Shown here in pieces: positions 1-48,994 of a stretch of 48,994 bases of DNA. Position 1 is the first letter of the stretch, and each line of letters begins with the position of its first letter. The notes beneath the pieces were generated by a model, which saw only the letters and a list, made by a program, of their open reading frames with translations, had not been told where the DNA came from and ran no database searches. The position numbers were made by a program, and so were the translations under genes. Location: positions 1 to 48,994 of the forward strand of contig NZ_JACXWX010000034.1 of NCBI RefSeq assembly GCF_014764505.1, given 5' to 3'. The stretch comes from Phormidium tenue FACHB-886. Its GTDB lineage: Bacteria; Cyanobacteriota; Cyanobacteriia; Elainellales; Elainellaceae.

Positions 1-14
1 ACAACCTTAACCAT
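1..14 (-). CDS. 5' end of a leftward gene cut by the window edge
   Basis: Read on the minus strand, an ATG begins at position 14 and opens with Met-Val-Lys-Val before the window ends. An AGGAG ribosome-binding sequence lies seven bases upstream, so the start is well supported even though only four codons are visible. The product cannot be identified. The gene is divergent from the DUF442 gene at 395, so positions 15-394 hold promoters for both directions. Confidence 0.45.
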
Positions 15-394
15 GATAAATCTCCTTGCAACTGCATAAGCTTACGTTAAGAATACTGCGTCAGCGTGGGTGCCTGCTGATGCAGGAACCAGTTGCCGAT
101 ATCGCGGCACTTAATAATCTACCGGATCATGCTGGAATGAAACGAATCTGAAATCTTTAGAGCGTGCAAACTGATGTGTTCAAAACTACGGTAGACTTAT
201 CGAAATGCCGTAGATTATAAGTAGGACTATCTCATAAGCCGATCGAGAAAGCAAGGTCTTTAGAACTGAGTCGATTAGCTTGGAAGCAGCCAGCCGTACA
301 GACTGTTCTCTGAAAGGCTTGCTTTGCAAAGCTTTTAGAAACAGCTGCCCTCTATTTAAGCACGCGCTACACAAAGCGCTATATAAGGAGCCAG
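15..394. promoter_or_regulatory. Divergent intergenic region with ACCGTAG-type motifs
   Basis: No convincing gene lies here. Positions 185-194 read ACTACGGTAG and positions 206-213 read TGCCGTAG, so two half-sites related as CTACGGT and (G)CCGTAG sit about 21 bases apart. Similar motifs occur upstream of other sulfur-related units (near 1058, 9281 and 16075). A regulatory role is inference. An AAGGAG sequence five bases before the ATG at 395 serves the downstream gene. Confidence 0.3.
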
Positions 395-856
395 ATGGGA
401 GATAACACTAAGGAAGAGAATTTCAAGAAACTGAATGAGGATTTGAGCTATGCCGGACAGCCAACCTCAGAACAGCTACAGGAAGCCGCCAGCGCAGGAT
501 TCAAAGCAGTGCTGAATTTGCGATCGTCTACTGAACCCGGCTCATCTGCAGATGAATCTGCTCAGGCTGCTGCTGCTGGACTCGATTACGCTAACGTGCC
601 GCTCAGCAATGAAAATCCTGATTCTGAACAGATTAGCAAGGCGCTCTGGGAGGTGGAGTCTCTCCCGAAACCTCTGTTGATTCACTGCGGGGCAGGCTTG
701 AGAGCAGGCGCGATCGCTCTAATTGCTAACGCAATTGAAGAAGAGCTTACTCTGGAGCAACTGACGGCTAAAGCGCAAGGGTTGGGAATTAAGCTAGAGC
801 AGCCACATCTTAAACAGTTTATTACAGAGCGTTACCCACTGCCTCCTGAAACCTGA
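395..856 (+). CDS. DUF442 / beta-lactamase-hydrolase-like phosphatase
   Basis: This 153-residue protein matches the DUF442 family (dual-specificity-phosphatase fold), which is often fused or adjacent to sulfide:quinone reductases and persulfide dioxygenases. The phosphate-binding loop is HCGAGLRAG at about residues 90-98, in which Cys and Arg are separated by four residues, as I recall for this family rather than the five of classical tyrosine phosphatases. The N-terminus has the family-typical pattern L(S)YAGQPT followed by GFKAVLNLR. The ATG follows an AAGGAG site by five bases. It reads toward the sulfonate transporter 325 bases downstream and is probably a separate unit. A role in sulfur metabolism is inferred from context; the substrate is unknown. 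Confidence 0.75.
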   Translation: MGDNTKEENFKKLNEDLSYAGQPTSEQLQEAASAGFKAVLNLRSSTEPGSSADESAQAAAAGLDYANVPLSNENPDSEQISKALWEVESLPKPLLIHCGAGLRAGAIALIANAIEEELTLEQLTAKAQGLGIKLEQPHLKQFITERYPLPPET

Positions 857-1180
857 AGCTTGCGAATTCAGGACGTTCTGCACACCAAACATTCTGCATT
901 TGCCCCCTAAATTTCCATTGAGGAACTTTCGATCCAATTCTGCTCAAAGCTTTTTCAGTTGGGGAAGTTAGGGGGTGGATCGGGCAGTACTGAAGGCGAT
1001 CGAAAATCATTACATGGAGTTATTAATTTCAGGTTAAATACTTTAAATCGATTGGCAAACCGTATTATAGTAGCGAAGCTTGCCGCAGAACGAGCAGAAC
1101 CCTAGCGCAGCCGGCTGGCAGGCACAGATCGAAACGTGCTGAATGCACATGACACTTTAAACCTGTGATTCCTAAAACCA
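857..1180. promoter_or_regulatory. Intergenic region upstream of the sulfonate transporter
   Basis: No gene is seen. A GCCCCCTAAATTT stretch near 902-914 is partly complementary to TTAGGGGGT near 968-976, an inverted repeat of the CCCCCTAA type common between cyanobacterial genes that could form a terminator-like structure for the preceding gene. ACCGTATTATAGTA near 1059-1072 resembles the ACCGTAG motifs elsewhere in the sulfur island and contains a -10-like TATTAT, so it is the best promoter candidate for the transporter. Confidence 0.3.
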
Positions 1181-2008
1181 ATGACGCTTGAAAATATCCA
1201 GGATGCTGTACCTCGATCGCCCACCCGAGTGAAACGACTCTTGAATGCAGAGCAGTTGATTGCGTTAGCTTCGATTGGAACAGTATTGGCACTCTGGTTT
1301 CTGGCAACATCACTTCAGTGGGTTAGTCCGCTGTTCCTGCCGTCGCCGATCGCAGTGGGCTCAGCTTTCCTGGAGATTTTGCGAGACGGCTACAAAGGCA
1401 GTTCTCTCCTGTTTCACATTGTCCAAAGCATGTATCGGCTGCTGCTGGCGCTGCTGTTGGCAATTGTGACGGCAATTCCACTGGGTCTGTTGAGTGGATT
1501 TTCTAAGCCAATCCGCGCTGCGCTCGATCCCATCATCGAGTTTTACCGACCCTTGCCACCGCTGGCATACTACACGCTGCTGGTAATCTGGCTGGGAATT
1601 GAGAATCCATCCAAAATCGCCTTGCTATTTCTCGCTGCATTTGCCCCCCTGTATATTGCAGTGGTTTCTGGCGTACAGCGAATTTCTCGTGACCGAATCA
1701 ACGGAGCCCGATCGCTGGGGGCAACGAACTGGAACCTGTTTCTCTATGTAATCTTTCCGTCTTGCTTACCAGAGATATTCACAGGGCTGAGAACAGCGAT
1801 CGGCGTTGCCTATTCCACCTTGGTGGCAGCCGAAATGGTGGCAGCCGTCTCGGGCGTAGGCTGGATGGTACTGGATGCCAGCAAATTTCTCCGCAGCGAT
1901 GTGATTTTTGTCGGCATTATTCTTATGGGCATCATTGCCATTTTGATTGACAGTGGTATTCGCTGGATACAGCGCACTCAACTGCCCTGGATTGGGCATG
2001 ATTCTTGA
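1181..2008 (+). CDS. ABC transporter permease, TauC/SsuC family
   Basis: This is an inner-membrane permease of the sulfonate/taurine (also nitrate-type) importer family. The 275-residue length is typical. It has an N-terminal membrane segment at about residues 25-45, further hydrophobic helices, and the EAA-type cytoplasmic loop around RINGARSLGATNWNLF (residues about 172-187), which contacts the ATPase. The binding protein follows 28 bases later and the ATPase further on, so the three form one transport operon. The ATG has no clear ribosome-binding site. The substrate cannot be read from the permease; the MetY/MetX, SfnB and DszA-like neighbours favour an organosulfonate. Confidence 0.85.
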   Translation: MTLENIQDAVPRSPTRVKRLLNAEQLIALASIGTVLALWFLATSLQWVSPLFLPSPIAVGSAFLEILRDGYKGSSLLFHIVQSMYRLLLALLLAIVTAIPLGLLSGFSKPIRAALDPIIEFYRPLPPLAYYTLLVIWLGIENPSKIALLFLAAFAPLYIAVVSGVQRISRDRINGARSLGATNWNLFLYVIFPSCLPEIFTGLRTAIGVAYSTLVAAEMVAAVSGVGWMVLDASKFLRSDVIFVGIILMGIIAILIDSGIRWIQRTQLPWIGHDS

Positions 2009-2036
2009 GGTGAATTATTGTAGGACGTTTTGAAGA

Positions 2037-3086
2037 ATGCAACTGAAACGAAGAAATGTACTGCTTGGCTTGGTCGGTTTAAGTCTGCCGCTCATCAGCT
2101 CTAGCTGCGCCAGCAGCGCCCCACAAGCTTCTTCCGGAGCAACTCCTTCCGGAGCAACTACCGCTGCAACTGCACCTGACAAAATTCGCATCGGCTATCA
2201 GGTGATTCCAAATGCAGAACTGCTGGCGAAGGCTTTGGGTTTGGCGGAGAAGGCATTCCCTAACTCGGAGGTGCAATACGTTAGCTTCGATTCGGGGCGG
2301 GATGTCAACACCGCTTTTGCGGCAAAGGGGATTGATTTCGGCTTAATCGGCTCTGTGCCCACCAGTGTGGGAATTGCTCGTGATCTACCCTATTATGTCT
2401 ACTTCATCCACGATGTAATTGGCAGTGCAGAAGCGCTGATCGTCAAAGACACGGTTTCATCCATTGCTGACCTCAAAGGCAAGAAAATCGGGACGCCGTT
2501 TGGCTCTACGGCTCATTTTTCTTTGCTGAATTTGTTGAAACTAGACAATATCGATCAGACAGCGTTGACGATTTTGGATCTGCAGCCGCCTGATTTAGTT
2601 GCAGCTTGGCAACGGGGCGACGTCGACGGTGGCTATCTGTGGCAGCCCAACTTGAGTAAGCTACAAAAAGCGGGCGGAACTGTTCTCAAAACATCGGCAG
2701 ATTTGGCGAAACAAGGAGTGGTGACAGCTGATGTAGGCGTTGTTAGCAAAGAATTCGCTGACAAATATCCCGATACGGTCAAACAGTATGTTTCAGTGCT
2801 GAATGAAGCTGTAAAAGCCTATCGCAGCGATCCGACAGCAGCAGCTCAGACGATCGCTTCTGAGCTGGGCATTTCTCCGGAAGAAAGCAAAGTCGCCATG
2901 AGCGAAATTATTTGGCTCGATTCTACTGAGCAGAAAGACGCTAAATACTTGGGCACTGCCGGACAGCCCAGCGAATTTGCCAAAATCCTGAAGGATTCAG
3001 CTGAATTTATGGTGACGCAGAAAAGTATTCCATCTGCCCCAGATTTGACTGCTTATGAAAAAAGCATTTACACGCAAGCGCTATAG
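2037..3086 (+). CDS. ABC substrate-binding protein, TauA/SsuA-like
   Basis: This 349-residue exported solute-binding protein belongs to the NitT/TauT family. The N-terminus (KRRNVLLGL, a hydrophobic stretch, then SSSCAS at about residue 24) resembles a twin-arginine and/or lipoprotein signal, although the residues before the Cys are not an ideal lipobox. A low-complexity Ala/Ser/Thr/Gly linker follows to about residue 45. The mature domain opens with IRIGYQVIPNAELLAKALG, the usual start of taurine/sulfonate-binding proteins, and contains the family pattern DLKGKKIGTPFGSTAHF. It should capture the ligand outside the membrane and deliver it to the permease encoded just upstream. Sulfonate or taurine is inferred from context. 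Confidence 0.85.
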   Translation: MQLKRRNVLLGLVGLSLPLISSSCASSAPQASSGATPSGATTAATAPDKIRIGYQVIPNAELLAKALGLAEKAFPNSEVQYVSFDSGRDVNTAFAAKGIDFGLIGSVPTSVGIARDLPYYVYFIHDVIGSAEALIVKDTVSSIADLKGKKIGTPFGSTAHFSLLNLLKLDNIDQTALTILDLQPPDLVAAWQRGDVDGGYLWQPNLSKLQKAGGTVLKTSADLAKQGVVTADVGVVSKEFADKYPDTVKQYVSVLNEAVKAYRSDPTAAAQTIASELGISPEESKVAMSEIIWLDSTEQKDAKYLGTAGQPSEFAKILKDSAEFMVTQKSIPSAPDLTAYEKSIYTQAL

Positions 3087-3240
3087 AGCATGACAGGATA
3101 ACTGCAAGGTTGCCTTTTACGCCTTGCTGCTGATCCTCCCTTGCTCCCTTAAATCAGGCATATCTCAGACATACTCTCAGACATATTCATAGCTTTCCGT
3201 TCAGCAAATTAATGCCCTACTGATCTCCCCGGAGCCACTT

Positions 3241-4047
3241 ATGACCGCCCCTTCCCACGCGACAGCAGCCATTTCTACCGGAAATGATGTGGCTCATCTC
3301 TTCAATGTTGGAGTCACTTTTGGTGCATCAGGTCAGCAGGTTGACGTGCTACAAGGCATCGACTTGGAGGTGCAACCCAGTGATTTTGTTTGCGTTCTGG
3401 GTTCCTCCGGCTGCGGTAAAACAACGCTGCTGCGCGTTTTAGCAGGCTATCAACCGCCAACGACAGGTTCGGTCGTGGTTTCTGGAAAACTCCACACTCA
3501 ACCCAACCCAGATGTAGGGGTGGTCTTCCAGCGCCCCAATCTGTTTCCATGGCTGACGCTCGCCCGAAATGTAGATTTTGGTCCCAAAATGCGAGGCGTT
3601 AGCAAACAAGAACGGCGGCAGCGAGTTTCGCACTACCTGGAAATGGTAGGGCTGACTGATGCTGCGCATCTGCTGCCGCACCAGCTTTCCGGAGGAATGC
3701 AGCAGCGAGTGGCGATCGCCCGGACCCTTGCGGCTGACCCCCAGCTGGTATTGATGGATGAACCCTTCGGCGCGCTGGACGCACTAACGCGTGAATCAAT
3801 GCAGATCCACCTAAAAACGATCTGGCAACAGACGCGCAAAACTATCTTTTTCATCACGCATGATGTGGAAGAAGCCTTGCTGCTGGCAAACCGGATTATC
3901 GTAATGCATGCCCGTCCGGGGCGAATTGTTCAAGAGTTTAAGAACGCCTTTGCAGCCCGCAGTGAGTCAGCCACACAGCTGCGCCTATCCAGGGAATTCA
4001 TTGAGATGCGAGAACATCTAGTGGCAAACATCCGGGAGACTAGCTAG
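3241..4047 (+). CDS. ABC transporter ATPase, TauB/SsuB-like
   Basis: This 268-residue nucleotide-binding subunit powers the importer. Visible motifs are Walker A GSSGCGKTT (about residues 54-62), the Q-loop VVFQRPNLFPWL, the signature LSGGMQQR (about 150), Walker B LVLMDEP (about 170) and the switch THDVEEAL. FQxxxLFPW and the AL(D)ALTRE segment are typical of the nitrate/sulfonate/taurine ATPases. GGAG lies shortly before the ATG. The gap of 154 bases after the binding protein is longer than usual within an operon but holds no convincing terminator. Function is secure at family level; the substrate is inferred. Confidence 0.88.
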   Translation: MTAPSHATAAISTGNDVAHLFNVGVTFGASGQQVDVLQGIDLEVQPSDFVCVLGSSGCGKTTLLRVLAGYQPPTTGSVVVSGKLHTQPNPDVGVVFQRPNLFPWLTLARNVDFGPKMRGVSKQERRQRVSHYLEMVGLTDAAHLLPHQLSGGMQQRVAIARTLAADPQLVLMDEPFGALDALTRESMQIHLKTIWQQTRKTIFFITHDVEEALLLANRIIVMHARPGRIVQEFKNAFAARSESATQLRLSREFIEMREHLVANIRETS

Positions 4048-4111
4048 AGGATGGGAGTACGTAGATCGCCCTGAATATTACTGAAGCTCGCCTGTCTCGT
4101 TGGCATTTTAG

Positions 4112-5437
<1,326 letters not shown>

Positions 5438-5441
5438 ACGC

Positions 5442-6536
5442 ATGAATTATCAGCAGTTCATTCCGCCGGAAACCCAGTTTTATCACCTTTCTGAACCGTT
5501 TCATCTGGAATCAGGAGCGGTATTGTGGGATGTGCAAATTGCTTACCAAACCTGGGGACAGCTAAACGTAAATCGAGATAACGCTGTCTGGATTTGTCAT
5601 GCGCTGACGGGCTGGCCAGATGCCGCAGACTGGTGGGAGTCGCTGTTTGGAACCGGAAAGGCATTTGATCCAGACATTGATTTTGTGGTGTGCAGCAATG
5701 TGCTGGGGAGCTGCTACGGCACCACCGGACCCACCAGCCTCAATCTCCAAACGGGAAAGCCCTACGGCGCAGCGTTTCCGGAAATTACCGTCCGCGACAT
5801 GGTGCGCCTGCAGGCAGTGCTGCTGGAGGCACTCTCGATTCAGCGCTTAAAGCTGGCGATCGGCGGTTCCTTGGGCGGAATGCAGGTTTTAGAGTGGGCG
5901 CTGTTGTATCCCGAAAAAGTAGCAGCGATCGCCCTGATTGCTGCTTCTGGAAAACATTCTGCCTGGTGTATCGGCTTAAGCGAAGCCCAGCGCCAAGCTA
6001 TTTACGCCGATCCAGCCTGGCAGAATGGCAACTATGCTCCCACCGATCCACCTGCAGCAGGGCTAGCAGTGGCGCGAATGATCGCTATGAACCTGTATCG
6101 GTCTTGGGCAAGCTTTGAGGAACGATTTGGTCGGCAGCGCCACATCGAGCAACCTGGTCAGCCTTATGCGATCGCCAGCTATCTGCACCACCAAGGGCAA
6201 AAGCTGGTTGAGCGATTTGATGCCAATACCTACGTGCGGCTAACACAGGCAATGGATAGCCATGATGTGTCCCGCGATCGCGGTGAGTATGCTGCTGTTC
6301 TGGCGCAGATTCATCAACCTGCGCTAATTGTGGCGATCGACTCAGATATTTTGTATCCGCCGATCGAACAGCAAGAGTTGGCAGCCCTGATGCCAGCGGC
6401 TCAGCTCCAGTTTCTTTACTCTCGCCATGGACACGATGCTTTTTTAATTGACATGGATGCACTCAATGACCTTATCGTGTCTTTTTGTCGTTCGCTTCTG
6501 CTTCACGATGGCATTCCAAAAACAGTCCACATTTGA
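5442..6536 (+). CDS. metX: Homoserine O-acetyltransferase
   Basis: This enzyme acetylates homoserine with acetyl-CoA to supply MetY. It is an alpha/beta-hydrolase-fold acyltransferase of 364 residues. The nucleophile is Ser143 in GGSLGGMQ, with Asp302 in DSDILYPP and His331 in GHDAF as the likely rest of the triad. I place the start at the ATG at 5442 (MNYQQFIPPE), four bases after the metY stop; the longer open frame from 5376 lies inside metY and adds unrelated residues. The stop overlaps the GAGGAAG site of the next gene, so the membrane protein that follows is probably co-transcribed. Confidence 0.9.
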   Translation: MNYQQFIPPETQFYHLSEPFHLESGAVLWDVQIAYQTWGQLNVNRDNAVWICHALTGWPDAADWWESLFGTGKAFDPDIDFVVCSNVLGSCYGTTGPTSLNLQTGKPYGAAFPEITVRDMVRLQAVLLEALSIQRLKLAIGGSLGGMQVLEWALLYPEKVAAIALIAASGKHSAWCIGLSEAQRQAIYADPAWQNGNYAPTDPPAAGLAVARMIAMNLYRSWASFEERFGRQRHIEQPGQPYAIASYLHHQGQKLVERFDANTYVRLTQAMDSHDVSRDRGEYAAVLAQIHQPALIVAIDSDILYPPIEQQELAALMPAAQLQFLYSRHGHDAFLIDMDALNDLIVSFCRSLLLHDGIPKTVHI

Positions 6537-6545
6537 GGAAGAAGC

Positions 6546-8222
6546 GTGACCAGAAAAAGCTTAGAGACAAGTGTGTTTAAGCGGTTGAATCACGTTTTGA
6601 TCGTACTGTTGCCGATCGCTTATGTCATCACTTATTTAGACGTACATGGCAAGAGAGGAGCCTATTACTGGACACCCAATCAAGATCCAGATTACGCTTA
6701 CTTAATGAACTCGTTGGTTCTGGCGCTTTTTCAGGTTCCTCAACACACTGATCACCCCGGTACACCGCTACAGATATTAGGGGCGATCGTTCTGTGGATT
6801 AGCTATGCAGTTCAATCGCTGTTCGATCCAACGATCAATTTAGATTTAGCAGATCAGGTTTTAATGAATCCTGAGCTTTATCTGACATTATTCAATCTTG
6901 TACTGATTGGGGTAACAGCTTGTTCTCTGATCGCTCTAGGATGGGTAGCACTCCGTCTGAGCAACAATTTACTGTTGGCATTGATTCTTCAGATCAGCCC
7001 TTTGCTGCTGATCGCCACTTTTGCAGCATACGAACCGAGCCGGGTTGCCCCGGATGTTTTGCTGGTTTGCTTCAGCCAGATTTTGGCTTTAATTCTGGTT
7101 TGCTATTTGTATGGAAAAGATTCAGGGCGATCGTACAAGTTCAGCGTTGGATTGGGTGTGGTCTTGGGTGTAGGAATGGCAACCAAGGCGACTTTTTTAC
7201 CCACCTTTTTCTACTTTTTATTACCGCAAGGCTGGCGCAATAAAGCATTGGCGTTAGGCACAGCGCTGACTGCTTTTATTCTTGTGACTCTGCCTATTCT
7301 GCCGCGATATGGCAGAACCTTTGGCTGGATGACTGATATTGCCATCCGTACCGGGTCTTATGGCAAAGGCGAAGTGGGGCTGGTTGATGCATCCAACCTG
7401 CCTCGATATGCTAGCCTGCTGCTCTCGCGCAATCTTGTATTTTTCGCAATTCTGCTGATCGCAACGGCTACCTGTTTTGGATTTACTGTGTGTTGGACAA
7501 AGGGTAAAGCGCTACGGGCATCGCTGCCGCAGCCAGACTTTAGAAGAACTTATCTCCTGCTGGTGCTGACTAGTTTGGTCGGTTGGGGGCAGGTAATTTT
7601 AACGCTGAGACAACAGCCCTGGAGCCGCTACCTGTATCCCACCGCTGGATTGATGGGCTTTCTGGTGTTTTTGTTGGTTCAACTTTGTAGAGTAGCTATC
7701 CCTCTGCTTGGGGATAAATTCAGAATCCCAAAATTGAATTGGGTCATTCCAGCGATCGCGCTCACCTTTTGTGTTGCCATTAGCATCCAGCAGATTGATG
7801 CATCAGTGGATAACGTTGCTTCTAGTTCCAAAAAACGGCTGAAGGAACTGGCGAAGATAGAGAGAATCTTACAGAGCAACGAGTATCAAACCTGCGTTCT
7901 AGTCCGTTCCAGACGTGCCTCTACGCTTGAATCTGCCCTCAAGTATGGGGATTTTTGGGCAGGCAAAAAGCTTTCAAAGCGGTTAGACCATCTCTATCCT
8001 CAGCTAGTTTTTTATACTGATAAAGACAGCAGCTTTGAAACCTTTGCCAATCAGCCTGTGAGTCTTGCGGCTTTGGCAGAGCAGGGTAAAGGCTGCGTGC
8101 TCCTGGAAAGCTTTGCAATGCCCATTAACACCTGGAAAGCAAACTATCGACCGCTGCAGCCGATCGACGCAGTTTTTGAGGGCAAATTTGAAGGACTTTA
8201 CCGGCTCAAACTAGATCAATAG
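6546..8222 (+). CDS. Polytopic membrane protein, GT-C glycosyltransferase-like
   Basis: This 558-residue integral membrane protein has roughly ten or more hydrophobic segments and a C-terminal soluble part after about residue 420. The first periplasmic loop contains NQDPDYAYL and TDHPGTPLQ; acidic residues in this loop are the hallmark of GT-C enzymes (PMT/ArnT/DUF2029 types) that use lipid-linked sugars. The start is a GTG at 6546, preceded by GAGGAAG that overlaps the metX stop. Its tight coupling to metX looks accidental or lineage-specific, since no sulfur role is evident. Family assignment is by fold pattern only; it could be an uncharacterised membrane protein. Confidence 0.5.
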   Translation: MTRKSLETSVFKRLNHVLIVLLPIAYVITYLDVHGKRGAYYWTPNQDPDYAYLMNSLVLALFQVPQHTDHPGTPLQILGAIVLWISYAVQSLFDPTINLDLADQVLMNPELYLTLFNLVLIGVTACSLIALGWVALRLSNNLLLALILQISPLLLIATFAAYEPSRVAPDVLLVCFSQILALILVCYLYGKDSGRSYKFSVGLGVVLGVGMATKATFLPTFFYFLLPQGWRNKALALGTALTAFILVTLPILPRYGRTFGWMTDIAIRTGSYGKGEVGLVDASNLPRYASLLLSRNLVFFAILLIATATCFGFTVCWTKGKALRASLPQPDFRRTYLLLVLTSLVGWGQVILTLRQQPWSRYLYPTAGLMGFLVFLLVQLCRVAIPLLGDKFRIPKLNWVIPAIALTFCVAISIQQIDASVDNVASSSKKRLKELAKIERILQSNEYQTCVLVRSRRASTLESALKYGDFWAGKKLSKRLDHLYPQLVFYTDKDSSFETFANQPVSLAALAEQGKGCVLLESFAMPINTWKANYRPLQPIDAVFEGKFEGLYRLKLDQ

Positions 8223-8277
8223 CAGTAGAAATAGCAATAGAAATTCCATCTCTTTACGAATCTCCGAGGAAGTCACC

Positions 8278-9141
8278 ATGAGTATTCACAGCCCCGTTCT
8301 ACCCAAGCTAATTTTCGAGAATTTGCCACGCGTTGAGGCAGATCTCCATTACCTCGTTCCGATGGCAGAAAGACCCGTCAACTACACCTACGAGCCACCA
8401 CCAGGTGTTCCCCGCCAGAACGGAGTTTATGAAACGCGTAGATTGCCTATTCGCAATGCACGAGCCATTGCCCAAGATCTGTCACTCGATCGAGAAGGTG
8501 CTGCGCTAGTCGTTTATCCAACGGCTGTTCACGATTTCTACGATGAAGCCGAAGTCCGTCGAGTTTACTATCCAGAAGCTGAGCGGCTTTTAGCTGAAGT
8601 CACAGGTGCAACTAGGGTGTTGGTGTTTGATCACAATGTCCGTAATCTCGATCGGGCACAGCAGGGCAAAAGCAACGCCAGAGAGCCAGTCAAGCGTGTA
8701 CACAACGATTTCACCGCAAAATCTGGTTATACCCGCGCTCAGGCTGAGTTAGTAGCGCGGGGAATCGAAAATTCTGATGCCTTGCTGCAACAGCGTTTTG
8801 CTATAGTCAACCTGTGGCGGCCGATCGCCGCTCCGGTTCAAGCTTCTCCCTTGGCGGTATGTGACGCGCAGAGTATTGCACCAGCCGATCTCGTTGCAGG
8901 GGATTTGGTGTATCGCGATCGGATTGGTGAAACCTATGCGATAACCTACAGCCCAACGCATCGCTGGTTTTACTTCCCGCAAATGCAACGAGACGAGGCA
9001 GTATTGATCAAATGCTTCGACTCTGCCACAGATGGACGAGCCAGATTTGCTGCCCACACCGCATTCGATGACCCCACAACGCCAGCCCATGCCCCAGCGC
9101 GTGAGAGCATTGAACTGCGATCGCTGATCTTCTACGGTTAA
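8278..9141 (+). CDS. CmcJ/NvfI-family non-heme iron oxygenase-like protein
   Basis: This 287-residue protein resembles the CmcJ/NvfI family (cephalosporin 7-alpha-methoxylase partner CmcJ and fungal endoperoxidase NvfI), an Fe(II)/2-oxoglutarate-type fold. Family features visible are the N-terminal NYTYEPPPGVPRQNG, the VVYPTAVHDFYDEAEV segment, VHNDFTAKSGYTR supplying an HxD pair, and a later His in RFAAHTAFDDPT that could complete an HxD...H facial triad. RPIAAPVQASPLAVCDAQSI is also typical. GAGGAAG precedes the ATG. The gene ends the metYX run. Its substrate is unknown; the surrounding organosulfur genes make a small sulfur compound plausible, but that is inference. Confidence 0.7.
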   Translation: MSIHSPVLPKLIFENLPRVEADLHYLVPMAERPVNYTYEPPPGVPRQNGVYETRRLPIRNARAIAQDLSLDREGAALVVYPTAVHDFYDEAEVRRVYYPEAERLLAEVTGATRVLVFDHNVRNLDRAQQGKSNAREPVKRVHNDFTAKSGYTRAQAELVARGIENSDALLQQRFAIVNLWRPIAAPVQASPLAVCDAQSIAPADLVAGDLVYRDRIGETYAITYSPTHRWFYFPQMQRDEAVLIKCFDSATDGRARFAAHTAFDDPTTPAHAPARESIELRSLIFYG

Positions 9142-9460
9142 CTGTCATTCTGGTTGCTCTACCTACATCCATTGCTATCTTCAGGCTTACCTATCTGTGG
9201 GCTGCCAGGTTTGCATGTCCTTGGTAGTGCTAAAAGCGGAGCTGTGCTACGATCCACTTCTATATAGCGTTAAGTTGATAGAGTTACCGCATTTAGATAA
9301 TTGACTGCCTCTAGCCGCTTGATCATGAGAAATGCCGACAGCCCCCGCTAAAAGAGGCGGGATCCAAACTTATAGTGAGGAAGCCAGCCTAACGAAACGA
9401 ACAACTGCCACAGTTTCATGAACGTGAGTTCTGCATAGCTGTGTACTCTATGGCACTGAG
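9142..9460. promoter_or_regulatory. Intergenic region with short stem-loop and GAGTTACCG motif
   Basis: No gene is seen. A short stem-loop pairs CCCGC (9344-9348) with GCGGG (9357-9361) around an A-rich loop, without a following T-run, so it is not a clear terminator. GAGTTACCG at 9281-9289, followed by a TTTAGATAA stretch, matches the motif upstream of the small ORF/SfnB operon (16075-16092). It is the likeliest promoter or operator for the fused oxidoreductase at 9461. No known riboswitch core was recognised. Confidence 0.3.
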
Positions 9461-11749
9461 ATGACTCCTAATTTCCTAATTTCTGATCCTTCGACCACGA
9501 TCGCAATCGTCGGGGCTGGCTTTAGTGGGTCTTTGGTAGCTGCCAACCTGTTGAAAACTGCCACCCGACCGCTAATCATCAAATTAATTGAGCGCGATCA
9601 TGCGATCGGCAAGGGCGTTGCCTACAGTACGGAGACTGACAGCCATTTGCTAAACGTTTCTGCAGGCAATATGAGCGCGTTTCCAGATGATCCAACACAT
9701 CTGCTGCGCTGGCTGACCTATAATCGCAGCGAGCTGGCGACCTTCCTGCCGGATGAAGTGAATGCCAGCACGTTTATTCCCCGAAAAATTTACGGTCTTT
9801 ACCTCCAATCCATCCTGGAGGAAGCAGAAGCAACGGCATCGAGTAACGTTCGACTGGAGCGCTTGAGCGATGAAGTCGTCGCAGTAGAGCCAGAGGGCAA
9901 CGGCGCGATCGTTTCTCTCCGCAGCAGCCTGCGGTTTTTCGCCAACAAGATTGTGCTGGCGCTCGGAAATTCACCGGCCACTCCCCTCGCCTCCCAATCC
10001 TCGGAACGTCAGGACGATCGCCTGCGAAATGCCTGGTCAGCTAATGCTCTAGCAGATTTAGAGCCAGATGCAAGCGTGCTGCTGATTGGCACAGGGCTAA
10101 CAATGGTAGACATGGTCGTGTCGCTCCATCAGCAAAACCACCGTGGCAAAGTGTATGCTATCTCTCGACGCGGCTTATTCCCGCTCCCGCATCAAGCCAC
10201 CAAACCTTATCCTGCTTTCCTCACCCCAGAAACCGCACCCAAAACGGCTCGAGGCTTACTGCGGCGAGTGCGGGCAGAAGTGAAAACGGCTATGGCTCAG
10301 GGCTATGACTGGCGATCGGTTATAGATGCGCTGCGGCCAATTACGCAGCAACTCTGGCAGCAGCTTCCCACCCCTGAACAGCAGCGCTTTTTACGCCATC
10401 TCAAACCCTATTGGGAAGTCCATCGTCACCGGATCGCTCCCAAGATTGGAGAAACTGTCCAAGAAATGCTGGACTCTGGGCAGCTCAGCGTTTCAGCGGG
10501 GCGGATTCAAGCTTATCAGGACTCACCAGATGCTATAGCAGTCACCATTCGTCAACGCCAAACGCAAACCTCTAGGGTGTTGAACGTCAGCCGTGTTGTG
10601 AACTGCACCGGCGTAGAAGCCGATTACCGCCGATCGCCTCAGCCGCTGCTCGCCGATCTGCACTCCCAGCGCTTGATCCGCTATAACAAAATTGGCTTGG
10701 GGTTGGATACTGCCGCGAATGGTGCCGTATTAAATGCAGATGGCAATATGTCGTCGTTGCTCTATACGCTGGGAACCCCGCGCAAAGGAGATCTATGGGA
10801 AACGATCGCTGTTCCAGAACTGCGAGGGCAGGCGCAGGCATTAGCCGAGGTGGTGTTACAATCCCTGCCTGTGCGGGTGCGTCCTGTTCCTAAGATTTCT
10901 CAATCCGTTGCTCGCGCCTCCTATCCAGCGATTTCATCATCCACTTTGTTGTTTCGGCAATTCTTTGATCCTGAATCCAGCACCTATACGTACCTGATTG
11001 CCGACAGCCAAACGAAAGATGCTGTTCTGGTTGATCCAGTGTTAGAGCAGGTTGACCGCGATTTAACCTCGCTGCAGGAACTGGGATTAACGCTCCGCTA
11101 CTGTCTGGAAACTCACATTCATGCCGATCACATCACCGGCGCGGGCAAGCTGAGGCAGCAAACGGGGTGTCGGGTCTTGGTGCCCCAGAATGCCACTGCC
11201 AAATCTGCAGATTACTCGCTTGCCGACCGGGAAACGTTAGCGGTGGGAGCGGTGACGATTGAGGCGATCGCCACACCAGGGCACACCCATAGCCACATGG
11301 CATATTTAGTGAATAACAGCCATCTCTTGACGGGTGATGCCTTGTTGATCCGGGGCTGTGGACGAACAGACCTTCAAGGAGGCGATGCTGGCACTTTATA
11401 TGATGCGGTAACGCAACGGCTATTCACCCTACCAGACAGTACGCTGGTTTATCCGGCTCACGACTACAAAGGGCGAACCACCTCCACAATTGACGAAGAG
11501 AAACGCTTGAATCCTCGATTTGCCGATCGAACCCGCGCCCAGTTTATTACAATCATGAGTCATCTGGGCTTGAGCTATCCCAAGAAAATGAATGAAGCGG
11601 TACCTGCAAATGAACACTGTGGTGACTTCATCCCGCAGGCTATAAGCGATGTCATTAGCTCTGAAGCAGACAATGAACGTGAAAAGCTAGAGCTAACACT
11701 ATCAACAAATACTGAGATCTTCAATGATTACTTTGCCATGTACATCTAA
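9461..11749 (+). CDS. FAD/NAD(P)-binding oxidoreductase fused to ETHE1-type persulfide dioxygenase
   Basis: This 762-residue protein has two enzymes in one chain. Residues about 10-480 form an FAD/NAD(P)-binding module (dinucleotide fold IAIVGAGFSGSLVAANLL, KGVAYSTET, LLNVSAGNMSAFPDDP, second GxG in LLIGTGLTMVDM), the family seen in uncharacterised hydroxyacylglutathione-like fusions. Residues about 495-700 form a metallo-beta-lactamase domain of the persulfide dioxygenase (ETHE1/Blh) type, with THIHADHITG (about 550), TPGHTHSH, TGDALLIRGCGRTDLQGGD (about 623-640) and YPAHDYKGRTTSTI. The GRTD...D region and single-iron ligand set are diagnostic of ETHE1. A tail of about 60 residues follows. 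The predicted task is oxidation of persulfide sulfur to sulfite, with the flavin module perhaps generating the persulfide. The ATG lacks a clear ribosome-binding site. Confidence 0.82.
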   Translation: MTPNFLISDPSTTIAIVGAGFSGSLVAANLLKTATRPLIIKLIERDHAIGKGVAYSTETDSHLLNVSAGNMSAFPDDPTHLLRWLTYNRSELATFLPDEVNASTFIPRKIYGLYLQSILEEAEATASSNVRLERLSDEVVAVEPEGNGAIVSLRSSLRFFANKIVLALGNSPATPLASQSSERQDDRLRNAWSANALADLEPDASVLLIGTGLTMVDMVVSLHQQNHRGKVYAISRRGLFPLPHQATKPYPAFLTPETAPKTARGLLRRVRAEVKTAMAQGYDWRSVIDALRPITQQLWQQLPTPEQQRFLRHLKPYWEVHRHRIAPKIGETVQEMLDSGQLSVSAGRIQAYQDSPDAIAVTIRQRQTQTSRVLNVSRVVNCTGVEADYRRSPQPLLADLHSQRLIRYNKIGLGLDTAANGAVLNADGNMSSLLYTLGTPRKGDLWETIAVPELRGQAQALAEVVLQSLPVRVRPVPKISQSVARASYPAISSSTLLFRQFFDPESSTYTYLIADSQTKDAVLVDPVLEQVDRDLTSLQELGLTLRYCLETHIHADHITGAGKLRQQTGCRVLVPQNATAKSADYSLADRETLAVGAVTIEAIATPGHTHSHMAYLVNNSHLLTGDALLIRGCGRTDLQGGDAGTLYDAVTQRLFTLPDSTLVYPAHDYKGRTTSTIDEEKRLNPRFADRTRAQFITIMSHLGLSYPKKMNEAVPANEHCGDFIPQAISDVISSEADNEREKLELTLSTNTEIFNDYFAMYI

Positions 11750-11878
11750 CCGATGATTGCTTAGCTACATGGGAAAAACAGCCGAGGGAAAAAACAGCTG
11801 GGGGGAAAAGCAGCTGATAAAACTCATTGTTGATGGTAATCCGCATTCCCAATCAGATTAAGACAAAGGGAAAGATCT

Positions 11879-11942
11879 GGTTGTGTCGCAAAAATTTTGG
11901 GCATCTAGCCATAGCGTCCCTAATTTTTTTGCGACACAACCC
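11879..11942. repeat. 64-bp miniature inverted-repeat element with IS6-like ends
   Basis: GGTTGTGTCGCAAAAA at 11879-11894 is repeated as its exact reverse complement at the right end (to 11942), with imperfect pairing continuing inward. The sequence resembles the terminal repeats of IS6-family elements (GGTTCTGTTGCAAA type). Only 32 bases lie between the arms, so it is either a MITE or two fused ends of a deleted IS6 element. No 8-bp target duplication was found. It sits 13 bases past the stop of the monooxygenase gene at 11955 and could also act as a transcription terminator through its T-run. Confidence 0.65.
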
Positions 11943-11954
11943 TGTTGAAGAGCA

Positions 11955-13316
11955 TTACACGCCGGCAAGTTCAGGTTGTTTTTGGGCGGGGGTGAGGCTG
12001 GCTTTGCCGAGTTTCAAGTTGTCGCGCAGGGTGGTTCCCTCATACTCTTTGCGGAACAAGCCCCGCCGCTGCAGTTCGGGGACAACAAATTCGACAAATT
12101 CTTCAAACGCTCCGGGAAGATAGGCAGGGGAAATGATGAAGCCATCTGCTTCGCCATTGCGGAAGCTTGCCTCTAGCTGATCGGCAATCTGCACGGGCGT
12201 TCCCACAACATGCGGCAGTAAGATTCCTTCTGCGTACAGTCTGCCAATGTCACGGAGGGTCAAGCCATCTTTTTTGCTAAGCCGCAAAGCGACTTCAAAT
12301 AATCCCTTAATGCCGCCGACTTCGACATCTTTGACGGGTTCATCTAGGGGATGCTGGGAGAAGTCGTAGTCCATGTGGCTTGACAGCGTAATCAAGCCCG
12401 AAATTGGATCGACCAGTTCGTTGTGAAAGGCTTGCTTTTCGCGGGCGATCGACTCAGTTTCGCCAATAAACGGAATCACAGCCGGAAAGATTTTCACATC
12501 GTCGGGATTGCGCCCATAGTTAACCGCGCGAGACTTCACATCGTCGTAATACGCTTTGCGACCGTCAGGCGTAGGGTCAATTTCAAAAATGATTTCTGCC
12601 CAGCGCGCTGCAAATTCTTTGCCTCGATTTGAGGAGCCTGCCTGCATGATGGCAGGTCGTCCCTGCGGCGATCGCGGTACAGTTAATGGTCCCTTTGACT
12701 TATACCATCGCCCCTCATGGTTGATATGGCGGACTTTGGTAGGATCGGCAAACAGTCCCGTTTCTTTGTCGAGAACGAGCGCATCTTCCTGCCAGCTATC
12801 CCACAATTTGAACGTGAGTTCGACAAATTCATCGGCGCGATCGTAGCGGTTTTCATGCTCTAGATGCGCCTCCAGTCCAAAGTTATACGCCTCTCCGATA
12901 TTGTGAGAGGTCACCACATTCCAGGCAATGCGCCCGCCCGATAGGTGATCGAGTGTGGCAAACGCCCGCGCTAGTTCGTAGGGATGATAGTAGGTGGTCG
13001 ATCGCGTAATTCCCAGCCCGATATGCCGAGTTGCCGCTGCCATCGTTGCGACGACATAGGCAGGATCGATCAGCACGGCTCCTTGAGTGCCGCGCCGCAG
13101 CGTTTCGTCAATACTGTCGCCGTAGCGGTGGGGGATTGCCAAAGCATCGGCAAAAAACACATAGTCAAATTTGCCCCGCTCCAGAACACGCCCCAAATTT
13201 TGATAGAACTCTGGGCGCAAAAAGTCGAGATCTTGGCGGGGATGCCGCCACTGCGGATGGCTGTGGGTGAGCTGAGAGGCAATCAGAAAACCTGCGAGGT
13301 GGAGTTGTTTGGTCAT
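11955..13316 (-). CDS. LLM-class FMN-dependent monooxygenase, NtaA/SnaA/DszA family
   Basis: This 453-residue TIM-barrel flavin monooxygenase uses reduced FMN from a separate reductase to cleave C-S or C-N bonds. The family includes DszA, SnaA, NtaA and the dimethyl-sulfone enzyme SfnG/MsuD-like proteins. Characteristic stretches are AGFLIASQLTHSHPQWRHP near the N-terminus, FDYVFFADAL, DHLSGGRIAWNVVTS and the EHENRYDRADEFVEL segment, followed by RPAIMQAGSSNRGKEFAARWAEIIF. It is the last gene of a minus-strand operon, seven bases after the DszC-like gene. No flavin reductase is encoded in the operon. The precise substrate is unknown. Confidence 0.88.
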   Translation of the reverse strand: MTKQLHLAGFLIASQLTHSHPQWRHPRQDLDFLRPEFYQNLGRVLERGKFDYVFFADALAIPHRYGDSIDETLRRGTQGAVLIDPAYVVATMAAATRHIGLGITRSTTYYHPYELARAFATLDHLSGGRIAWNVVTSHNIGEAYNFGLEAHLEHENRYDRADEFVELTFKLWDSWQEDALVLDKETGLFADPTKVRHINHEGRWYKSKGPLTVPRSPQGRPAIMQAGSSNRGKEFAARWAEIIFEIDPTPDGRKAYYDDVKSRAVNYGRNPDDVKIFPAVIPFIGETESIAREKQAFHNELVDPISGLITLSSHMDYDFSQHPLDEPVKDVEVGGIKGLFEVALRLSKKDGLTLRDIGRLYAEGILLPHVVGTPVQIADQLEASFRNGEADGFIISPAYLPGAFEEFVEFVVPELQRRGLFRKEYEGTTLRDNLKLGKASLTPAQKQPELAGV

Positions 13317-13322
13317 GAGAGG

Positions 13323-14528
13323 CTAAGTATAAAGCGTGAAGGTGGGAATTTGCTGATTGAGTACCCAGTTGCCGACCTCGTAGGATTTGTAGAAGACGGG
13401 GTCATGCAGGGTATGGGTGCGGACGTTGCGCCAGAAGCGATCGAACCGATGTTGAGTTGCCGCTGCGCGAGTGCCTGTGACCTCGAATATTTTGCTGGTG
13501 ACTTCAAGCGCAACTTTTGTACTCAGAACTTTGGCAGTGGCGATCGTAATTGCCGTTTCACCCCGTTCCGCAGCGGTAAGCTGTTCGCCTTTTTCCCAGG
13601 CAGCTTGTAAGACTGTCCCTACATAGTCGGCGTGGCTGTTGGTGGAAATCAGGCTCACCCATAGATCGCCATACCGTTCCAAGATGTAGGGGTCTTGGCT
13701 GGCGGTTTCAGCCGGAGAAAAGATCCAGGGGCGGGTGGTGGAAAGCGTGTACTGTTTGGCTGCTTCAAATGCGCCCAGAGCAATGCCGAGATAGAGATTC
13801 ACGAAGACTGCTTGAATCGCAGGCGTGACTAGCGTGGCAAAGGGAGCAGGATGCTCGGTGGCATTGGCATCGCCCAAAATTTCGTCTTTGTGGATGAAGA
13901 CGCGATCGAACGTCACGCTGCCGCTGTCGGTCTGGCGTTGCCCGATGTAGTCCCAATCATCATTAAGCTTAATGCCTTCGCGATGGCTTGGAATTGCTGC
14001 AAACAGAACATTCCCCAAATCCTGACGTGTGGCGGCGATCACCAGAATATCTGAGCCGACGCTGCCCGTCGCAAAGTTTTTGGTTCCGTCAAGTCGAAAG
14101 TTTTCTCCATCTGGAGTCAAAGTAAGATCGGGATCACGCGGATTCACCGCATCGCCCCAATACCAATTATTTTGGGCAGTCTCCTTGTAAAAGTGGGCTT
14201 TTTGTTCTGGTGTGCCGTACAGTTCTGGCATCACCGAATTGACGTAGTGATAGCCCAGCAGTTGTCCCAGCGAACCATCGGCTTTGGCAAGTTCTCGCAC
14301 TGCCTGTAAAGCCGTACTCCAGGTTTGTCCCCAGCCTCCATACTCAGTGGGAATTAAAAGTTTGAGCAGGCCGCTGTCGCGCAGGCGATCGAGTTCTTGA
14401 GTTGGGCTACCGCCTTTTGCATCTCGTTCAGCGGCAGTTTGGGCAAATTCTTGGGACAGGGAGATGGCGATCGCCAGATATTCTTTCGTCAGGTATTCTT
14501 TTGCTCCCCGTTCTGCTGCAATAACCAT
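13323..14528 (-). CDS. Acyl-CoA dehydrogenase-fold flavin monooxygenase, DszC/SfnB-like
   Basis: This 401-residue protein has the acyl-CoA dehydrogenase fold but belongs to the DszC/SfnB branch, which oxygenates organosulfur compounds instead of dehydrogenating CoA thioesters. Visible are LLIPTEYGGWG, GYHYVNSVMPELYGTPEQK, LDGTKNFATGSVGSD and the DDWDYIGQRQTDSGSV motif; the C-terminus carries NVRTHTLHDPVFYKSYEVGNW, typical of the group. A GGAG site lies seven bases before the ATG. It sits 26 bases after the preceding SfnB-like gene and 6 before the LLM monooxygenase, so the two flavoproteins and the monooxygenase probably act on a common substrate in turn. Confidence 0.83.
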   Translation of the reverse strand: MVIAAERGAKEYLTKEYLAIAISLSQEFAQTAAERDAKGGSPTQELDRLRDSGLLKLLIPTEYGGWGQTWSTALQAVRELAKADGSLGQLLGYHYVNSVMPELYGTPEQKAHFYKETAQNNWYWGDAVNPRDPDLTLTPDGENFRLDGTKNFATGSVGSDILVIAATRQDLGNVLFAAIPSHREGIKLNDDWDYIGQRQTDSGSVTFDRVFIHKDEILGDANATEHPAPFATLVTPAIQAVFVNLYLGIALGAFEAAKQYTLSTTRPWIFSPAETASQDPYILERYGDLWVSLISTNSHADYVGTVLQAAWEKGEQLTAAERGETAITIATAKVLSTKVALEVTSKIFEVTGTRAAATQHRFDRFWRNVRTHTLHDPVFYKSYEVGNWVLNQQIPTFTLYT

Positions 14529-14554
14529 GCGAATCTCCGTGATAAAGGGAACTG

Positions 14555-15757
14555 CTAAAACGCACCGTGTCGAGGCGGATTAACGCCATTAAGAAAGTAA
14601 TTGCCAACGTTGATATATTTCCAGCGCACTGGATCATGTAACGTATGCGTACGGGCGTTGCGCCAATGGCGATTGTGATTAAATTGCTCCAGCGTAGATT
14701 TCGTGCCGCTCAGCTCAAAGAATTTATTAGTGATGAAAATTGCCGCTTCATCGGCAAGGGCTTTGGCTTCTGCAACTGCGATCGATGCTTCAATGGCGCT
14801 TTTTTGAGTTTTCACTTCCAGGGCGCGATCGATAAACTCGCCCGATCGCTTCAGGAGGGCTTCGGCTGCATGTAGCTTCACCGACATCTCTCCCACACCG
14901 TAGATAATTAGCGGTTCCTCGTAGCCATGCTCATACTCTGTTTCGATCCAGGGTCGAGTGTAGTTGCGAATGAAGTGGATTGCATCTTTGTAGGCGGCTC
15001 TAGCAATGCCAACATCCACAGCCGCATGAATGATTTGGGCAACGGCTCCCATTGTGGTTTGTTCTTCAAAAGCGAGATAGTGCCGCAAGACATCTTGCTC
15101 TTGAATGGGAATATTTTCGATCAGCGTTGTGCCGCTGGCAGTGGTGCGCTGCCCCATTCCGGACCAATCATCAATCACAGTCAGACCGGGGGTGTGGCGA
15201 TCGACAAAGACAATTACTGTTTTGTCGTCATCGTCAAGCGCCACGACAGGCACAATGTCTGCAAATAAGGCGCCTGTCGAGTAGAACTTTTTGCCGTTGA
15301 GCACATAGCCGGACTCAGTGCGCGTCAGACGAGTCTTGAAGGCGGTTGGCGTCTTGGTTCCAACTTCTGTAAACGCATTGCCAAAGCGTTTGCCCTGCAG
15401 CACCAGTTCAAAGAAATGTTGCTTCTGTGCTTCAGTTCCACTCAGACGAATCGCCTCCACCATATACAAATGGTTTTGCGGAATCTGTCCCAGGCTGGAA
15501 TCGCCTTCTGACAGCAAGGCGATCACTTCTGCTAGGGTAACGTTCGAGACAGATGCGCCGCCGTATTCTTTCGGCACAGTAATTCCTAATAGTCCGCTAG
15601 CGGAAAGTCGATCGAGTTCGGCATAGGGAAGCTGGCGATCGCGATCGCGTTCTGCCGAACCTTCAGCGAATTCTGCGGATAGCTGCTGGGCGATTTCAAT
15701 CGCTTCATGATCGCTCGTGATGATATGGACGCGATCGCGGGTAATAGCTTGTGTCAT
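14555..15757 (-). CDS. SfnB-family sulfur-acquisition oxidoreductase
   Basis: This 400-residue acyl-CoA-dehydrogenase-fold flavoprotein is closest to the SfnB sulfur-acquisition family. Diagnostic stretches are GITVPKEYGGASVSNVTLAE, GDSSLGQIPQNHLYMVEA, GKKFYSTGALFADIVPVVA, DDWSGMGQRTTASGTT and NARTHTLHDPVRWKYINVGN. A TTG at 15769 opens the frame, but I place the start at the ATG at 15757 (MTQAITRD). Its upstream neighbour is a 44-residue ORF ending 12 bases before. It is a paralogue of the next gene (13323-14528), sharing the RTHTLHDPV C-terminus. The predicted role is release of sulfur from sulfones or sulfonates under sulfate limitation. Confidence 0.87.
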   Translation of the reverse strand: MTQAITRDRVHIITSDHEAIEIAQQLSAEFAEGSAERDRDRQLPYAELDRLSASGLLGITVPKEYGGASVSNVTLAEVIALLSEGDSSLGQIPQNHLYMVEAIRLSGTEAQKQHFFELVLQGKRFGNAFTEVGTKTPTAFKTRLTRTESGYVLNGKKFYSTGALFADIVPVVALDDDDKTVIVFVDRHTPGLTVIDDWSGMGQRTTASGTTLIENIPIQEQDVLRHYLAFEEQTTMGAVAQIIHAAVDVGIARAAYKDAIHFIRNYTRPWIETEYEHGYEEPLIIYGVGEMSVKLHAAEALLKRSGEFIDRALEVKTQKSAIEASIAVAEAKALADEAAIFITNKFFELSGTKSTLEQFNHNRHWRNARTHTLHDPVRWKYINVGNYFLNGVNPPRHGAF

Positions 15758-15769
15758 GGCGAAATTCAA

Positions 15770-15904
15770 TTACGATGAACGACGAATTGACCATTGATTC
15801 GTAATATCAACACCGCTGTGCATTGCTGCACCTAAGCCCAATAACGTAATGACACCTTGAATAGGAGCCAGCGGATTTCTTGCGACAAGTTGAATGCCTT
15901 TCAT
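15770..15904 (-). CDS. Small 44-residue protein upstream of the SfnB gene
   Basis: A short ORF reads MKGIQLVARNPLAPIQGV at its start and ends IRRSS. It has a good AAAGAGGA ribosome-binding site six bases before the ATG and ends 12 bases before the SfnB-like start, so it is probably the first gene of the desulfurization operon. The middle (VITLLGLGAAMHSGVDI) is mildly hydrophobic but too short to be sure of a membrane helix. It could be a leader peptide, a small accessory protein or a chance ORF. I recognise no homologue. Confidence 0.4.
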   Translation of the reverse strand: MKGIQLVARNPLAPIQGVITLLGLGAAMHSGVDITNQWSIRRSS

Positions 15905-16360
15905 CCGTTCCTCTTTTTCAAAGAATTTGTCAGCCTACAGCTTGCAAGTTCAAACATCAATTCTCTTGGCGCACCGCAATATTGGTGAGCAGCGGATGCG
16001 ATCGCCGTCTACAACACGGCGAAATTAAAACACCCGTATTTGCTCCAACTAGTATCATCTACCAAATATCTATCGAGTTACCGTAGTTAATAGGAATATC
16101 AAGGATAATAGCGGGGCTGCTACAGCAAGTCAAGCAAGTATTGAAGCGACAGTTTGAGGATACGATAGGAGGGGAGCAGAACTTGAAGCAGGAATACGTA
16201 GAAGAAAAAGAAACAAATCAAACACGTTTGACAGCTTTTATCGGTGTCTGATAAGTCAATATGTCAAATCAAGTTTGATCTATTACAAATAGACTGGCTA
16301 CAAATAGACTGACTGCGGAATGAGAGATAATCGAGAGGACTTCAACCAGTTTGAGATGAT
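15905..16360. promoter_or_regulatory. Promoter region of the desulfurization operon, with short tandem repeat
   Basis: GAGTTACCGTAGTTAATA at about 16075-16092 matches the motif at 9281 and the ACCGTAG sites near position 190, and may be the operator or promoter of the minus-strand operon or of the leftover sequence to the right. TACAAATAGACTG is repeated at 16284-16296 and 16299-16311. ATCAAACACGTTTGA near 16217 and TCAAATCAAGTTTGA near 16264 are small inverted repeats of the type bound by dimeric regulators. Otherwise nothing is seen. Confidence 0.3.
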
Positions 16361-16620
16361 ATGCTCAACCTCCATCGCGCCTTGAAGAACGACCGTTTGT
16401 TGCGCGCTCTGACAAGGCTCAACCGCTGTCTGGCATTTTGCAGAAGTTGTTCTACATCCGTTTTTGCTTCAAGTGCTACCCCACGTTTGCGTTTGTAGGA
16501 GTGAAACAATGCAAAATTGTCAGTGATGTTTATAGGAATCGGGTGTCTGACTTCGATGATCACTCGATGCTGACAGCAGAAACAACCCCATCTCTCGGTA
16601 CATACCCATCCAAGCGTTAG
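16361..16620 (+). pseudogene. Internally deleted DDE (IS5-type, DDE_Tnp_4) transposase remnant
   Basis: An ATG at 16361 opens with MLNLHRALKNDRLLRALTRL, the usual N-terminus of this transposase family. A frame change follows, and about 40 codons later the C-terminal signature GVKQCKIVSDVYRNRVSDF appears (about 16496-16552), then degenerate sequence to a stop at 16620. The central catalytic portion is missing, so the element is dead. It lies five bases before the GTG of the TauE gene and has probably altered that gene's promoter. The same C-terminal family motif recurs in the remnant at 38260-38466. Confidence 0.6.
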
Positions 16621-16624
16621 CTCT

Positions 16625-17347
16625 GTGAGCGAAGTATCCCCACTGTTACAAGTTACTACTATTCTGTTTGTTGCAACTTGTGTTCGATCGGCGATCGGCT
16701 TTGGAGATGCACTCCTTGCCATGCCGTTTCTCATTCTTGTAGTCGGACTACAAACGGCAACGCCATTGGTGGCTCTAGTGGCTCTAACCACCTCGCTCGC
16801 TCTCCTAGTTAATGAGTGGCGCACACTAGACTTACGTGGAATCTGGCAACTGGTTCTAGCAACGTTTATTGGTATTCCATTTGGCTTGATTCTGCTGCGT
16901 TTTGTGCCAGAGGATCTAGCTAAAGTTTGCTTAGGAACGCTGCTGATTCTCTATGGTCTTTACCACCTGTTTAGATTCTCTTTGCCACAAATACGTCATC
17001 CCGCAGTAGCGATCGTATTTGGTTTCATTGCAGGGGCATTTGGTGGAGCGTATAACACTAATGGCGCAATCATTGCGATTTACGGCACGCTACGAAAATG
17101 GGAGCCAGATTATTTCCGAATTAATCTACAGGGCTACTTTCTGTTAACGAGCTGGTTAATTGTTGCAGGTCACGGGTTAGCAGGATTATGGACACCAAAG
17201 ATTTTGCAGCTTTATCTCTACTCTCTTCCCAGTATTGTCATCGGTGCTTGGGTAGGTGTAGCCATTAGTAAAAGAATACCGAGGGAAATGTTTAGTCAGT
17301 TGATCTATGCTTCGTTGGTTTTGATTGGGATCGTGTTTGTCATTTAG
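16625..17347 (+). CDS. TauE/SafE-family anion exporter
   Basis: This 240-residue membrane protein has about seven to eight hydrophobic segments and the TauE/SafE signature: an N-terminal SAIGFGDALLAMPFL and the second repeat with FIAGAFGGAYNTNGAIIAIY. The family exports sulfite, sulfoacetate or related anions. Next to sulfonate uptake and desulfonation genes it probably removes toxic sulfite released inside the cell. The start is a GTG at 16625 with no strong ribosome-binding site. A transposase remnant lies immediately upstream, so the true promoter is uncertain. Confidence 0.82.
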   Translation: MSEVSPLLQVTTILFVATCVRSAIGFGDALLAMPFLILVVGLQTATPLVALVALTTSLALLVNEWRTLDLRGIWQLVLATFIGIPFGLILLRFVPEDLAKVCLGTLLILYGLYHLFRFSLPQIRHPAVAIVFGFIAGAFGGAYNTNGAIIAIYGTLRKWEPDYFRINLQGYFLLTSWLIVAGHGLAGLWTPKILQLYLYSLPSIVIGAWVGVAISKRIPREMFSQLIYASLVLIGIVFVI

Positions 17348-17441
17348 TCCAATCGATCGCTGATTTATCTGGAAAAGGTAGAGTTTGAAGTGGATCAATT
17401 GAATATCACCTTCGTTAAGCCATCCTTTTAATCTGAAATCG

Positions 17442-18269
17442 ATGAGCGCTTCTGAATCTAATCTTCCCTTCCAAGTCACGCAAACCGTCTCGCGTGGCGG
17501 CACGACCTTCGAACTTCTAGAATACAAGCCACTAGCGGGCAGCGAAAATTTTGTCGTTGCCGAGCAGCTTTACACGCTCAATCGAGCGGGAGTACATCTG
17601 CGGCAGCTACGCATCCGTCTAGACAATGATGCCGTTCGTACTGAACCTGGAGCGCTGCAGTTTCTCAAAGGTCGTATCAGCATGGAAAGCTCCACGGGCG
17701 CAGGCAGCGGCGTTGGGGGTTTAATGAAAGGGGCGATCGCCGCTGCCCGCACGGGAGAAACTATCTTCAAGCCGCTCTATCGCGGTACAGGCGAACTTTA
17801 CCTAGAGCCTACCTTTGGGCACTACTGGCTGATGCAGCTTAACAACCAAACGCTGTACGCTGATCAAGGTTTGTTTTTCTGCTGCGAAGACGCAATAAAA
17901 GTTGAGGCACACAAAGTCGAGAGTTTCTCGGCACGAGTGGCAGGCGGAGAAGGTCGCTATCAGACTAAAGTTAGTGGGGCAGGCATTGTCGTCTTTCGCA
18001 TTCCCGTTCCCCAATCTGAAATTCTTTCCCTGCCGCTTGACAACGAAACGCTTCAGGTAGACGGCTCGTTTGCCCTGCTGCGCACTGAAGGCGTGCGGTT
18101 CAGCGTCGAGCGGGCTTCTACTTCGCTTTTGGGAGCTGTTACTAGCGGGGAAGGGCTGCTGCAAACATTTCAAGGAACTGGCAGAGTCTGGATTGCTCCC
18201 ACTCAGCCGCTGTACGAGCGCATGAGCTTTCTGGCTGCTCCAAATGTGCCACCTACTCGATCAACTTAG
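17442..18269 (+). CDS. AIM24 family protein
   Basis: This 275-residue protein belongs to the AIM24/DUF124 (TIGR00266-like) family of beta-rich proteins of unclear molecular function. Family features include GALQFLKGRISMESSTGAG, AARTGETIFKPLYRGTGELYLEPTFGHYWL and the late GEGLLQTFQGTGRVWIAPT. It follows the TauE gene by 94 bases in the same direction and is followed by a long perfect terminator at 18478, so it probably ends this transcription block. No ribosome-binding site of note precedes the ATG. A sulfur role is not established; proximity is the only hint. Confidence 0.82.
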   Translation: MSASESNLPFQVTQTVSRGGTTFELLEYKPLAGSENFVVAEQLYTLNRAGVHLRQLRIRLDNDAVRTEPGALQFLKGRISMESSTGAGSGVGGLMKGAIAAARTGETIFKPLYRGTGELYLEPTFGHYWLMQLNNQTLYADQGLFFCCEDAIKVEAHKVESFSARVAGGEGRYQTKVSGAGIVVFRIPVPQSEILSLPLDNETLQVDGSFALLRTEGVRFSVERASTSLLGAVTSGEGLLQTFQGTGRVWIAPTQPLYERMSFLAAPNVPPTRST

Positions 18270-18477
18270 CGCCGCTACAGTCTATCAGCAGTCTATCAGC
18301 CGCTCGTCGCTAACCGTTTAACTTGGGCAACTGTCGCAAGCCAACTAGTCTAGACTATCTCGCAAAGCTGAGATTTACAGCCGAGCATGTACCCGAACTG
18401 GTGCGGATTAAGCCTTTTAATTCGCTTTACCAATCAAACTGACCCCAGTATGGCACTATGTGCCTAAATCAAAATTA

Positions 18478-18520
18478 TTTTTATGTAAAAGCCCCGCTTC
18501 CTGGGGCTTTTACATAAAAA
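18478..18520. terminator. Strong bidirectional terminator, perfect 18-bp stem
   Basis: Positions 18478-18495 pair perfectly with 18503-18520 around a 7-base loop (GCTTCCT). The stem has a GGGGC/GCCCC core, and the A/T outer part gives a T-run on both strands. It closes the TauE-AIM24 unit and shields it from the degenerate region that follows. Confidence 0.85.
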
Positions 18521-18528
18521 CAGTGTCT

Positions 18529-18652
18529 TAACGTAATTGCGTAGCGCTATACCATAAGCGCGGTCGTTGATGCGACTGGCTTTTGCGACTGGCTTTGCGT
18601 CAGCTACTGCCTTGGCATGGATTGAAAAATATAGCGCTACGCACATACGTTA
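18529..18652. repeat. 124-bp element with 22-bp imperfect terminal inverted repeats
   Basis: The outer 22 bases at 18529-18550 and 18631-18652 are inverted copies matching at about 20 positions, with the shared core GCGTAGCGCTAT. The 80-base interior includes a GCGACTGGCTTTGCGT-like duplication. This looks like a MITE; the TA at the ends would fit an IS630/Tc1-type element, and an IS630 remnant lies nearby at 19211. A related 33-base sequence occurs at 21958-21990. Confidence 0.55.
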
Positions 18653-18747
18653 GGATAAATCTTTTTAGCAAGTACCTGCGTAAAAAGTTTGATAGCTGCC
18701 ATTTTGATTCATCCAGCGTGCTGCCTTCTGCACAGCAAGTAAACCAC

Positions 18748-19045
18748 CTCAAACGTTGATATCAGAAACTAGTAGAGAATAGTTATCGATATTATGAAGC
18801 TAAAGCAGTATCACATTTTCTATTCATTAAATAGGGAAAGATAATGAAATTTACTTTGAATGAGATTAGAACTAACATTGAAAATAAAAAAATAACTAAG
18901 CTTTAAACAATTAAATAGTAAGAACTATTAAAAAAGATTGAGTAAATCGAAGAGCAAATTAATCAGCTTCAAGGTTTCAAGCGATATCTTGCTGCTGTTA
19001 AACTCACAAGATTAGCAGAACGGGAAATCCTATATCTTAACCGCT
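18748..19045 (+). pseudogene. Decayed MerR-family regulator fragment
   Basis: Translation in shifting frames recovers LISETSREN, then NSYRYYEAKAVSHFLFIK, a stop, GKIMKFTLNEIRTNIENK, another frame change and KKIE(stop)IEEQINQLQGFKRYL. This matches the middle and C-terminal part of MerR-type regulators (the ENxYRYY, GFTLxEI and dimerisation-helix IEEQIxxLxxFKxYL patterns). The N-terminal DNA-binding helices are missing. At least two frameshifts and two stops show that it is not functional. Confidence 0.5.
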
Positions 19046-19210
19046 GCTGCTGAACCACCACAATGAGCGCAAAGTGCAACCCTGCAGGAGCTGTAACTCA
19101 CCAATCATCTTTATAACTTATCAAAATTTTGATTCAGACTTACTACCCAGAACAACAAATAGTCAACATGTTAAGGTAGCCATTTCAGCAAGATGTCATG
19201 AAGCTGAAAG

Positions 19211-19510
19211 ATGATCGCCACCTCTCTAGATGCCCAAGCGACCCTGCGTTATCGAGTGGTTAATGCGGTCTGCAAATAGCATGAGTAAGTCAGAAGCTGC
19301 CAAGGTTTTCAGCGTATCAAGAACTGCTGTCTATCAGTAGACGAAAGCAGTCAGCGAACAAGGCAATCAAGCTTTGCAGCCGAAAAAACGAGGGTGACGC
19401 TCGTCATCTCGTTTAGCACTTCATGAAGTGACAACAACCGTTCATGCCTTACTCTGCTGATTAGTCAGTTACATCAATAACAATCTTGCTTAATCAGTGT
19501 CACCCTTTTA
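19211..19510 (+). pseudogene. Decayed IS630-family transposase, N-terminal region
   Basis: The reading frame starts MIATSLDAQATLRYRVVNAV, runs into a frameshift and stop, and resumes in another frame as MSKSEAAKVFSVSRTAVYQ, a TAG where Trp is expected, then TKAVSEQGNQALQPKKRG, TGA and a further degenerate stretch. This is the N-terminal helix-turn-helix of IS630-type transposases. The catalytic DDE domain is absent. The upstream and downstream flanks (19046-19210 and 19511-19693) hold nothing else I can recognise. Confidence 0.65.
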
Positions 19511-19693
19511 AGGCTCTACAGGTTTACCCCTGAGATAGAGACGTTACTGAGAAGCAGTAGTTACGCTACCAGATACGATCGTGTCCTACGAAATGTTTGC
19601 CTTTGCTTATCGAGTGAAAGTGGATATTTTGCAACCACGATCGCCTAAATTCACTATTTGTTCTGTTTAAAAAACGTTACACAAGTGGATCAC

Positions 19694-20590
19694 ATGAAAC
19701 CAGTCATCATTGTTCACGGTGGAGCCAAAACCATTTCAGAGGACAAAGCAGAGGCAAATCACACCGGATGCCGAGCAGCCACAGCAGCGGGGTGGCAAGT
19801 GCTTCAGAGCGGTGGTAGTGCTGCTGCTGCTGTCGAGGCAGCCATTCGCGTCCTTGAAGCTGACCAAACATTTAATGCAGGCTTTGGTTCAACCTTAAAC
19901 AGCGAAGGCGAAGTAGAGGTTGATGCAGCAATGATGGAAGGGAAAACGTTAGGTTGGGGTGCTGTCGCAGCCGTTCAAGGAGTCCGCCATCCTATTTCTG
20001 CTGCCCGTAAAATTATGGATGATAAACCTCGGTTGTTGATAGGACGAAGTGGCGAAAACTTTGCTCTAGAACATGGTCTGGAAATGTGCGCCCAAGACGA
20101 GCTGATCAGTGAAGAACAGTACCAGGAGTGGAAAGAGGAAGCTGAAGTTTTAGATCGTCCTAATACTGTTGGCTGTGTAGCACTCGATGTCAATGGTAAT
20201 TTGGTTGCTGGCACTTCCACAGGCGGAACTACTGGACAACCTCAAGGGCGAGTGGGGGATAGCGCCTTAGTTGGCTGTGGTTTATATGCCGATAATCGCT
20301 TGGGAGCTTGCTCAACAACAGGAGATGGGGAGTCCATTATTCCAGTTGTGCTGGCAAAGGCAGCGATCGATGCGTTAGCAGGAGGCAGACATCCCGATGA
20401 GGCAGCACAGCAGGCGATCGACACACTAGTAGATCGGGTAGAGGGAGAAGCAGGCTGCATTCTGCTCGATCGGCAAGGACGCATTGGCTGGGCACACAAT
20501 TCGTCAGATATGGCGGTTGCCTATATGAACGAAGATTTGAAGCAGCCTGCTACTTTTACCCGTAAAGACCAAGATAGAAAGATTGCCTAA
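19694..20590 (+). CDS. iaaA: Isoaspartyl peptidase / plant-type L-asparaginase
   Basis: This 298-residue Ntn-hydrolase cleaves itself before Thr158 (RPNTVGCVAL) to make active alpha and beta subunits. It opens with VIIVHGGA and has NAGFGSTLNSEGEVEVDAAM and GTSTGGTTGQPQGRVGDS, all typical of the family. It removes isoaspartyl residues from dipeptides and has asparaginase activity; in cyanobacteria such enzymes also finish cyanophycin breakdown by splitting beta-Asp-Arg. The start is the ATG at 19694 (MKPVIIVHG); the longer frame from 19658 adds unrelated residues. The ATP-grasp gene begins 10 bases after the stop, so the two are probably one operon. Confidence 0.92.
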   Translation: MKPVIIVHGGAKTISEDKAEANHTGCRAATAAGWQVLQSGGSAAAAVEAAIRVLEADQTFNAGFGSTLNSEGEVEVDAAMMEGKTLGWGAVAAVQGVRHPISAARKIMDDKPRLLIGRSGENFALEHGLEMCAQDELISEEQYQEWKEEAEVLDRPNTVGCVALDVNGNLVAGTSTGGTTGQPQGRVGDSALVGCGLYADNRLGACSTTGDGESIIPVVLAKAAIDALAGGRHPDEAAQQAIDTLVDRVEGEAGCILLDRQGRIGWAHNSSDMAVAYMNEDLKQPATFTRKDQDRKIA

Positions 20591-20600
20591 ACGGATAGTT

Positions 20601-21872
20601 ATGAATTCTCAGCCTAAGTTTGAATTCTTCCAGGGAAATTCGCTTTCTGACCTATTTGCTCAAGATATTGAAGGCACTCGCCATGCGCTGGTCTTGAATT
20701 ATCCTGCTACTGCAAGTTGGGCAGCCTATCCCAACACACAGCGATATTTGCTGCAAGACGGCAGTAGCGAAGCAACCAAAACTTCGTTTGACAAGATTTG
20801 CCAAAAAGAACCCTGGAAAAATTTGGCAGTATTGGGTGATGCACTACCTGGCATTGTCATTCGTTCACCCCAAAAACTGCTAATGCAATATTGGCAGGAG
20901 CATTTTGGCTTTCACTACGCTCATTTAGAATTGATGGATTGTTCAACTTATCTGGATGAGCTGAATGAGAGCGATCGATGCGATCGGGCTATTACGTTAT
21001 TTCCTTTCGATCGATTGCTACCCGAAAAACACGCCGTCAATCCAGAGACGCACTACCGTTTACTGAGTAAGGCAACTCTGTCCCAGCTAGGTGTGCCCTG
21101 TCCAAGCTATCAGACCTATGATTTAGCTCAAGTCAGTCTTGATCAAATTCCACTTCCTGCACAGTTTCCCTACTTGATCAAAACATCGCATGGTCTTTCG
21201 GGTGAGGGAACTTATATCATCCGTAGCCACAGCGATCTCAACTATTGCTTAGAAGAACTGAAGAAATACCTGAGCATTGATTTACTTCAAACGATCATTG
21301 TTTCAGAATTTGTTAAACACGAAGTTAATAACTACTGTGTCCAGTTTTACGTCAATAAGCAAGGAAAGATTTCTTTGATTGGCGTAACTCAGCAGCTAGT
21401 GAATTCTGAAGGCAAGTATTTGGGAGGTTTTATTGATTACACAAATGATTTGAGTCAGTTTTCTCCAATGATTGCAGCAGTGGGACAATACGCTCATCAA
21501 CAGGGATACTTCGGTGTGATTGGCTTTGATGTATTAGAAGATAGAGATGGGCAGTTCTACGCGATCGATGCGAATTTCCGCATTAACGGTTCAACGCCAC
21601 TGTGTCTACAGCGCCATCAACTACTCAGGCTGAACAAAACGGTAGCCAAATATTCTAGCGATTACCGGATGGAAGGAACAATCGATTCGATCTTAACTAA
21701 ATTGAAGCTAGAGCTAGAGCAAAAAGATTTCCTGATCCTCTCGGCATTAGAAAAAGTGAAATACGGCAAGATCTACACTGAAATTTACGGTATTGTGACC
21801 GGCCAAACGCTAGAGAATATGCAGCAAATTGAACAGCAGCTCTATCTCAAAGGATTACAGTTGACAAGCTAA
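20601..21872 (+). CDS. ATP-grasp domain protein, carboxylate-amine ligase-like
   Basis: This 423-residue protein has the ATP-grasp arrangement. A preATP region contains the AVLGDALPGIVIRSPQKLL and FPFDRLLPEKHAVNPETHYRLLSKATLSQLGVP segments. The ATP-binding lid is YLIKTSHGLSGEGTYIIRS, and the late metal-binding segment is GVIGFDVLEDRDGQFYAIDANFRINGST, with Asp/Asn metal ligands. The fold joins a carboxylate to an amine via an acyl phosphate. The substrate is not known; cotranscription with an isoaspartyl peptidase suggests peptide or amino-acid amide metabolism. The ATG at 20601 (MNSQPK) is preferred over a TTG at 20583 that overlaps the peptidase stop. Confidence 0.8.
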   Translation: MNSQPKFEFFQGNSLSDLFAQDIEGTRHALVLNYPATASWAAYPNTQRYLLQDGSSEATKTSFDKICQKEPWKNLAVLGDALPGIVIRSPQKLLMQYWQEHFGFHYAHLELMDCSTYLDELNESDRCDRAITLFPFDRLLPEKHAVNPETHYRLLSKATLSQLGVPCPSYQTYDLAQVSLDQIPLPAQFPYLIKTSHGLSGEGTYIIRSHSDLNYCLEELKKYLSIDLLQTIIVSEFVKHEVNNYCVQFYVNKQGKISLIGVTQQLVNSEGKYLGGFIDYTNDLSQFSPMIAAVGQYAHQQGYFGVIGFDVLEDRDGQFYAIDANFRINGSTPLCLQRHQLLRLNKTVAKYSSDYRMEGTIDSILTKLKLELEQKDFLILSALEKVKYGKIYTEIYGIVTGQTLENMQQIEQQLYLKGLQLTS

Positions 21873-22144
21873 GTCACGAATTCTCAACTGGTCGAACCGC
21901 AAGAAACACACGATCCCTCGCTCAAACGAATCGTAGCAATGACTTTACGGGTATATTGCTACATGCATCTGTTAGGACAAATCTTTTTGCACAAAAGATT
22001 CTCGAGCTAGGTGCATAGTGCTATACGTCTAACCAGAGCGTTAAATATCGAACAGTATCAAGGCGCTGCATAAGCAACATGCTGCTCTTGAAAATATCGT
22101 TTGACGACCTCCGGTTATCGTTGCGTACTGCACAAGTAACTAGT
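21873..22144. repeat. Intergenic region with partial copy of the 18.6-kb repeat
   Basis: Positions 21958-21990 resemble 18636-18670: GCTAC, then a diverged stretch, GTTAGGA(C/T)AAATCTTTTT and CA-rich sequence, matching at roughly four of five positions. GCATAGTGCTATACGTCTAA near 22013-22032 recalls the outer inverted repeat in opposite orientation, so this may be a diverged copy of the same small element. It lies between convergently ending transcription units (ATP-grasp rightward, hybrid kinase leftward). Confidence 0.35.
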
Positions 22145-24550
22145 TCAATTGTGTTTTGCCCTGTCAATTCCGCCATTTCTTTGCACTAGAGCCCAAATCG
22201 TTTGCATGAGTATCTCTGGCTCAATCGGTTTGGTAATATGCTGTTGAAATCCGGCTGCTAATGCTTGCTGCTGATCAATTTCTCCCGCATATGCTGTCAA
22301 GGCGATCGCCAAAATTTTTCCGCCTTGGTCAGACAATTGTCTAATTTGGCGAACCAATGCATAGCCATCCATATCGGGCATGCCAATATCGCTAATTAAC
22401 AAATCGAATTTTGTTTGCCTCAACTGCCCTAGCGCTTTGTCAGCCGATTCTACTTGAGTGACTTTTGCTCCATATTGTTCAAGCAGAAAAGTAACTAGCT
22501 CTCGCGAATCTCGTTCATCGTCAACGAAAAGCACCCGCAATCCATTGAGATCTAAATCTGAGCGAGTGTGAGAAGAATTATCATGATTCAGCTTGGAGAC
22601 AGCCATGATGGGAAGCTTGACAATAAATGTTGCGCCTTGTCCTTCTCCAGGACTGGCTGCCTGAACGGTGCCTCCATGCAGCTCAACCAAATGACGCACG
22701 ATCGCCAGCCCCAACCCTAATCCACCAAATCTTCGGGTTGTTGTGCTGTCAGCTTGGCGGAAGTAGTCAAAGACGTAGGGTAAAAAATCAGGGGGGATGC
22801 CTTTGCCAGTGTCACGGATGGTAATTTGCGCATATGCAATGGGGCAAGGTGGGGAGGAGGTGGAGTTGTAGGAATTGGCTGCAAGCTCGCCCGCTCCCAT
22901 TTCCTCTCCTTCCTCAACTTGCTCTAATTCCACCTGCACGTTGCCGCCTTGGGGAGTAAATTTAACAGCATTGGAGATCAGGTTCCAAACGATCTGTTGC
23001 AGACGGCTGGAATCTCCCAGGACTTGCCCAACATTTGATTCAAACTTTGTCTGAATTTGAATAGATTTTGCTTCCGCCGCGAGCTGCACGGTTTCAAGAG
23101 CGGCTTTAATAGTGAACGGCAGACCTACTAACCCTGTGTTTAAGCTCAGCTTGCCCTGAAGGATGCGAGATACATCAAGCAAGTCTTCGATGAGTTGCGC
23201 TTGTAGTTTGGCGTTCCGTTCGATCGTTTCGAGCGCATACTGAGTCTTCGCTGCATTTTGCTGTCGCGTTTGCAGGATTTTTGCCCAACCCAAGATGGGA
23301 TTCAAAGGCGATCGCAACTCATGCGACAGCACTGCCAGAAACTCATCTTTAATCCGATTTGCTGTCTCAGCCTGTTCACGGGCAGCTTGCTCACGGATAA
23401 GCAATTGTTCGCGTTCAGCGTCCGCTTGTTTTTGCTTTGTGATATCCCGTGAAACGACTAGGAGTTGTGCAACCCGTCCTGATGAATTCTGAACGGGGGT
23501 AACCAGCACGTCCCACCACTTCGGTGTGCCCTTTGCGGTCGGGCAATAGCCTTGAAATTGACCAACATTGCCCGCTTTAGCGGCGGCAAGGGCAGCGATT
23601 GCCTTTTCCTGTTCCTTGCCTGACCAGAAGCCGATCCACTCAGCGTTAAGCCAGGAGGCAGGATCATCAATTTCTAGAAGATGCTGCCCACCTTTATTCA
23701 AGTAGAGTAGCCGCCCATATAACGTTAAAACTTTGATGCAGTCTTTACTGCTGTTTAAAATGCGTTGCTTTAACTCTTCACTTTCTCGCAAAGCCGCTTC
23801 TGCGTGTTTGCGATCGGTAATATCTGCCAGGATCAAAACGGCCCCCGTGAACATTCCAGATTCATCCAACACGGGATCTATCGTTTTGGCAAACCACCGT
23901 TCCTGGCTCTGAAGTTCTAAAACTTGCCGCTGGTGAGTTTGTTTGGCAAGGCGAAAGCAGGTGCCGTCTCCTACACCCAGTTCTGCTTCCATCAACTCAT
24001 AGTGGGCACACCCTATGATGGCTTGGAAGGGCCGGCTAAAAAGCTGCATCATCGCCTGATTACAGCGCAAAATTTTACCTTCTTGGTCGACCAAACCTAC
24101 GCTGTCGTTAATCGAGTCAAACGTGGTTTGCCACTCCCGTGCTGAAGACAAAGCTGATTCCTCTGCCCGTCGAATTCGCAGCAGCGATCGCACCGTCGCC
24201 AACAGTTCAATTGGCTCAACCGGTTGTGCCAGATAACCATCCGCTCCACTGTCTAATCCTTCTGCCTTGTCCTGGCTTTTGACGAAGCTCGCAGAGAGAT
24301 GCAGCACCGGAATAAAGGCAGTTTCAGGGTTTGACTTAATCTGGCGACAGACTTCAAAGCCATTAAGATCAGGCAGTTTCACGTCCAGAATCACCAGCGC
24401 AGGCTGAAATTCGGCGATCGCCGCTAATCCTGCGGTTCCAGTTGCCGCTTCCACGACGGTAAACCCTGCATTTTGCAAAATCCGCGCCACAATATAACGA
24501 TTGGCTTCGTTGTCATCAACATGCAGGATTGTTCCGCGTGGCTCAAACAT
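22145..24550 (-). CDS. Hybrid histidine kinase (REC-PAS-PAS-HisKA-HATPase-REC)
   Basis: The order of domains in this 801-residue cytosolic kinase is: receiver (about residues 8-125, acceptor Asp in VILDVKLPD), two PAS domains (about 145-385), HisKA with SHELRSPLNPILGW (His about 409), HATPase with NLISNAVKF and GLGLGLAIV, and a C-terminal receiver (about 670-790, Asp in SDIGMPDMDG). No transmembrane segment is seen. I choose the ATG at 24550 (MFEPRGT) because GAGGGG lies six bases before it; an ATG at 24568 overlaps the stop of the upstream gene. It is the last gene of the stressosome operon and probably receives or integrates its output. Confidence 0.87.
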   Translation of the reverse strand: MFEPRGTILHVDDNEANRYIVARILQNAGFTVVEAATGTAGLAAIAEFQPALVILDVKLPDLNGFEVCRQIKSNPETAFIPVLHLSASFVKSQDKAEGLDSGADGYLAQPVEPIELLATVRSLLRIRRAEESALSSAREWQTTFDSINDSVGLVDQEGKILRCNQAMMQLFSRPFQAIIGCAHYELMEAELGVGDGTCFRLAKQTHQRQVLELQSQERWFAKTIDPVLDESGMFTGAVLILADITDRKHAEAALRESEELKQRILNSSKDCIKVLTLYGRLLYLNKGGQHLLEIDDPASWLNAEWIGFWSGKEQEKAIAALAAAKAGNVGQFQGYCPTAKGTPKWWDVLVTPVQNSSGRVAQLLVVSRDITKQKQADAEREQLLIREQAAREQAETANRIKDEFLAVLSHELRSPLNPILGWAKILQTRQQNAAKTQYALETIERNAKLQAQLIEDLLDVSRILQGKLSLNTGLVGLPFTIKAALETVQLAAEAKSIQIQTKFESNVGQVLGDSSRLQQIVWNLISNAVKFTPQGGNVQVELEQVEEGEEMGAGELAANSYNSTSSPPCPIAYAQITIRDTGKGIPPDFLPYVFDYFRQADSTTTRRFGGLGLGLAIVRHLVELHGGTVQAASPGEGQGATFIVKLPIMAVSKLNHDNSSHTRSDLDLNGLRVLFVDDERDSRELVTFLLEQYGAKVTQVESADKALGQLRQTKFDLLISDIGMPDMDGYALVRQIRQLSDQGGKILAIALTAYAGEIDQQQALAAGFQQHITKPIEPEILMQTIWALVQRNGGIDRAKHN

Positions 24551-24560
24551 GACATTCCCC

Positions 24561-26696
24561 TCAAGCATCTAAAACGAGTCCGGCTTTAACAAGCGCCTCT
24601 TGCAGGTGGGAGGCTGCCGCCGCTTGAGATGTTTTTTCTTTGGAAAGAATAGCGACAACTTGCTGAGCTAAACGGCTCTGGGTTTCTACATCCAACTGAG
24701 TAGATGAGTGGATGATAACAGGAATAGATTGAGTCGCGGGATTATCCCGAAGCTGATCCAGGGCATCCAACCCGCTCATCTCAGGCATCTCCAAGTCAAG
24801 CAAGATTGCAGTGGGCTGTTCCTGCTCTGCCACGGCTAATCCTTCTTGTCCGCTTGCGGCTTCTAAAATTTGTAATGGAGTACTCATTAACAATTGCCTT
24901 ATCACATATCGGTAGGCTGGATCATCGTCAATGAGTAATAGTTTCTGAGTTTTGCCTTGACCAATCAGAGCATTGAGTTTGTTTAGCAAGGGCAATCTGT
25001 CTATAGGCTTCATTAAAAAGCCAGCGGCTCCTAAGGCAAGTGCCTGTTTCTCATTGTCAACGACGGTAATGACCAGGATGGGAATGGCATGGGTTGCCTC
25101 ATCGCCCTTAAGTTCTCGTAGGAACGTCCAGCCGTTTTGCCCTTCCAACAAGATATCTAGAACGATCGCCGCTGGCCGAAATTGCTGTAAAGCCTGTCTT
25201 GCTTGAGCTAGCGTGCGGGCCGCGATTAGCTGATATCTTGACTCCTGCAGGTGTTTTTCATAGATAAACAGCGTTTCAGTATGGTCTTCGATCGCCAGAA
25301 TCGGCAGATGGGCTGCTTTAAGGGGGGCAATGGGCTGTAGCAAGGTTGGCAGCTCGGTTGCCTTGGGATAGACGATCGGAATGGCTGCCGAAAACGTAGA
25401 GCCTTGACCCGGCTGGCTTTTAACCGAAACACTGCCGCCGAGTAGCTCTGCTAGCTTGCCGGATAACGGCAAGCCTAACCCAGTTCCTTTCACCTGCTTT
25501 TGCAGGTGGGACTCAATTTGCACAAAATCCTCAAAGATGCGCTCTTGATCTTTGGGCGCAATGCCGATGCCGGTATCAGACACGGAGAAATGAATTGTAT
25601 GACCGACTTGCACAGCCGTTACTTGCACCTCTCCCTGCTCCGTAAATTTGAGCGCATTTGAGATAAAGTTCCTGAGAATTTGAGCAATTTTGCCCTCATC
25701 GCTGTAAAGCGGAGGCAGCTTATCTGGTTCTGTAAAAATTAGGGCTACGGAGGAATCTTGAACCAGTAATGGGCGCAGCATTCCCCGCAATGTTGCAAAC
25801 AAATCGCTGACTTCAAAAGAACTGGGACGCACCTCAATTTTTCCAGCTTCCACCTTTGCCAAATCCAGCAGATCGTTCACCAGTTCTGATAATCCGTCTG
25901 CTGCTTTCTGGATGAAGGTCACCTGCTTTTCTTGCTCTGAAGACAAATCACCATCCATGTGGGCTAGCAGCATCCGGGATAGCGACAGAATAGAGTTGAG
26001 CGGTGTGCGAAACTCGTGGCTCATGTTCGAGAGAAAGCGGGTCTTTAGCTCGTTTGCCTGTTGCAGAGAGTTAGCCTTCTCATCCAGTTCTGCATAAAGG
26101 GCAACCACGCCCCGATTAGTATCTTCCAACTCTCGGTTGAGTTGAGTCAGTTCTTCCTCACGCTTCCGAAGCTCTGCCATGGCCCGCAGTAGCTCCTGGT
26201 TTTGGCGCTGGATTTCTTCATAGGGATTTTGGGGCGATCGCCCCATCACCGTTTCCCGAATCTGCTGCAGCTGGAAGTCGGTGAGGTTCAGTGCTCGCTT
26301 CGGCAGCGTTTTGCCCATCACTACTACGGTTCCCTGGTTGGGCAGCGACTCTACCTCAAAAGAATCCATGAGCCTGCGAGTGCCAATAATTCCCAGCCCC
26401 ATGCCCGTGGATGAATGATAGCGCCCTTCTAGAACATCAGCCAGATGCGGGATGCCCTCACCTTGATCTTGAACCCGAATCAGAAATGTCTGCCGAGAAC
26501 CGCCTTCCACATAAAAATTAACCGTTCCGCCTTTGGCATACTGAAACGCATTACGGGCAATTTCTGAGACGGCGGTTGCCAATCGCGCCTGATCTTGAAC
26601 ATCAAACCCTAGTTGTTCAGCAAGCTCACGGGTTCGCTGCCGAGCCTGCACCACATCTTGCTCATAGTGAATCTCAAGGGTGAAGAGGGGCGTCAT
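24561..26696 (-). CDS. RsbT/W-type ATPase fused to histidine kinase with two receivers
   Basis: This 711-residue protein begins with an anti-sigma/RsbT-type GHKL ATPase (residues about 1-130; SEIARNAFQYA, DQGEGIPH, GMGLGIIGTRRL) and continues with a coiled coil (about 160-215). A complete HisKA-HATPase kinase follows (SHEFRTPLNSILSL, His about 226; NFISNALKF; GTGLGLPLS), then two receivers (Asp about 512 in VLDILLEGQNG and about 633 in LLDLEMPEMSG). It therefore contains two different GHKL ATPase domains in one chain. It overlaps the preceding phosphatase gene by four bases. It is the apparent link by which stressosome-type signals reach a phosphorelay. Confidence 0.85.
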   Translation of the reverse strand: MTPLFTLEIHYEQDVVQARQRTRELAEQLGFDVQDQARLATAVSEIARNAFQYAKGGTVNFYVEGGSRQTFLIRVQDQGEGIPHLADVLEGRYHSSTGMGLGIIGTRRLMDSFEVESLPNQGTVVVMGKTLPKRALNLTDFQLQQIRETVMGRSPQNPYEEIQRQNQELLRAMAELRKREEELTQLNRELEDTNRGVVALYAELDEKANSLQQANELKTRFLSNMSHEFRTPLNSILSLSRMLLAHMDGDLSSEQEKQVTFIQKAADGLSELVNDLLDLAKVEAGKIEVRPSSFEVSDLFATLRGMLRPLLVQDSSVALIFTEPDKLPPLYSDEGKIAQILRNFISNALKFTEQGEVQVTAVQVGHTIHFSVSDTGIGIAPKDQERIFEDFVQIESHLQKQVKGTGLGLPLSGKLAELLGGSVSVKSQPGQGSTFSAAIPIVYPKATELPTLLQPIAPLKAAHLPILAIEDHTETLFIYEKHLQESRYQLIAARTLAQARQALQQFRPAAIVLDILLEGQNGWTFLRELKGDEATHAIPILVITVVDNEKQALALGAAGFLMKPIDRLPLLNKLNALIGQGKTQKLLLIDDDPAYRYVIRQLLMSTPLQILEAASGQEGLAVAEQEQPTAILLDLEMPEMSGLDALDQLRDNPATQSIPVIIHSSTQLDVETQSRLAQQVVAILSKEKTSQAAAASHLQEALVKAGLVLDA

Positions 26697-27697
26697 GGTT
26701 CTGTTCCTTTAACCACCAACACAGTTACATCATCGCGCTCTCGATGAAAGTCTCGGTATAAAACGCCTGCAATCAGACTGGGATGTTTTTGGCTCAAGCC
26801 GGGGTAGCGATCGAGCTTCCACTGCGTACTCAGTCCATCCGAGTGCATAATCAGAAGCCCATTGACCGGCCAGGGATAGGTAAACTCGTGAATTTTACGA
26901 ACTTCATGCCCGACGGTGCCGTTGTAAGAAACCAAGTTTTGGTGTTGAGTGGGGGAAGAAACACTGGCAGCAATATTGCCAATGCCTGCAAAGCGCACCG
27001 TCTGCTGCTCAAAGTTAATTTCGGCGATCGCCAGTGCTGCTCCTCTGGTGCTTCGTAAAGCAGCATGAGCCGCTTCAACAACCAGCTGAGGAGATTGATA
27101 ATGATCCTGAAGCACTCTGATGGCTGCTGAAGAAGCATCGGCCGCCGCCGGACCATGCCCCAAGCCATCTGCCACCAGCAACAGGGCACGGGGATGATCT
27201 ACTTTATACGCCCAGGCATCTCCTGAAACATCCTCTCCCAGCTTGGGCAAACACACTACGCCAATTTCTATGATCTCCTCTGATGGGTGAGGAGGGGGGC
27301 TTGACCAGAGGCGAGCCAGAAGAGCAGTTCCCTTGGTGGGCACGGAGTAAACTTCAAAAAAGTCAGAGAGGCGACGAATTGCGCCCAGCCCATTGCCTGA
27401 TGTTCCAGCGGTGGAAAAGCCATCTTGCAAGCATTCCTCTACATCTATCATGCCGGAACCTTGATCTAACGCCAGAACCTCAATGCCAACGGTAGGATGC
27501 TGTTCGATCGCCCGTAGCACGATCACTCCACCCCCCCCATGCTGCACAAGATTGTTGGCAACCTCTGTTACCAGGATGCCGATCTTGCCCCGCTCTGTTT
27601 CCTTAAAGCCAAGACGATTGGCTAACGTTAGAGAGGATCGTCGTGCTTCTCCCGTTTGGCTTTGCTCTGTAACGGCAATAGCGATAGAGTCCTTCAA
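26693..27697 (-). CDS. RsbT-like ATPase fused to RsbX/SpoIIE-type PP2C phosphatase
   Basis: Residues about 1-135 of this 334-residue protein form an RsbT-type GHKL ATPase (TEVANNLVQHG, DQGSGM, GTSGNGLGAIRRL). Residues about 145-334 form a short PP2C/SpoIIE domain like RsbX (GEDVSGDAWAY, LLLVADGLGHG, IMHSDGLST, RERDDVTVLVV). In Bacillus the kinase RsbT phosphorylates RsbR and RsbS while RsbX removes those phosphates; here both activities may sit in one polypeptide. It starts 14 bases after the rsbT stop and overlaps the next gene by four bases (ATGA-type coupling). Confidence 0.87.
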   Translation of the reverse strand: MKDSIAIAVTEQSQTGEARRSSLTLANRLGFKETERGKIGILVTEVANNLVQHGGGGVIVLRAIEQHPTVGIEVLALDQGSGMIDVEECLQDGFSTAGTSGNGLGAIRRLSDFFEVYSVPTKGTALLARLWSSPPPHPSEEIIEIGVVCLPKLGEDVSGDAWAYKVDHPRALLLVADGLGHGPAAADASSAAIRVLQDHYQSPQLVVEAAHAALRSTRGAALAIAEINFEQQTVRFAGIGNIAASVSSPTQHQNLVSYNGTVGHEVRKIHEFTYPWPVNGLLIMHSDGLSTQWKLDRYPGLSQKHPSLIAGVLYRDFHRERDDVTVLVVKGTEP

Positions 27698-27711
27698 TAG
27701 ATTGCCTCATA

Positions 27712-28116
27712 TTATTTCCAGCGTACAATTGTTACCCGCGTTCCTTCTCCCACCGCAGACTCAATTTCAAACTCATTCACGAGGCGTTTTGCGCCGCCCA
27801 ACCCCATCCCTAAACCGCCCCCGGTCGTAAAGCCATCTTTGAGTGCCAGTTCGATATCAGGAATACCCGGACCCTGATCTTCAAAGGTGAGTTTGAGACC
27901 CCGCCGCCCTCCTTCCTGAAGCACTTCTAGCTTGACTGTCCCCCCTTGCCCATAGTCCAGGGTATTCCGAGCTAACTCGCTGGCAGCGGTCACAATCTTA
28001 GTTTGGTCTACTAAACCCAAGCCAATCTCGACGGCAGACTGGCGCACGGCTTGCCGAACTAAAACTACATCCGCAGAAGATTGAATGCTCATTGTCTCAG
28101 TCTTCTGCATCGTCAT
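27712..28116 (-). CDS. rsbT: RsbT-like serine/threonine kinase (switch protein)
   Basis: This is a small GHKL protein of about 134 residues like Bacillus RsbT: SELARNTLDYG (N box), DQGPGIPD (G1 box) and GGGLGMGLGGAKRLVNEF (lid and G2). It should be held by the RsbR/RsbS complex until stress, when it phosphorylates them and is released. The start is uncertain: ATGs at 28116, 28110 and 28092 are in frame, the last lying four bases after the rsbS stop. I use 28116, which gives the usual N-terminal length and overlaps rsbS by 20 bases. No RsbU gene is present, so its target is probably the kinase genes downstream. Confidence 0.85.
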   Translation of the reverse strand: MTMQKTETMSIQSSADVVLVRQAVRQSAVEIGLGLVDQTKIVTAASELARNTLDYGQGGTVKLEVLQEGGRRGLKLTFEDQGPGIPDIELALKDGFTTGGGLGMGLGGAKRLVNEFEIESAVGEGTRVTIVRWK

Positions 28117-28513
28117 CTGCACCCCATTTAGTGGCAGTGATCGGAGCATTTGCAAGTTTACCGCTTGACAGCCGCAACAGCGCCATGCCCTTCTCCACGT
28201 TCAATGCCGTGCGAATACCCGTGAGCGATAATCCCAATTCCACCAAGGTAATGGCTACGGCAGGCTGCATGCCGACGACGACAGTTTCAGCATCCATGAC
28301 CCGCGACATTTTGGCAATATTGCCTAAGATTCTGCCAATAAAGGAGTCAACGATTTCTAATGCAGAGATATCAATCAGAACACCGTTAGCATGAGTTTGG
28401 CTAATGCGATTGGTCAGATCATCCTGTAGTGTCATTGCCAGGCGATCGTGCATATCTACCTGAATGGTGACAAGCAAGAATTCGCCCATTTGAAGGATGG
28501 GAATACGTTCCAT
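28097..28513 (-). CDS. rsbS: RsbS-like stressosome STAS scaffold
   Basis: This 138-residue single STAS-domain protein closely follows Bacillus RsbS: IPILQMGEFLLVTIQVDMHD at the start, NGVLIDISALEIVDSFIG with the phosphorylatable Ser57 (equivalent of Ser59), and GMQPAVAITLVELGL. RsbS and RsbR assemble into the icosahedral stressosome core. It has an acidic tail of about 20 residues beyond the STAS domain. It starts 16 bases after rsbR, preceded by GGAGAG, and its 3' end overlaps rsbT. Confidence 0.9.
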   Translation of the reverse strand: MERIPILQMGEFLLVTIQVDMHDRLAMTLQDDLTNRISQTHANGVLIDISALEIVDSFIGRILGNIAKMSRVMDAETVVVGMQPAVAITLVELGLSLTGIRTALNVEKGMALLRLSSGKLANAPITATKWGADDDAED

Positions 28514-28529
28514 CAGTCTCTCCTCTAAC

Positions 28530-29381
28530 CTACTTTCGAGTAATGGTGGCTCCCGTCCGCTTTAACGCCATCAGAAAGGCATCAGCTAACGTTGCCTTCG
28601 TGGTTACATCGGTTAAATCAATGCCGAGATACACGATCGTCTGGGCAATTTGAGGCCGAATGCCGCTAATAATGCAATCTGCCCCCATGAGGCGAGCGGC
28701 TGTAACGGTCTTCAGCAGATGCTGAGCCGTAAGCGTATCAACCGTAGGAACCCCAGTAATGTCGATAATGGCAACTTCTGACCCCGTTTCAACAATCTTC
28801 TGTAATAGCGACTCCATCACAACCTGAGTACGGGCGCTATCCAGGGTGCCGATGATTGGCAAGGCTAAAATTCCTTCCCAGAGCTTGACAACTGGCGTAG
28901 ACAACTCCATTAATTCTTCTTGCTGCCGCAGAATTACTTCCTCTTTGGCCTTCTGGTAGGCTTCTACGACCAGCAAGCCTAGTCGATCGAGTAAATTTGT
29001 GGCTTGCCAAATTTCTTCGCCTAGCTCAGTAGGATTTTGCAACTGCTGCCGCAGGCGGCTAAAGAGAGGTTGCTTGAACGAAAAGACAAATGTGGCTGTT
29101 TCAGTTGGCGTGAAACCTTTCTGAGATCGCGATCGCGAAACGCTGGACAACATCTCCCGAACCTCTTGCCATTCTGATGTTTGAATGTTGGTCAGGTTAC
29201 CTTGTTGAGCGGCGATACAAAGCGATCTGAGAAACTCCCGACACTCCTCCTGCAGCTCTGCTTCTTTAATCAACCCTCTCCGAGTGTTAGTGGCTGCTAG
29301 CTCCTGCTTCCACTCTGACAGAAGATCTGCCTCATAGGTTTTCAGTATCTCTGGTATCTTGCTTCTGCTAGTCGTTTCCAT
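28530..29381 (-). CDS. rsbR: RsbR-like stressosome protein (RsbRD_N + STAS)
   Basis: This 283-residue protein has an N-terminal helical RsbRD-type sensor domain (about residues 8-150) and a C-terminal STAS domain. The STAS domain carries LPIIGTLDSARTQVVMESLL and DITGVPTVDTLTAQHLL, which keep both threonines equivalent to the RsbT targets Thr171 and Thr205 of Bacillus RsbRA. It is the only RsbR paralogue in the window, so signal input is through one sensor type. The sensor domain shows no globin or PAS motif. The ATG at 29381 with AAGGAAAA upstream is preferred over the longer frame from 29432. It is the first gene of the operon. Confidence 0.9.
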   Translation of the reverse strand: METTSRSKIPEILKTYEADLLSEWKQELAATNTRRGLIKEAELQEECREFLRSLCIAAQQGNLTNIQTSEWQEVREMLSSVSRSRSQKGFTPTETATFVFSFKQPLFSRLRQQLQNPTELGEEIWQATNLLDRLGLLVVEAYQKAKEEVILRQQEELMELSTPVVKLWEGILALPIIGTLDSARTQVVMESLLQKIVETGSEVAIIDITGVPTVDTLTAQHLLKTVTAARLMGADCIISGIRPQIAQTIVYLGIDLTDVTTKATLADAFLMALKRTGATITRK

Positions 29382-29869
29382 GAGGCATTTTCCTTGTCTA
29401 TTCAAGATCAGTGTATGACTACTTCGGCCCAAGGTGAAGGTTTAAGTTCGCTTACTTTGGCTAACACGACTGACCAATCAATTTGGACAGCTCCTTTTGC
29501 CTCATAGCGTTCTTCTGTCACTTTCAAGAGAAAATATGGTGCTGCATCTCTCGCTCCCGGCTTCTAGCTGGAAGTGTCACAAAGACGTTGAACAGTAAGG
29601 TGGGAGCCCTAAATCTTTACAGATGGCTTTTTCATGCCCACGGCATTCCTCTACAAATGGCAGCACTCTCTGCCGGAGATCTGCTAAATGTGCAGGGGTA
29701 TTTTCGCTACTCTTCGAGTTACCGAGAATTTCAGAAAATAATACACTCTTCGAGAGCTAGATGAATGACTCTAACATTGATCAATCAGTGCTAAATTATA
29801 CTCCAACGTTGAACAAGCAAATTTGAGTGTATTTGAGTTTAACGAATGATTCGATAGATCACTATCAGG
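29382..29869. promoter_or_regulatory. Upstream region of the stressosome operon
   Basis: Nothing coding is convincing. An ORF at 29483-29764 on the plus strand lacks a recognisable family or ribosome-binding site. The promoter of rsbR should lie here, but no clear -35/-10 pair stands out. Confidence 0.25.
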
Positions 29870-29905
29870 TAAACACTTAAGTGAACTTAAACACTTAGGT
29901 GAACT
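29870..29905. repeat. Tandem 18-bp repeat with palindromic core
   Basis: Two 18-base units at 29870-29887 and 29888-29905 differ at one position (TAAACACTTAAGTGAACT and TAAACACTTAGGTGAACT). Each contains CACTTA(A/G)GTG, a perfect or near-perfect 10-base palindrome, so two dimeric binding sites lie 18 bases apart. It may be a regulator site or a by-product of decay of the IS6 remnant that begins just to the right. Confidence 0.5.
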
Positions 29906-29914
29906 GCGATCGCT

Positions 29915-30262
29915 GACGCCTATTCCAATTATATTCATCGCCGCAATTCCGTTTAAGGTTCTTCTCACACTATTAAATGACTTGAGCCCTATTATTGGCT
30001 TCACTATCCGCTTAATATTTATATGATTCTGCTCAAATATACTTGTTCAAACACTTGCTCTGCTCCAATTTGTTCTCCGCTGCGATCGTCTCTTCTGCCA
30101 TGAGAGCATTCATTGCTGCTGGGTAGGCAGCATTCTTGTCCACTGTCACCACTCATAGAGTTTTTGTGTGCGCACTTTGAGCACCTCGTGGAATTGTTCT
30201 GCTGCCTTACTTGCGAGTGCACTCAATCTCAAGCCCAGTGTATTGCTCTCTAGACCTCTTCA
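29915..30262 (-). pseudogene. Decayed IS6-family transposase, C-terminal half
   Basis: Minus-strand translation with frame changes gives LRLSALASKAAEQFHEVLKV, then TVDKNAAYPAAMNALMAEE, LEQSKCLNKYI and finally IKRIVKPIIGLKSFNSVRRT followed by LNGIAAMNII. This is the end of an IS6-type DDE transposase (the VTVDKNAAYP block, the EQDH-like region and the FKSFNSARRT tail). At least two frameshifts are present and the 5' half is missing. The ends of the 64-bp repeat at 11879 have IS6-like sequence. Confidence 0.65.
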
Positions 30263-30299
30263 AGAATAAGGAGGATATGGCACTCTAGAGGGAGCTGGG

Positions 30300-30437
30300 A
30301 TGCCCATCAAAATCGTGAACCCACCAACAGGAACGAACACAACGACCCGATCGCCAACGGCAAGCTGGAGAAGAGATGAAGAAGAGTGCCAATGGGGTAA
30401 GTCCATTGCTGGTGTGTCTGCTTATAGAACAAGTTAG
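30300..30437 (+). CDS. Possible 45-residue small protein
   Basis: An ATG at 30300 preceded by AGGGAG opens a frame reading MPIKIVNPPTGTNTTTRSPT and ending VSAYRTS. It is Thr-rich in the first half and has a DEEECQWGKS stretch later. The good ribosome-binding site favours translation; no family is recognised and it may be a fragment. It lies between the IS6 remnant and the glycosidase gene. Confidence 0.25.
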   Translation: MPIKIVNPPTGTNTTTRSPTASWRRDEEECQWGKSIAGVSAYRTS

Positions 30438-30603
30438 TGAACTGTAAGCAATATTTCAAGCAGCTTAATAGAAGAAAAAGAGGAAAAATTTATTTCTGAA
30501 AAAGACACGAGATTTGAATACTCAGCTCTGACAATTTCCTTTAGTTGGTGCGGCTGCCCTACCCGAGCGGCTAGAATGACAAGGCTGCTGTTTGCTGCGA
30601 TCG

Positions 30604-31806
30604 ATGCAGACTGTAGTGGTGATCGCGATGCCTGCTCCTCCTCTGTCAAACTCTATTCGTCGATTGCGTCCATCGCGACGCAGGTTTTTCGGGTTGTTGC
30701 TCTGCTCGCTTGCTTTGGGGCTGGTGTTTTGGCAGGCTCCGATCGTGCCGCGCGATTCTGGGACCGTGACTGAACTGCGCGGCGTTTGGATGACTGACAT
30801 CGGCGCGGTGTTGCTGTACTACACCACTCGGCTCGATGAAGCGATTGCCCATCTGGCAAAACTGCAGCTCAACACGCTCTACCCCTCGGTTTGGAACGGC
30901 GGTACGACGCTGCATCCTAGTGCTATCGCTGGAGCGTCCAGCGGCACCCATCCGCTTTGGCAAAAGCTGCCTCGACCGGACCCGCTTGCAGGGCTGCTCA
31001 AGCAAGCCCATCGACAGCAGTTGCGGCTGATTCCCTGGTTTGAATATGGATTGATGATCCCACCGCAATCCGCAATCGCGATCGCCCATCCCGATTGGCT
31101 GAGTACCACCCGCGACGGCAAGCATCAAGACGCAGCTAATCGTCAAGCCTGGCTCAATCCCGCTCATCCGGCAGTGCAACAGTTTCTGTGCGATCTGCTA
31201 GTGGAGGTTGCCAAGCGCTATGCGATCGATGGCATTCAGCTTGACGATCATTTCGGTCTGCCGGTTGCCTTTGGCTACGATGCCTACACCATCCAACGCT
31301 ACCAAGCAGAGCATGGCGGTCAAGCCCCGCCTGCCGACCCCACCGATACCGAGTGGATGGCGTGGCGAGCAGCGCATCTGACTAATTTAATGAAGAAGAT
31401 AGCAGACTCAGTCAGAGCAGTCCGTCCGTCCGCGATCCTCTCGCTCTCGCCAAACCTGCCGGAGTTTGCCTACCAGAATTATCTGCAGGACTGGCCGCGG
31501 TGGGTCGAACTGGGCTTGCTTGATGAAGTTGTGGTGCAGGTGTATCGCTCTCAGCCATCCGCCTTTGCAGCTGAACTGTCCAACGCTCGAGTGCAGCAAT
31601 TGCAACCCCAAGTTCCCATCGCAATCGGAATTTACACTGGTCCATTTCTAGCGCCCAAACCGGTCGAGCAGATTCAACAGCAGGTCGAGCGCGTCCGCCA
31701 AACCCCTTACAGCGGTGTATCGTTTTTCTGCTGGGAAACCACGTTCTGGAGGTTACGCCGCCCCTCTGGAGAAGGCGATCGAGTTCTCCAAGCTTCTGCT
31801 GTCTGA
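30604..31806 (+). CDS. GHL10-type glycoside hydrolase-like protein
   Basis: This protein of about 400 residues has the glycosyl-hydrolase-like 10 domain (PF02638, YngK/DUF187 type), thought to act on peptidoglycan-like polymers outside the cell. A basic N-terminus followed by a hydrophobic stretch (FFGLLLCSLALGLVFW, about residues 30-45) is a signal anchor. The domain opens with ELRGVWMTDIG and has LNTLYPSVWNGGTTL, IPWFEYGLM, DHFGLP with an acidic pair in GIQLDDH, and GVSFFCWETTFW. Starts at ATG 30604 or ATG 30628 are both possible; neither has a strong ribosome-binding site. The C-terminus after FWRL is slightly unusual, so a late frameshift is possible. Confidence 0.75.
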   Translation: MQTVVVIAMPAPPLSNSIRRLRPSRRRFFGLLLCSLALGLVFWQAPIVPRDSGTVTELRGVWMTDIGAVLLYYTTRLDEAIAHLAKLQLNTLYPSVWNGGTTLHPSAIAGASSGTHPLWQKLPRPDPLAGLLKQAHRQQLRLIPWFEYGLMIPPQSAIAIAHPDWLSTTRDGKHQDAANRQAWLNPAHPAVQQFLCDLLVEVAKRYAIDGIQLDDHFGLPVAFGYDAYTIQRYQAEHGGQAPPADPTDTEWMAWRAAHLTNLMKKIADSVRAVRPSAILSLSPNLPEFAYQNYLQDWPRWVELGLLDEVVVQVYRSQPSAFAAELSNARVQQLQPQVPIAIGIYTGPFLAPKPVEQIQQQVERVRQTPYSGVSFFCWETTFWRLRRPSGEGDRVLQASAV

Positions 31807-32301
31807 AAAATGGGTGAGTAATGTTTGTGGGCTCAATTGAAGTGTGGAATGACGACCAGCAGCAGGATAGCCCAACTAGGAGTTCATTCTGGCAGCGGTG
31901 ATAGGATGCCGGAGTTTTCAAACCAGCACTTTCCTCTCCAATTAAACGCAATACATCCCGTTCGTGCCTGGTTAATCAGCGTTCACACTCTAATATTTCT
32001 GATGTGGGAGATGGTTTCATTCGAGCGAAAACTTTTGATGCGATCGTTTCCCCTAACTGACTGTTGCCTGAGGTGAACGATCGCTACTGTACAGTAGCGG
32101 CTGCGAGGCATTGCTACAGTGAAGACTCCGGCAATCCCCAAGCAGGCATGAAATCATTAGAAAACTGCGAAAAATTGGGGCGATTGCTACAGTGAAGACT
32201 CCGGCAATCCCCCAGCAGGGCTGCTAGTGGGTCGAAAGCAGGGGATTGGACGGCAATCTCTAGCATTCTTTGGATGCGATCGCTTGTCAGAAGACTCTCC
32301 C
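31807..32301. repeat. Intergenic region with 37-bp near-perfect direct repeat
   Basis: A 37-base sequence starting ATTGCTACAGTGAAGACTCC occurs at 32110-32146 and again at 32183-32219, with one mismatch and a period of 73. In each copy GATTGC or ATTGC can pair with the later GGCAAT, and in the second copy TTGGGG...CCCCCA extends the stem, giving a hairpin of terminator or attenuator type. The rest of the interval (31807-32109) holds nothing recognisable. Confidence 0.6.
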
Positions 32302-32930
32302 ATGTCTGTGCTCAATCCCTCACAGCCAGCCCTTGAGAACTGGCTGTTGGCTTCGCTGCCTCCCAACCAGCTTGAGCACCTCACGCCGCTGCTAGAAGCA
32401 GTACCCCTGAGGGGGCAGCAAGTGCTTTACCAGCCGCAGCAGCCGATCGCCTTTGTTTATTTTCCTACCCAGGGGATTGTCTCTTTGCTGCGGGTGATGC
32501 ACAACGGCAGCACCACGGAAGTAGCAATGGTGGGCAATGAAGGCATCACAGGACTAGCTGCATTTTGGGGAGCGACCCAATCGTTGGAACGGGCGGTCGT
32601 GCAGCTCCCAGGAGCAGCTCTGCGGATGGAAGTGCAGGTATTCAAACGCACGGTGACGCCAGCTAGCGCACTCTACGGCTTGTTGCAGCACTACACCTAA
32701 GCGCTGCTGAACCAAAGCCAGCAGATTGCGGCTTGCAATCGCCTGCACTCGGTCTACCAGCGCTGCTGTTGCTGCTTGCTGATGTGTCACGACCGCAGCA
32801 GGATAGAGCCGTTGCCGCTGACCCATGGGGCGCTGGCTCACCTGCTGGGAGTCCGACGAGCGAGCGTGAGCGAAGTGGTGAGTGCCCTGCAGAAGGCTGG
32901 ACTGATTGAAAGCCAACGCGGTAGAATCCA
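32302..32930 (+). pseudogene. Crp/Fnr-family regulator, in-frame stop and IS-truncated
   Basis: The ATG at 32302 (MSVLNPSQ) opens a cyclic-nucleotide-binding-type domain (FVYFPTQGIVSLLRVM, TEVAMVGNEGITGLAAFWG). At codon 133 a TAA (32698-32700) replaces an expected CAA (Gln). The same frame then continues as ALLNQSQQIAACNRLHSV, HDRSRIEPLPLTHGALAHLL and GVRRASVSEVVSALQKAGLI, the helix-turn-helix of this family. After RGRIQ it runs into the end of the IS element at about 32929, losing the last codons. The two lesions make it a pseudogene unless the stop is read through. Confidence 0.8.
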
Positions 32931-34348
32931 GCAATTCTCAGTATGGTGAAAAGGTGTTCAAGCCCTGGAAATGCCTGCATTGTAAAAACATCTGAGAGAA
33001 CCAAGAGAGCCAGAACCGTTGCAAGAGCGGGGTTTGTTTGACACGATAGTCGGTTCTTTTCGCCAGCGCTTGTCCTCGCTACCGGACAAGCGCACGGGGA
33101 AGAATACCCGCTATGGGATGGAAGATGCAGCCTTGAGCGCGTTTAGCGTATTCTTCACCCAGACCCCGTCGTTTCTGGCATACCAACGGATGATGGAGGG
33201 CAGCAAAGGAAAAAGCAATGCCCAAAGCCTGTTTGGGGTTCATCAGATTCCAAGCGACAACCAAATCCGGGACTTGTTAGATCCGGTGGCACCTGAACCC
33301 GTTTTTCCGGTGTTTGACAAAATCTTGCCGGTGTTGGAACAACAAGGGCAGTTGGAAGGCTTCCGTTCAGTCGCAGTTACCCTGCTCATTGCTTTAGATG
33401 GCACCGAATATTTCAGTTCGGGTCAAATTCACTGCGCGTCCTGTTCAACCCGCACACTGAAGTCAGGGAAGACGCACTACTTCCATAGCGTCATCACGCC
33501 GGTCATCGTCGCTCCGGGACAGAACCCCGTGATCCCCTTAGTCCCTGAGTTCATCGTGCCGCAAGATGGGCATGACAAACAAGATTGTGAGAATGCTGCC
33601 GCAAAACGCTGGTTGGCACAGCATGGACCCCGCTTGAGTACCCTGAACGTCACTGTTTTAGGTGACGACCTTTATTGCCGCCAGCCCTTATGCCAGCAGC
33701 TTTTAGACCAGCAGTTCAACTTCATCCTGGTCTGTCGTCCCGAATCTCACACCACGCTCTATGAGCATCTTGCAGGCATTGATCTGCCAACTGTTACCAC
33801 AAAGCGGTGGACTGGAAAAGTTGAGGAAACCTATACCTACCGCTATCTCAACTCAGTGCCCCTGAGAGATAGCGATGATGCTCTATTGGTGAATTGGTGC
33901 GAAGTCACAGTGAGCCGTCCTGACGGGAAGGTGACCTATAAAAATTCGTTTGCTACCAATCACACCCTGAGCAATCAAAACGTAGCCGAGATCGTTCTAG
34001 CAGGACGTACCTGCTGGAAGGTAGAGAATGAGAATAACAACACGCTCAAGACCAAGGGCTACAACCTGGAACACAATTTCGGGCACGGGAAACAGCACCT
34101 CTCCTCGCTGCTTGCAACTCTGAACATCTTGTCTCTGCTGTTCCATACATTGCTAGAACTGCTCGACCAAAAGTACAAGCTGCTGCGATCTTACTTGCCC
34201 ACCCGTAAGACCTTCTTTGACGATTTGCGGGCGTTGACCCGATACATGTATTTCGACAGTTGGGATCATCTGCTCACCTTCATGCTCGAAGGTCTAGAGC
34301 TAGACATCCCGCCCAATACCAGTTGAATTGCCATACTGAGAATTGCTG
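32929..34348 (+). mobile_element. Insertion sequence, ISNCY-like, with 18-bp inverted repeats
   Basis: CAGCAATTCTCAGTATGG at 32929-32946 is the exact reverse complement of 34331-34348. One intact transposase gene lies between. The element is about 1.42 kb. The left flank is the crp-type pseudogene and the right flank is a glycosyltransferase pseudogene, so the two sides are not halves of one gene; a deletion or rearrangement adjacent to the insertion is likely. No target duplication was found, which fits that idea. Confidence 0.75.
33019..34326 (+). CDS. Transposase, DDE type (ISNCY-like)
   Basis: This intact 435-residue transposase starts at a TTG (33019). Segments such as YGMEDAALSAFSVFFTQTPS, LLIALDGTEYFSSGQIHC (first Asp), VLGDDLYCRQPLCQ (second Asp) and KTKGYNLEHNFGHGKQHL (Glu) fit a DDE catalytic triad, and the family resembles cyanobacterial ISNCY transposases. 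Intactness and perfect terminal repeats suggest recent activity. The family name is from pattern memory and could instead fall in an IS4-related group. Confidence 0.75.
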   Translation: MQERGLFDTIVGSFRQRLSSLPDKRTGKNTRYGMEDAALSAFSVFFTQTPSFLAYQRMMEGSKGKSNAQSLFGVHQIPSDNQIRDLLDPVAPEPVFPVFDKILPVLEQQGQLEGFRSVAVTLLIALDGTEYFSSGQIHCASCSTRTLKSGKTHYFHSVITPVIVAPGQNPVIPLVPEFIVPQDGHDKQDCENAAAKRWLAQHGPRLSTLNVTVLGDDLYCRQPLCQQLLDQQFNFILVCRPESHTTLYEHLAGIDLPTVTTKRWTGKVEETYTYRYLNSVPLRDSDDALLVNWCEVTVSRPDGKVTYKNSFATNHTLSNQNVAEIVLAGRTCWKVENENNNTLKTKGYNLEHNFGHGKQHLSSLLATLNILSLLFHTLLELLDQKYKLLRSYLPTRKTFFDDLRALTRYMYFDSWDHLLTFMLEGLELDIPPNTS

Positions 34349-34698
34349 CTCCCCGTGCCGACTTGGGGATGGGTACTGAGATAGGCGATCGTCTCTGATA
34401 AAGCGGTGGGCAACAACAGATCATCGCTGTCTACCCACCCCACATACTCTCCCTGAGCTAATGCATGGGCACCGATGAGAGAAAGGGCGCGTCCTTGATG
34501 TGGAGCTGAGATTAGCCGGATGCGATCGTCTCGATTGGCATAGGAACGGGCAATATCTAGAGAGCCATCCGTGGAACCATCATCCCAAAGAATTAGCTCG
34601 AAGTCCCGGTGCGTTTGGCAGAGGACGCTCTCGATAGCACAAGGAAGTTAGGGCGATCGGTTGTAAACGGTGAGAACCAGGGAGATGGAGGAAGCCAT
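34349..34698 (-). pseudogene. GT2 glycosyltransferase, nonsense mutation and IS-truncated
   Basis: The ATG at 34698 gives MASSISLVLTVYNRSP, then a TAA (34648-34650) where a Tyr is usual, then in the same frame LPCAIESVLCQTHRDFELIL, WDDGSTDGSLDIA and GEYVGWVDSDDLLLPTALSE. These are the N-terminal GT-A signatures of family 2 (TVYNR, DDGSTDGS, DSDD). The gene is cut off after HPQVG by the right end of the IS element, so the acceptor half is missing. Its start overlaps the frame of the TPR gene by about 120 bases. Confidence 0.8.
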
Positions 34699-35737
34699 GC
34701 AGGGTGCTCGCTAGAGTTACCCTTAAGTTGCCCATTTTTGAGAATCTTGGCAATGCTGTATTTGCTAATTTAGTTTGACTACCAAGACGAAATTTTTTGG
34801 AGCCAAGACTGCTCATTCCCTCTGAACGCCAACGGTTTGCTGCAATTAGCTCGGTTAGCCATTGGCGATCGGCTATAGCTAATTGCTTCTGCCCACCAGG
34901 ATCAAGCTGCTCAAAGAGTGTCATGGTGTTTAGCGCTGCTTCTTTGACCCAGGGCATCTCTTTAATCAATGCCAGAAGCTTGACAAAAGCACGTAACCCC
35001 TCACCCTGATCGATCAAGTGATAAGCATGGTGACAGCGGAAATAAGGACTCCAGTAGAATTCGTCTTCTGCCCATTGCCATGCTGCTTCGATGGCATCTG
35101 GAGAGTGTTCTAGTAGGTTAATGGCGTAGACCGGGGAATGTAAGACATTGCCATCAAACCCGACTCGCTGCTCAAACGAGAGGGTGTTGTTTTGCCCTAA
35201 GCCAGGTTGGCTAATGTGCTGGTAAAGAATTTCGTTGTAAAGCCGATACCCGGCTTCTGTTTCACCCTTGAGATGAAGCGCATCAGCTAACTGGATTTTG
35301 CAGCGTTTGTGGGTCGAGTCAAACGTGAGTCCTTGACGTGCCATTGCTTCAGCTTCATCGTAGCGACCCAAAACGTTGAGGGCTTTGGCGTAGGTGGCGA
35401 AGTAATCAGCTTGCCCTTCTGCTGGCATTCCGCTCTTTTGCAGTTCCTGGATCGCTTCGTTCGGGTAACGGGCTTCGAGATACCGTTCAGCCCACTACCA
35501 GAGCATGAGGTTGTTTGAAAACATCTGGTCAAGGGCTTCCCTGTAGATGAGATTGCGGCGTTCCCAAGGTGATTGTATTTCTAGCCATTGTGAAAAAACT
35601 CCTGGTAGTGCCTGTGCATAGGGCATTGGCTGACGGTGATCATCACGAAAAGTGACATTTAGAGCTACTCCCGGCTGTTGAAGATAGCGTCTCAAGGAGC
35701 GATCGACTTCTGTTTGAAAGAGTTCTGGAGTTGTCAT
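34580..35737 (-). pseudogene. TPR-repeat protein with in-frame stop
   Basis: The frame from 35737 reads MTTPELFQTEVDRSLRRYLQ to LMLW, then a TAG at codon 81 (35495-35497), then WAERYLEARYPNEAIQELQK and on through tetratricopeptide-like helices (YAKALNVLGRYDEAEAMARQ; KIQLADALHLKGETEAGYRL) without a break to 34580. A Gln CAG to TAG change would explain the stop. The last 60 or so residues look out of frame, as they run into the glycosyltransferase gene. Cyanobacterial TPR proteins often accompany GT2 genes. I take it as a recent pseudogene; reinitiation at the ATG at 35428 is possible. Confidence 0.7.
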
Positions 35738-35793
35738 GTCAGCCCGCCTAATTTCTAATGCACCAAAGCCAACATAAGTAGATGACCAGAATT

Positions 35794-35836
35794 AAAAATC
35801 GGGGAAGTGCTCCTCTGGAGCACTTCCCCGATTTTT
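35794..35836. terminator. Perfect 20-bp stem terminator
   Basis: AAAAATCGGGGAAGTGCTCC at 35794-35813 pairs with 35817-35836 around a three-base loop (TCT), giving a T-run in either direction. It lies 41 bases past the stop of the minus-strand gene at 35877 and upstream of the TPR gene, which it separates from readthrough. Confidence 0.88.
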
Positions 35837-35876
35837 ATAACAAGGTTTAATTAAGGCTACCTACTCAGTTCTTCTA

Positions 35877-36575
35877 TCAGTATCCATAATCTAATGGATT
35901 GGATGAGAACCCGTACTTGTAGCAACCTGTTGGACCCTCAAATTCCGTAATTTTCCCAATAGACTGTTCCCAGTTGCGTAAAGCTTCATAAAGCAGCGGT
36001 TGATTTAGAGAATGTAATTGCTGATTATCACCATCACCATATTCATCAACAAAAGCTTGGAACAACGATTGAAATAGGTTGAACGCACAAGATGCTTCCT
36101 CTTCTTCTAAATGACCTCGACATCTAAAATCACCCAAGCCTCTGACCCACCCTTGTGTTGGATCTCCTCGTTCTTCATTTGTATGAACAGAAACGAATAG
36201 ATCAAATACTATATCTACTTGGTAAATGGGTTTCTCAAAATTACTAATCTGAGACAGTGTCTGCTTTAGAAATTTTTCGTAGGAAGTGCTGTTCTCATAA
36301 CGTTGCCATAAGAACTCACTTTCCTGTTCTAAGGGAGATGACTGCACCCCAATCTTCCATACTCTAGCAAGATGAGAAAAGGCATCAAGTGTTCGGTTGA
36401 TTTTATCCATAAACCAAGCATTAACTTCGGTAGTATTTGCTGATTTAAGGTGAAATGGAGGATTAATATACCAGACTGCTGACTTTTGACCTCTTGGTCC
36501 CCATGTAGAAAAGCATGGAACAATTAAATCTAAGTCTTGGTTAGGATGCACGTCTCTCTTATAATTAGGGTACAA
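35877..36575 (-). CDS. Protein of unknown function with TTG start
   Basis: This 232-residue soluble protein has no signal peptide or membrane segment and I recognise no family. It is rich in aromatic residues (WYINPPFHLKSANTTEVNAW, GWVRGLGDFRCRGH) with acidic patches (HLEEEEAS, DEYGDGDNQQ). The start is a TTG at 36575, chosen because a perfect AGGAGG lies six bases upstream. The start lies within the end of a 38-codon ORF (36565-36681), so the two may be translationally coupled. A strong terminator follows the stop. The A/T-rich codon use and intergenic sequence differ from the neighbours and suggest transfer. Confidence 0.6.
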   Translation of the reverse strand: MYPNYKRDVHPNQDLDLIVPCFSTWGPRGQKSAVWYINPPFHLKSANTTEVNAWFMDKINRTLDAFSHLARVWKIGVQSSPLEQESEFLWQRYENSTSYEKFLKQTLSQISNFEKPIYQVDIVFDLFVSVHTNEERGDPTQGWVRGLGDFRCRGHLEEEEASCAFNLFQSLFQAFVDEYGDGDNQQLHSLNQPLLYEALRNWEQSIGKITEFEGPTGCYKYGFSSNPLDYGY

Positions 36576-36681
36576 GTATAACCTCCTGACTGTTGGTAAA
36601 CTGAAAAACTAGTTGTTGTCTTGTATTAAATTCATCGTTGTATAAAACCTCGACAAATTCAACATATTCTGATCCTCGCAT
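36565..36681 (-). CDS. Possible 38-residue ORF overlapping the next gene, perhaps cut by IS5
   Basis: An ATG at 36681 reads MRGSEYVEFVEVLYNDEF and ends QEVILVP, with its TAA inside the first codons of the gene at 36575. The AGGAGG that drives the next gene is inside this ORF. If the IS5 element and one TTA copy are removed, the frame stays open upstream for at least 16 more codons (MVEMWLMVLKARRSDG before MRGS), so the insertion may have split a slightly longer gene. No family is recognised. Confidence 0.35.
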   Translation of the reverse strand: MRGSEYVEFVEVLYNDEFNTRQQLVFQFTNSQEVILVP

Positions 36682-36702
36682 TCCGTCGCTTCTTCGAGCT
36701 TA

Positions 36703-37592
36703 GAGGATGTCTGAGAAGTAGGAAAGCTCTCGAAACGATAACCTGTCAATAGCAAAATTCAAGACAGTATATCGAGAGCCATGACATCATCGTATCCGAG
36801 TAACCTGACGCCAGAACAATGGGAACTCCTGCAAAGCCTCATTCCAACTGCTAAACCTGGGGGTCGTCCCCGGAGTGTTGATAGGCAAACTGTCATCAAT
36901 GCCATTCTCTATATCCTTTGTGCTGGGTGTGCTTGGCGGATGATGCCCTCTGACTTTCCAAACTGGAAAACGGTCTATCACTACTTTCGCGCTTGGCGCA
37001 TCGATGGCACGTGGGAGCGCATCAACCACAAACTCCATCCGTGGGTGCGAGTGAGTGAAAACCGAGAAGTGTCCCCTAGTGCGACCATTCTCGACAGTCA
37101 GTCGGTGAAAACGGCAACCCCTGCTGCCATTGAGGTGGGCTACGATAGTGCCAAACACATCAAAGGACGCAAGCGGCATCTTTTGGTGGATACCCTGGGT
37201 TTGGTTGTGATGGTAGTGGTGACAGCAGCTAATGTTCCAGAACGAACCGGGGCAAAACTGGTTTTAGCCCGGTTGCATCAGATGCGTCATTGGGTTGAAC
37301 GTCTGGTGGTCATTTGGGTAGATGGTGGCTACAAAGGACAGGAGATGATGCAGTGGGGTATGAACCACTATCGGTGGGTATTTCAGGCAGTGTTGCGCAC
37401 GGATAATGTCAAGGGTTTTGTTCCGATTGCTCAGCGATGGAAAGTTGAGCGAACATTGGGTTGGTTTAACTGGTGTAGACGATTGAGTAAGGACTACGAA
37501 ATTCTGCCTCAAACATCGGAAGCTTTTATCTATGTTGCAAATATTCGTTTGATGTTGAGGCGGTTAGCTTAGTACACTTCTCAGACATCCTC
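36703..37592 (+). mobile_element. IS5-family insertion sequence, 890 bp, intact
   Basis: Terminal repeats GAGGATGTCTGAGAAGT (36703-36719) and its exact reverse complement (37576-37592) enclose one transposase. A TTA target duplication flanks it (36700-36702 and 37593-37595), as expected for the TNA-duplicating IS5 groups. An inner inverted repeat GCTCTCGA...TCGAGAGC (about 36729-36778) precedes the transposase ATG. The perfect ends and clean duplication point to a recent insertion. Confidence 0.9.
36781..37572 (+). CDS. IS5-family transposase
   Basis: This complete 263-residue transposase has the N-terminal LTPEQWELLQSLIPTAKPGG recognition domain and CAWRMMPSDFPNWKTVYHYF. The DDE core is SATILDSQSVKTA (Asp), VVIWVDGGYKGQ (Asp) and RWKVERTLGWFNWCRRL (Glu). 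All motifs are in one frame, so the element should be able to move. Such short transposases are sometimes made by frameshifting between two ORFs in related groups; here it is a single ORF. Confidence 0.92.
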   Translation: MTSSYPSNLTPEQWELLQSLIPTAKPGGRPRSVDRQTVINAILYILCAGCAWRMMPSDFPNWKTVYHYFRAWRIDGTWERINHKLHPWVRVSENREVSPSATILDSQSVKTATPAAIEVGYDSAKHIKGRKRHLLVDTLGLVVMVVVTAANVPERTGAKLVLARLHQMRHWVERLVVIWVDGGYKGQEMMQWGMNHYRWVFQAVLRTDNVKGFVPIAQRWKVERTLGWFNWCRRLSKDYEILPQTSEAFIYVANIRLMLRRLA

Positions 37593-37595
37593 TTA

Positions 37596-37889
37596 AGCAC
37601 CATCAGCCACATCTCGACCATAGGCGATCGTGTAGCACGCAGGGAAATGTGTCGAGTAATGTGCGAAGTTCACTTGATTAATAATGGGAATCCTAGCCCA
37701 AATGTTCAGTGCTACAGCTCATCATTTCCTCGTAAACGCCTCACGCTTTTTATCAAGTGGCATTCACACGGTACACTCTCCAAGTTGCCCCGGAGATAGT
37801 AAATTTGCTGCACAAAGCAGCCGATTTCCACTTTGACACTAGTTAATTCGCCACTGTGTTAAAGCGTCAGGTTGGAATGAGCTATTAAG
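37596..37889. other. Non-coding stretch right of the IS5 element
   Basis: No gene, strong hairpin or promoter is convincing. On the minus strand the frame TIAYGRDVADGA ends at the TTA target duplication and might be the edge of a broken gene, but it is too short to assign. Confidence 0.2.
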
Positions 37890-38069
37890 CTAGGCGTGAA
37901 CAGTCCCATTCGGCAACTTGGCTCCACTGAGTTTCGCCTTATCGATTTTGGCTCCCTCAATATCTGCTCCAATCAAATCTGCCTCACCTAAATATGCCCC
38001 ATCCAGATCCGCATCACTGAGAGCAGTTTCCTTCAAATCTGCTCTACATAAATCTGCTTCCTTTTGTTG
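37890..38069 (-). pseudogene. 5'-truncated pentapeptide-repeat protein
   Basis: The minus-strand frame reads KEADLCRADLKETALSDADL and continues DGAYLGEADLIGADIEGAKI, then ends KLPNGTVHA with a stop at 37890-37892. These are A(D/N)LxX pentapeptide repeats with the usual cyanobacterial C-terminal LP(D/N)GT(V/I)H. The frame runs into a stop just upstream (about 38072) with no start or ribosome-binding site, so only the last ten or so repeats survive. Confidence 0.7.
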
Positions 38070-38259
38070 CGTAAAGCTTCAAAATTCTTGAGCATCAATG
38101 TTTTTGTTCTTCTTCAGTATTTCTTATTAAAGTGGATATTAGGTTGGAATAGTATCCTTAATCTCTCTCTAACCTATAATTTAGGAAATTCTATAAAGTT
38201 GCTGGGAATAATCTTAGTATGGTTTGAAATTCAAACTATCCTGTGTGCCAATGCCATTC

Positions 38260-38466
38260 TCATACTGCCAGCAGGTGGAAGTTCCACAGCCCAATGGCAG
38301 GAAGCATCAAATGATCGCCAAACTCTTTAATGCGATTGCAACGGATAGCGCTCGCCGCACCATAGCACTTCACACCAGCAAAGGCATTTTCACGGGCTAC
38401 TCGTGATCGGCTCTTTGATTTTCTGCCTTTTTCTCCTCCGTTAATTCACCCCTCTTTGGCTTTTTA
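38260..38466 (-). pseudogene. C-terminal remnant of a DDE (IS5-type, DDE_Tnp_4) transposase
   Basis: Minus-strand translation gives KKPKRGELTEEKKAENQ, a frameshift, then RVARENAFAGVKCYGAASAI, NRIKEFGDHLMLPAIGLWNF and HLLAV with a stop at 38260-38262. This corresponds to the end of the transposase family whose other remnant is at 16361-16620. N-terminal and catalytic parts are gone. Confidence 0.6.
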
Positions 38467-38512
38467 AGAGCGATCTGACTGACGTTGTAAAATGCAACAT
38501 TAGGTCAGCGCC

Positions 38513-38998
38513 TTATGAAAGGCCGTTAATTAAGTAGTCAAAATAAGAACCTACTTCGCCTGTATCTCCCTCTGGCACCAGTGACATTGTTACGTCCTTC
38601 ATCGCACGCACCCCTTCAGCAACTGCATCAATAGGAGTATTTAGAGAGTTATACATCTGGCGAACTCCAATCAGCCCAATCTCCTCAAGGGGGGCTGTTT
38701 CTCCTGCCGCTACGCTATAGGTGATCAAGCGCAAGTAGTAATCCATATCTCGCAGGCAAGTAGCGGTCATTTGTTCGCCGTAGGCATTGCCACCTGGAGA
38801 AACGATGTTGGGACGCCGCCGAAATAACTGAAGTGCAGCTTGCTTAACAATGCGATCGCGGCTTCCAGTTAATGTATTGACCAGGCTCAATCGACGAGCG
38901 CCACTCAGCACAAAACTCTTGATCTGATCCATTTCTCCAGGGGTGAGATAGCGAGACTCAGCATCCGCATTCACAATTAGTTTCTTGATAATACTCAT
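38513..38998 (-). CDS. Allophycocyanin alpha-type phycobiliprotein
   Basis: This 161-residue globin-fold pigment protein belongs to the phycobilisome core. Cys81 in [13 protein letters not shown] is the phycocyanobilin attachment site. [18 protein letters not shown] and [19 protein letters not shown] identify the allophycocyanin alpha family. It resembles ApcA-type sequences more than classic ApcD, but differs from ordinary ApcA at many usually conserved places (for example [14 protein letters not shown] and [12 protein letters not shown]). It stands alone, with no apcB, apcC or apcE beside it, so it is more likely a second ApcA or an ApcD-like variant used for special light conditions. AAGGAAA lies eight bases before the ATG. 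Confidence 0.85.
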
Positions 38999-39455
38999 TT
39001 ACGATTTCCTTAAAGGGAGCTTGGCGCAATTGGCTATCGAAAATCTTATAGATTGACTGGCTCTATATTTTTCAGATCTACTGAAAACAATGACAGATTA
39101 ATGTTTGATTTCGTGAGTGAATTGATTAATTATACAAAAAACATAGGCAAGCCTCTTTGTAATGAATAGGAGCTAACCATAATGGCTTGTTTGCAATTCA
39201 GAAAGTTTGCCTGCAATTCAAGCCGCAACAGTTAATCAGCAATTTTACTTCTAGTATTAGTCTGATAGGAGGTTATTTAATTCCTGTACGAATTGATTAA
39301 ATGTGAGTAAAAACGGGCTGGTTATGAAACCCTGTTTGAGAAAGTTATAAAAGGGAAACCGAAAATCGCCCCTTAAACAACTATCTAAAGCTAGATACAA
39401 CCGTCAAATCCGCTCAAATACGTTGATTGATGCTTCGTAATTGAAGATGTACGAG
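38999..39455. other. Non-coding region between hydroxylase and phycobiliprotein genes
   Basis: This A/T-rich stretch of about 457 bases has no ORF I can support. It must hold the promoter of the phycobiliprotein gene. Short direct repeats are visible (TTGCAATTCAGAAAGTTTGCCTGCAATTCA has two copies of TGCAATTCA near 39190-39219). No hairpin strong enough for a terminator was found. Confidence 0.3.
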
Positions 39456-40232
39456 TTAAGCTCCATCGACTTCACTCGTTAGGCGCTCATCAAATTTCAT
39501 CCCAAAGTTAGGATCTTGAGTCCCAAACAGTTTGTCCCAGAACGTGAAATATAACCCGTAATGCATGCTGTACTTGCAGTGATGAACAGAATGATGGGCA
39601 GGTCCAATAAACCACCGACCAAACCAATGATGAGGGAATGAGGAGGGTAAGCGATCGATGCCAAGATGGGTTAAAGCCGCCCACACTGTCATCGTGATGA
39701 GTACCGCAATCAAGGTGATGAAATGGAGCGGGATGACAAAAACGATGCCGACCAGAAAGAGAGACTGAACAATGGACTCTAAGGGATCAAAGGCAAACGA
39801 AGTCCACGGGGTCGGATGGCGCGATCGATGATGCCCCTGATGCAACCAGCGAAAGAGTCGCGGGTGGTGAAACAACCGATGGGTGAAATAAAAGTAGGTA
39901 TCTTGCAAAATCAACACCACACCATAACTAACCCCCAAGTACCACAGCCCATACTGTTGAGGATGGCTGTATAAGTGAGTAATGCCCCACTTGAATCCTG
40001 ACAGAATGAACGCCACTGCCAGCGCAAACACCCCCGCAGAGAGGATAGAAAGTTTAATGTCGTGCTGAATCGATCGCCATGACGGAGCCCAATGGCGCAA
40101 ATTGGGATTGGCAAAGGACTTGCTCAATGGCGAGTAAAAGCACAGATACATTCCTCCTGCCACTAGAAAATATCGCACCAGGATAATTCCAAAAAAAGCG
40201 ATGCTGTAAAACCCAAATGAGTGATTTATCAA
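39456..40232 (-). CDS. Fatty-acid hydroxylase / sterol desaturase family protein
   Basis: This 258-residue integral membrane di-iron enzyme has four or more hydrophobic segments and the histidine clusters HRLFHH, HQGHH, then HHSVHH with a later H in SMHYG. The family hydroxylates or desaturates lipids such as carotenoids, sterols or fatty acids. I place the start at a TTG at 40232 because AAGGAGG lies five bases before it; an ATG frame from 40295 adds a basic leader without support. The gene is isolated between the phycobiliprotein and an IS701 remnant. Confidence 0.82.
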   Translation of the reverse strand: MINHSFGFYSIAFFGIILVRYFLVAGGMYLCFYSPLSKSFANPNLRHWAPSWRSIQHDIKLSILSAGVFALAVAFILSGFKWGITHLYSHPQQYGLWYLGVSYGVVLILQDTYFYFTHRLFHHPRLFRWLHQGHHRSRHPTPWTSFAFDPLESIVQSLFLVGIVFVIPLHFITLIAVLITMTVWAALTHLGIDRLPSSFPHHWFGRWFIGPAHHSVHHCKYSMHYGLYFTFWDKLFGTQDPNFGMKFDERLTSEVDGA

Positions 40233-40459
40233 TTTAACCTCCTTGCCATTCTTGATCTTCCAGTTCCTTCTGCGGCAGCAGTAATGTGGCTTCAATGTCT
40301 TGCCGAATTGCTGCTATCACCTCGCAGTTCTATTCAAGCAATTGATCAACAGCTGATTGGCATTATAGTAGCGCTGTAGTGCTTGCTATTGCTCAGTATT
40401 ACAGTTGTAAATCGATTAGAGTGAAAGAGTTGACTCTCGAGCGATCCATTCTCTGGATA

Positions 40460-41334
40460 AAACCCTGATTGACCCCTCTCAGCTATTTCTAACGGGAAGT
40501 GCGTTAGAGACCGTCTGCCAATGGAACAACACTCTCAAATCGTTTCAGCAACGCTTGAGTCCTTACTTTGCTCGTTGTGAAGCTCGTCAAGCCGCCTTCA
40601 ACTATATCCAAGCCCTGCTGTGTCCTGTAGAACACAAGAATGGTTGGCAGGTGGCAGAACAAGTTGGCGATGCCAATCCTTATCGAGTTCAACACCTGCT
40701 AGGACGAGCCTAGTGGGATGAGACGCAACTTTGTCACGAAGTTTGCCCAGGAAAGTAAAGGAGAACGGGAGTACGAATGGGCTAGAGTTGCGGTCAACTG
40801 TGGTGATTCTGGAGACTTTCAACGGTGGTTGGCGTTTCGTCGTTCGCTCAAACACCTCGACCTATCGCAGCCCCTCCGCTATTACCAAGTTTTTGCCCCC
40901 AAAGATACATCGTTGGCAACGATTGCGAAAGGAGTAGAAAAACGGTGGTGGATTGAGGAGTGCTTCAAATTGGCAAAGAGCCAGTTAGGGTTAGCAGATT
41001 ATGAGGTGCGCTCTTGGAGGGGTTGGCATCGGCACATGACGTTAGTCATAGCTGCACAAGTATTTTTGAGTGTGTTGCGAGCTCAAGTGAAACCGAGGAT
41101 GGAAGGTTCTGATAGCCTATCCCCCCCTTTGACTCGAATGGGTTCTCTGGCTGTGTTCAAGGGGCGCAGAGGACTCTCATCAAGTTAAGTCTGTGGGAAA
41201 TGCAGCGGTGGTTATGGCGGCTTCTGTTTCCCAAAGTTTGGTCAGTTGAATTCATCTTGCACTGGTCTTATTGGCGCAAGGTGCATCAAGCAGTGGCCCG
41301 ATATCATCACTACCGCAAACGGTCTCAATCCTAG
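40460..41334 (+). pseudogene. IS701-family transposase, deleted and frameshifted
   Basis: The N-terminal part reads LFLTGSALETVCQWNNTLKS then NGWQVAEQVGDANPYRVQHL to a TAG at about 40711. After a deletion of the middle, the C-terminal part is in frame from about 40760 (RWLAFRRSLKHLDLSQPLRY, KGVEKRWWIEECFKLAKSQL, YEVRSWRGWHRHMTLV) to a frameshift near 41190. Then LWEMQRWLWRLLFPKVWSVE and HQAVARYHHYRKRSQS follow, ending at 41334. The pieces line up with IS701-type transposases, but the first catalytic residues are missing, so it is inactive. Confidence 0.75.
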
Positions 41335-41344
41335 ATCTACAACT

Positions 41345-41735
41345 GTAATACTCAGGCGTGAACTGCCAGCAATGATAAATATTTCGATAATGCGCGATCG
41401 TGTTTTTTACCTGCGCTATCCAACCCGAATAGTTTTCCTGCCACCAGATCTGAAGCCGTTCCCGGTTTTGGCTCGGAGGAGGTAATTGATCCCTCAATTG
41501 TTGGAGAGACTTATGCAATCCAGCATCCAGAACCATCACCAGAACGTTGTTGAGTGCTTCGCTATAGGCATTAACATGGGCAAAATCTTGACTGTGGTTA
41601 GTAGCAAACTCTAGCAACAGGTTACCCAACGCACATCTAAAAGCATCCCTTGGTCGAGGGTGCTGGCTAAGGCAAAGGGTGCTGCTGCGTGAGGGCTACG
41701 GGCAAGGGCAAGATAGTTGGCTTGGATGTTTGAAC
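41345..41735 (-). pseudogene. C-terminal remnant of a NACHT-type ATPase (NCH2-like region)
   Basis: The minus strand reads IQANYLALARSPHAAAPFAL, ASTLDQGMLLD, then after a frameshift EFATNHSQDFAHVNAYSEAL, LHKSLQQLRDQLPPPSQNRE and WWQENYSGWIAQVKNTIAHY, ending at WQFTPE where the IS701 remnant begins. The LxQLPxP...WWxxN...W...HRNIxHxWQF pattern is the end of cyanobacterial NACHT (NLR-like) proteins. The NTPase domain is gone. NACHT proteins often act in defence or signalling, so this marks a lost system. Confidence 0.55.
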
Positions 41736-41756
41736 CCCATCCACAGCTCTAGTCTT

Positions 41757-42270
41757 CTACCCTCGCAGAACATAGCCAACACCGCGCACGATATGAATCA
41801 GTCGTGCTGCCTTGTTCTCCCCAAGTTTGAGGCGCAAGTAGCGAATGTAAACTTCAATAATATTAGAGTCTCCACAAAATCATATCCCCAAACATTTTGA
41901 AAAATTTGTTCACGTCTCAACCTTGTTTAGGATAGCTCATGAAATATTTCAGCAAATCAAATTCCTTCGCAGTTAATTCAACTTGCTGATAATCGTGACG
42001 AACTTGTTTTGCTTTTCGATCTAGCACAAGATTCTCAAATTCCAAAACATAAGATTGCTGCGGCTGAGCACGTCGTAAAAGCGCTCGAACAACATAGACT
42101 AATTCCTCTAGGTTAAAAAGCTTAGTTAAACAGGTATCTGCACCCGCCCTTAAACTGGCAATCCGATCGTATACCTGATCCTCCTGAGTTAAAACTAAGA
42201 TGGGTACATTATTTTGTGTAGCGCTTACGCGCTGAAAAATATCCGAATGATTTGAGCTATCTTTAGACAA
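41757..42270 (-). pseudogene. OmpR/PhoB-type response regulator, truncated and frameshifted
   Basis: The receiver remnant (ATQNNVPILVLTQEDQVYDR; AGADTCLTKLFNLEELV) lacks its first half, including the phosphoacceptor Asp, and carries Cys-Leu in place of the usual Asp-Tyr after GAD. The winged helix follows (ELTAKEFDLLKYFMSYPKQ), then a frameshift, [13 protein letters not shown], a second frameshift, and [20 protein letters not shown] to [10 protein letters not shown] with a stop at 41757-41759. It was a PhoB-class transcription factor and is now dead. Confidence 0.75.
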
Positions 42271-42391
42271 CTTTCACAGCCTGAGAGTGCTCGTACTCTT
42301 GCTCCTAAGGCATACTAAAGCTCTTTATTTCCTTGCTGATTGTCATACAGCATCCCTTTTAGTTTGACGTTACTGCACTCGGCGATTGGAA

Positions 42392-43090
42392 TTACTTCAC
42401 AGCAGCAAGTGCTGCTTCAATAATCAGGTTGACGACCTCTTTTGGCTGAGAGATATAAGGCACATGGCTCGCTGAAATTTCAATTGTTTTGGCACCAATT
42501 CGGCTTGCCATGAATCGTTGAAGCTCAGGGGGAATTGCTCGGTCTTCTTGAGCCACAAGGTACCAGGAGGGAATGGTTTCCCAGGCTGCACTCTCCACTG
42601 ATTGTTCAAACGTTATGCTGGCGGCAGGTTTTTGTGCCACTGCCATCACCTGCGCTTCGACGGGTGACACGTCATGAGCAAAGACCTCGTGAAACTTCTC
42701 GCGATCGATGTAAAGAAAGCCTGCTGCATCCGGGGCAATGGCTTTGACAAGTGGGGAAGGAGCATCGCCAATTAACTGGCTAATGCTGTCACCTGGTCCT
42801 AGTGCCCAACCCGCGATATAAACCAAAGCTTTCACTTGTGGGTTGCCAACTGCCGCACCCGTAATTACGGCTCCACCGTAGGAATGACCTACTGCAACAA
42901 CAGGTCCGGGTTGAGCATCAATTACTCGCTTAGTTGTGGCAATGTCTTCTGGTAGAGAAATCAACGGGTTTTGCACAGCGGTTACGTTGTAGCCACCCTC
43001 TTGTAAAAGCGGAATGACGTGTTGCCAGGATGTACCATCAGCCCAGCTACCGTGAACCAGAACGATCGCAGGTTTAGTTTCGTTAGACAT
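42392..43090 (-). CDS. Alpha/beta hydrolase (cytosolic paralogue 1)
   Basis: This 232-residue alpha/beta-hydrolase-fold protein has no signal peptide. The oxyanion segment is VLVHGSWADGTSWQHVIPLL and the nucleophile is the Ser of VGHSYGG; AQEDRAIPPE and SHVPYISQP supply the likely Asp and His. It is of the EstC/pyrethroid-hydrolase-like small esterase group. It is nearly a copy of the next gene to the right (43196-44008), which has a signal peptide. AGGAG precedes the ATG. It is the last gene of the minus-strand cluster. Substrate unknown. Confidence 0.85.
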   Translation of the reverse strand: MSNETKPAIVLVHGSWADGTSWQHVIPLLQEGGYNVTAVQNPLISLPEDIATTKRVIDAQPGPVVAVGHSYGGAVITGAAVGNPQVKALVYIAGWALGPGDSISQLIGDAPSPLVKAIAPDAAGFLYIDREKFHEVFAHDVSPVEAQVMAVAQKPAASITFEQSVESAAWETIPSWYLVAQEDRAIPPELQRFMASRIGAKTIEISASHVPYISQPKEVVNLIIEAALAAVK

Positions 43091-43195
43091 GGGGTTTACT
43101 CCTTGAATGGTTGAATACTTGTTAGACCAATAGAGAAATACAGCGAGGCGGAGACGCGAAGAATTTTTTTGACGTTACTTTATTCGATGATTGGA

Positions 43196-44008
43196 CTACT
43201 CGATAACAGAGCTTGCTGCCTCACTGATCAAACTGGCAACCTCTTTTGGATGAGAAATATAGGACACATGACTTGCTTTAATCTCAGTTGTTTTAGCACC
43301 AATTCGGTTTGCCATGAATCGCTCAAGCTCTGGGTTGATTGCCTGGTCTTCTTGACCTACGAGATACCATGAAGGAATCGTCTGCCAAGCTGCGCTGTCT
43401 ACAGATTGTTCAAAAACCACCTTGGCAGGGGGCTTTTGCGTCGCCGCCAGCACTTGCGCTTCAGCTGTCGGTACATCTTTAGCAAAGAACTCGTGAAACT
43501 TCTCGCGATCGATGTAAAGAAAGCCCGCTGTATCAGCTACGAATGCTGTGCTGATGGGAGGGGGCGCGTATCTGCCATTTAACTGGCTAGTCGTCTCACC
43601 TGGCTCTGGTGCAAAAGCATTGATATAAACTAATGCTTTCACTTGCGGGTTATCAGCCGCCGCACCTGTGATCACGGTTCCACCATAAGAATGCCCGACC
43701 ACAACCACGGGTCCCTGCTGGGCATCGATAATTCGCTTGGTTGTGGCAATATCATCTGGCAGAGAAGTGAGCGGATTTTGCACAGCAGTTACGACATAGC
43801 CATCCTCTTGCAAAAGTGAAATAACGTGTTGCCAGGATGTTGCGTCGGCGTTGGTGCCATGAACTAGAACAATCGCAGGTTTAGCGTTGGATGTTTGGGC
43901 TGATTGCTTTAAGTTAGCTGACGTTGGATGCATTGATGCGATAACGACAACGCTAAAGGCGAGCAACCACAGCGACAATCTTTGAACCTTTTTCCATGTA
44001 AAAATCAT
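43196..44008 (-). CDS. Alpha/beta hydrolase with signal peptide (paralogue 2)
   Basis: This 270-residue protein starts MIFTWKKVQRLSLWLLAFSV, a signal peptide or anchor ending near residue 30, and continues as an alpha/beta hydrolase (VLVHGTNADATSWQHVISLL, nucleophile Ser in VGHSYGG, GQEDQAINPE, SHVSYISHP). The core is very similar to the cytosolic copy at 42392. The ATG at 44008 is preferred because GAGGTGA, complementary to the 16S tail, lies eight bases before it; a GTG at 44020 is in frame. It is probably periplasmic. Confidence 0.83.
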   Translation of the reverse strand: MIFTWKKVQRLSLWLLAFSVVVIASMHPTSANLKQSAQTSNAKPAIVLVHGTNADATSWQHVISLLQEDGYVVTAVQNPLTSLPDDIATTKRIIDAQQGPVVVVGHSYGGTVITGAAADNPQVKALVYINAFAPEPGETTSQLNGRYAPPPISTAFVADTAGFLYIDREKFHEFFAKDVPTAEAQVLAATQKPPAKVVFEQSVDSAAWQTIPSWYLVGQEDQAINPELERFMANRIGAKTTEIKASHVSYISHPKEVASLISEAASSVIE

Positions 44009-44022
44009 CGTTGTGCTCACCT

Positions 44023-44694
44023 CTATACTTCTACTAAATTGCTGATTGATGCCATTGCGGCTACAACGTTCTCTGTTGACAGAACCGCATTGGCAATATA
44101 TCCAAAGTTGATCAATGCTGCCTTATAGCCATCACCCAGTTCTGGATGTCTTGGGGCAGCCGTTGCATCCTTGACGACAAGCACCTCAAATCCTTGCTCA
44201 ATCAAATCGCGTAGGTGAGCTTCAACACAAATGTTTGCCAGCATTCCCAGGAGAATGACTTTACTGATATTACGCTTACGCAGTTGCAAAACGAGGTCGT
44301 TGCTCTGTGGTCCATAAGCTTTATGAGGACTGACGACGATCGTCTTACCATCTTCAATGAAGGGTTTATAGCGATCGAGCCAGTCAGCACCAGATCCCAA
44401 AAAGCCGTCAAGATTTAACGCTCCTTTGCGATCGAACTCTCTCGACTCCAACATCATGCGCTCTACAACTCCGGCAAACTTCCAACCATAATCGGTAGGA
44501 TAGTAATAGTGGGGAGAGATGAACACCTCAAAGTCATTTTGCTTTGCTGCTTTGAAAATGCGTTCGATATTTTCGATGGTTTGATTTTCCTCAACACTGG
44601 CTCCCACCAAGCCCCAAGAAACACCTTTTTCGTCTAGAACATCGTTCTGTGGATCAATAACGACAATTGCTGTGTCGTTTTTGTTGATATTCAT
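44023..44694 (-). CDS. Cysteine hydrolase, isochorismatase family
   Basis: This 223-residue cytosolic enzyme has the Asp-Lys-Cys triad of the isochorismatase/nicotinamidase superfamily: Asp14 in VVIDPQND, Lys in VSPHKAYGP and Cys in LANICVEAHLRDL. The family hydrolyses ethers, amides or N-carbamoyl compounds. The start is the ATG at 44694 (MNINKND) with AGGAGA seven bases upstream; the longer frame from 44742 is less likely. It sits 14 bases before the exported hydrolase start, in the same operon. No specific substrate can be given. Confidence 0.87.
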   Translation of the reverse strand: MNINKNDTAIVVIDPQNDVLDEKGVSWGLVGASVEENQTIENIERIFKAAKQNDFEVFISPHYYYPTDYGWKFAGVVERMMLESREFDRKGALNLDGFLGSGADWLDRYKPFIEDGKTIVVSPHKAYGPQSNDLVLQLRKRNISKVILLGMLANICVEAHLRDLIEQGFEVLVVKDATAAPRHPELGDGYKAALINFGYIANAVLSTENVVAAMASISNLVEV

Positions 44695-44748
44695 GGTCTT
44701 TCTCCTCGCTTGTTGATGTTCATGATTTTCTTCTGCGTTCATATCTCT

Positions 44749-45570
44749 CTACTGCGCTGTCGCAGCATGTTCGATAACTTCAACAACGGCATCTGGATGG
44801 GAAATCATCACGACATGGGATGCGCCATTCACTGCAACGGTTTCCTTTGAACCAGCGCGGTTCGCCATGAAAGACAGGGCTGCTGGAGGAATGTTCAAGT
44901 CGCGATCGCCATAGATAAACCAGGACGGGGTAGATTTCCATGCAGGTTCGCCAGAGGCTTCATTAAGCGCGGCGTCCGCAATCGGACGCTGGGTACTAGC
45001 CATTAGCTGTGCATCGCTAGCGGATACATCTGCGGCAAACTGCGCGTGGAACTTGTCTTGCTGAATGTAGAGGTCTTTGCTGCCATCGGGCAACTCGACT
45101 GGAGGCGCGAGGGTTGGTGCAAGCGTGCTACCTGGATAACGTCCTGAAAGTTCGATGGCAGACTCGCCTGCATCGGGAGCAAAGCCAGCAACGTAGACCA
45201 GTGCCTTTACATTCTTGTTGCCATTAACTGCGTTAGTGATTACTGCACCTCCGTAGGAGTGCCCAACCAGCACGATGGGACCCTCAATAGCCTTAAGAGC
45301 GCTGGCAACATAGCCTGCATCGCTTTTGACTCCGCGCAAAGGATTAGCCACAGCAACTGTCGGGTAGCCTTTAGCAATCAATTTGGTCAATACACCGTTC
45401 CAACCGGCAGATTCAGCGAAGGCACCGTGAACGAGGACGATCGTGGGCTTGCTGGTTTGTGCATTTGCAGTATTCATAATGGCTCCTAGAGATGTGATCG
45501 CGATGGTTCCTAGAAAGAGTGCAACAATCAGAAGCAGACGGACGCCGTTTCTGAGAGTGAGCATATTCAT
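44749..45570 (-). CDS. Alpha/beta hydrolase with signal peptide (paralogue 3)
   Basis: This 273-residue exported alpha/beta hydrolase has a signal peptide in about the first 40 residues (LLLIVALFLGTIAITSLG), then VLVHGAFAESAGWNGVLTKL, nucleophile Ser in LVGHSYGGAVITNA, YGDRDLNIPP (Asp) and ASHVVMISHPD (His). It is related to the two hydrolases above but more distant. The ATG at 45570 follows AAGGGA; a TTG at 45588 is also in frame. Together the three hydrolases suggest expansion by tandem duplication in an esterase cluster. Confidence 0.87.
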   Translation of the reverse strand: MNMLTLRNGVRLLLIVALFLGTIAITSLGAIMNTANAQTSKPTIVLVHGAFAESAGWNGVLTKLIAKGYPTVAVANPLRGVKSDAGYVASALKAIEGPIVLVGHSYGGAVITNAVNGNKNVKALVYVAGFAPDAGESAIELSGRYPGSTLAPTLAPPVELPDGSKDLYIQQDKFHAQFAADVSASDAQLMASTQRPIADAALNEASGEPAWKSTPSWFIYGDRDLNIPPAALSFMANRAGSKETVAVNGASHVVMISHPDAVVEVIEHAATAQ

Positions 45571-45681
45571 GTTGTAATTCCCTTTCAATTTGTTTATTTC
45601 ACTGGATGATAGAAGAACTGTTTCTACAAATTTAGAATTGATGGCATTAACGCGGATATTACAGAACCTAACTCTAATGTC

Positions 45682-46473
45682 TCACACGGTAGGAATGGTT
45701 CCACCATCAATTACAAGCTCAGTTCCGTTGATATAGGAAGCGCGATCGGACACCAGGAAAGCAACCAGTTCAGCCACCTCTTCGGGGCGACCCGGACGAC
45801 CGATCGGAATTCCTCCCAAAGAATTCGTCAGCTTAAGTTTTGCAGTCTCAAAATTTGTTCCCGTACTGGCAGCGATTTTCTCAATCCTCGTTTTGGTCGC
45901 TGATGTTTCGATGAACCCGGGAGCAACTGTATTTACCCGCACTCCTTTTGGTGCAACTTCTTTGGAGAGCCCTTTGCTGTAGTTCGTCAGCGCTGCCTTT
46001 GCCGCAGCCAATGGCAAGGTTGCATAAAGCGGCAGGGTGCGCTGGATAGACGAAATATGGATAATGACACCCGCACCTTGCTCTAGCATCTGGGGCAGAA
46101 ACGCCCGATCTAAGCGAACAGCAGCGAACAAATTTGCATTGAAGGTCTGCTGCCAATCCTCGTCACTGAGGACAAGTGCGCCACCCGTGGGGGCAGAGGA
46201 ACCGCCCACATTATTGATCAGGATATCTAAGCCACCGAGACGAGCAAACACTTCCTTGACAACTTTTTCCACGCCGTTAGGTGTACTGATGTCAGACTGA
46301 ATCAATAAATCCGGCGATCGCAGTTCATCCAGCGTTGAACGAGCGGTTGTCATAACTTTTGCACCAGCCTGCCTCAAGCGGTTGACGATCGCTTCACCCA
46401 TACCTTTGGTTCCACCTGTTACTAGTACTCTCTTGTCAGATAGCTCGTTAGGATCAATTTGAATCGTTGTCAT
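45682..46473 (-). CDS. Short-chain dehydrogenase/reductase lacking the catalytic Tyr
   Basis: This 263-residue SDR has TGGTKGMG (cofactor glycine motif), NNVGG and SS141-142 (ISSIQRTLPL) with Lys159 in LAAAK, but the residue four before that Lys is Leu155 where the catalytic Tyr of YxxxK should be. The rest (GVRVNTVAPGFIETSA, GRPGRPEEVAELVAFL, YINGTELVIDGG) is well conserved. I use the ATG at 46473 (MTTIQID); the longer frame from 46539 overlaps the upstream gene. The Tyr150 in LPLYATLPL is nearby and might substitute. Function uncertain. Confidence 0.82.
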   Translation of the reverse strand: MTTIQIDPNELSDKRVLVTGGTKGMGEAIVNRLRQAGAKVMTTARSTLDELRSPDLLIQSDISTPNGVEKVVKEVFARLGGLDILINNVGGSSAPTGGALVLSDEDWQQTFNANLFAAVRLDRAFLPQMLEQGAGVIIHISSIQRTLPLYATLPLAAAKAALTNYSKGLSKEVAPKGVRVNTVAPGFIETSATKTRIEKIAASTGTNFETAKLKLTNSLGGIPIGRPGRPEEVAELVAFLVSDRASYINGTELVIDGGTIPTV

Positions 46474-46519
46474 GAGCCTAAAATTCTCATCTAGATGTTT
46501 AGATTGTGTTTCGATATGT

Positions 46520-47518
46520 TCATCCCTGTTGGAGCACAACTTTGCCCAACGCCTGTCCTGATTCAGCCCGTTGGTGTGCCTGAGTCACTTCAGAAAAATT
46601 AAATACTCTGGTATCCAATAGAGGATGCACATGCCCTGCATCCGCCAGTTGAGCCACTTGTGACAAAATCTTTCCTTGTTGCGATCGCCCCACGTTATGA
46701 AGAATGGGAATGAGTCGATAAACCAAATGCAGGGTGAGTCCTTTGGTGTGAAGTAGGGTTAGATCTTGCTTAGACGTCGAAACAATCGAAACTACGGTGC
46801 CATTCAGCTTTGCTGCTCTGAATGCATTTTGCAGATTGTCATTTCCCACCGTGTCAAACACCACATCGAACCCCTGTCCATTCGTGTGGTCTGCCACGAA
46901 TTCTTCGACCGTCTGTTGGCGGTAGTTGATGGTGAAATCGGCTCCCAATTTACGGGCGAGCGCCCCTTTCCCCTCACTGGATACCAGGGCATAAACCGTT
47001 GCCCCCGCCCACTTCGCCAGCTGCAACCCAATATGCCCCACACCTCCCGTTGCACCATAAATTAACACCCGTTGTCCGGGTTGCACCTGAGCGCGATCGA
47101 TGATGGCTTCCCATGCCGTAATTGAAATCAGGGGCAGGGCGGCTGCAGCCACCATAGTGAGGGACTTGGGCTTACGAGCCACCAAATCTGCATCCGCCAA
47201 CATATATTCAGCTAGGGCACCCCCCAGCCCTTTGACTCCGCCTGGACAAGCATACACTTCGTCTCCAGGTTGAAAGGTGCTTACTCCCTCGCCAACTGCT
47301 TCCACCACTCCAGCCACATCCCCATGCAGCACCGCAGGAAGATCAGGGGCAACAGACGCGTATGCAGGTATGCCCTGACGGATTTTGAGATCTACAGGAT
47401 TCACGCTGGTTGCCATCACCCGAATCAACACATGATTGGGTAAAATCTGGGGAACCGGGATATCTGCCGTCTCGAAGACAGTAGGATCACCAAACCGGTT
47501 GATGATTTGAGCTTGCAT
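46520..47518 (-). CDS. NADP-dependent quinone oxidoreductase (zinc-free MDR)
   Basis: This 332-residue medium-chain dehydrogenase-like protein has no structural-zinc cysteines and the dinucleotide motif GATGGVGHIGLQLA. Its N-terminus (MQAQIINRFGDPTVFETADI) and SVNPVDLKIRQGIPAYASVA are typical of quinone oxidoreductases or 2-alkenal reductases. The start is the ATG at 47518 with GAGG eight bases upstream. It is 46 bases before the SDR. It likely reduces quinones or enals produced in the pathway of the surrounding hydrolases. Confidence 0.88.
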   Translation of the reverse strand: MQAQIINRFGDPTVFETADIPVPQILPNHVLIRVMATSVNPVDLKIRQGIPAYASVAPDLPAVLHGDVAGVVEAVGEGVSTFQPGDEVYACPGGVKGLGGALAEYMLADADLVARKPKSLTMVAAAALPLISITAWEAIIDRAQVQPGQRVLIYGATGGVGHIGLQLAKWAGATVYALVSSEGKGALARKLGADFTINYRQQTVEEFVADHTNGQGFDVVFDTVGNDNLQNAFRAAKLNGTVVSIVSTSKQDLTLLHTKGLTLHLVYRLIPILHNVGRSQQGKILSQVAQLADAGHVHPLLDTRVFNFSEVTQAHQRAESGQALGKVVLQQG

Positions 47519-47538
47519 TGGAATTACCTCATTGAGGA

Positions 47539-47640
47539 TGACGCGGGAACACGAAGAGTGGGGGGAAGGGAACGCGGGGATACGGAGACATGGGAATTTC
47601 AATCGCTCTTTTGGTTCTCCGCGTCCCCTCTCTCCGCGTC
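47539..47640. repeat. GC-rich intergenic repeat with imperfect inverted arms
   Basis: The spacer between the esterase stop and the quinone oxidoreductase start has GACGCGGGAACACG...ACGCGGGGATACGGAGAC on the left and CTCCGCGTCC twice on the right (about 47617-47640). The arms are imperfectly complementary and belong to the GACGCGG/CCGCGTC repeats found between many cyanobacterial genes; GGCGGAGACGCGAAG at about 43147-43162 is another piece. It may form a stem in the polycistronic RNA. Confidence 0.5.
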
Positions 47641-48636
47641 CTATTGCAAATATTTCTTCAGCTCAGCCGCTGCTTGAACAAAAAGAGAACGAGTTGCTGG
47701 AAGCTCGGCTAAACCATTGAGCAGCCCGAAGTCATGAATCATGCCGTTGTACTGCACGACGGTTACGTCTACCCCAGCTTCATCGAGCTTACGCCCATAA
47801 GCGATGCCTTCGTCATGCAAAATGTCGCTCTCTGCAACCACAACTAACGCTGGAGGCAAGCCTTTCAGTTGCTCAACAGTAGCCCGTAAAGGGGAAGCAT
47901 AGATGTCTTTGCGTTTTTCTGGATCAGCAATGTACATGTCATACATCCACTTCATCGCTGGTACGGTTAGGAACCTTTTGTCACCAAATTGATGATAAGA
48001 ATCCGTTTCAAAATCAGCATCTACGATCGGCCAAAACAGGATTTGCAGCTTAATGTGTGGTCCTCCCTTCTCTTTTGCCAGCAACGTCGTCACGGTGGAC
48101 ATGTTGCCGCCGACACTGTTTCCAACGACTGCCAGATTTTTGCCATCCACTCCAATCTCTTCTCCATGCTCAGCAACCCATTTGGTTGCAGCATAGATCT
48201 CATTAATTGCTTGTGGATATTGAGCATCGGGAGTGCGAGTGTAGTTGACAAAGACAGCCGCAAACCCTGAAAGCACAACGAGGTCACGAACCATGCGTTT
48301 GTGTGTGGGATAATCACCCAATACCCAACCACCACCGTGAATAAACATGAAAACAGGCAATATGCCTTTGACACCCTCAGGTCGCACAATGTTGAGTGTG
48401 ATCGTGTAACCATCAGCGGTAATCGTCTTCTCAGATTCCTCAATGCCTGAAAGATCGACTTTAACGGAAGCCTGTCCATCCACAAGTACTTGACGTGCTT
48501 CGAGTGGGGACAATGTCTCTAAACCCACACCACCTGAATTCAACACTTTCAAGAATTCCTTCGTTCCTCTGGAAAGGCGTGGATCATCTGCAACTTCCAA
48601 AATTTTTACTGCTGGTGAGTTTAGTTGAGAAACCAT
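47641..48636 (-). CDS. HSL-type alpha/beta hydrolase (esterase/lipase)
   Basis: This 331-residue enzyme belongs to the hormone-sensitive-lipase branch. HGGGWVLGD is the oxyanion motif, GNSVGGNMS carries the nucleophile Ser, AESDILHDEG the acid and MIHDFGLLN the His. It is cytosolic, with no signal. The start at ATG 48636 follows AAGGAG by seven bases; a frame from 48669 is longer without support. It is the first gene of the minus-strand hydrolase cluster. Confidence 0.9.
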   Translation of the reverse strand: MVSQLNSPAVKILEVADDPRLSRGTKEFLKVLNSGGVGLETLSPLEARQVLVDGQASVKVDLSGIEESEKTITADGYTITLNIVRPEGVKGILPVFMFIHGGGWVLGDYPTHKRMVRDLVVLSGFAAVFVNYTRTPDAQYPQAINEIYAATKWVAEHGEEIGVDGKNLAVVGNSVGGNMSTVTTLLAKEKGGPHIKLQILFWPIVDADFETDSYHQFGDKRFLTVPAMKWMYDMYIADPEKRKDIYASPLRATVEQLKGLPPALVVVAESDILHDEGIAYGRKLDEAGVDVTVVQYNGMIHDFGLLNGLAELPATRSLFVQAAAELKKYLQ

Positions 48637-48931
48637 AGCGTTCTCCTTTTGTTGATGAATAGCGAACAATTTGTTGAAATGACACTGTTAAGCCAATTGG
48701 CTTGATCGTGTTCATTAATGGGTAATGATTGTGAAATGACAATCACTTTCTACCAACATCGCTTCCGAGGCAACATTGTTTCCTGCTGGTGACTAGCATG
48801 ATGTCTTCCTCAGCAACGTGGGTGGCTTGAGCAAAGTGGGCAAATTATCTAGCGGTAGCCGCCTCATTTGAGATTTTGCTACCATTGCCTAGAGCGTGTT
48901 ATGCACTTTTGGGATTGGCTAGAGTGGGAGT
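48637..48931. promoter_or_regulatory. Promoter region of the hydrolase cluster and left end of an IS5-type element
   Basis: The minus-strand cluster's promoter should lie in 48640-48880, where TGACAATCACTTTC and GATTGTGAAATGACAATC (an imperfect inverted repeat near 48727-48745) may be a regulator site. AGAGCGTGTTATGCACTTTTGGG at about 48892-48914 resembles the terminal repeat of IS5/ISL2-group elements, so the insertion sequence begins close to 48893. No regulatory gene for the cluster is visible. Confidence 0.4.
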
Positions 48932-48994
48932 ATGGAAAGAAAAGTATACCCAACAGATGTGAGCGATGAGGAGTGGGCATTTGTCGCTCCTTAC
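48932..48994 (+). CDS. 5' end of an IS5-family transposase
   Basis: An ATG at 48932 opens MERKVYPTDVSDEEWAFVAP, running off the window end. The Y(P/Q)xDVSDEEWAFVAPY pattern is the start of IS5 transposases of the ISL2/IS1031 type. GGGAG lies upstream. It differs from the complete IS5 transposase at 36781. Whether the element is intact cannot be seen. Confidence 0.75.
   Translation, partial: MERKVYPTDVSDEEWAFVAPY

Follow-up and report, generated by a model that had tools for sequence, protein, structure and literature searches.

This locus raises the question of what a flavin- and NAD(P)-binding module contributes when it shares a polypeptide with a persulfide dioxygenase. The window, by which we mean the whole stretch of 48,994 nucleotides analysed from Phormidium tenue FACHB-886 (contig NZ_JACXWX010000034.1), carries one uninterrupted open reading frame at 9461-11749 on the plus strand, encoding 762 amino acids with no internal stops. 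Pfam detected NAD_binding_9 at residues 15-170 of this chain (E 5.8e-38) and Lactamase_B at residues 506-667 (E 1.1e-17). The initial annotation had read the chain as an FAD/NAD(P)-binding module joined to a persulfide dioxygenase, and the reading frame, the Pfam and PDB matches and the recurrence of the fusion all agree with it. Its two-module layout was retained, but the domain limits were revised, the N-terminal module (N-module) ending near residue 470 rather than 480 and the dioxygenase spanning residues ~495-729 rather than 490-710. The gene and its parts are as follows.

9461-11749, plus strand: fusion gene, comprising an FAD/NADP monooxygenase-like module, an ETHE1-type persulfide dioxygenase and a conserved tail (open reading frame, Pfam, PDB sequence match, alignment)
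9488-10870, plus strand: N-module, residues ~10-470, predicted FzmM/NMO-like class B monooxygenase fold (PF13454; VIA Z 29.8 to 8cp5 over 443 residues; model mean pLDDT 93.2)
9512-9529, plus strand: FAD Rossmann motif GxGxxG, residues 18-23 (GAGFSG; 17-row and 52-row alignments)
10088-10102, plus strand: second (NADP) Rossmann motif, residues 210-214 (GTGLT), followed by SRRG at residues 235-238 (both alignments)
10871-10942, plus strand: linker, residues ~471-494 (pLDDT <50 at 473-494; variable in the 17-row alignment)
10943-11647, plus strand: ETHE1-type persulfide dioxygenase domain, residues ~495-729 (phmmer match to 4ysb; Foldseek identity to ETHE1-type structures)
11114-11131, plus strand: HIHADH, residues 552-557, with H552 as the expected first iron ligand by spacing to H57 of AcPDO (invariant in 17/17 except position 553)
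11282-11284, plus strand: H608, expected second iron ligand from AcPDO (invariant in 17/17)
11336-11338, plus strand: D626, expected third iron ligand from AcPDO (invariant in 17/17)
11669-11746, plus strand: C-terminal tail, residues 737-762, ending in YFAMYI (alignment of fusions and free dioxygenases)

The linker between the halves is predicted to be disordered. Beyond the dioxygenase domain the chain has an extra tail (residues 730-762), which was conserved in 19 of 21 fusions and was not found in the free dioxygenases checked. AlphaFold2 models were made of the N-module by itself and of the whole chain (mean pLDDT 80.7, pTM 0.67). In the latter, the N-module was mostly above 90, and confidence was low in parts of the dioxygenase half (e.g. 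residues 630-646 and 692-735) because only eight of the 52 alignment rows cover that half.

An assembly or sequencing error joining two genes had been named at the outset as something that could explain the frame away. We searched for the N-module in 388 genomes of the window's class (cyanobacteria) and found matches in 33. Intact fusion frames were present in 17 of the 388, the window's own genome included, and were distributed over six families (f1, f13, f16, f24, f32 and f36). A scan of named genomes, in which the best 80 of 195 loci were considered, yielded 73 free modules and seven fusions, all of them cyanobacterial. Three of these seven were contigs already in the class set, and the other four loci came from three assemblies. 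No fusion was detected in the 68 loci not labelled cyanobacterial among the same best 80 of 195. The fusion also occurs, as a single CDS matching over 100% of its length, on two complete plasmids, one from Nostoc sp. UHCC 0302 and one from Nostoc edaphicum CCNP1411; NCBI names both copies only “FAD/NAD(P)-binding protein”. Since intact frames recur in many genomes and on two complete plasmids, an assembly or frameshift artefact is ruled out.

Damaged or cut copies were found in three further genomes. The fusion was split into two parts about 4 kb apart in G332, had lost residues ~17-423 in frame while keeping the dioxygenase in G290, and lay at a contig end in G352. Two genomes with weak fragments (G338 and G275) were kept outside the fusion counts. 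A free module accompanied the fusion in three of the 17 genomes (G003, G006 and G030), and 11 of the 33 matching genomes had a free module only. No dioxygenase match besides the fused copies was found at E 1e-20 in 17 of the 20 genomes with an intact fusion, the other three (G155, G200 and G211) having one. Both halves also occur as free proteins in other cyanobacteria.

The C-terminal half (residues 496-726) had its best PDB sequence match in the Myxococcus ETHE1 protein 4ysb (E 3.1e-75), and it also matched human ETHE1 (4chl, E 5.1e-65) and the persulfide dioxygenase-rhodanese fusion 5ve3. It was nearer to ETHE1 than to glyoxalase II, scoring 256.8 bits with 4ysb and 71.1 bits with 1qh3, and the GloB model TIGR03413 did not reach its cut-off (118.2 bits, cut-off 200.8). 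In Foldseek it was 46-54% identical to ETHE1-type structures. Residues T551, H552, H554, A555, D556, H557, H608 and D626 were invariant in all 17 aligned fusions, with position 553 variable, as were R635, D637, H667 and C720. In the A. caldus persulfide dioxygenase (AcPDO) the iron ligands are given as H57, H113 and D130, and R139, D141, H171 and C224 as functional residues, in excerpts of PMC6060420. The iron-site and functional residues of the fusion correspond to these at an offset of 495-496, and the ligand spacing agrees within one residue; the mapping from one protein to the other is thus drawn from spacing and motifs.

The 2-His-1-Asp iron site and the HxHxDH motif of ETHE1-type persulfide dioxygenases are therefore present, as had been expected of a half said to carry all ETHE1 motifs. 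Judged by family and by its intact site, this half is a complete ETHE1-type persulfide dioxygenase, an assignment made from sequence and not from the whole-chain model, whose dioxygenase half has low-confidence stretches. It shares the iron-site and functional residues of the ETHE1-type enzymes 4chl (human), 4ysb (Myxococcus) and 8zbd (Beggiatoa), to which it is 47-54% identical. Unlike these stand-alone proteins, however, it forms the C-terminal half of a 762-residue chain and is followed by the extra tail. Persulfide dioxygenases joined to a partner enzyme are represented by the rhodanese fusion (5ve3-5ve5) and by Blh (DUF442-dioxygenase). Here the partner is an N-terminal flavin monooxygenase-like module instead of a sulfur transferase, and DUF442 is a separate gene. 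The Blh model NF040641 scored 101.9 bits on the fusion chain against a cut-off of 625, so this is not a DUF442-dioxygenase in one chain, and no rhodanese domain was found on the chain with Pfam and NCBIfam at E 0.001.

The N-terminal half is a member of the NAD_binding_9 “FAD/NAD(P)-binding protein” family (PF13454), in which the module was free-standing in 73 loci among the best 80 of 195. Together with two conserved dinucleotide motifs, this upheld its description as a flavin/NAD(P) module. In the first motif, the 17-row fusion alignment showed invariant G18 and G20 and a nearly invariant G23, and in the 52-row family alignment all three were nearly invariant. In the second, G210-T214, S235, R236 and G238 were invariant among the fusions; across the family G210 and S235 were invariant and G212, L213, T214, R236 and G238 nearly so. 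An alignment lacking both flavin motifs and iron ligands, which would have spoken against the fused enzyme, was thus not what we obtained.

Foldseek searches of the PDB with the N-module returned the aspartate N-hydroxylase FzmM first, followed by KtzI, DesB and PvdA, all of them N-hydroxylating monooxygenases; with the whole chain, FzmM was again first, followed by ETHE1 structures. VIA-align superposed the N-module on FzmM at Z 29.8 (rmsd 2.8, 443 residues aligned), with other entries at 26.3 or below (YpdA 26.3 over 315 residues, PvdA 26.0 over 385). By sequence, a profile of 49 N-module rows reached FzmM (8cp2) at E 7e-21. The motifs and the predicted fold display the class B (NMO type) layout, with FAD, NADP and helical domains in one chain, and the predicted fold matches FzmM, KtzI, DesB, PvdA and SidA. 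FzmM/CreE (8cp2, 8cp5) is the closest solved relative by both profile and fold, though the identity is only 22-23% and the N-module has ~470 residues against 600 in FzmM. By family, motifs and modelling, the N-module is thus predicted to have an FzmM/NMO-like class B monooxygenase fold, and oxygenase activity would be expected of it.

FzmM is described in excerpts of PMC10404684 as a classical single-component class B enzyme that uses NADPH and O2 and has an arginine-lined site for its anionic substrate. Four arginines of the N-module (R108, R292, R322 and R324) were invariant in the 52 family rows, and the profile alignment to 8cp2 misses the helical domain. If they lie close to the flavin, these arginines could help to bind an anionic substrate. 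The FMO and BVMO subgroups bear the fingerprint FxGxxxHxxxY/W, which was absent between the two Rossmann motifs of the window protein.

Sulfide:quinone oxidoreductases and flavin disulfide reductases have a conserved catalytic cysteine pair. The initial annotation proposed that the flavin half produces persulfide, which could occur by SQR-like sulfide oxidation or by disulfide or polysulfide reduction, the product being handed to the dioxygenase half. The pathway logic is obvious beside a persulfide dioxygenase, and the dinucleotide domains do resemble disulfide reductases: YpdA (Z 26.3, 25.9 and 25.8) and thioredoxin reductases (Z 24.8 or below) matched the N-module, but over ~296-316 residues only, whereas FzmM gives the best fit to the entire module with its helical domain. 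In 17 fusions and 52 family rows we found no cysteine pair of the SQR or disulfide-reductase type. The single conserved cysteine is C382 (17/17 fusions, 48/52 wider-family rows), and none lies in the GAGFSG loop. The recognised neighbours, moreover, are sulfonate and sulfur-assimilation genes. Because only C382 is conserved, an SQR or disulfide-reductase mechanism, and with it a persulfide-making flavin half, is disfavoured. We regard this proposal as improbable, and a persulfide-forming flavoprotein of the SQR type was not supported.

The genes recognised around the fusion in the window are listed below.

395-856, plus strand: DUF442/sulfur-transferase-like protein (PF04273, E 5.8e-12; HCGAGLR loop)
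1181-4047, plus strand: taurine/sulfonate-type ABC transporter, with permease (1181-2008), binding protein (2037-3086) and ATPase (3241-4047) (TauC, TauA and TauB models best, each under its equivalog cut-off)
4139-5437, plus strand: O-acetylhomoserine sulfhydrylase, OAHS (TIGR01326, 711.9 bits, cut-off 495.1)
5376-6536, plus strand: open reading frame for MetX (NF001209, 407 bits, cut-off 331)
8278-9141, plus strand: CmcJ/NvfI family oxidoreductase, 319 bp upstream of the fusion on the same strand (NF041278, 334.5 bits, cut-off 80)
11955-13316, minus strand: LLM flavin monooxygenase, NtaA/DmoA family (TIGR03860, 531.6 bits, over cut-off)
13323-14528, minus strand: DszC-like protein (NF043015, 394 bits, under cut-off)
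14555-15769, minus strand: SfnB (TIGR04022, 605.4 bits, over cut-off)
16625-17347, plus strand: TauE/SafE sulfite-exporter-like protein (PF01925, E 5.1e-27)

The DUF442 gene reported upstream of the fusion is present; it scored 52.9 bits with TIGR01244, under the cut-off of 85.85. From its gene content, the window looks like a sulfur-scavenging island.

Similar company was found elsewhere. Using blastp (E 1e-15, 30% identity, 60% coverage, ABC ATPase excluded), at least one core sulfur gene was detected near 11 of 20 intact fusion loci, compared with one of 20 control regions from the same genomes (Fisher p 0.0012). With near-copies collapsed, the count was nine of 16 fusion loci (Fisher p 0.0017). 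The window, L084, L100 and L101 were left out of the locus count, and the broken copies L080 and L085 were scored apart (2/2 with core genes). The positive loci were 11 of the 16 from the class-genome search and none of the four from the named-genome scan. The only control region with sulfur genes (L219: DUF442, OAHS and metX) shares a G223 contig with the fusion and is ~26 kb away from it. Nine of the 20 loci lacked a core sulfur gene by this strict test (L067, L069, L077, L081, L083, L102, L106, L107 and L129). The test is conservative, since L233 was scored as empty although two sulfonate-binding proteins are annotated by its fusion.

Recurrent neighbours of the fusion include SsuE (FMN reductase) and TauD. 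DUF442 was near four of 16 fusion loci (class-genome set, window excluded) versus one of 20 control regions. On the Nostoc sp. UHCC 0302 plasmid, genes for a binding protein, ssuD, ssuC, an ATPase and the fusion follow one another on one strand, with a gap of 7 bp before the fusion. Beyond the fusion, on the other strand, are genes for a symporter, an arylsulfatase and a formylglycine-generating enzyme. Free N-modules had core sulfur genes at four of 14 cyanobacterial loci (10 without) and at both Microcoleaceae loci, and those at L087, L090, L091, L098, L105 and L108 lie in ssu-type clusters. Among the best 80 of 195 loci, the 68 not labelled cyanobacterial included only six with a core sulfur gene, so a role in sulfur metabolism need not apply to every N-module. 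The genomic company of the fusion, where recognised, points to organic sulfur use.

We suggest that the fusion probably helps cells to scavenge sulfur from organic compounds. On balance, we favour a bifunctional organosulfur-scavenging enzyme, in which the flavin half would use NADPH and O2 to oxygenate an organosulfur compound and the iron half would turn glutathione persulfide into sulfite. Judging from the gene company, sulfonates and related compounds would enter through the sulfonate-type ABC transporter. The N-module, presumably a single-component NADPH/FAD monooxygenase of the FzmM/N-hydroxylase type by its fold, motifs and family, would then oxygenate a small, probably anionic, imported organosulfur compound. 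Glutathione persulfide could be a product of the N-module, could arise by sulfur transfer of the DUF442 type or could have another source. Given its family and site, the C-terminal non-haem iron module would convert it with O2 to glutathione and sulfite. Both modules would feed sulfite assimilation, from sulfite to sulfide and on to homocysteine via the neighbouring MetX and OAHS, and surplus sulfite could leave by TauE. The fusion would ensure co-production of two oxygen-dependent sulfur-handling steps, and it may couple them.

The tree of N-modules was built from 77 rows out of 108, after free modules had been thinned and L084, L085, L133 (a duplicate of L093) and the duplicates L103, L104 and L110 had been removed. 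The 22 fusions, including the split copy L080, grouped in a single clade that also takes in a free module from Tychonema and another from Microcoleus (98 SH-aLRT). As the two free modules are nested inside this clade, the fused or free state has to change twice on the tree: the fusion is gained once and is later undone once. In the Microcoleus genome a dioxygenase-like region with a related tail persists apart from the module but is broken by stop codons, and the Tychonema genome gave no dioxygenase match at E 1e-20. In the dioxygenase tree (L100, L101 and L205 excluded), 21 of 23 fused rows fell into two neighbouring clades, whose union was not itself a supported clade. The tail-less fusions L083 and L107 grouped with free dioxygenases with weak support (86). 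One fusion event and two both fit the trees and cannot be told apart.

In seven close pairs, dN/dS ranged from 0.087 to 0.142 in the N-module and from 0.044 to 0.135 across the dioxygenase and tail. These low values show that both halves are kept under purifying selection. To judge from the secondary separation in Microcoleaceae and from the G290 copy, which lost its N-module in frame, each half may be able to function without the other. Such cases, the occurrence of both halves as free proteins and the linker predicted to be disordered would fit a pair of independent enzymes from a single regulon that were joined to fix their stoichiometry and have neither substrate nor intermediate in common. 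This explanation overlaps with the favoured one and is a credible but lesser candidate, as retention of the fusion in six families and conservation of the fusion-linked tail suggest that the union of the halves matters. A flavin half reduced to a regulatory or scaffold module, leaving only the dioxygenase at work, would accommodate the G290 copy, but is very unlikely given the conserved FAD and NADP motifs and the dN/dS of the N-module.

A more specific form of the organosulfur-scavenging reading can be offered tentatively. Oxygenation by the flavin half might itself break the C-S bond, with the sulfur passing as glutathione persulfide to the fused dioxygenase and emerging as sulfite, all within one protein. 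For example, the flavin half could S-oxygenate a thiol acid, or it could N-hydroxylate an acid resembling cysteate or taurine, the sulfonate counterpart of the aspartate used by FzmM. If true, sulfite would be formed here in a way that differs from SsuD, TauD and SfnG.

In the excerpts seen of the relevant papers, the partner in persulfide dioxygenase fusions is a sulfur transferase, both in Blh (PMC5823870) and in the rhodanese fusions (PMC6060420). Among the matches listed in our literature search, from which subscription papers were mostly outside coverage, we found no published description of a monooxygenase-dioxygenase fusion. Matches listed for YdhS/COG4529 were mostly unrelated papers, and the portion available of PMC7347517 does not mention cyanobacteria. 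Fusion of a persulfide dioxygenase to some partner was thus already known, and what is new here is a partner of the monooxygenase type. A knockout of the alkanesulfonate monooxygenase in Nostoc punctiforme was unable to colonise feathermoss, according to excerpts of PMC7784912. By analogy, this suggests feathermoss colonisation as an ecological setting for functionally related sulfonate use. The fusion recurs across cyanobacterial families, forms part of a sulfonate operon on one of the complete plasmids and has sulfur genes nearby elsewhere. It links some of PF13454, a flavoprotein family that has received little study, to the use of organic sulfur.

The fusion protein ends in a C-terminal tail, and its gene is preceded in the window by two further ORFs:

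6546-8222, an ORF of 558 aa, lying between MetX (5376-6536) and the CmcJ/NvfI gene
8278-9141, a CmcJ/NvfI family oxidoreductase adjoining the fusion, also found at the damaged fusion loci L080 and L085
11669-11746, the C-terminal tail, ending in YFAMYI, also found at L067-L082, L102, L106, L129, L100 and L101

The tail ending in YFAMYI was present in 19 of the 21 intact fusions checked, the window included; the two exceptions were L083 and L107. It was absent from all 24 free dioxygenase loci examined (L020-L038 and L207-L211). It was additionally recovered from a fragment at a contig end (L100) and from a short remnant in genome G005 (L101). In the predicted structure the tail was modelled as a helix, with low confidence.

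At E 0.001, neither Pfam nor NCBIfam gave a match to the 558 aa ORF. Elsewhere in the window (19658-21872), an Asparaginase_2-family gene and another ORF share a few overlapping bases, and the latter had a weak, sub-threshold ATP-grasp match. On a Nostoc plasmid, genes for an arylsulfatase and a formylglycine-generating enzyme (L232, 11755-15070) were found downstream of the ssu-fusion operon, on the opposite strand.

No CmcJ/NvfI oxidoreductase was detected near any of the 20 intact fusion loci using the strict test (blastp at E 1e-15, 30% identity and 60% coverage). Homologues were found close to both damaged fusions, with 61% and 69% identity. At L080 (4202-10847, genome G332) the fusion gene was in two parts, now about 4 kb apart, and this genome also carried free ETHE1-like genes. 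L085 (8958-10010) was a natural in-frame deletion in a genome that is 99% complete (G290), in which almost the entire flavin module was gone and the start was retained along with the dioxygenase and tail.
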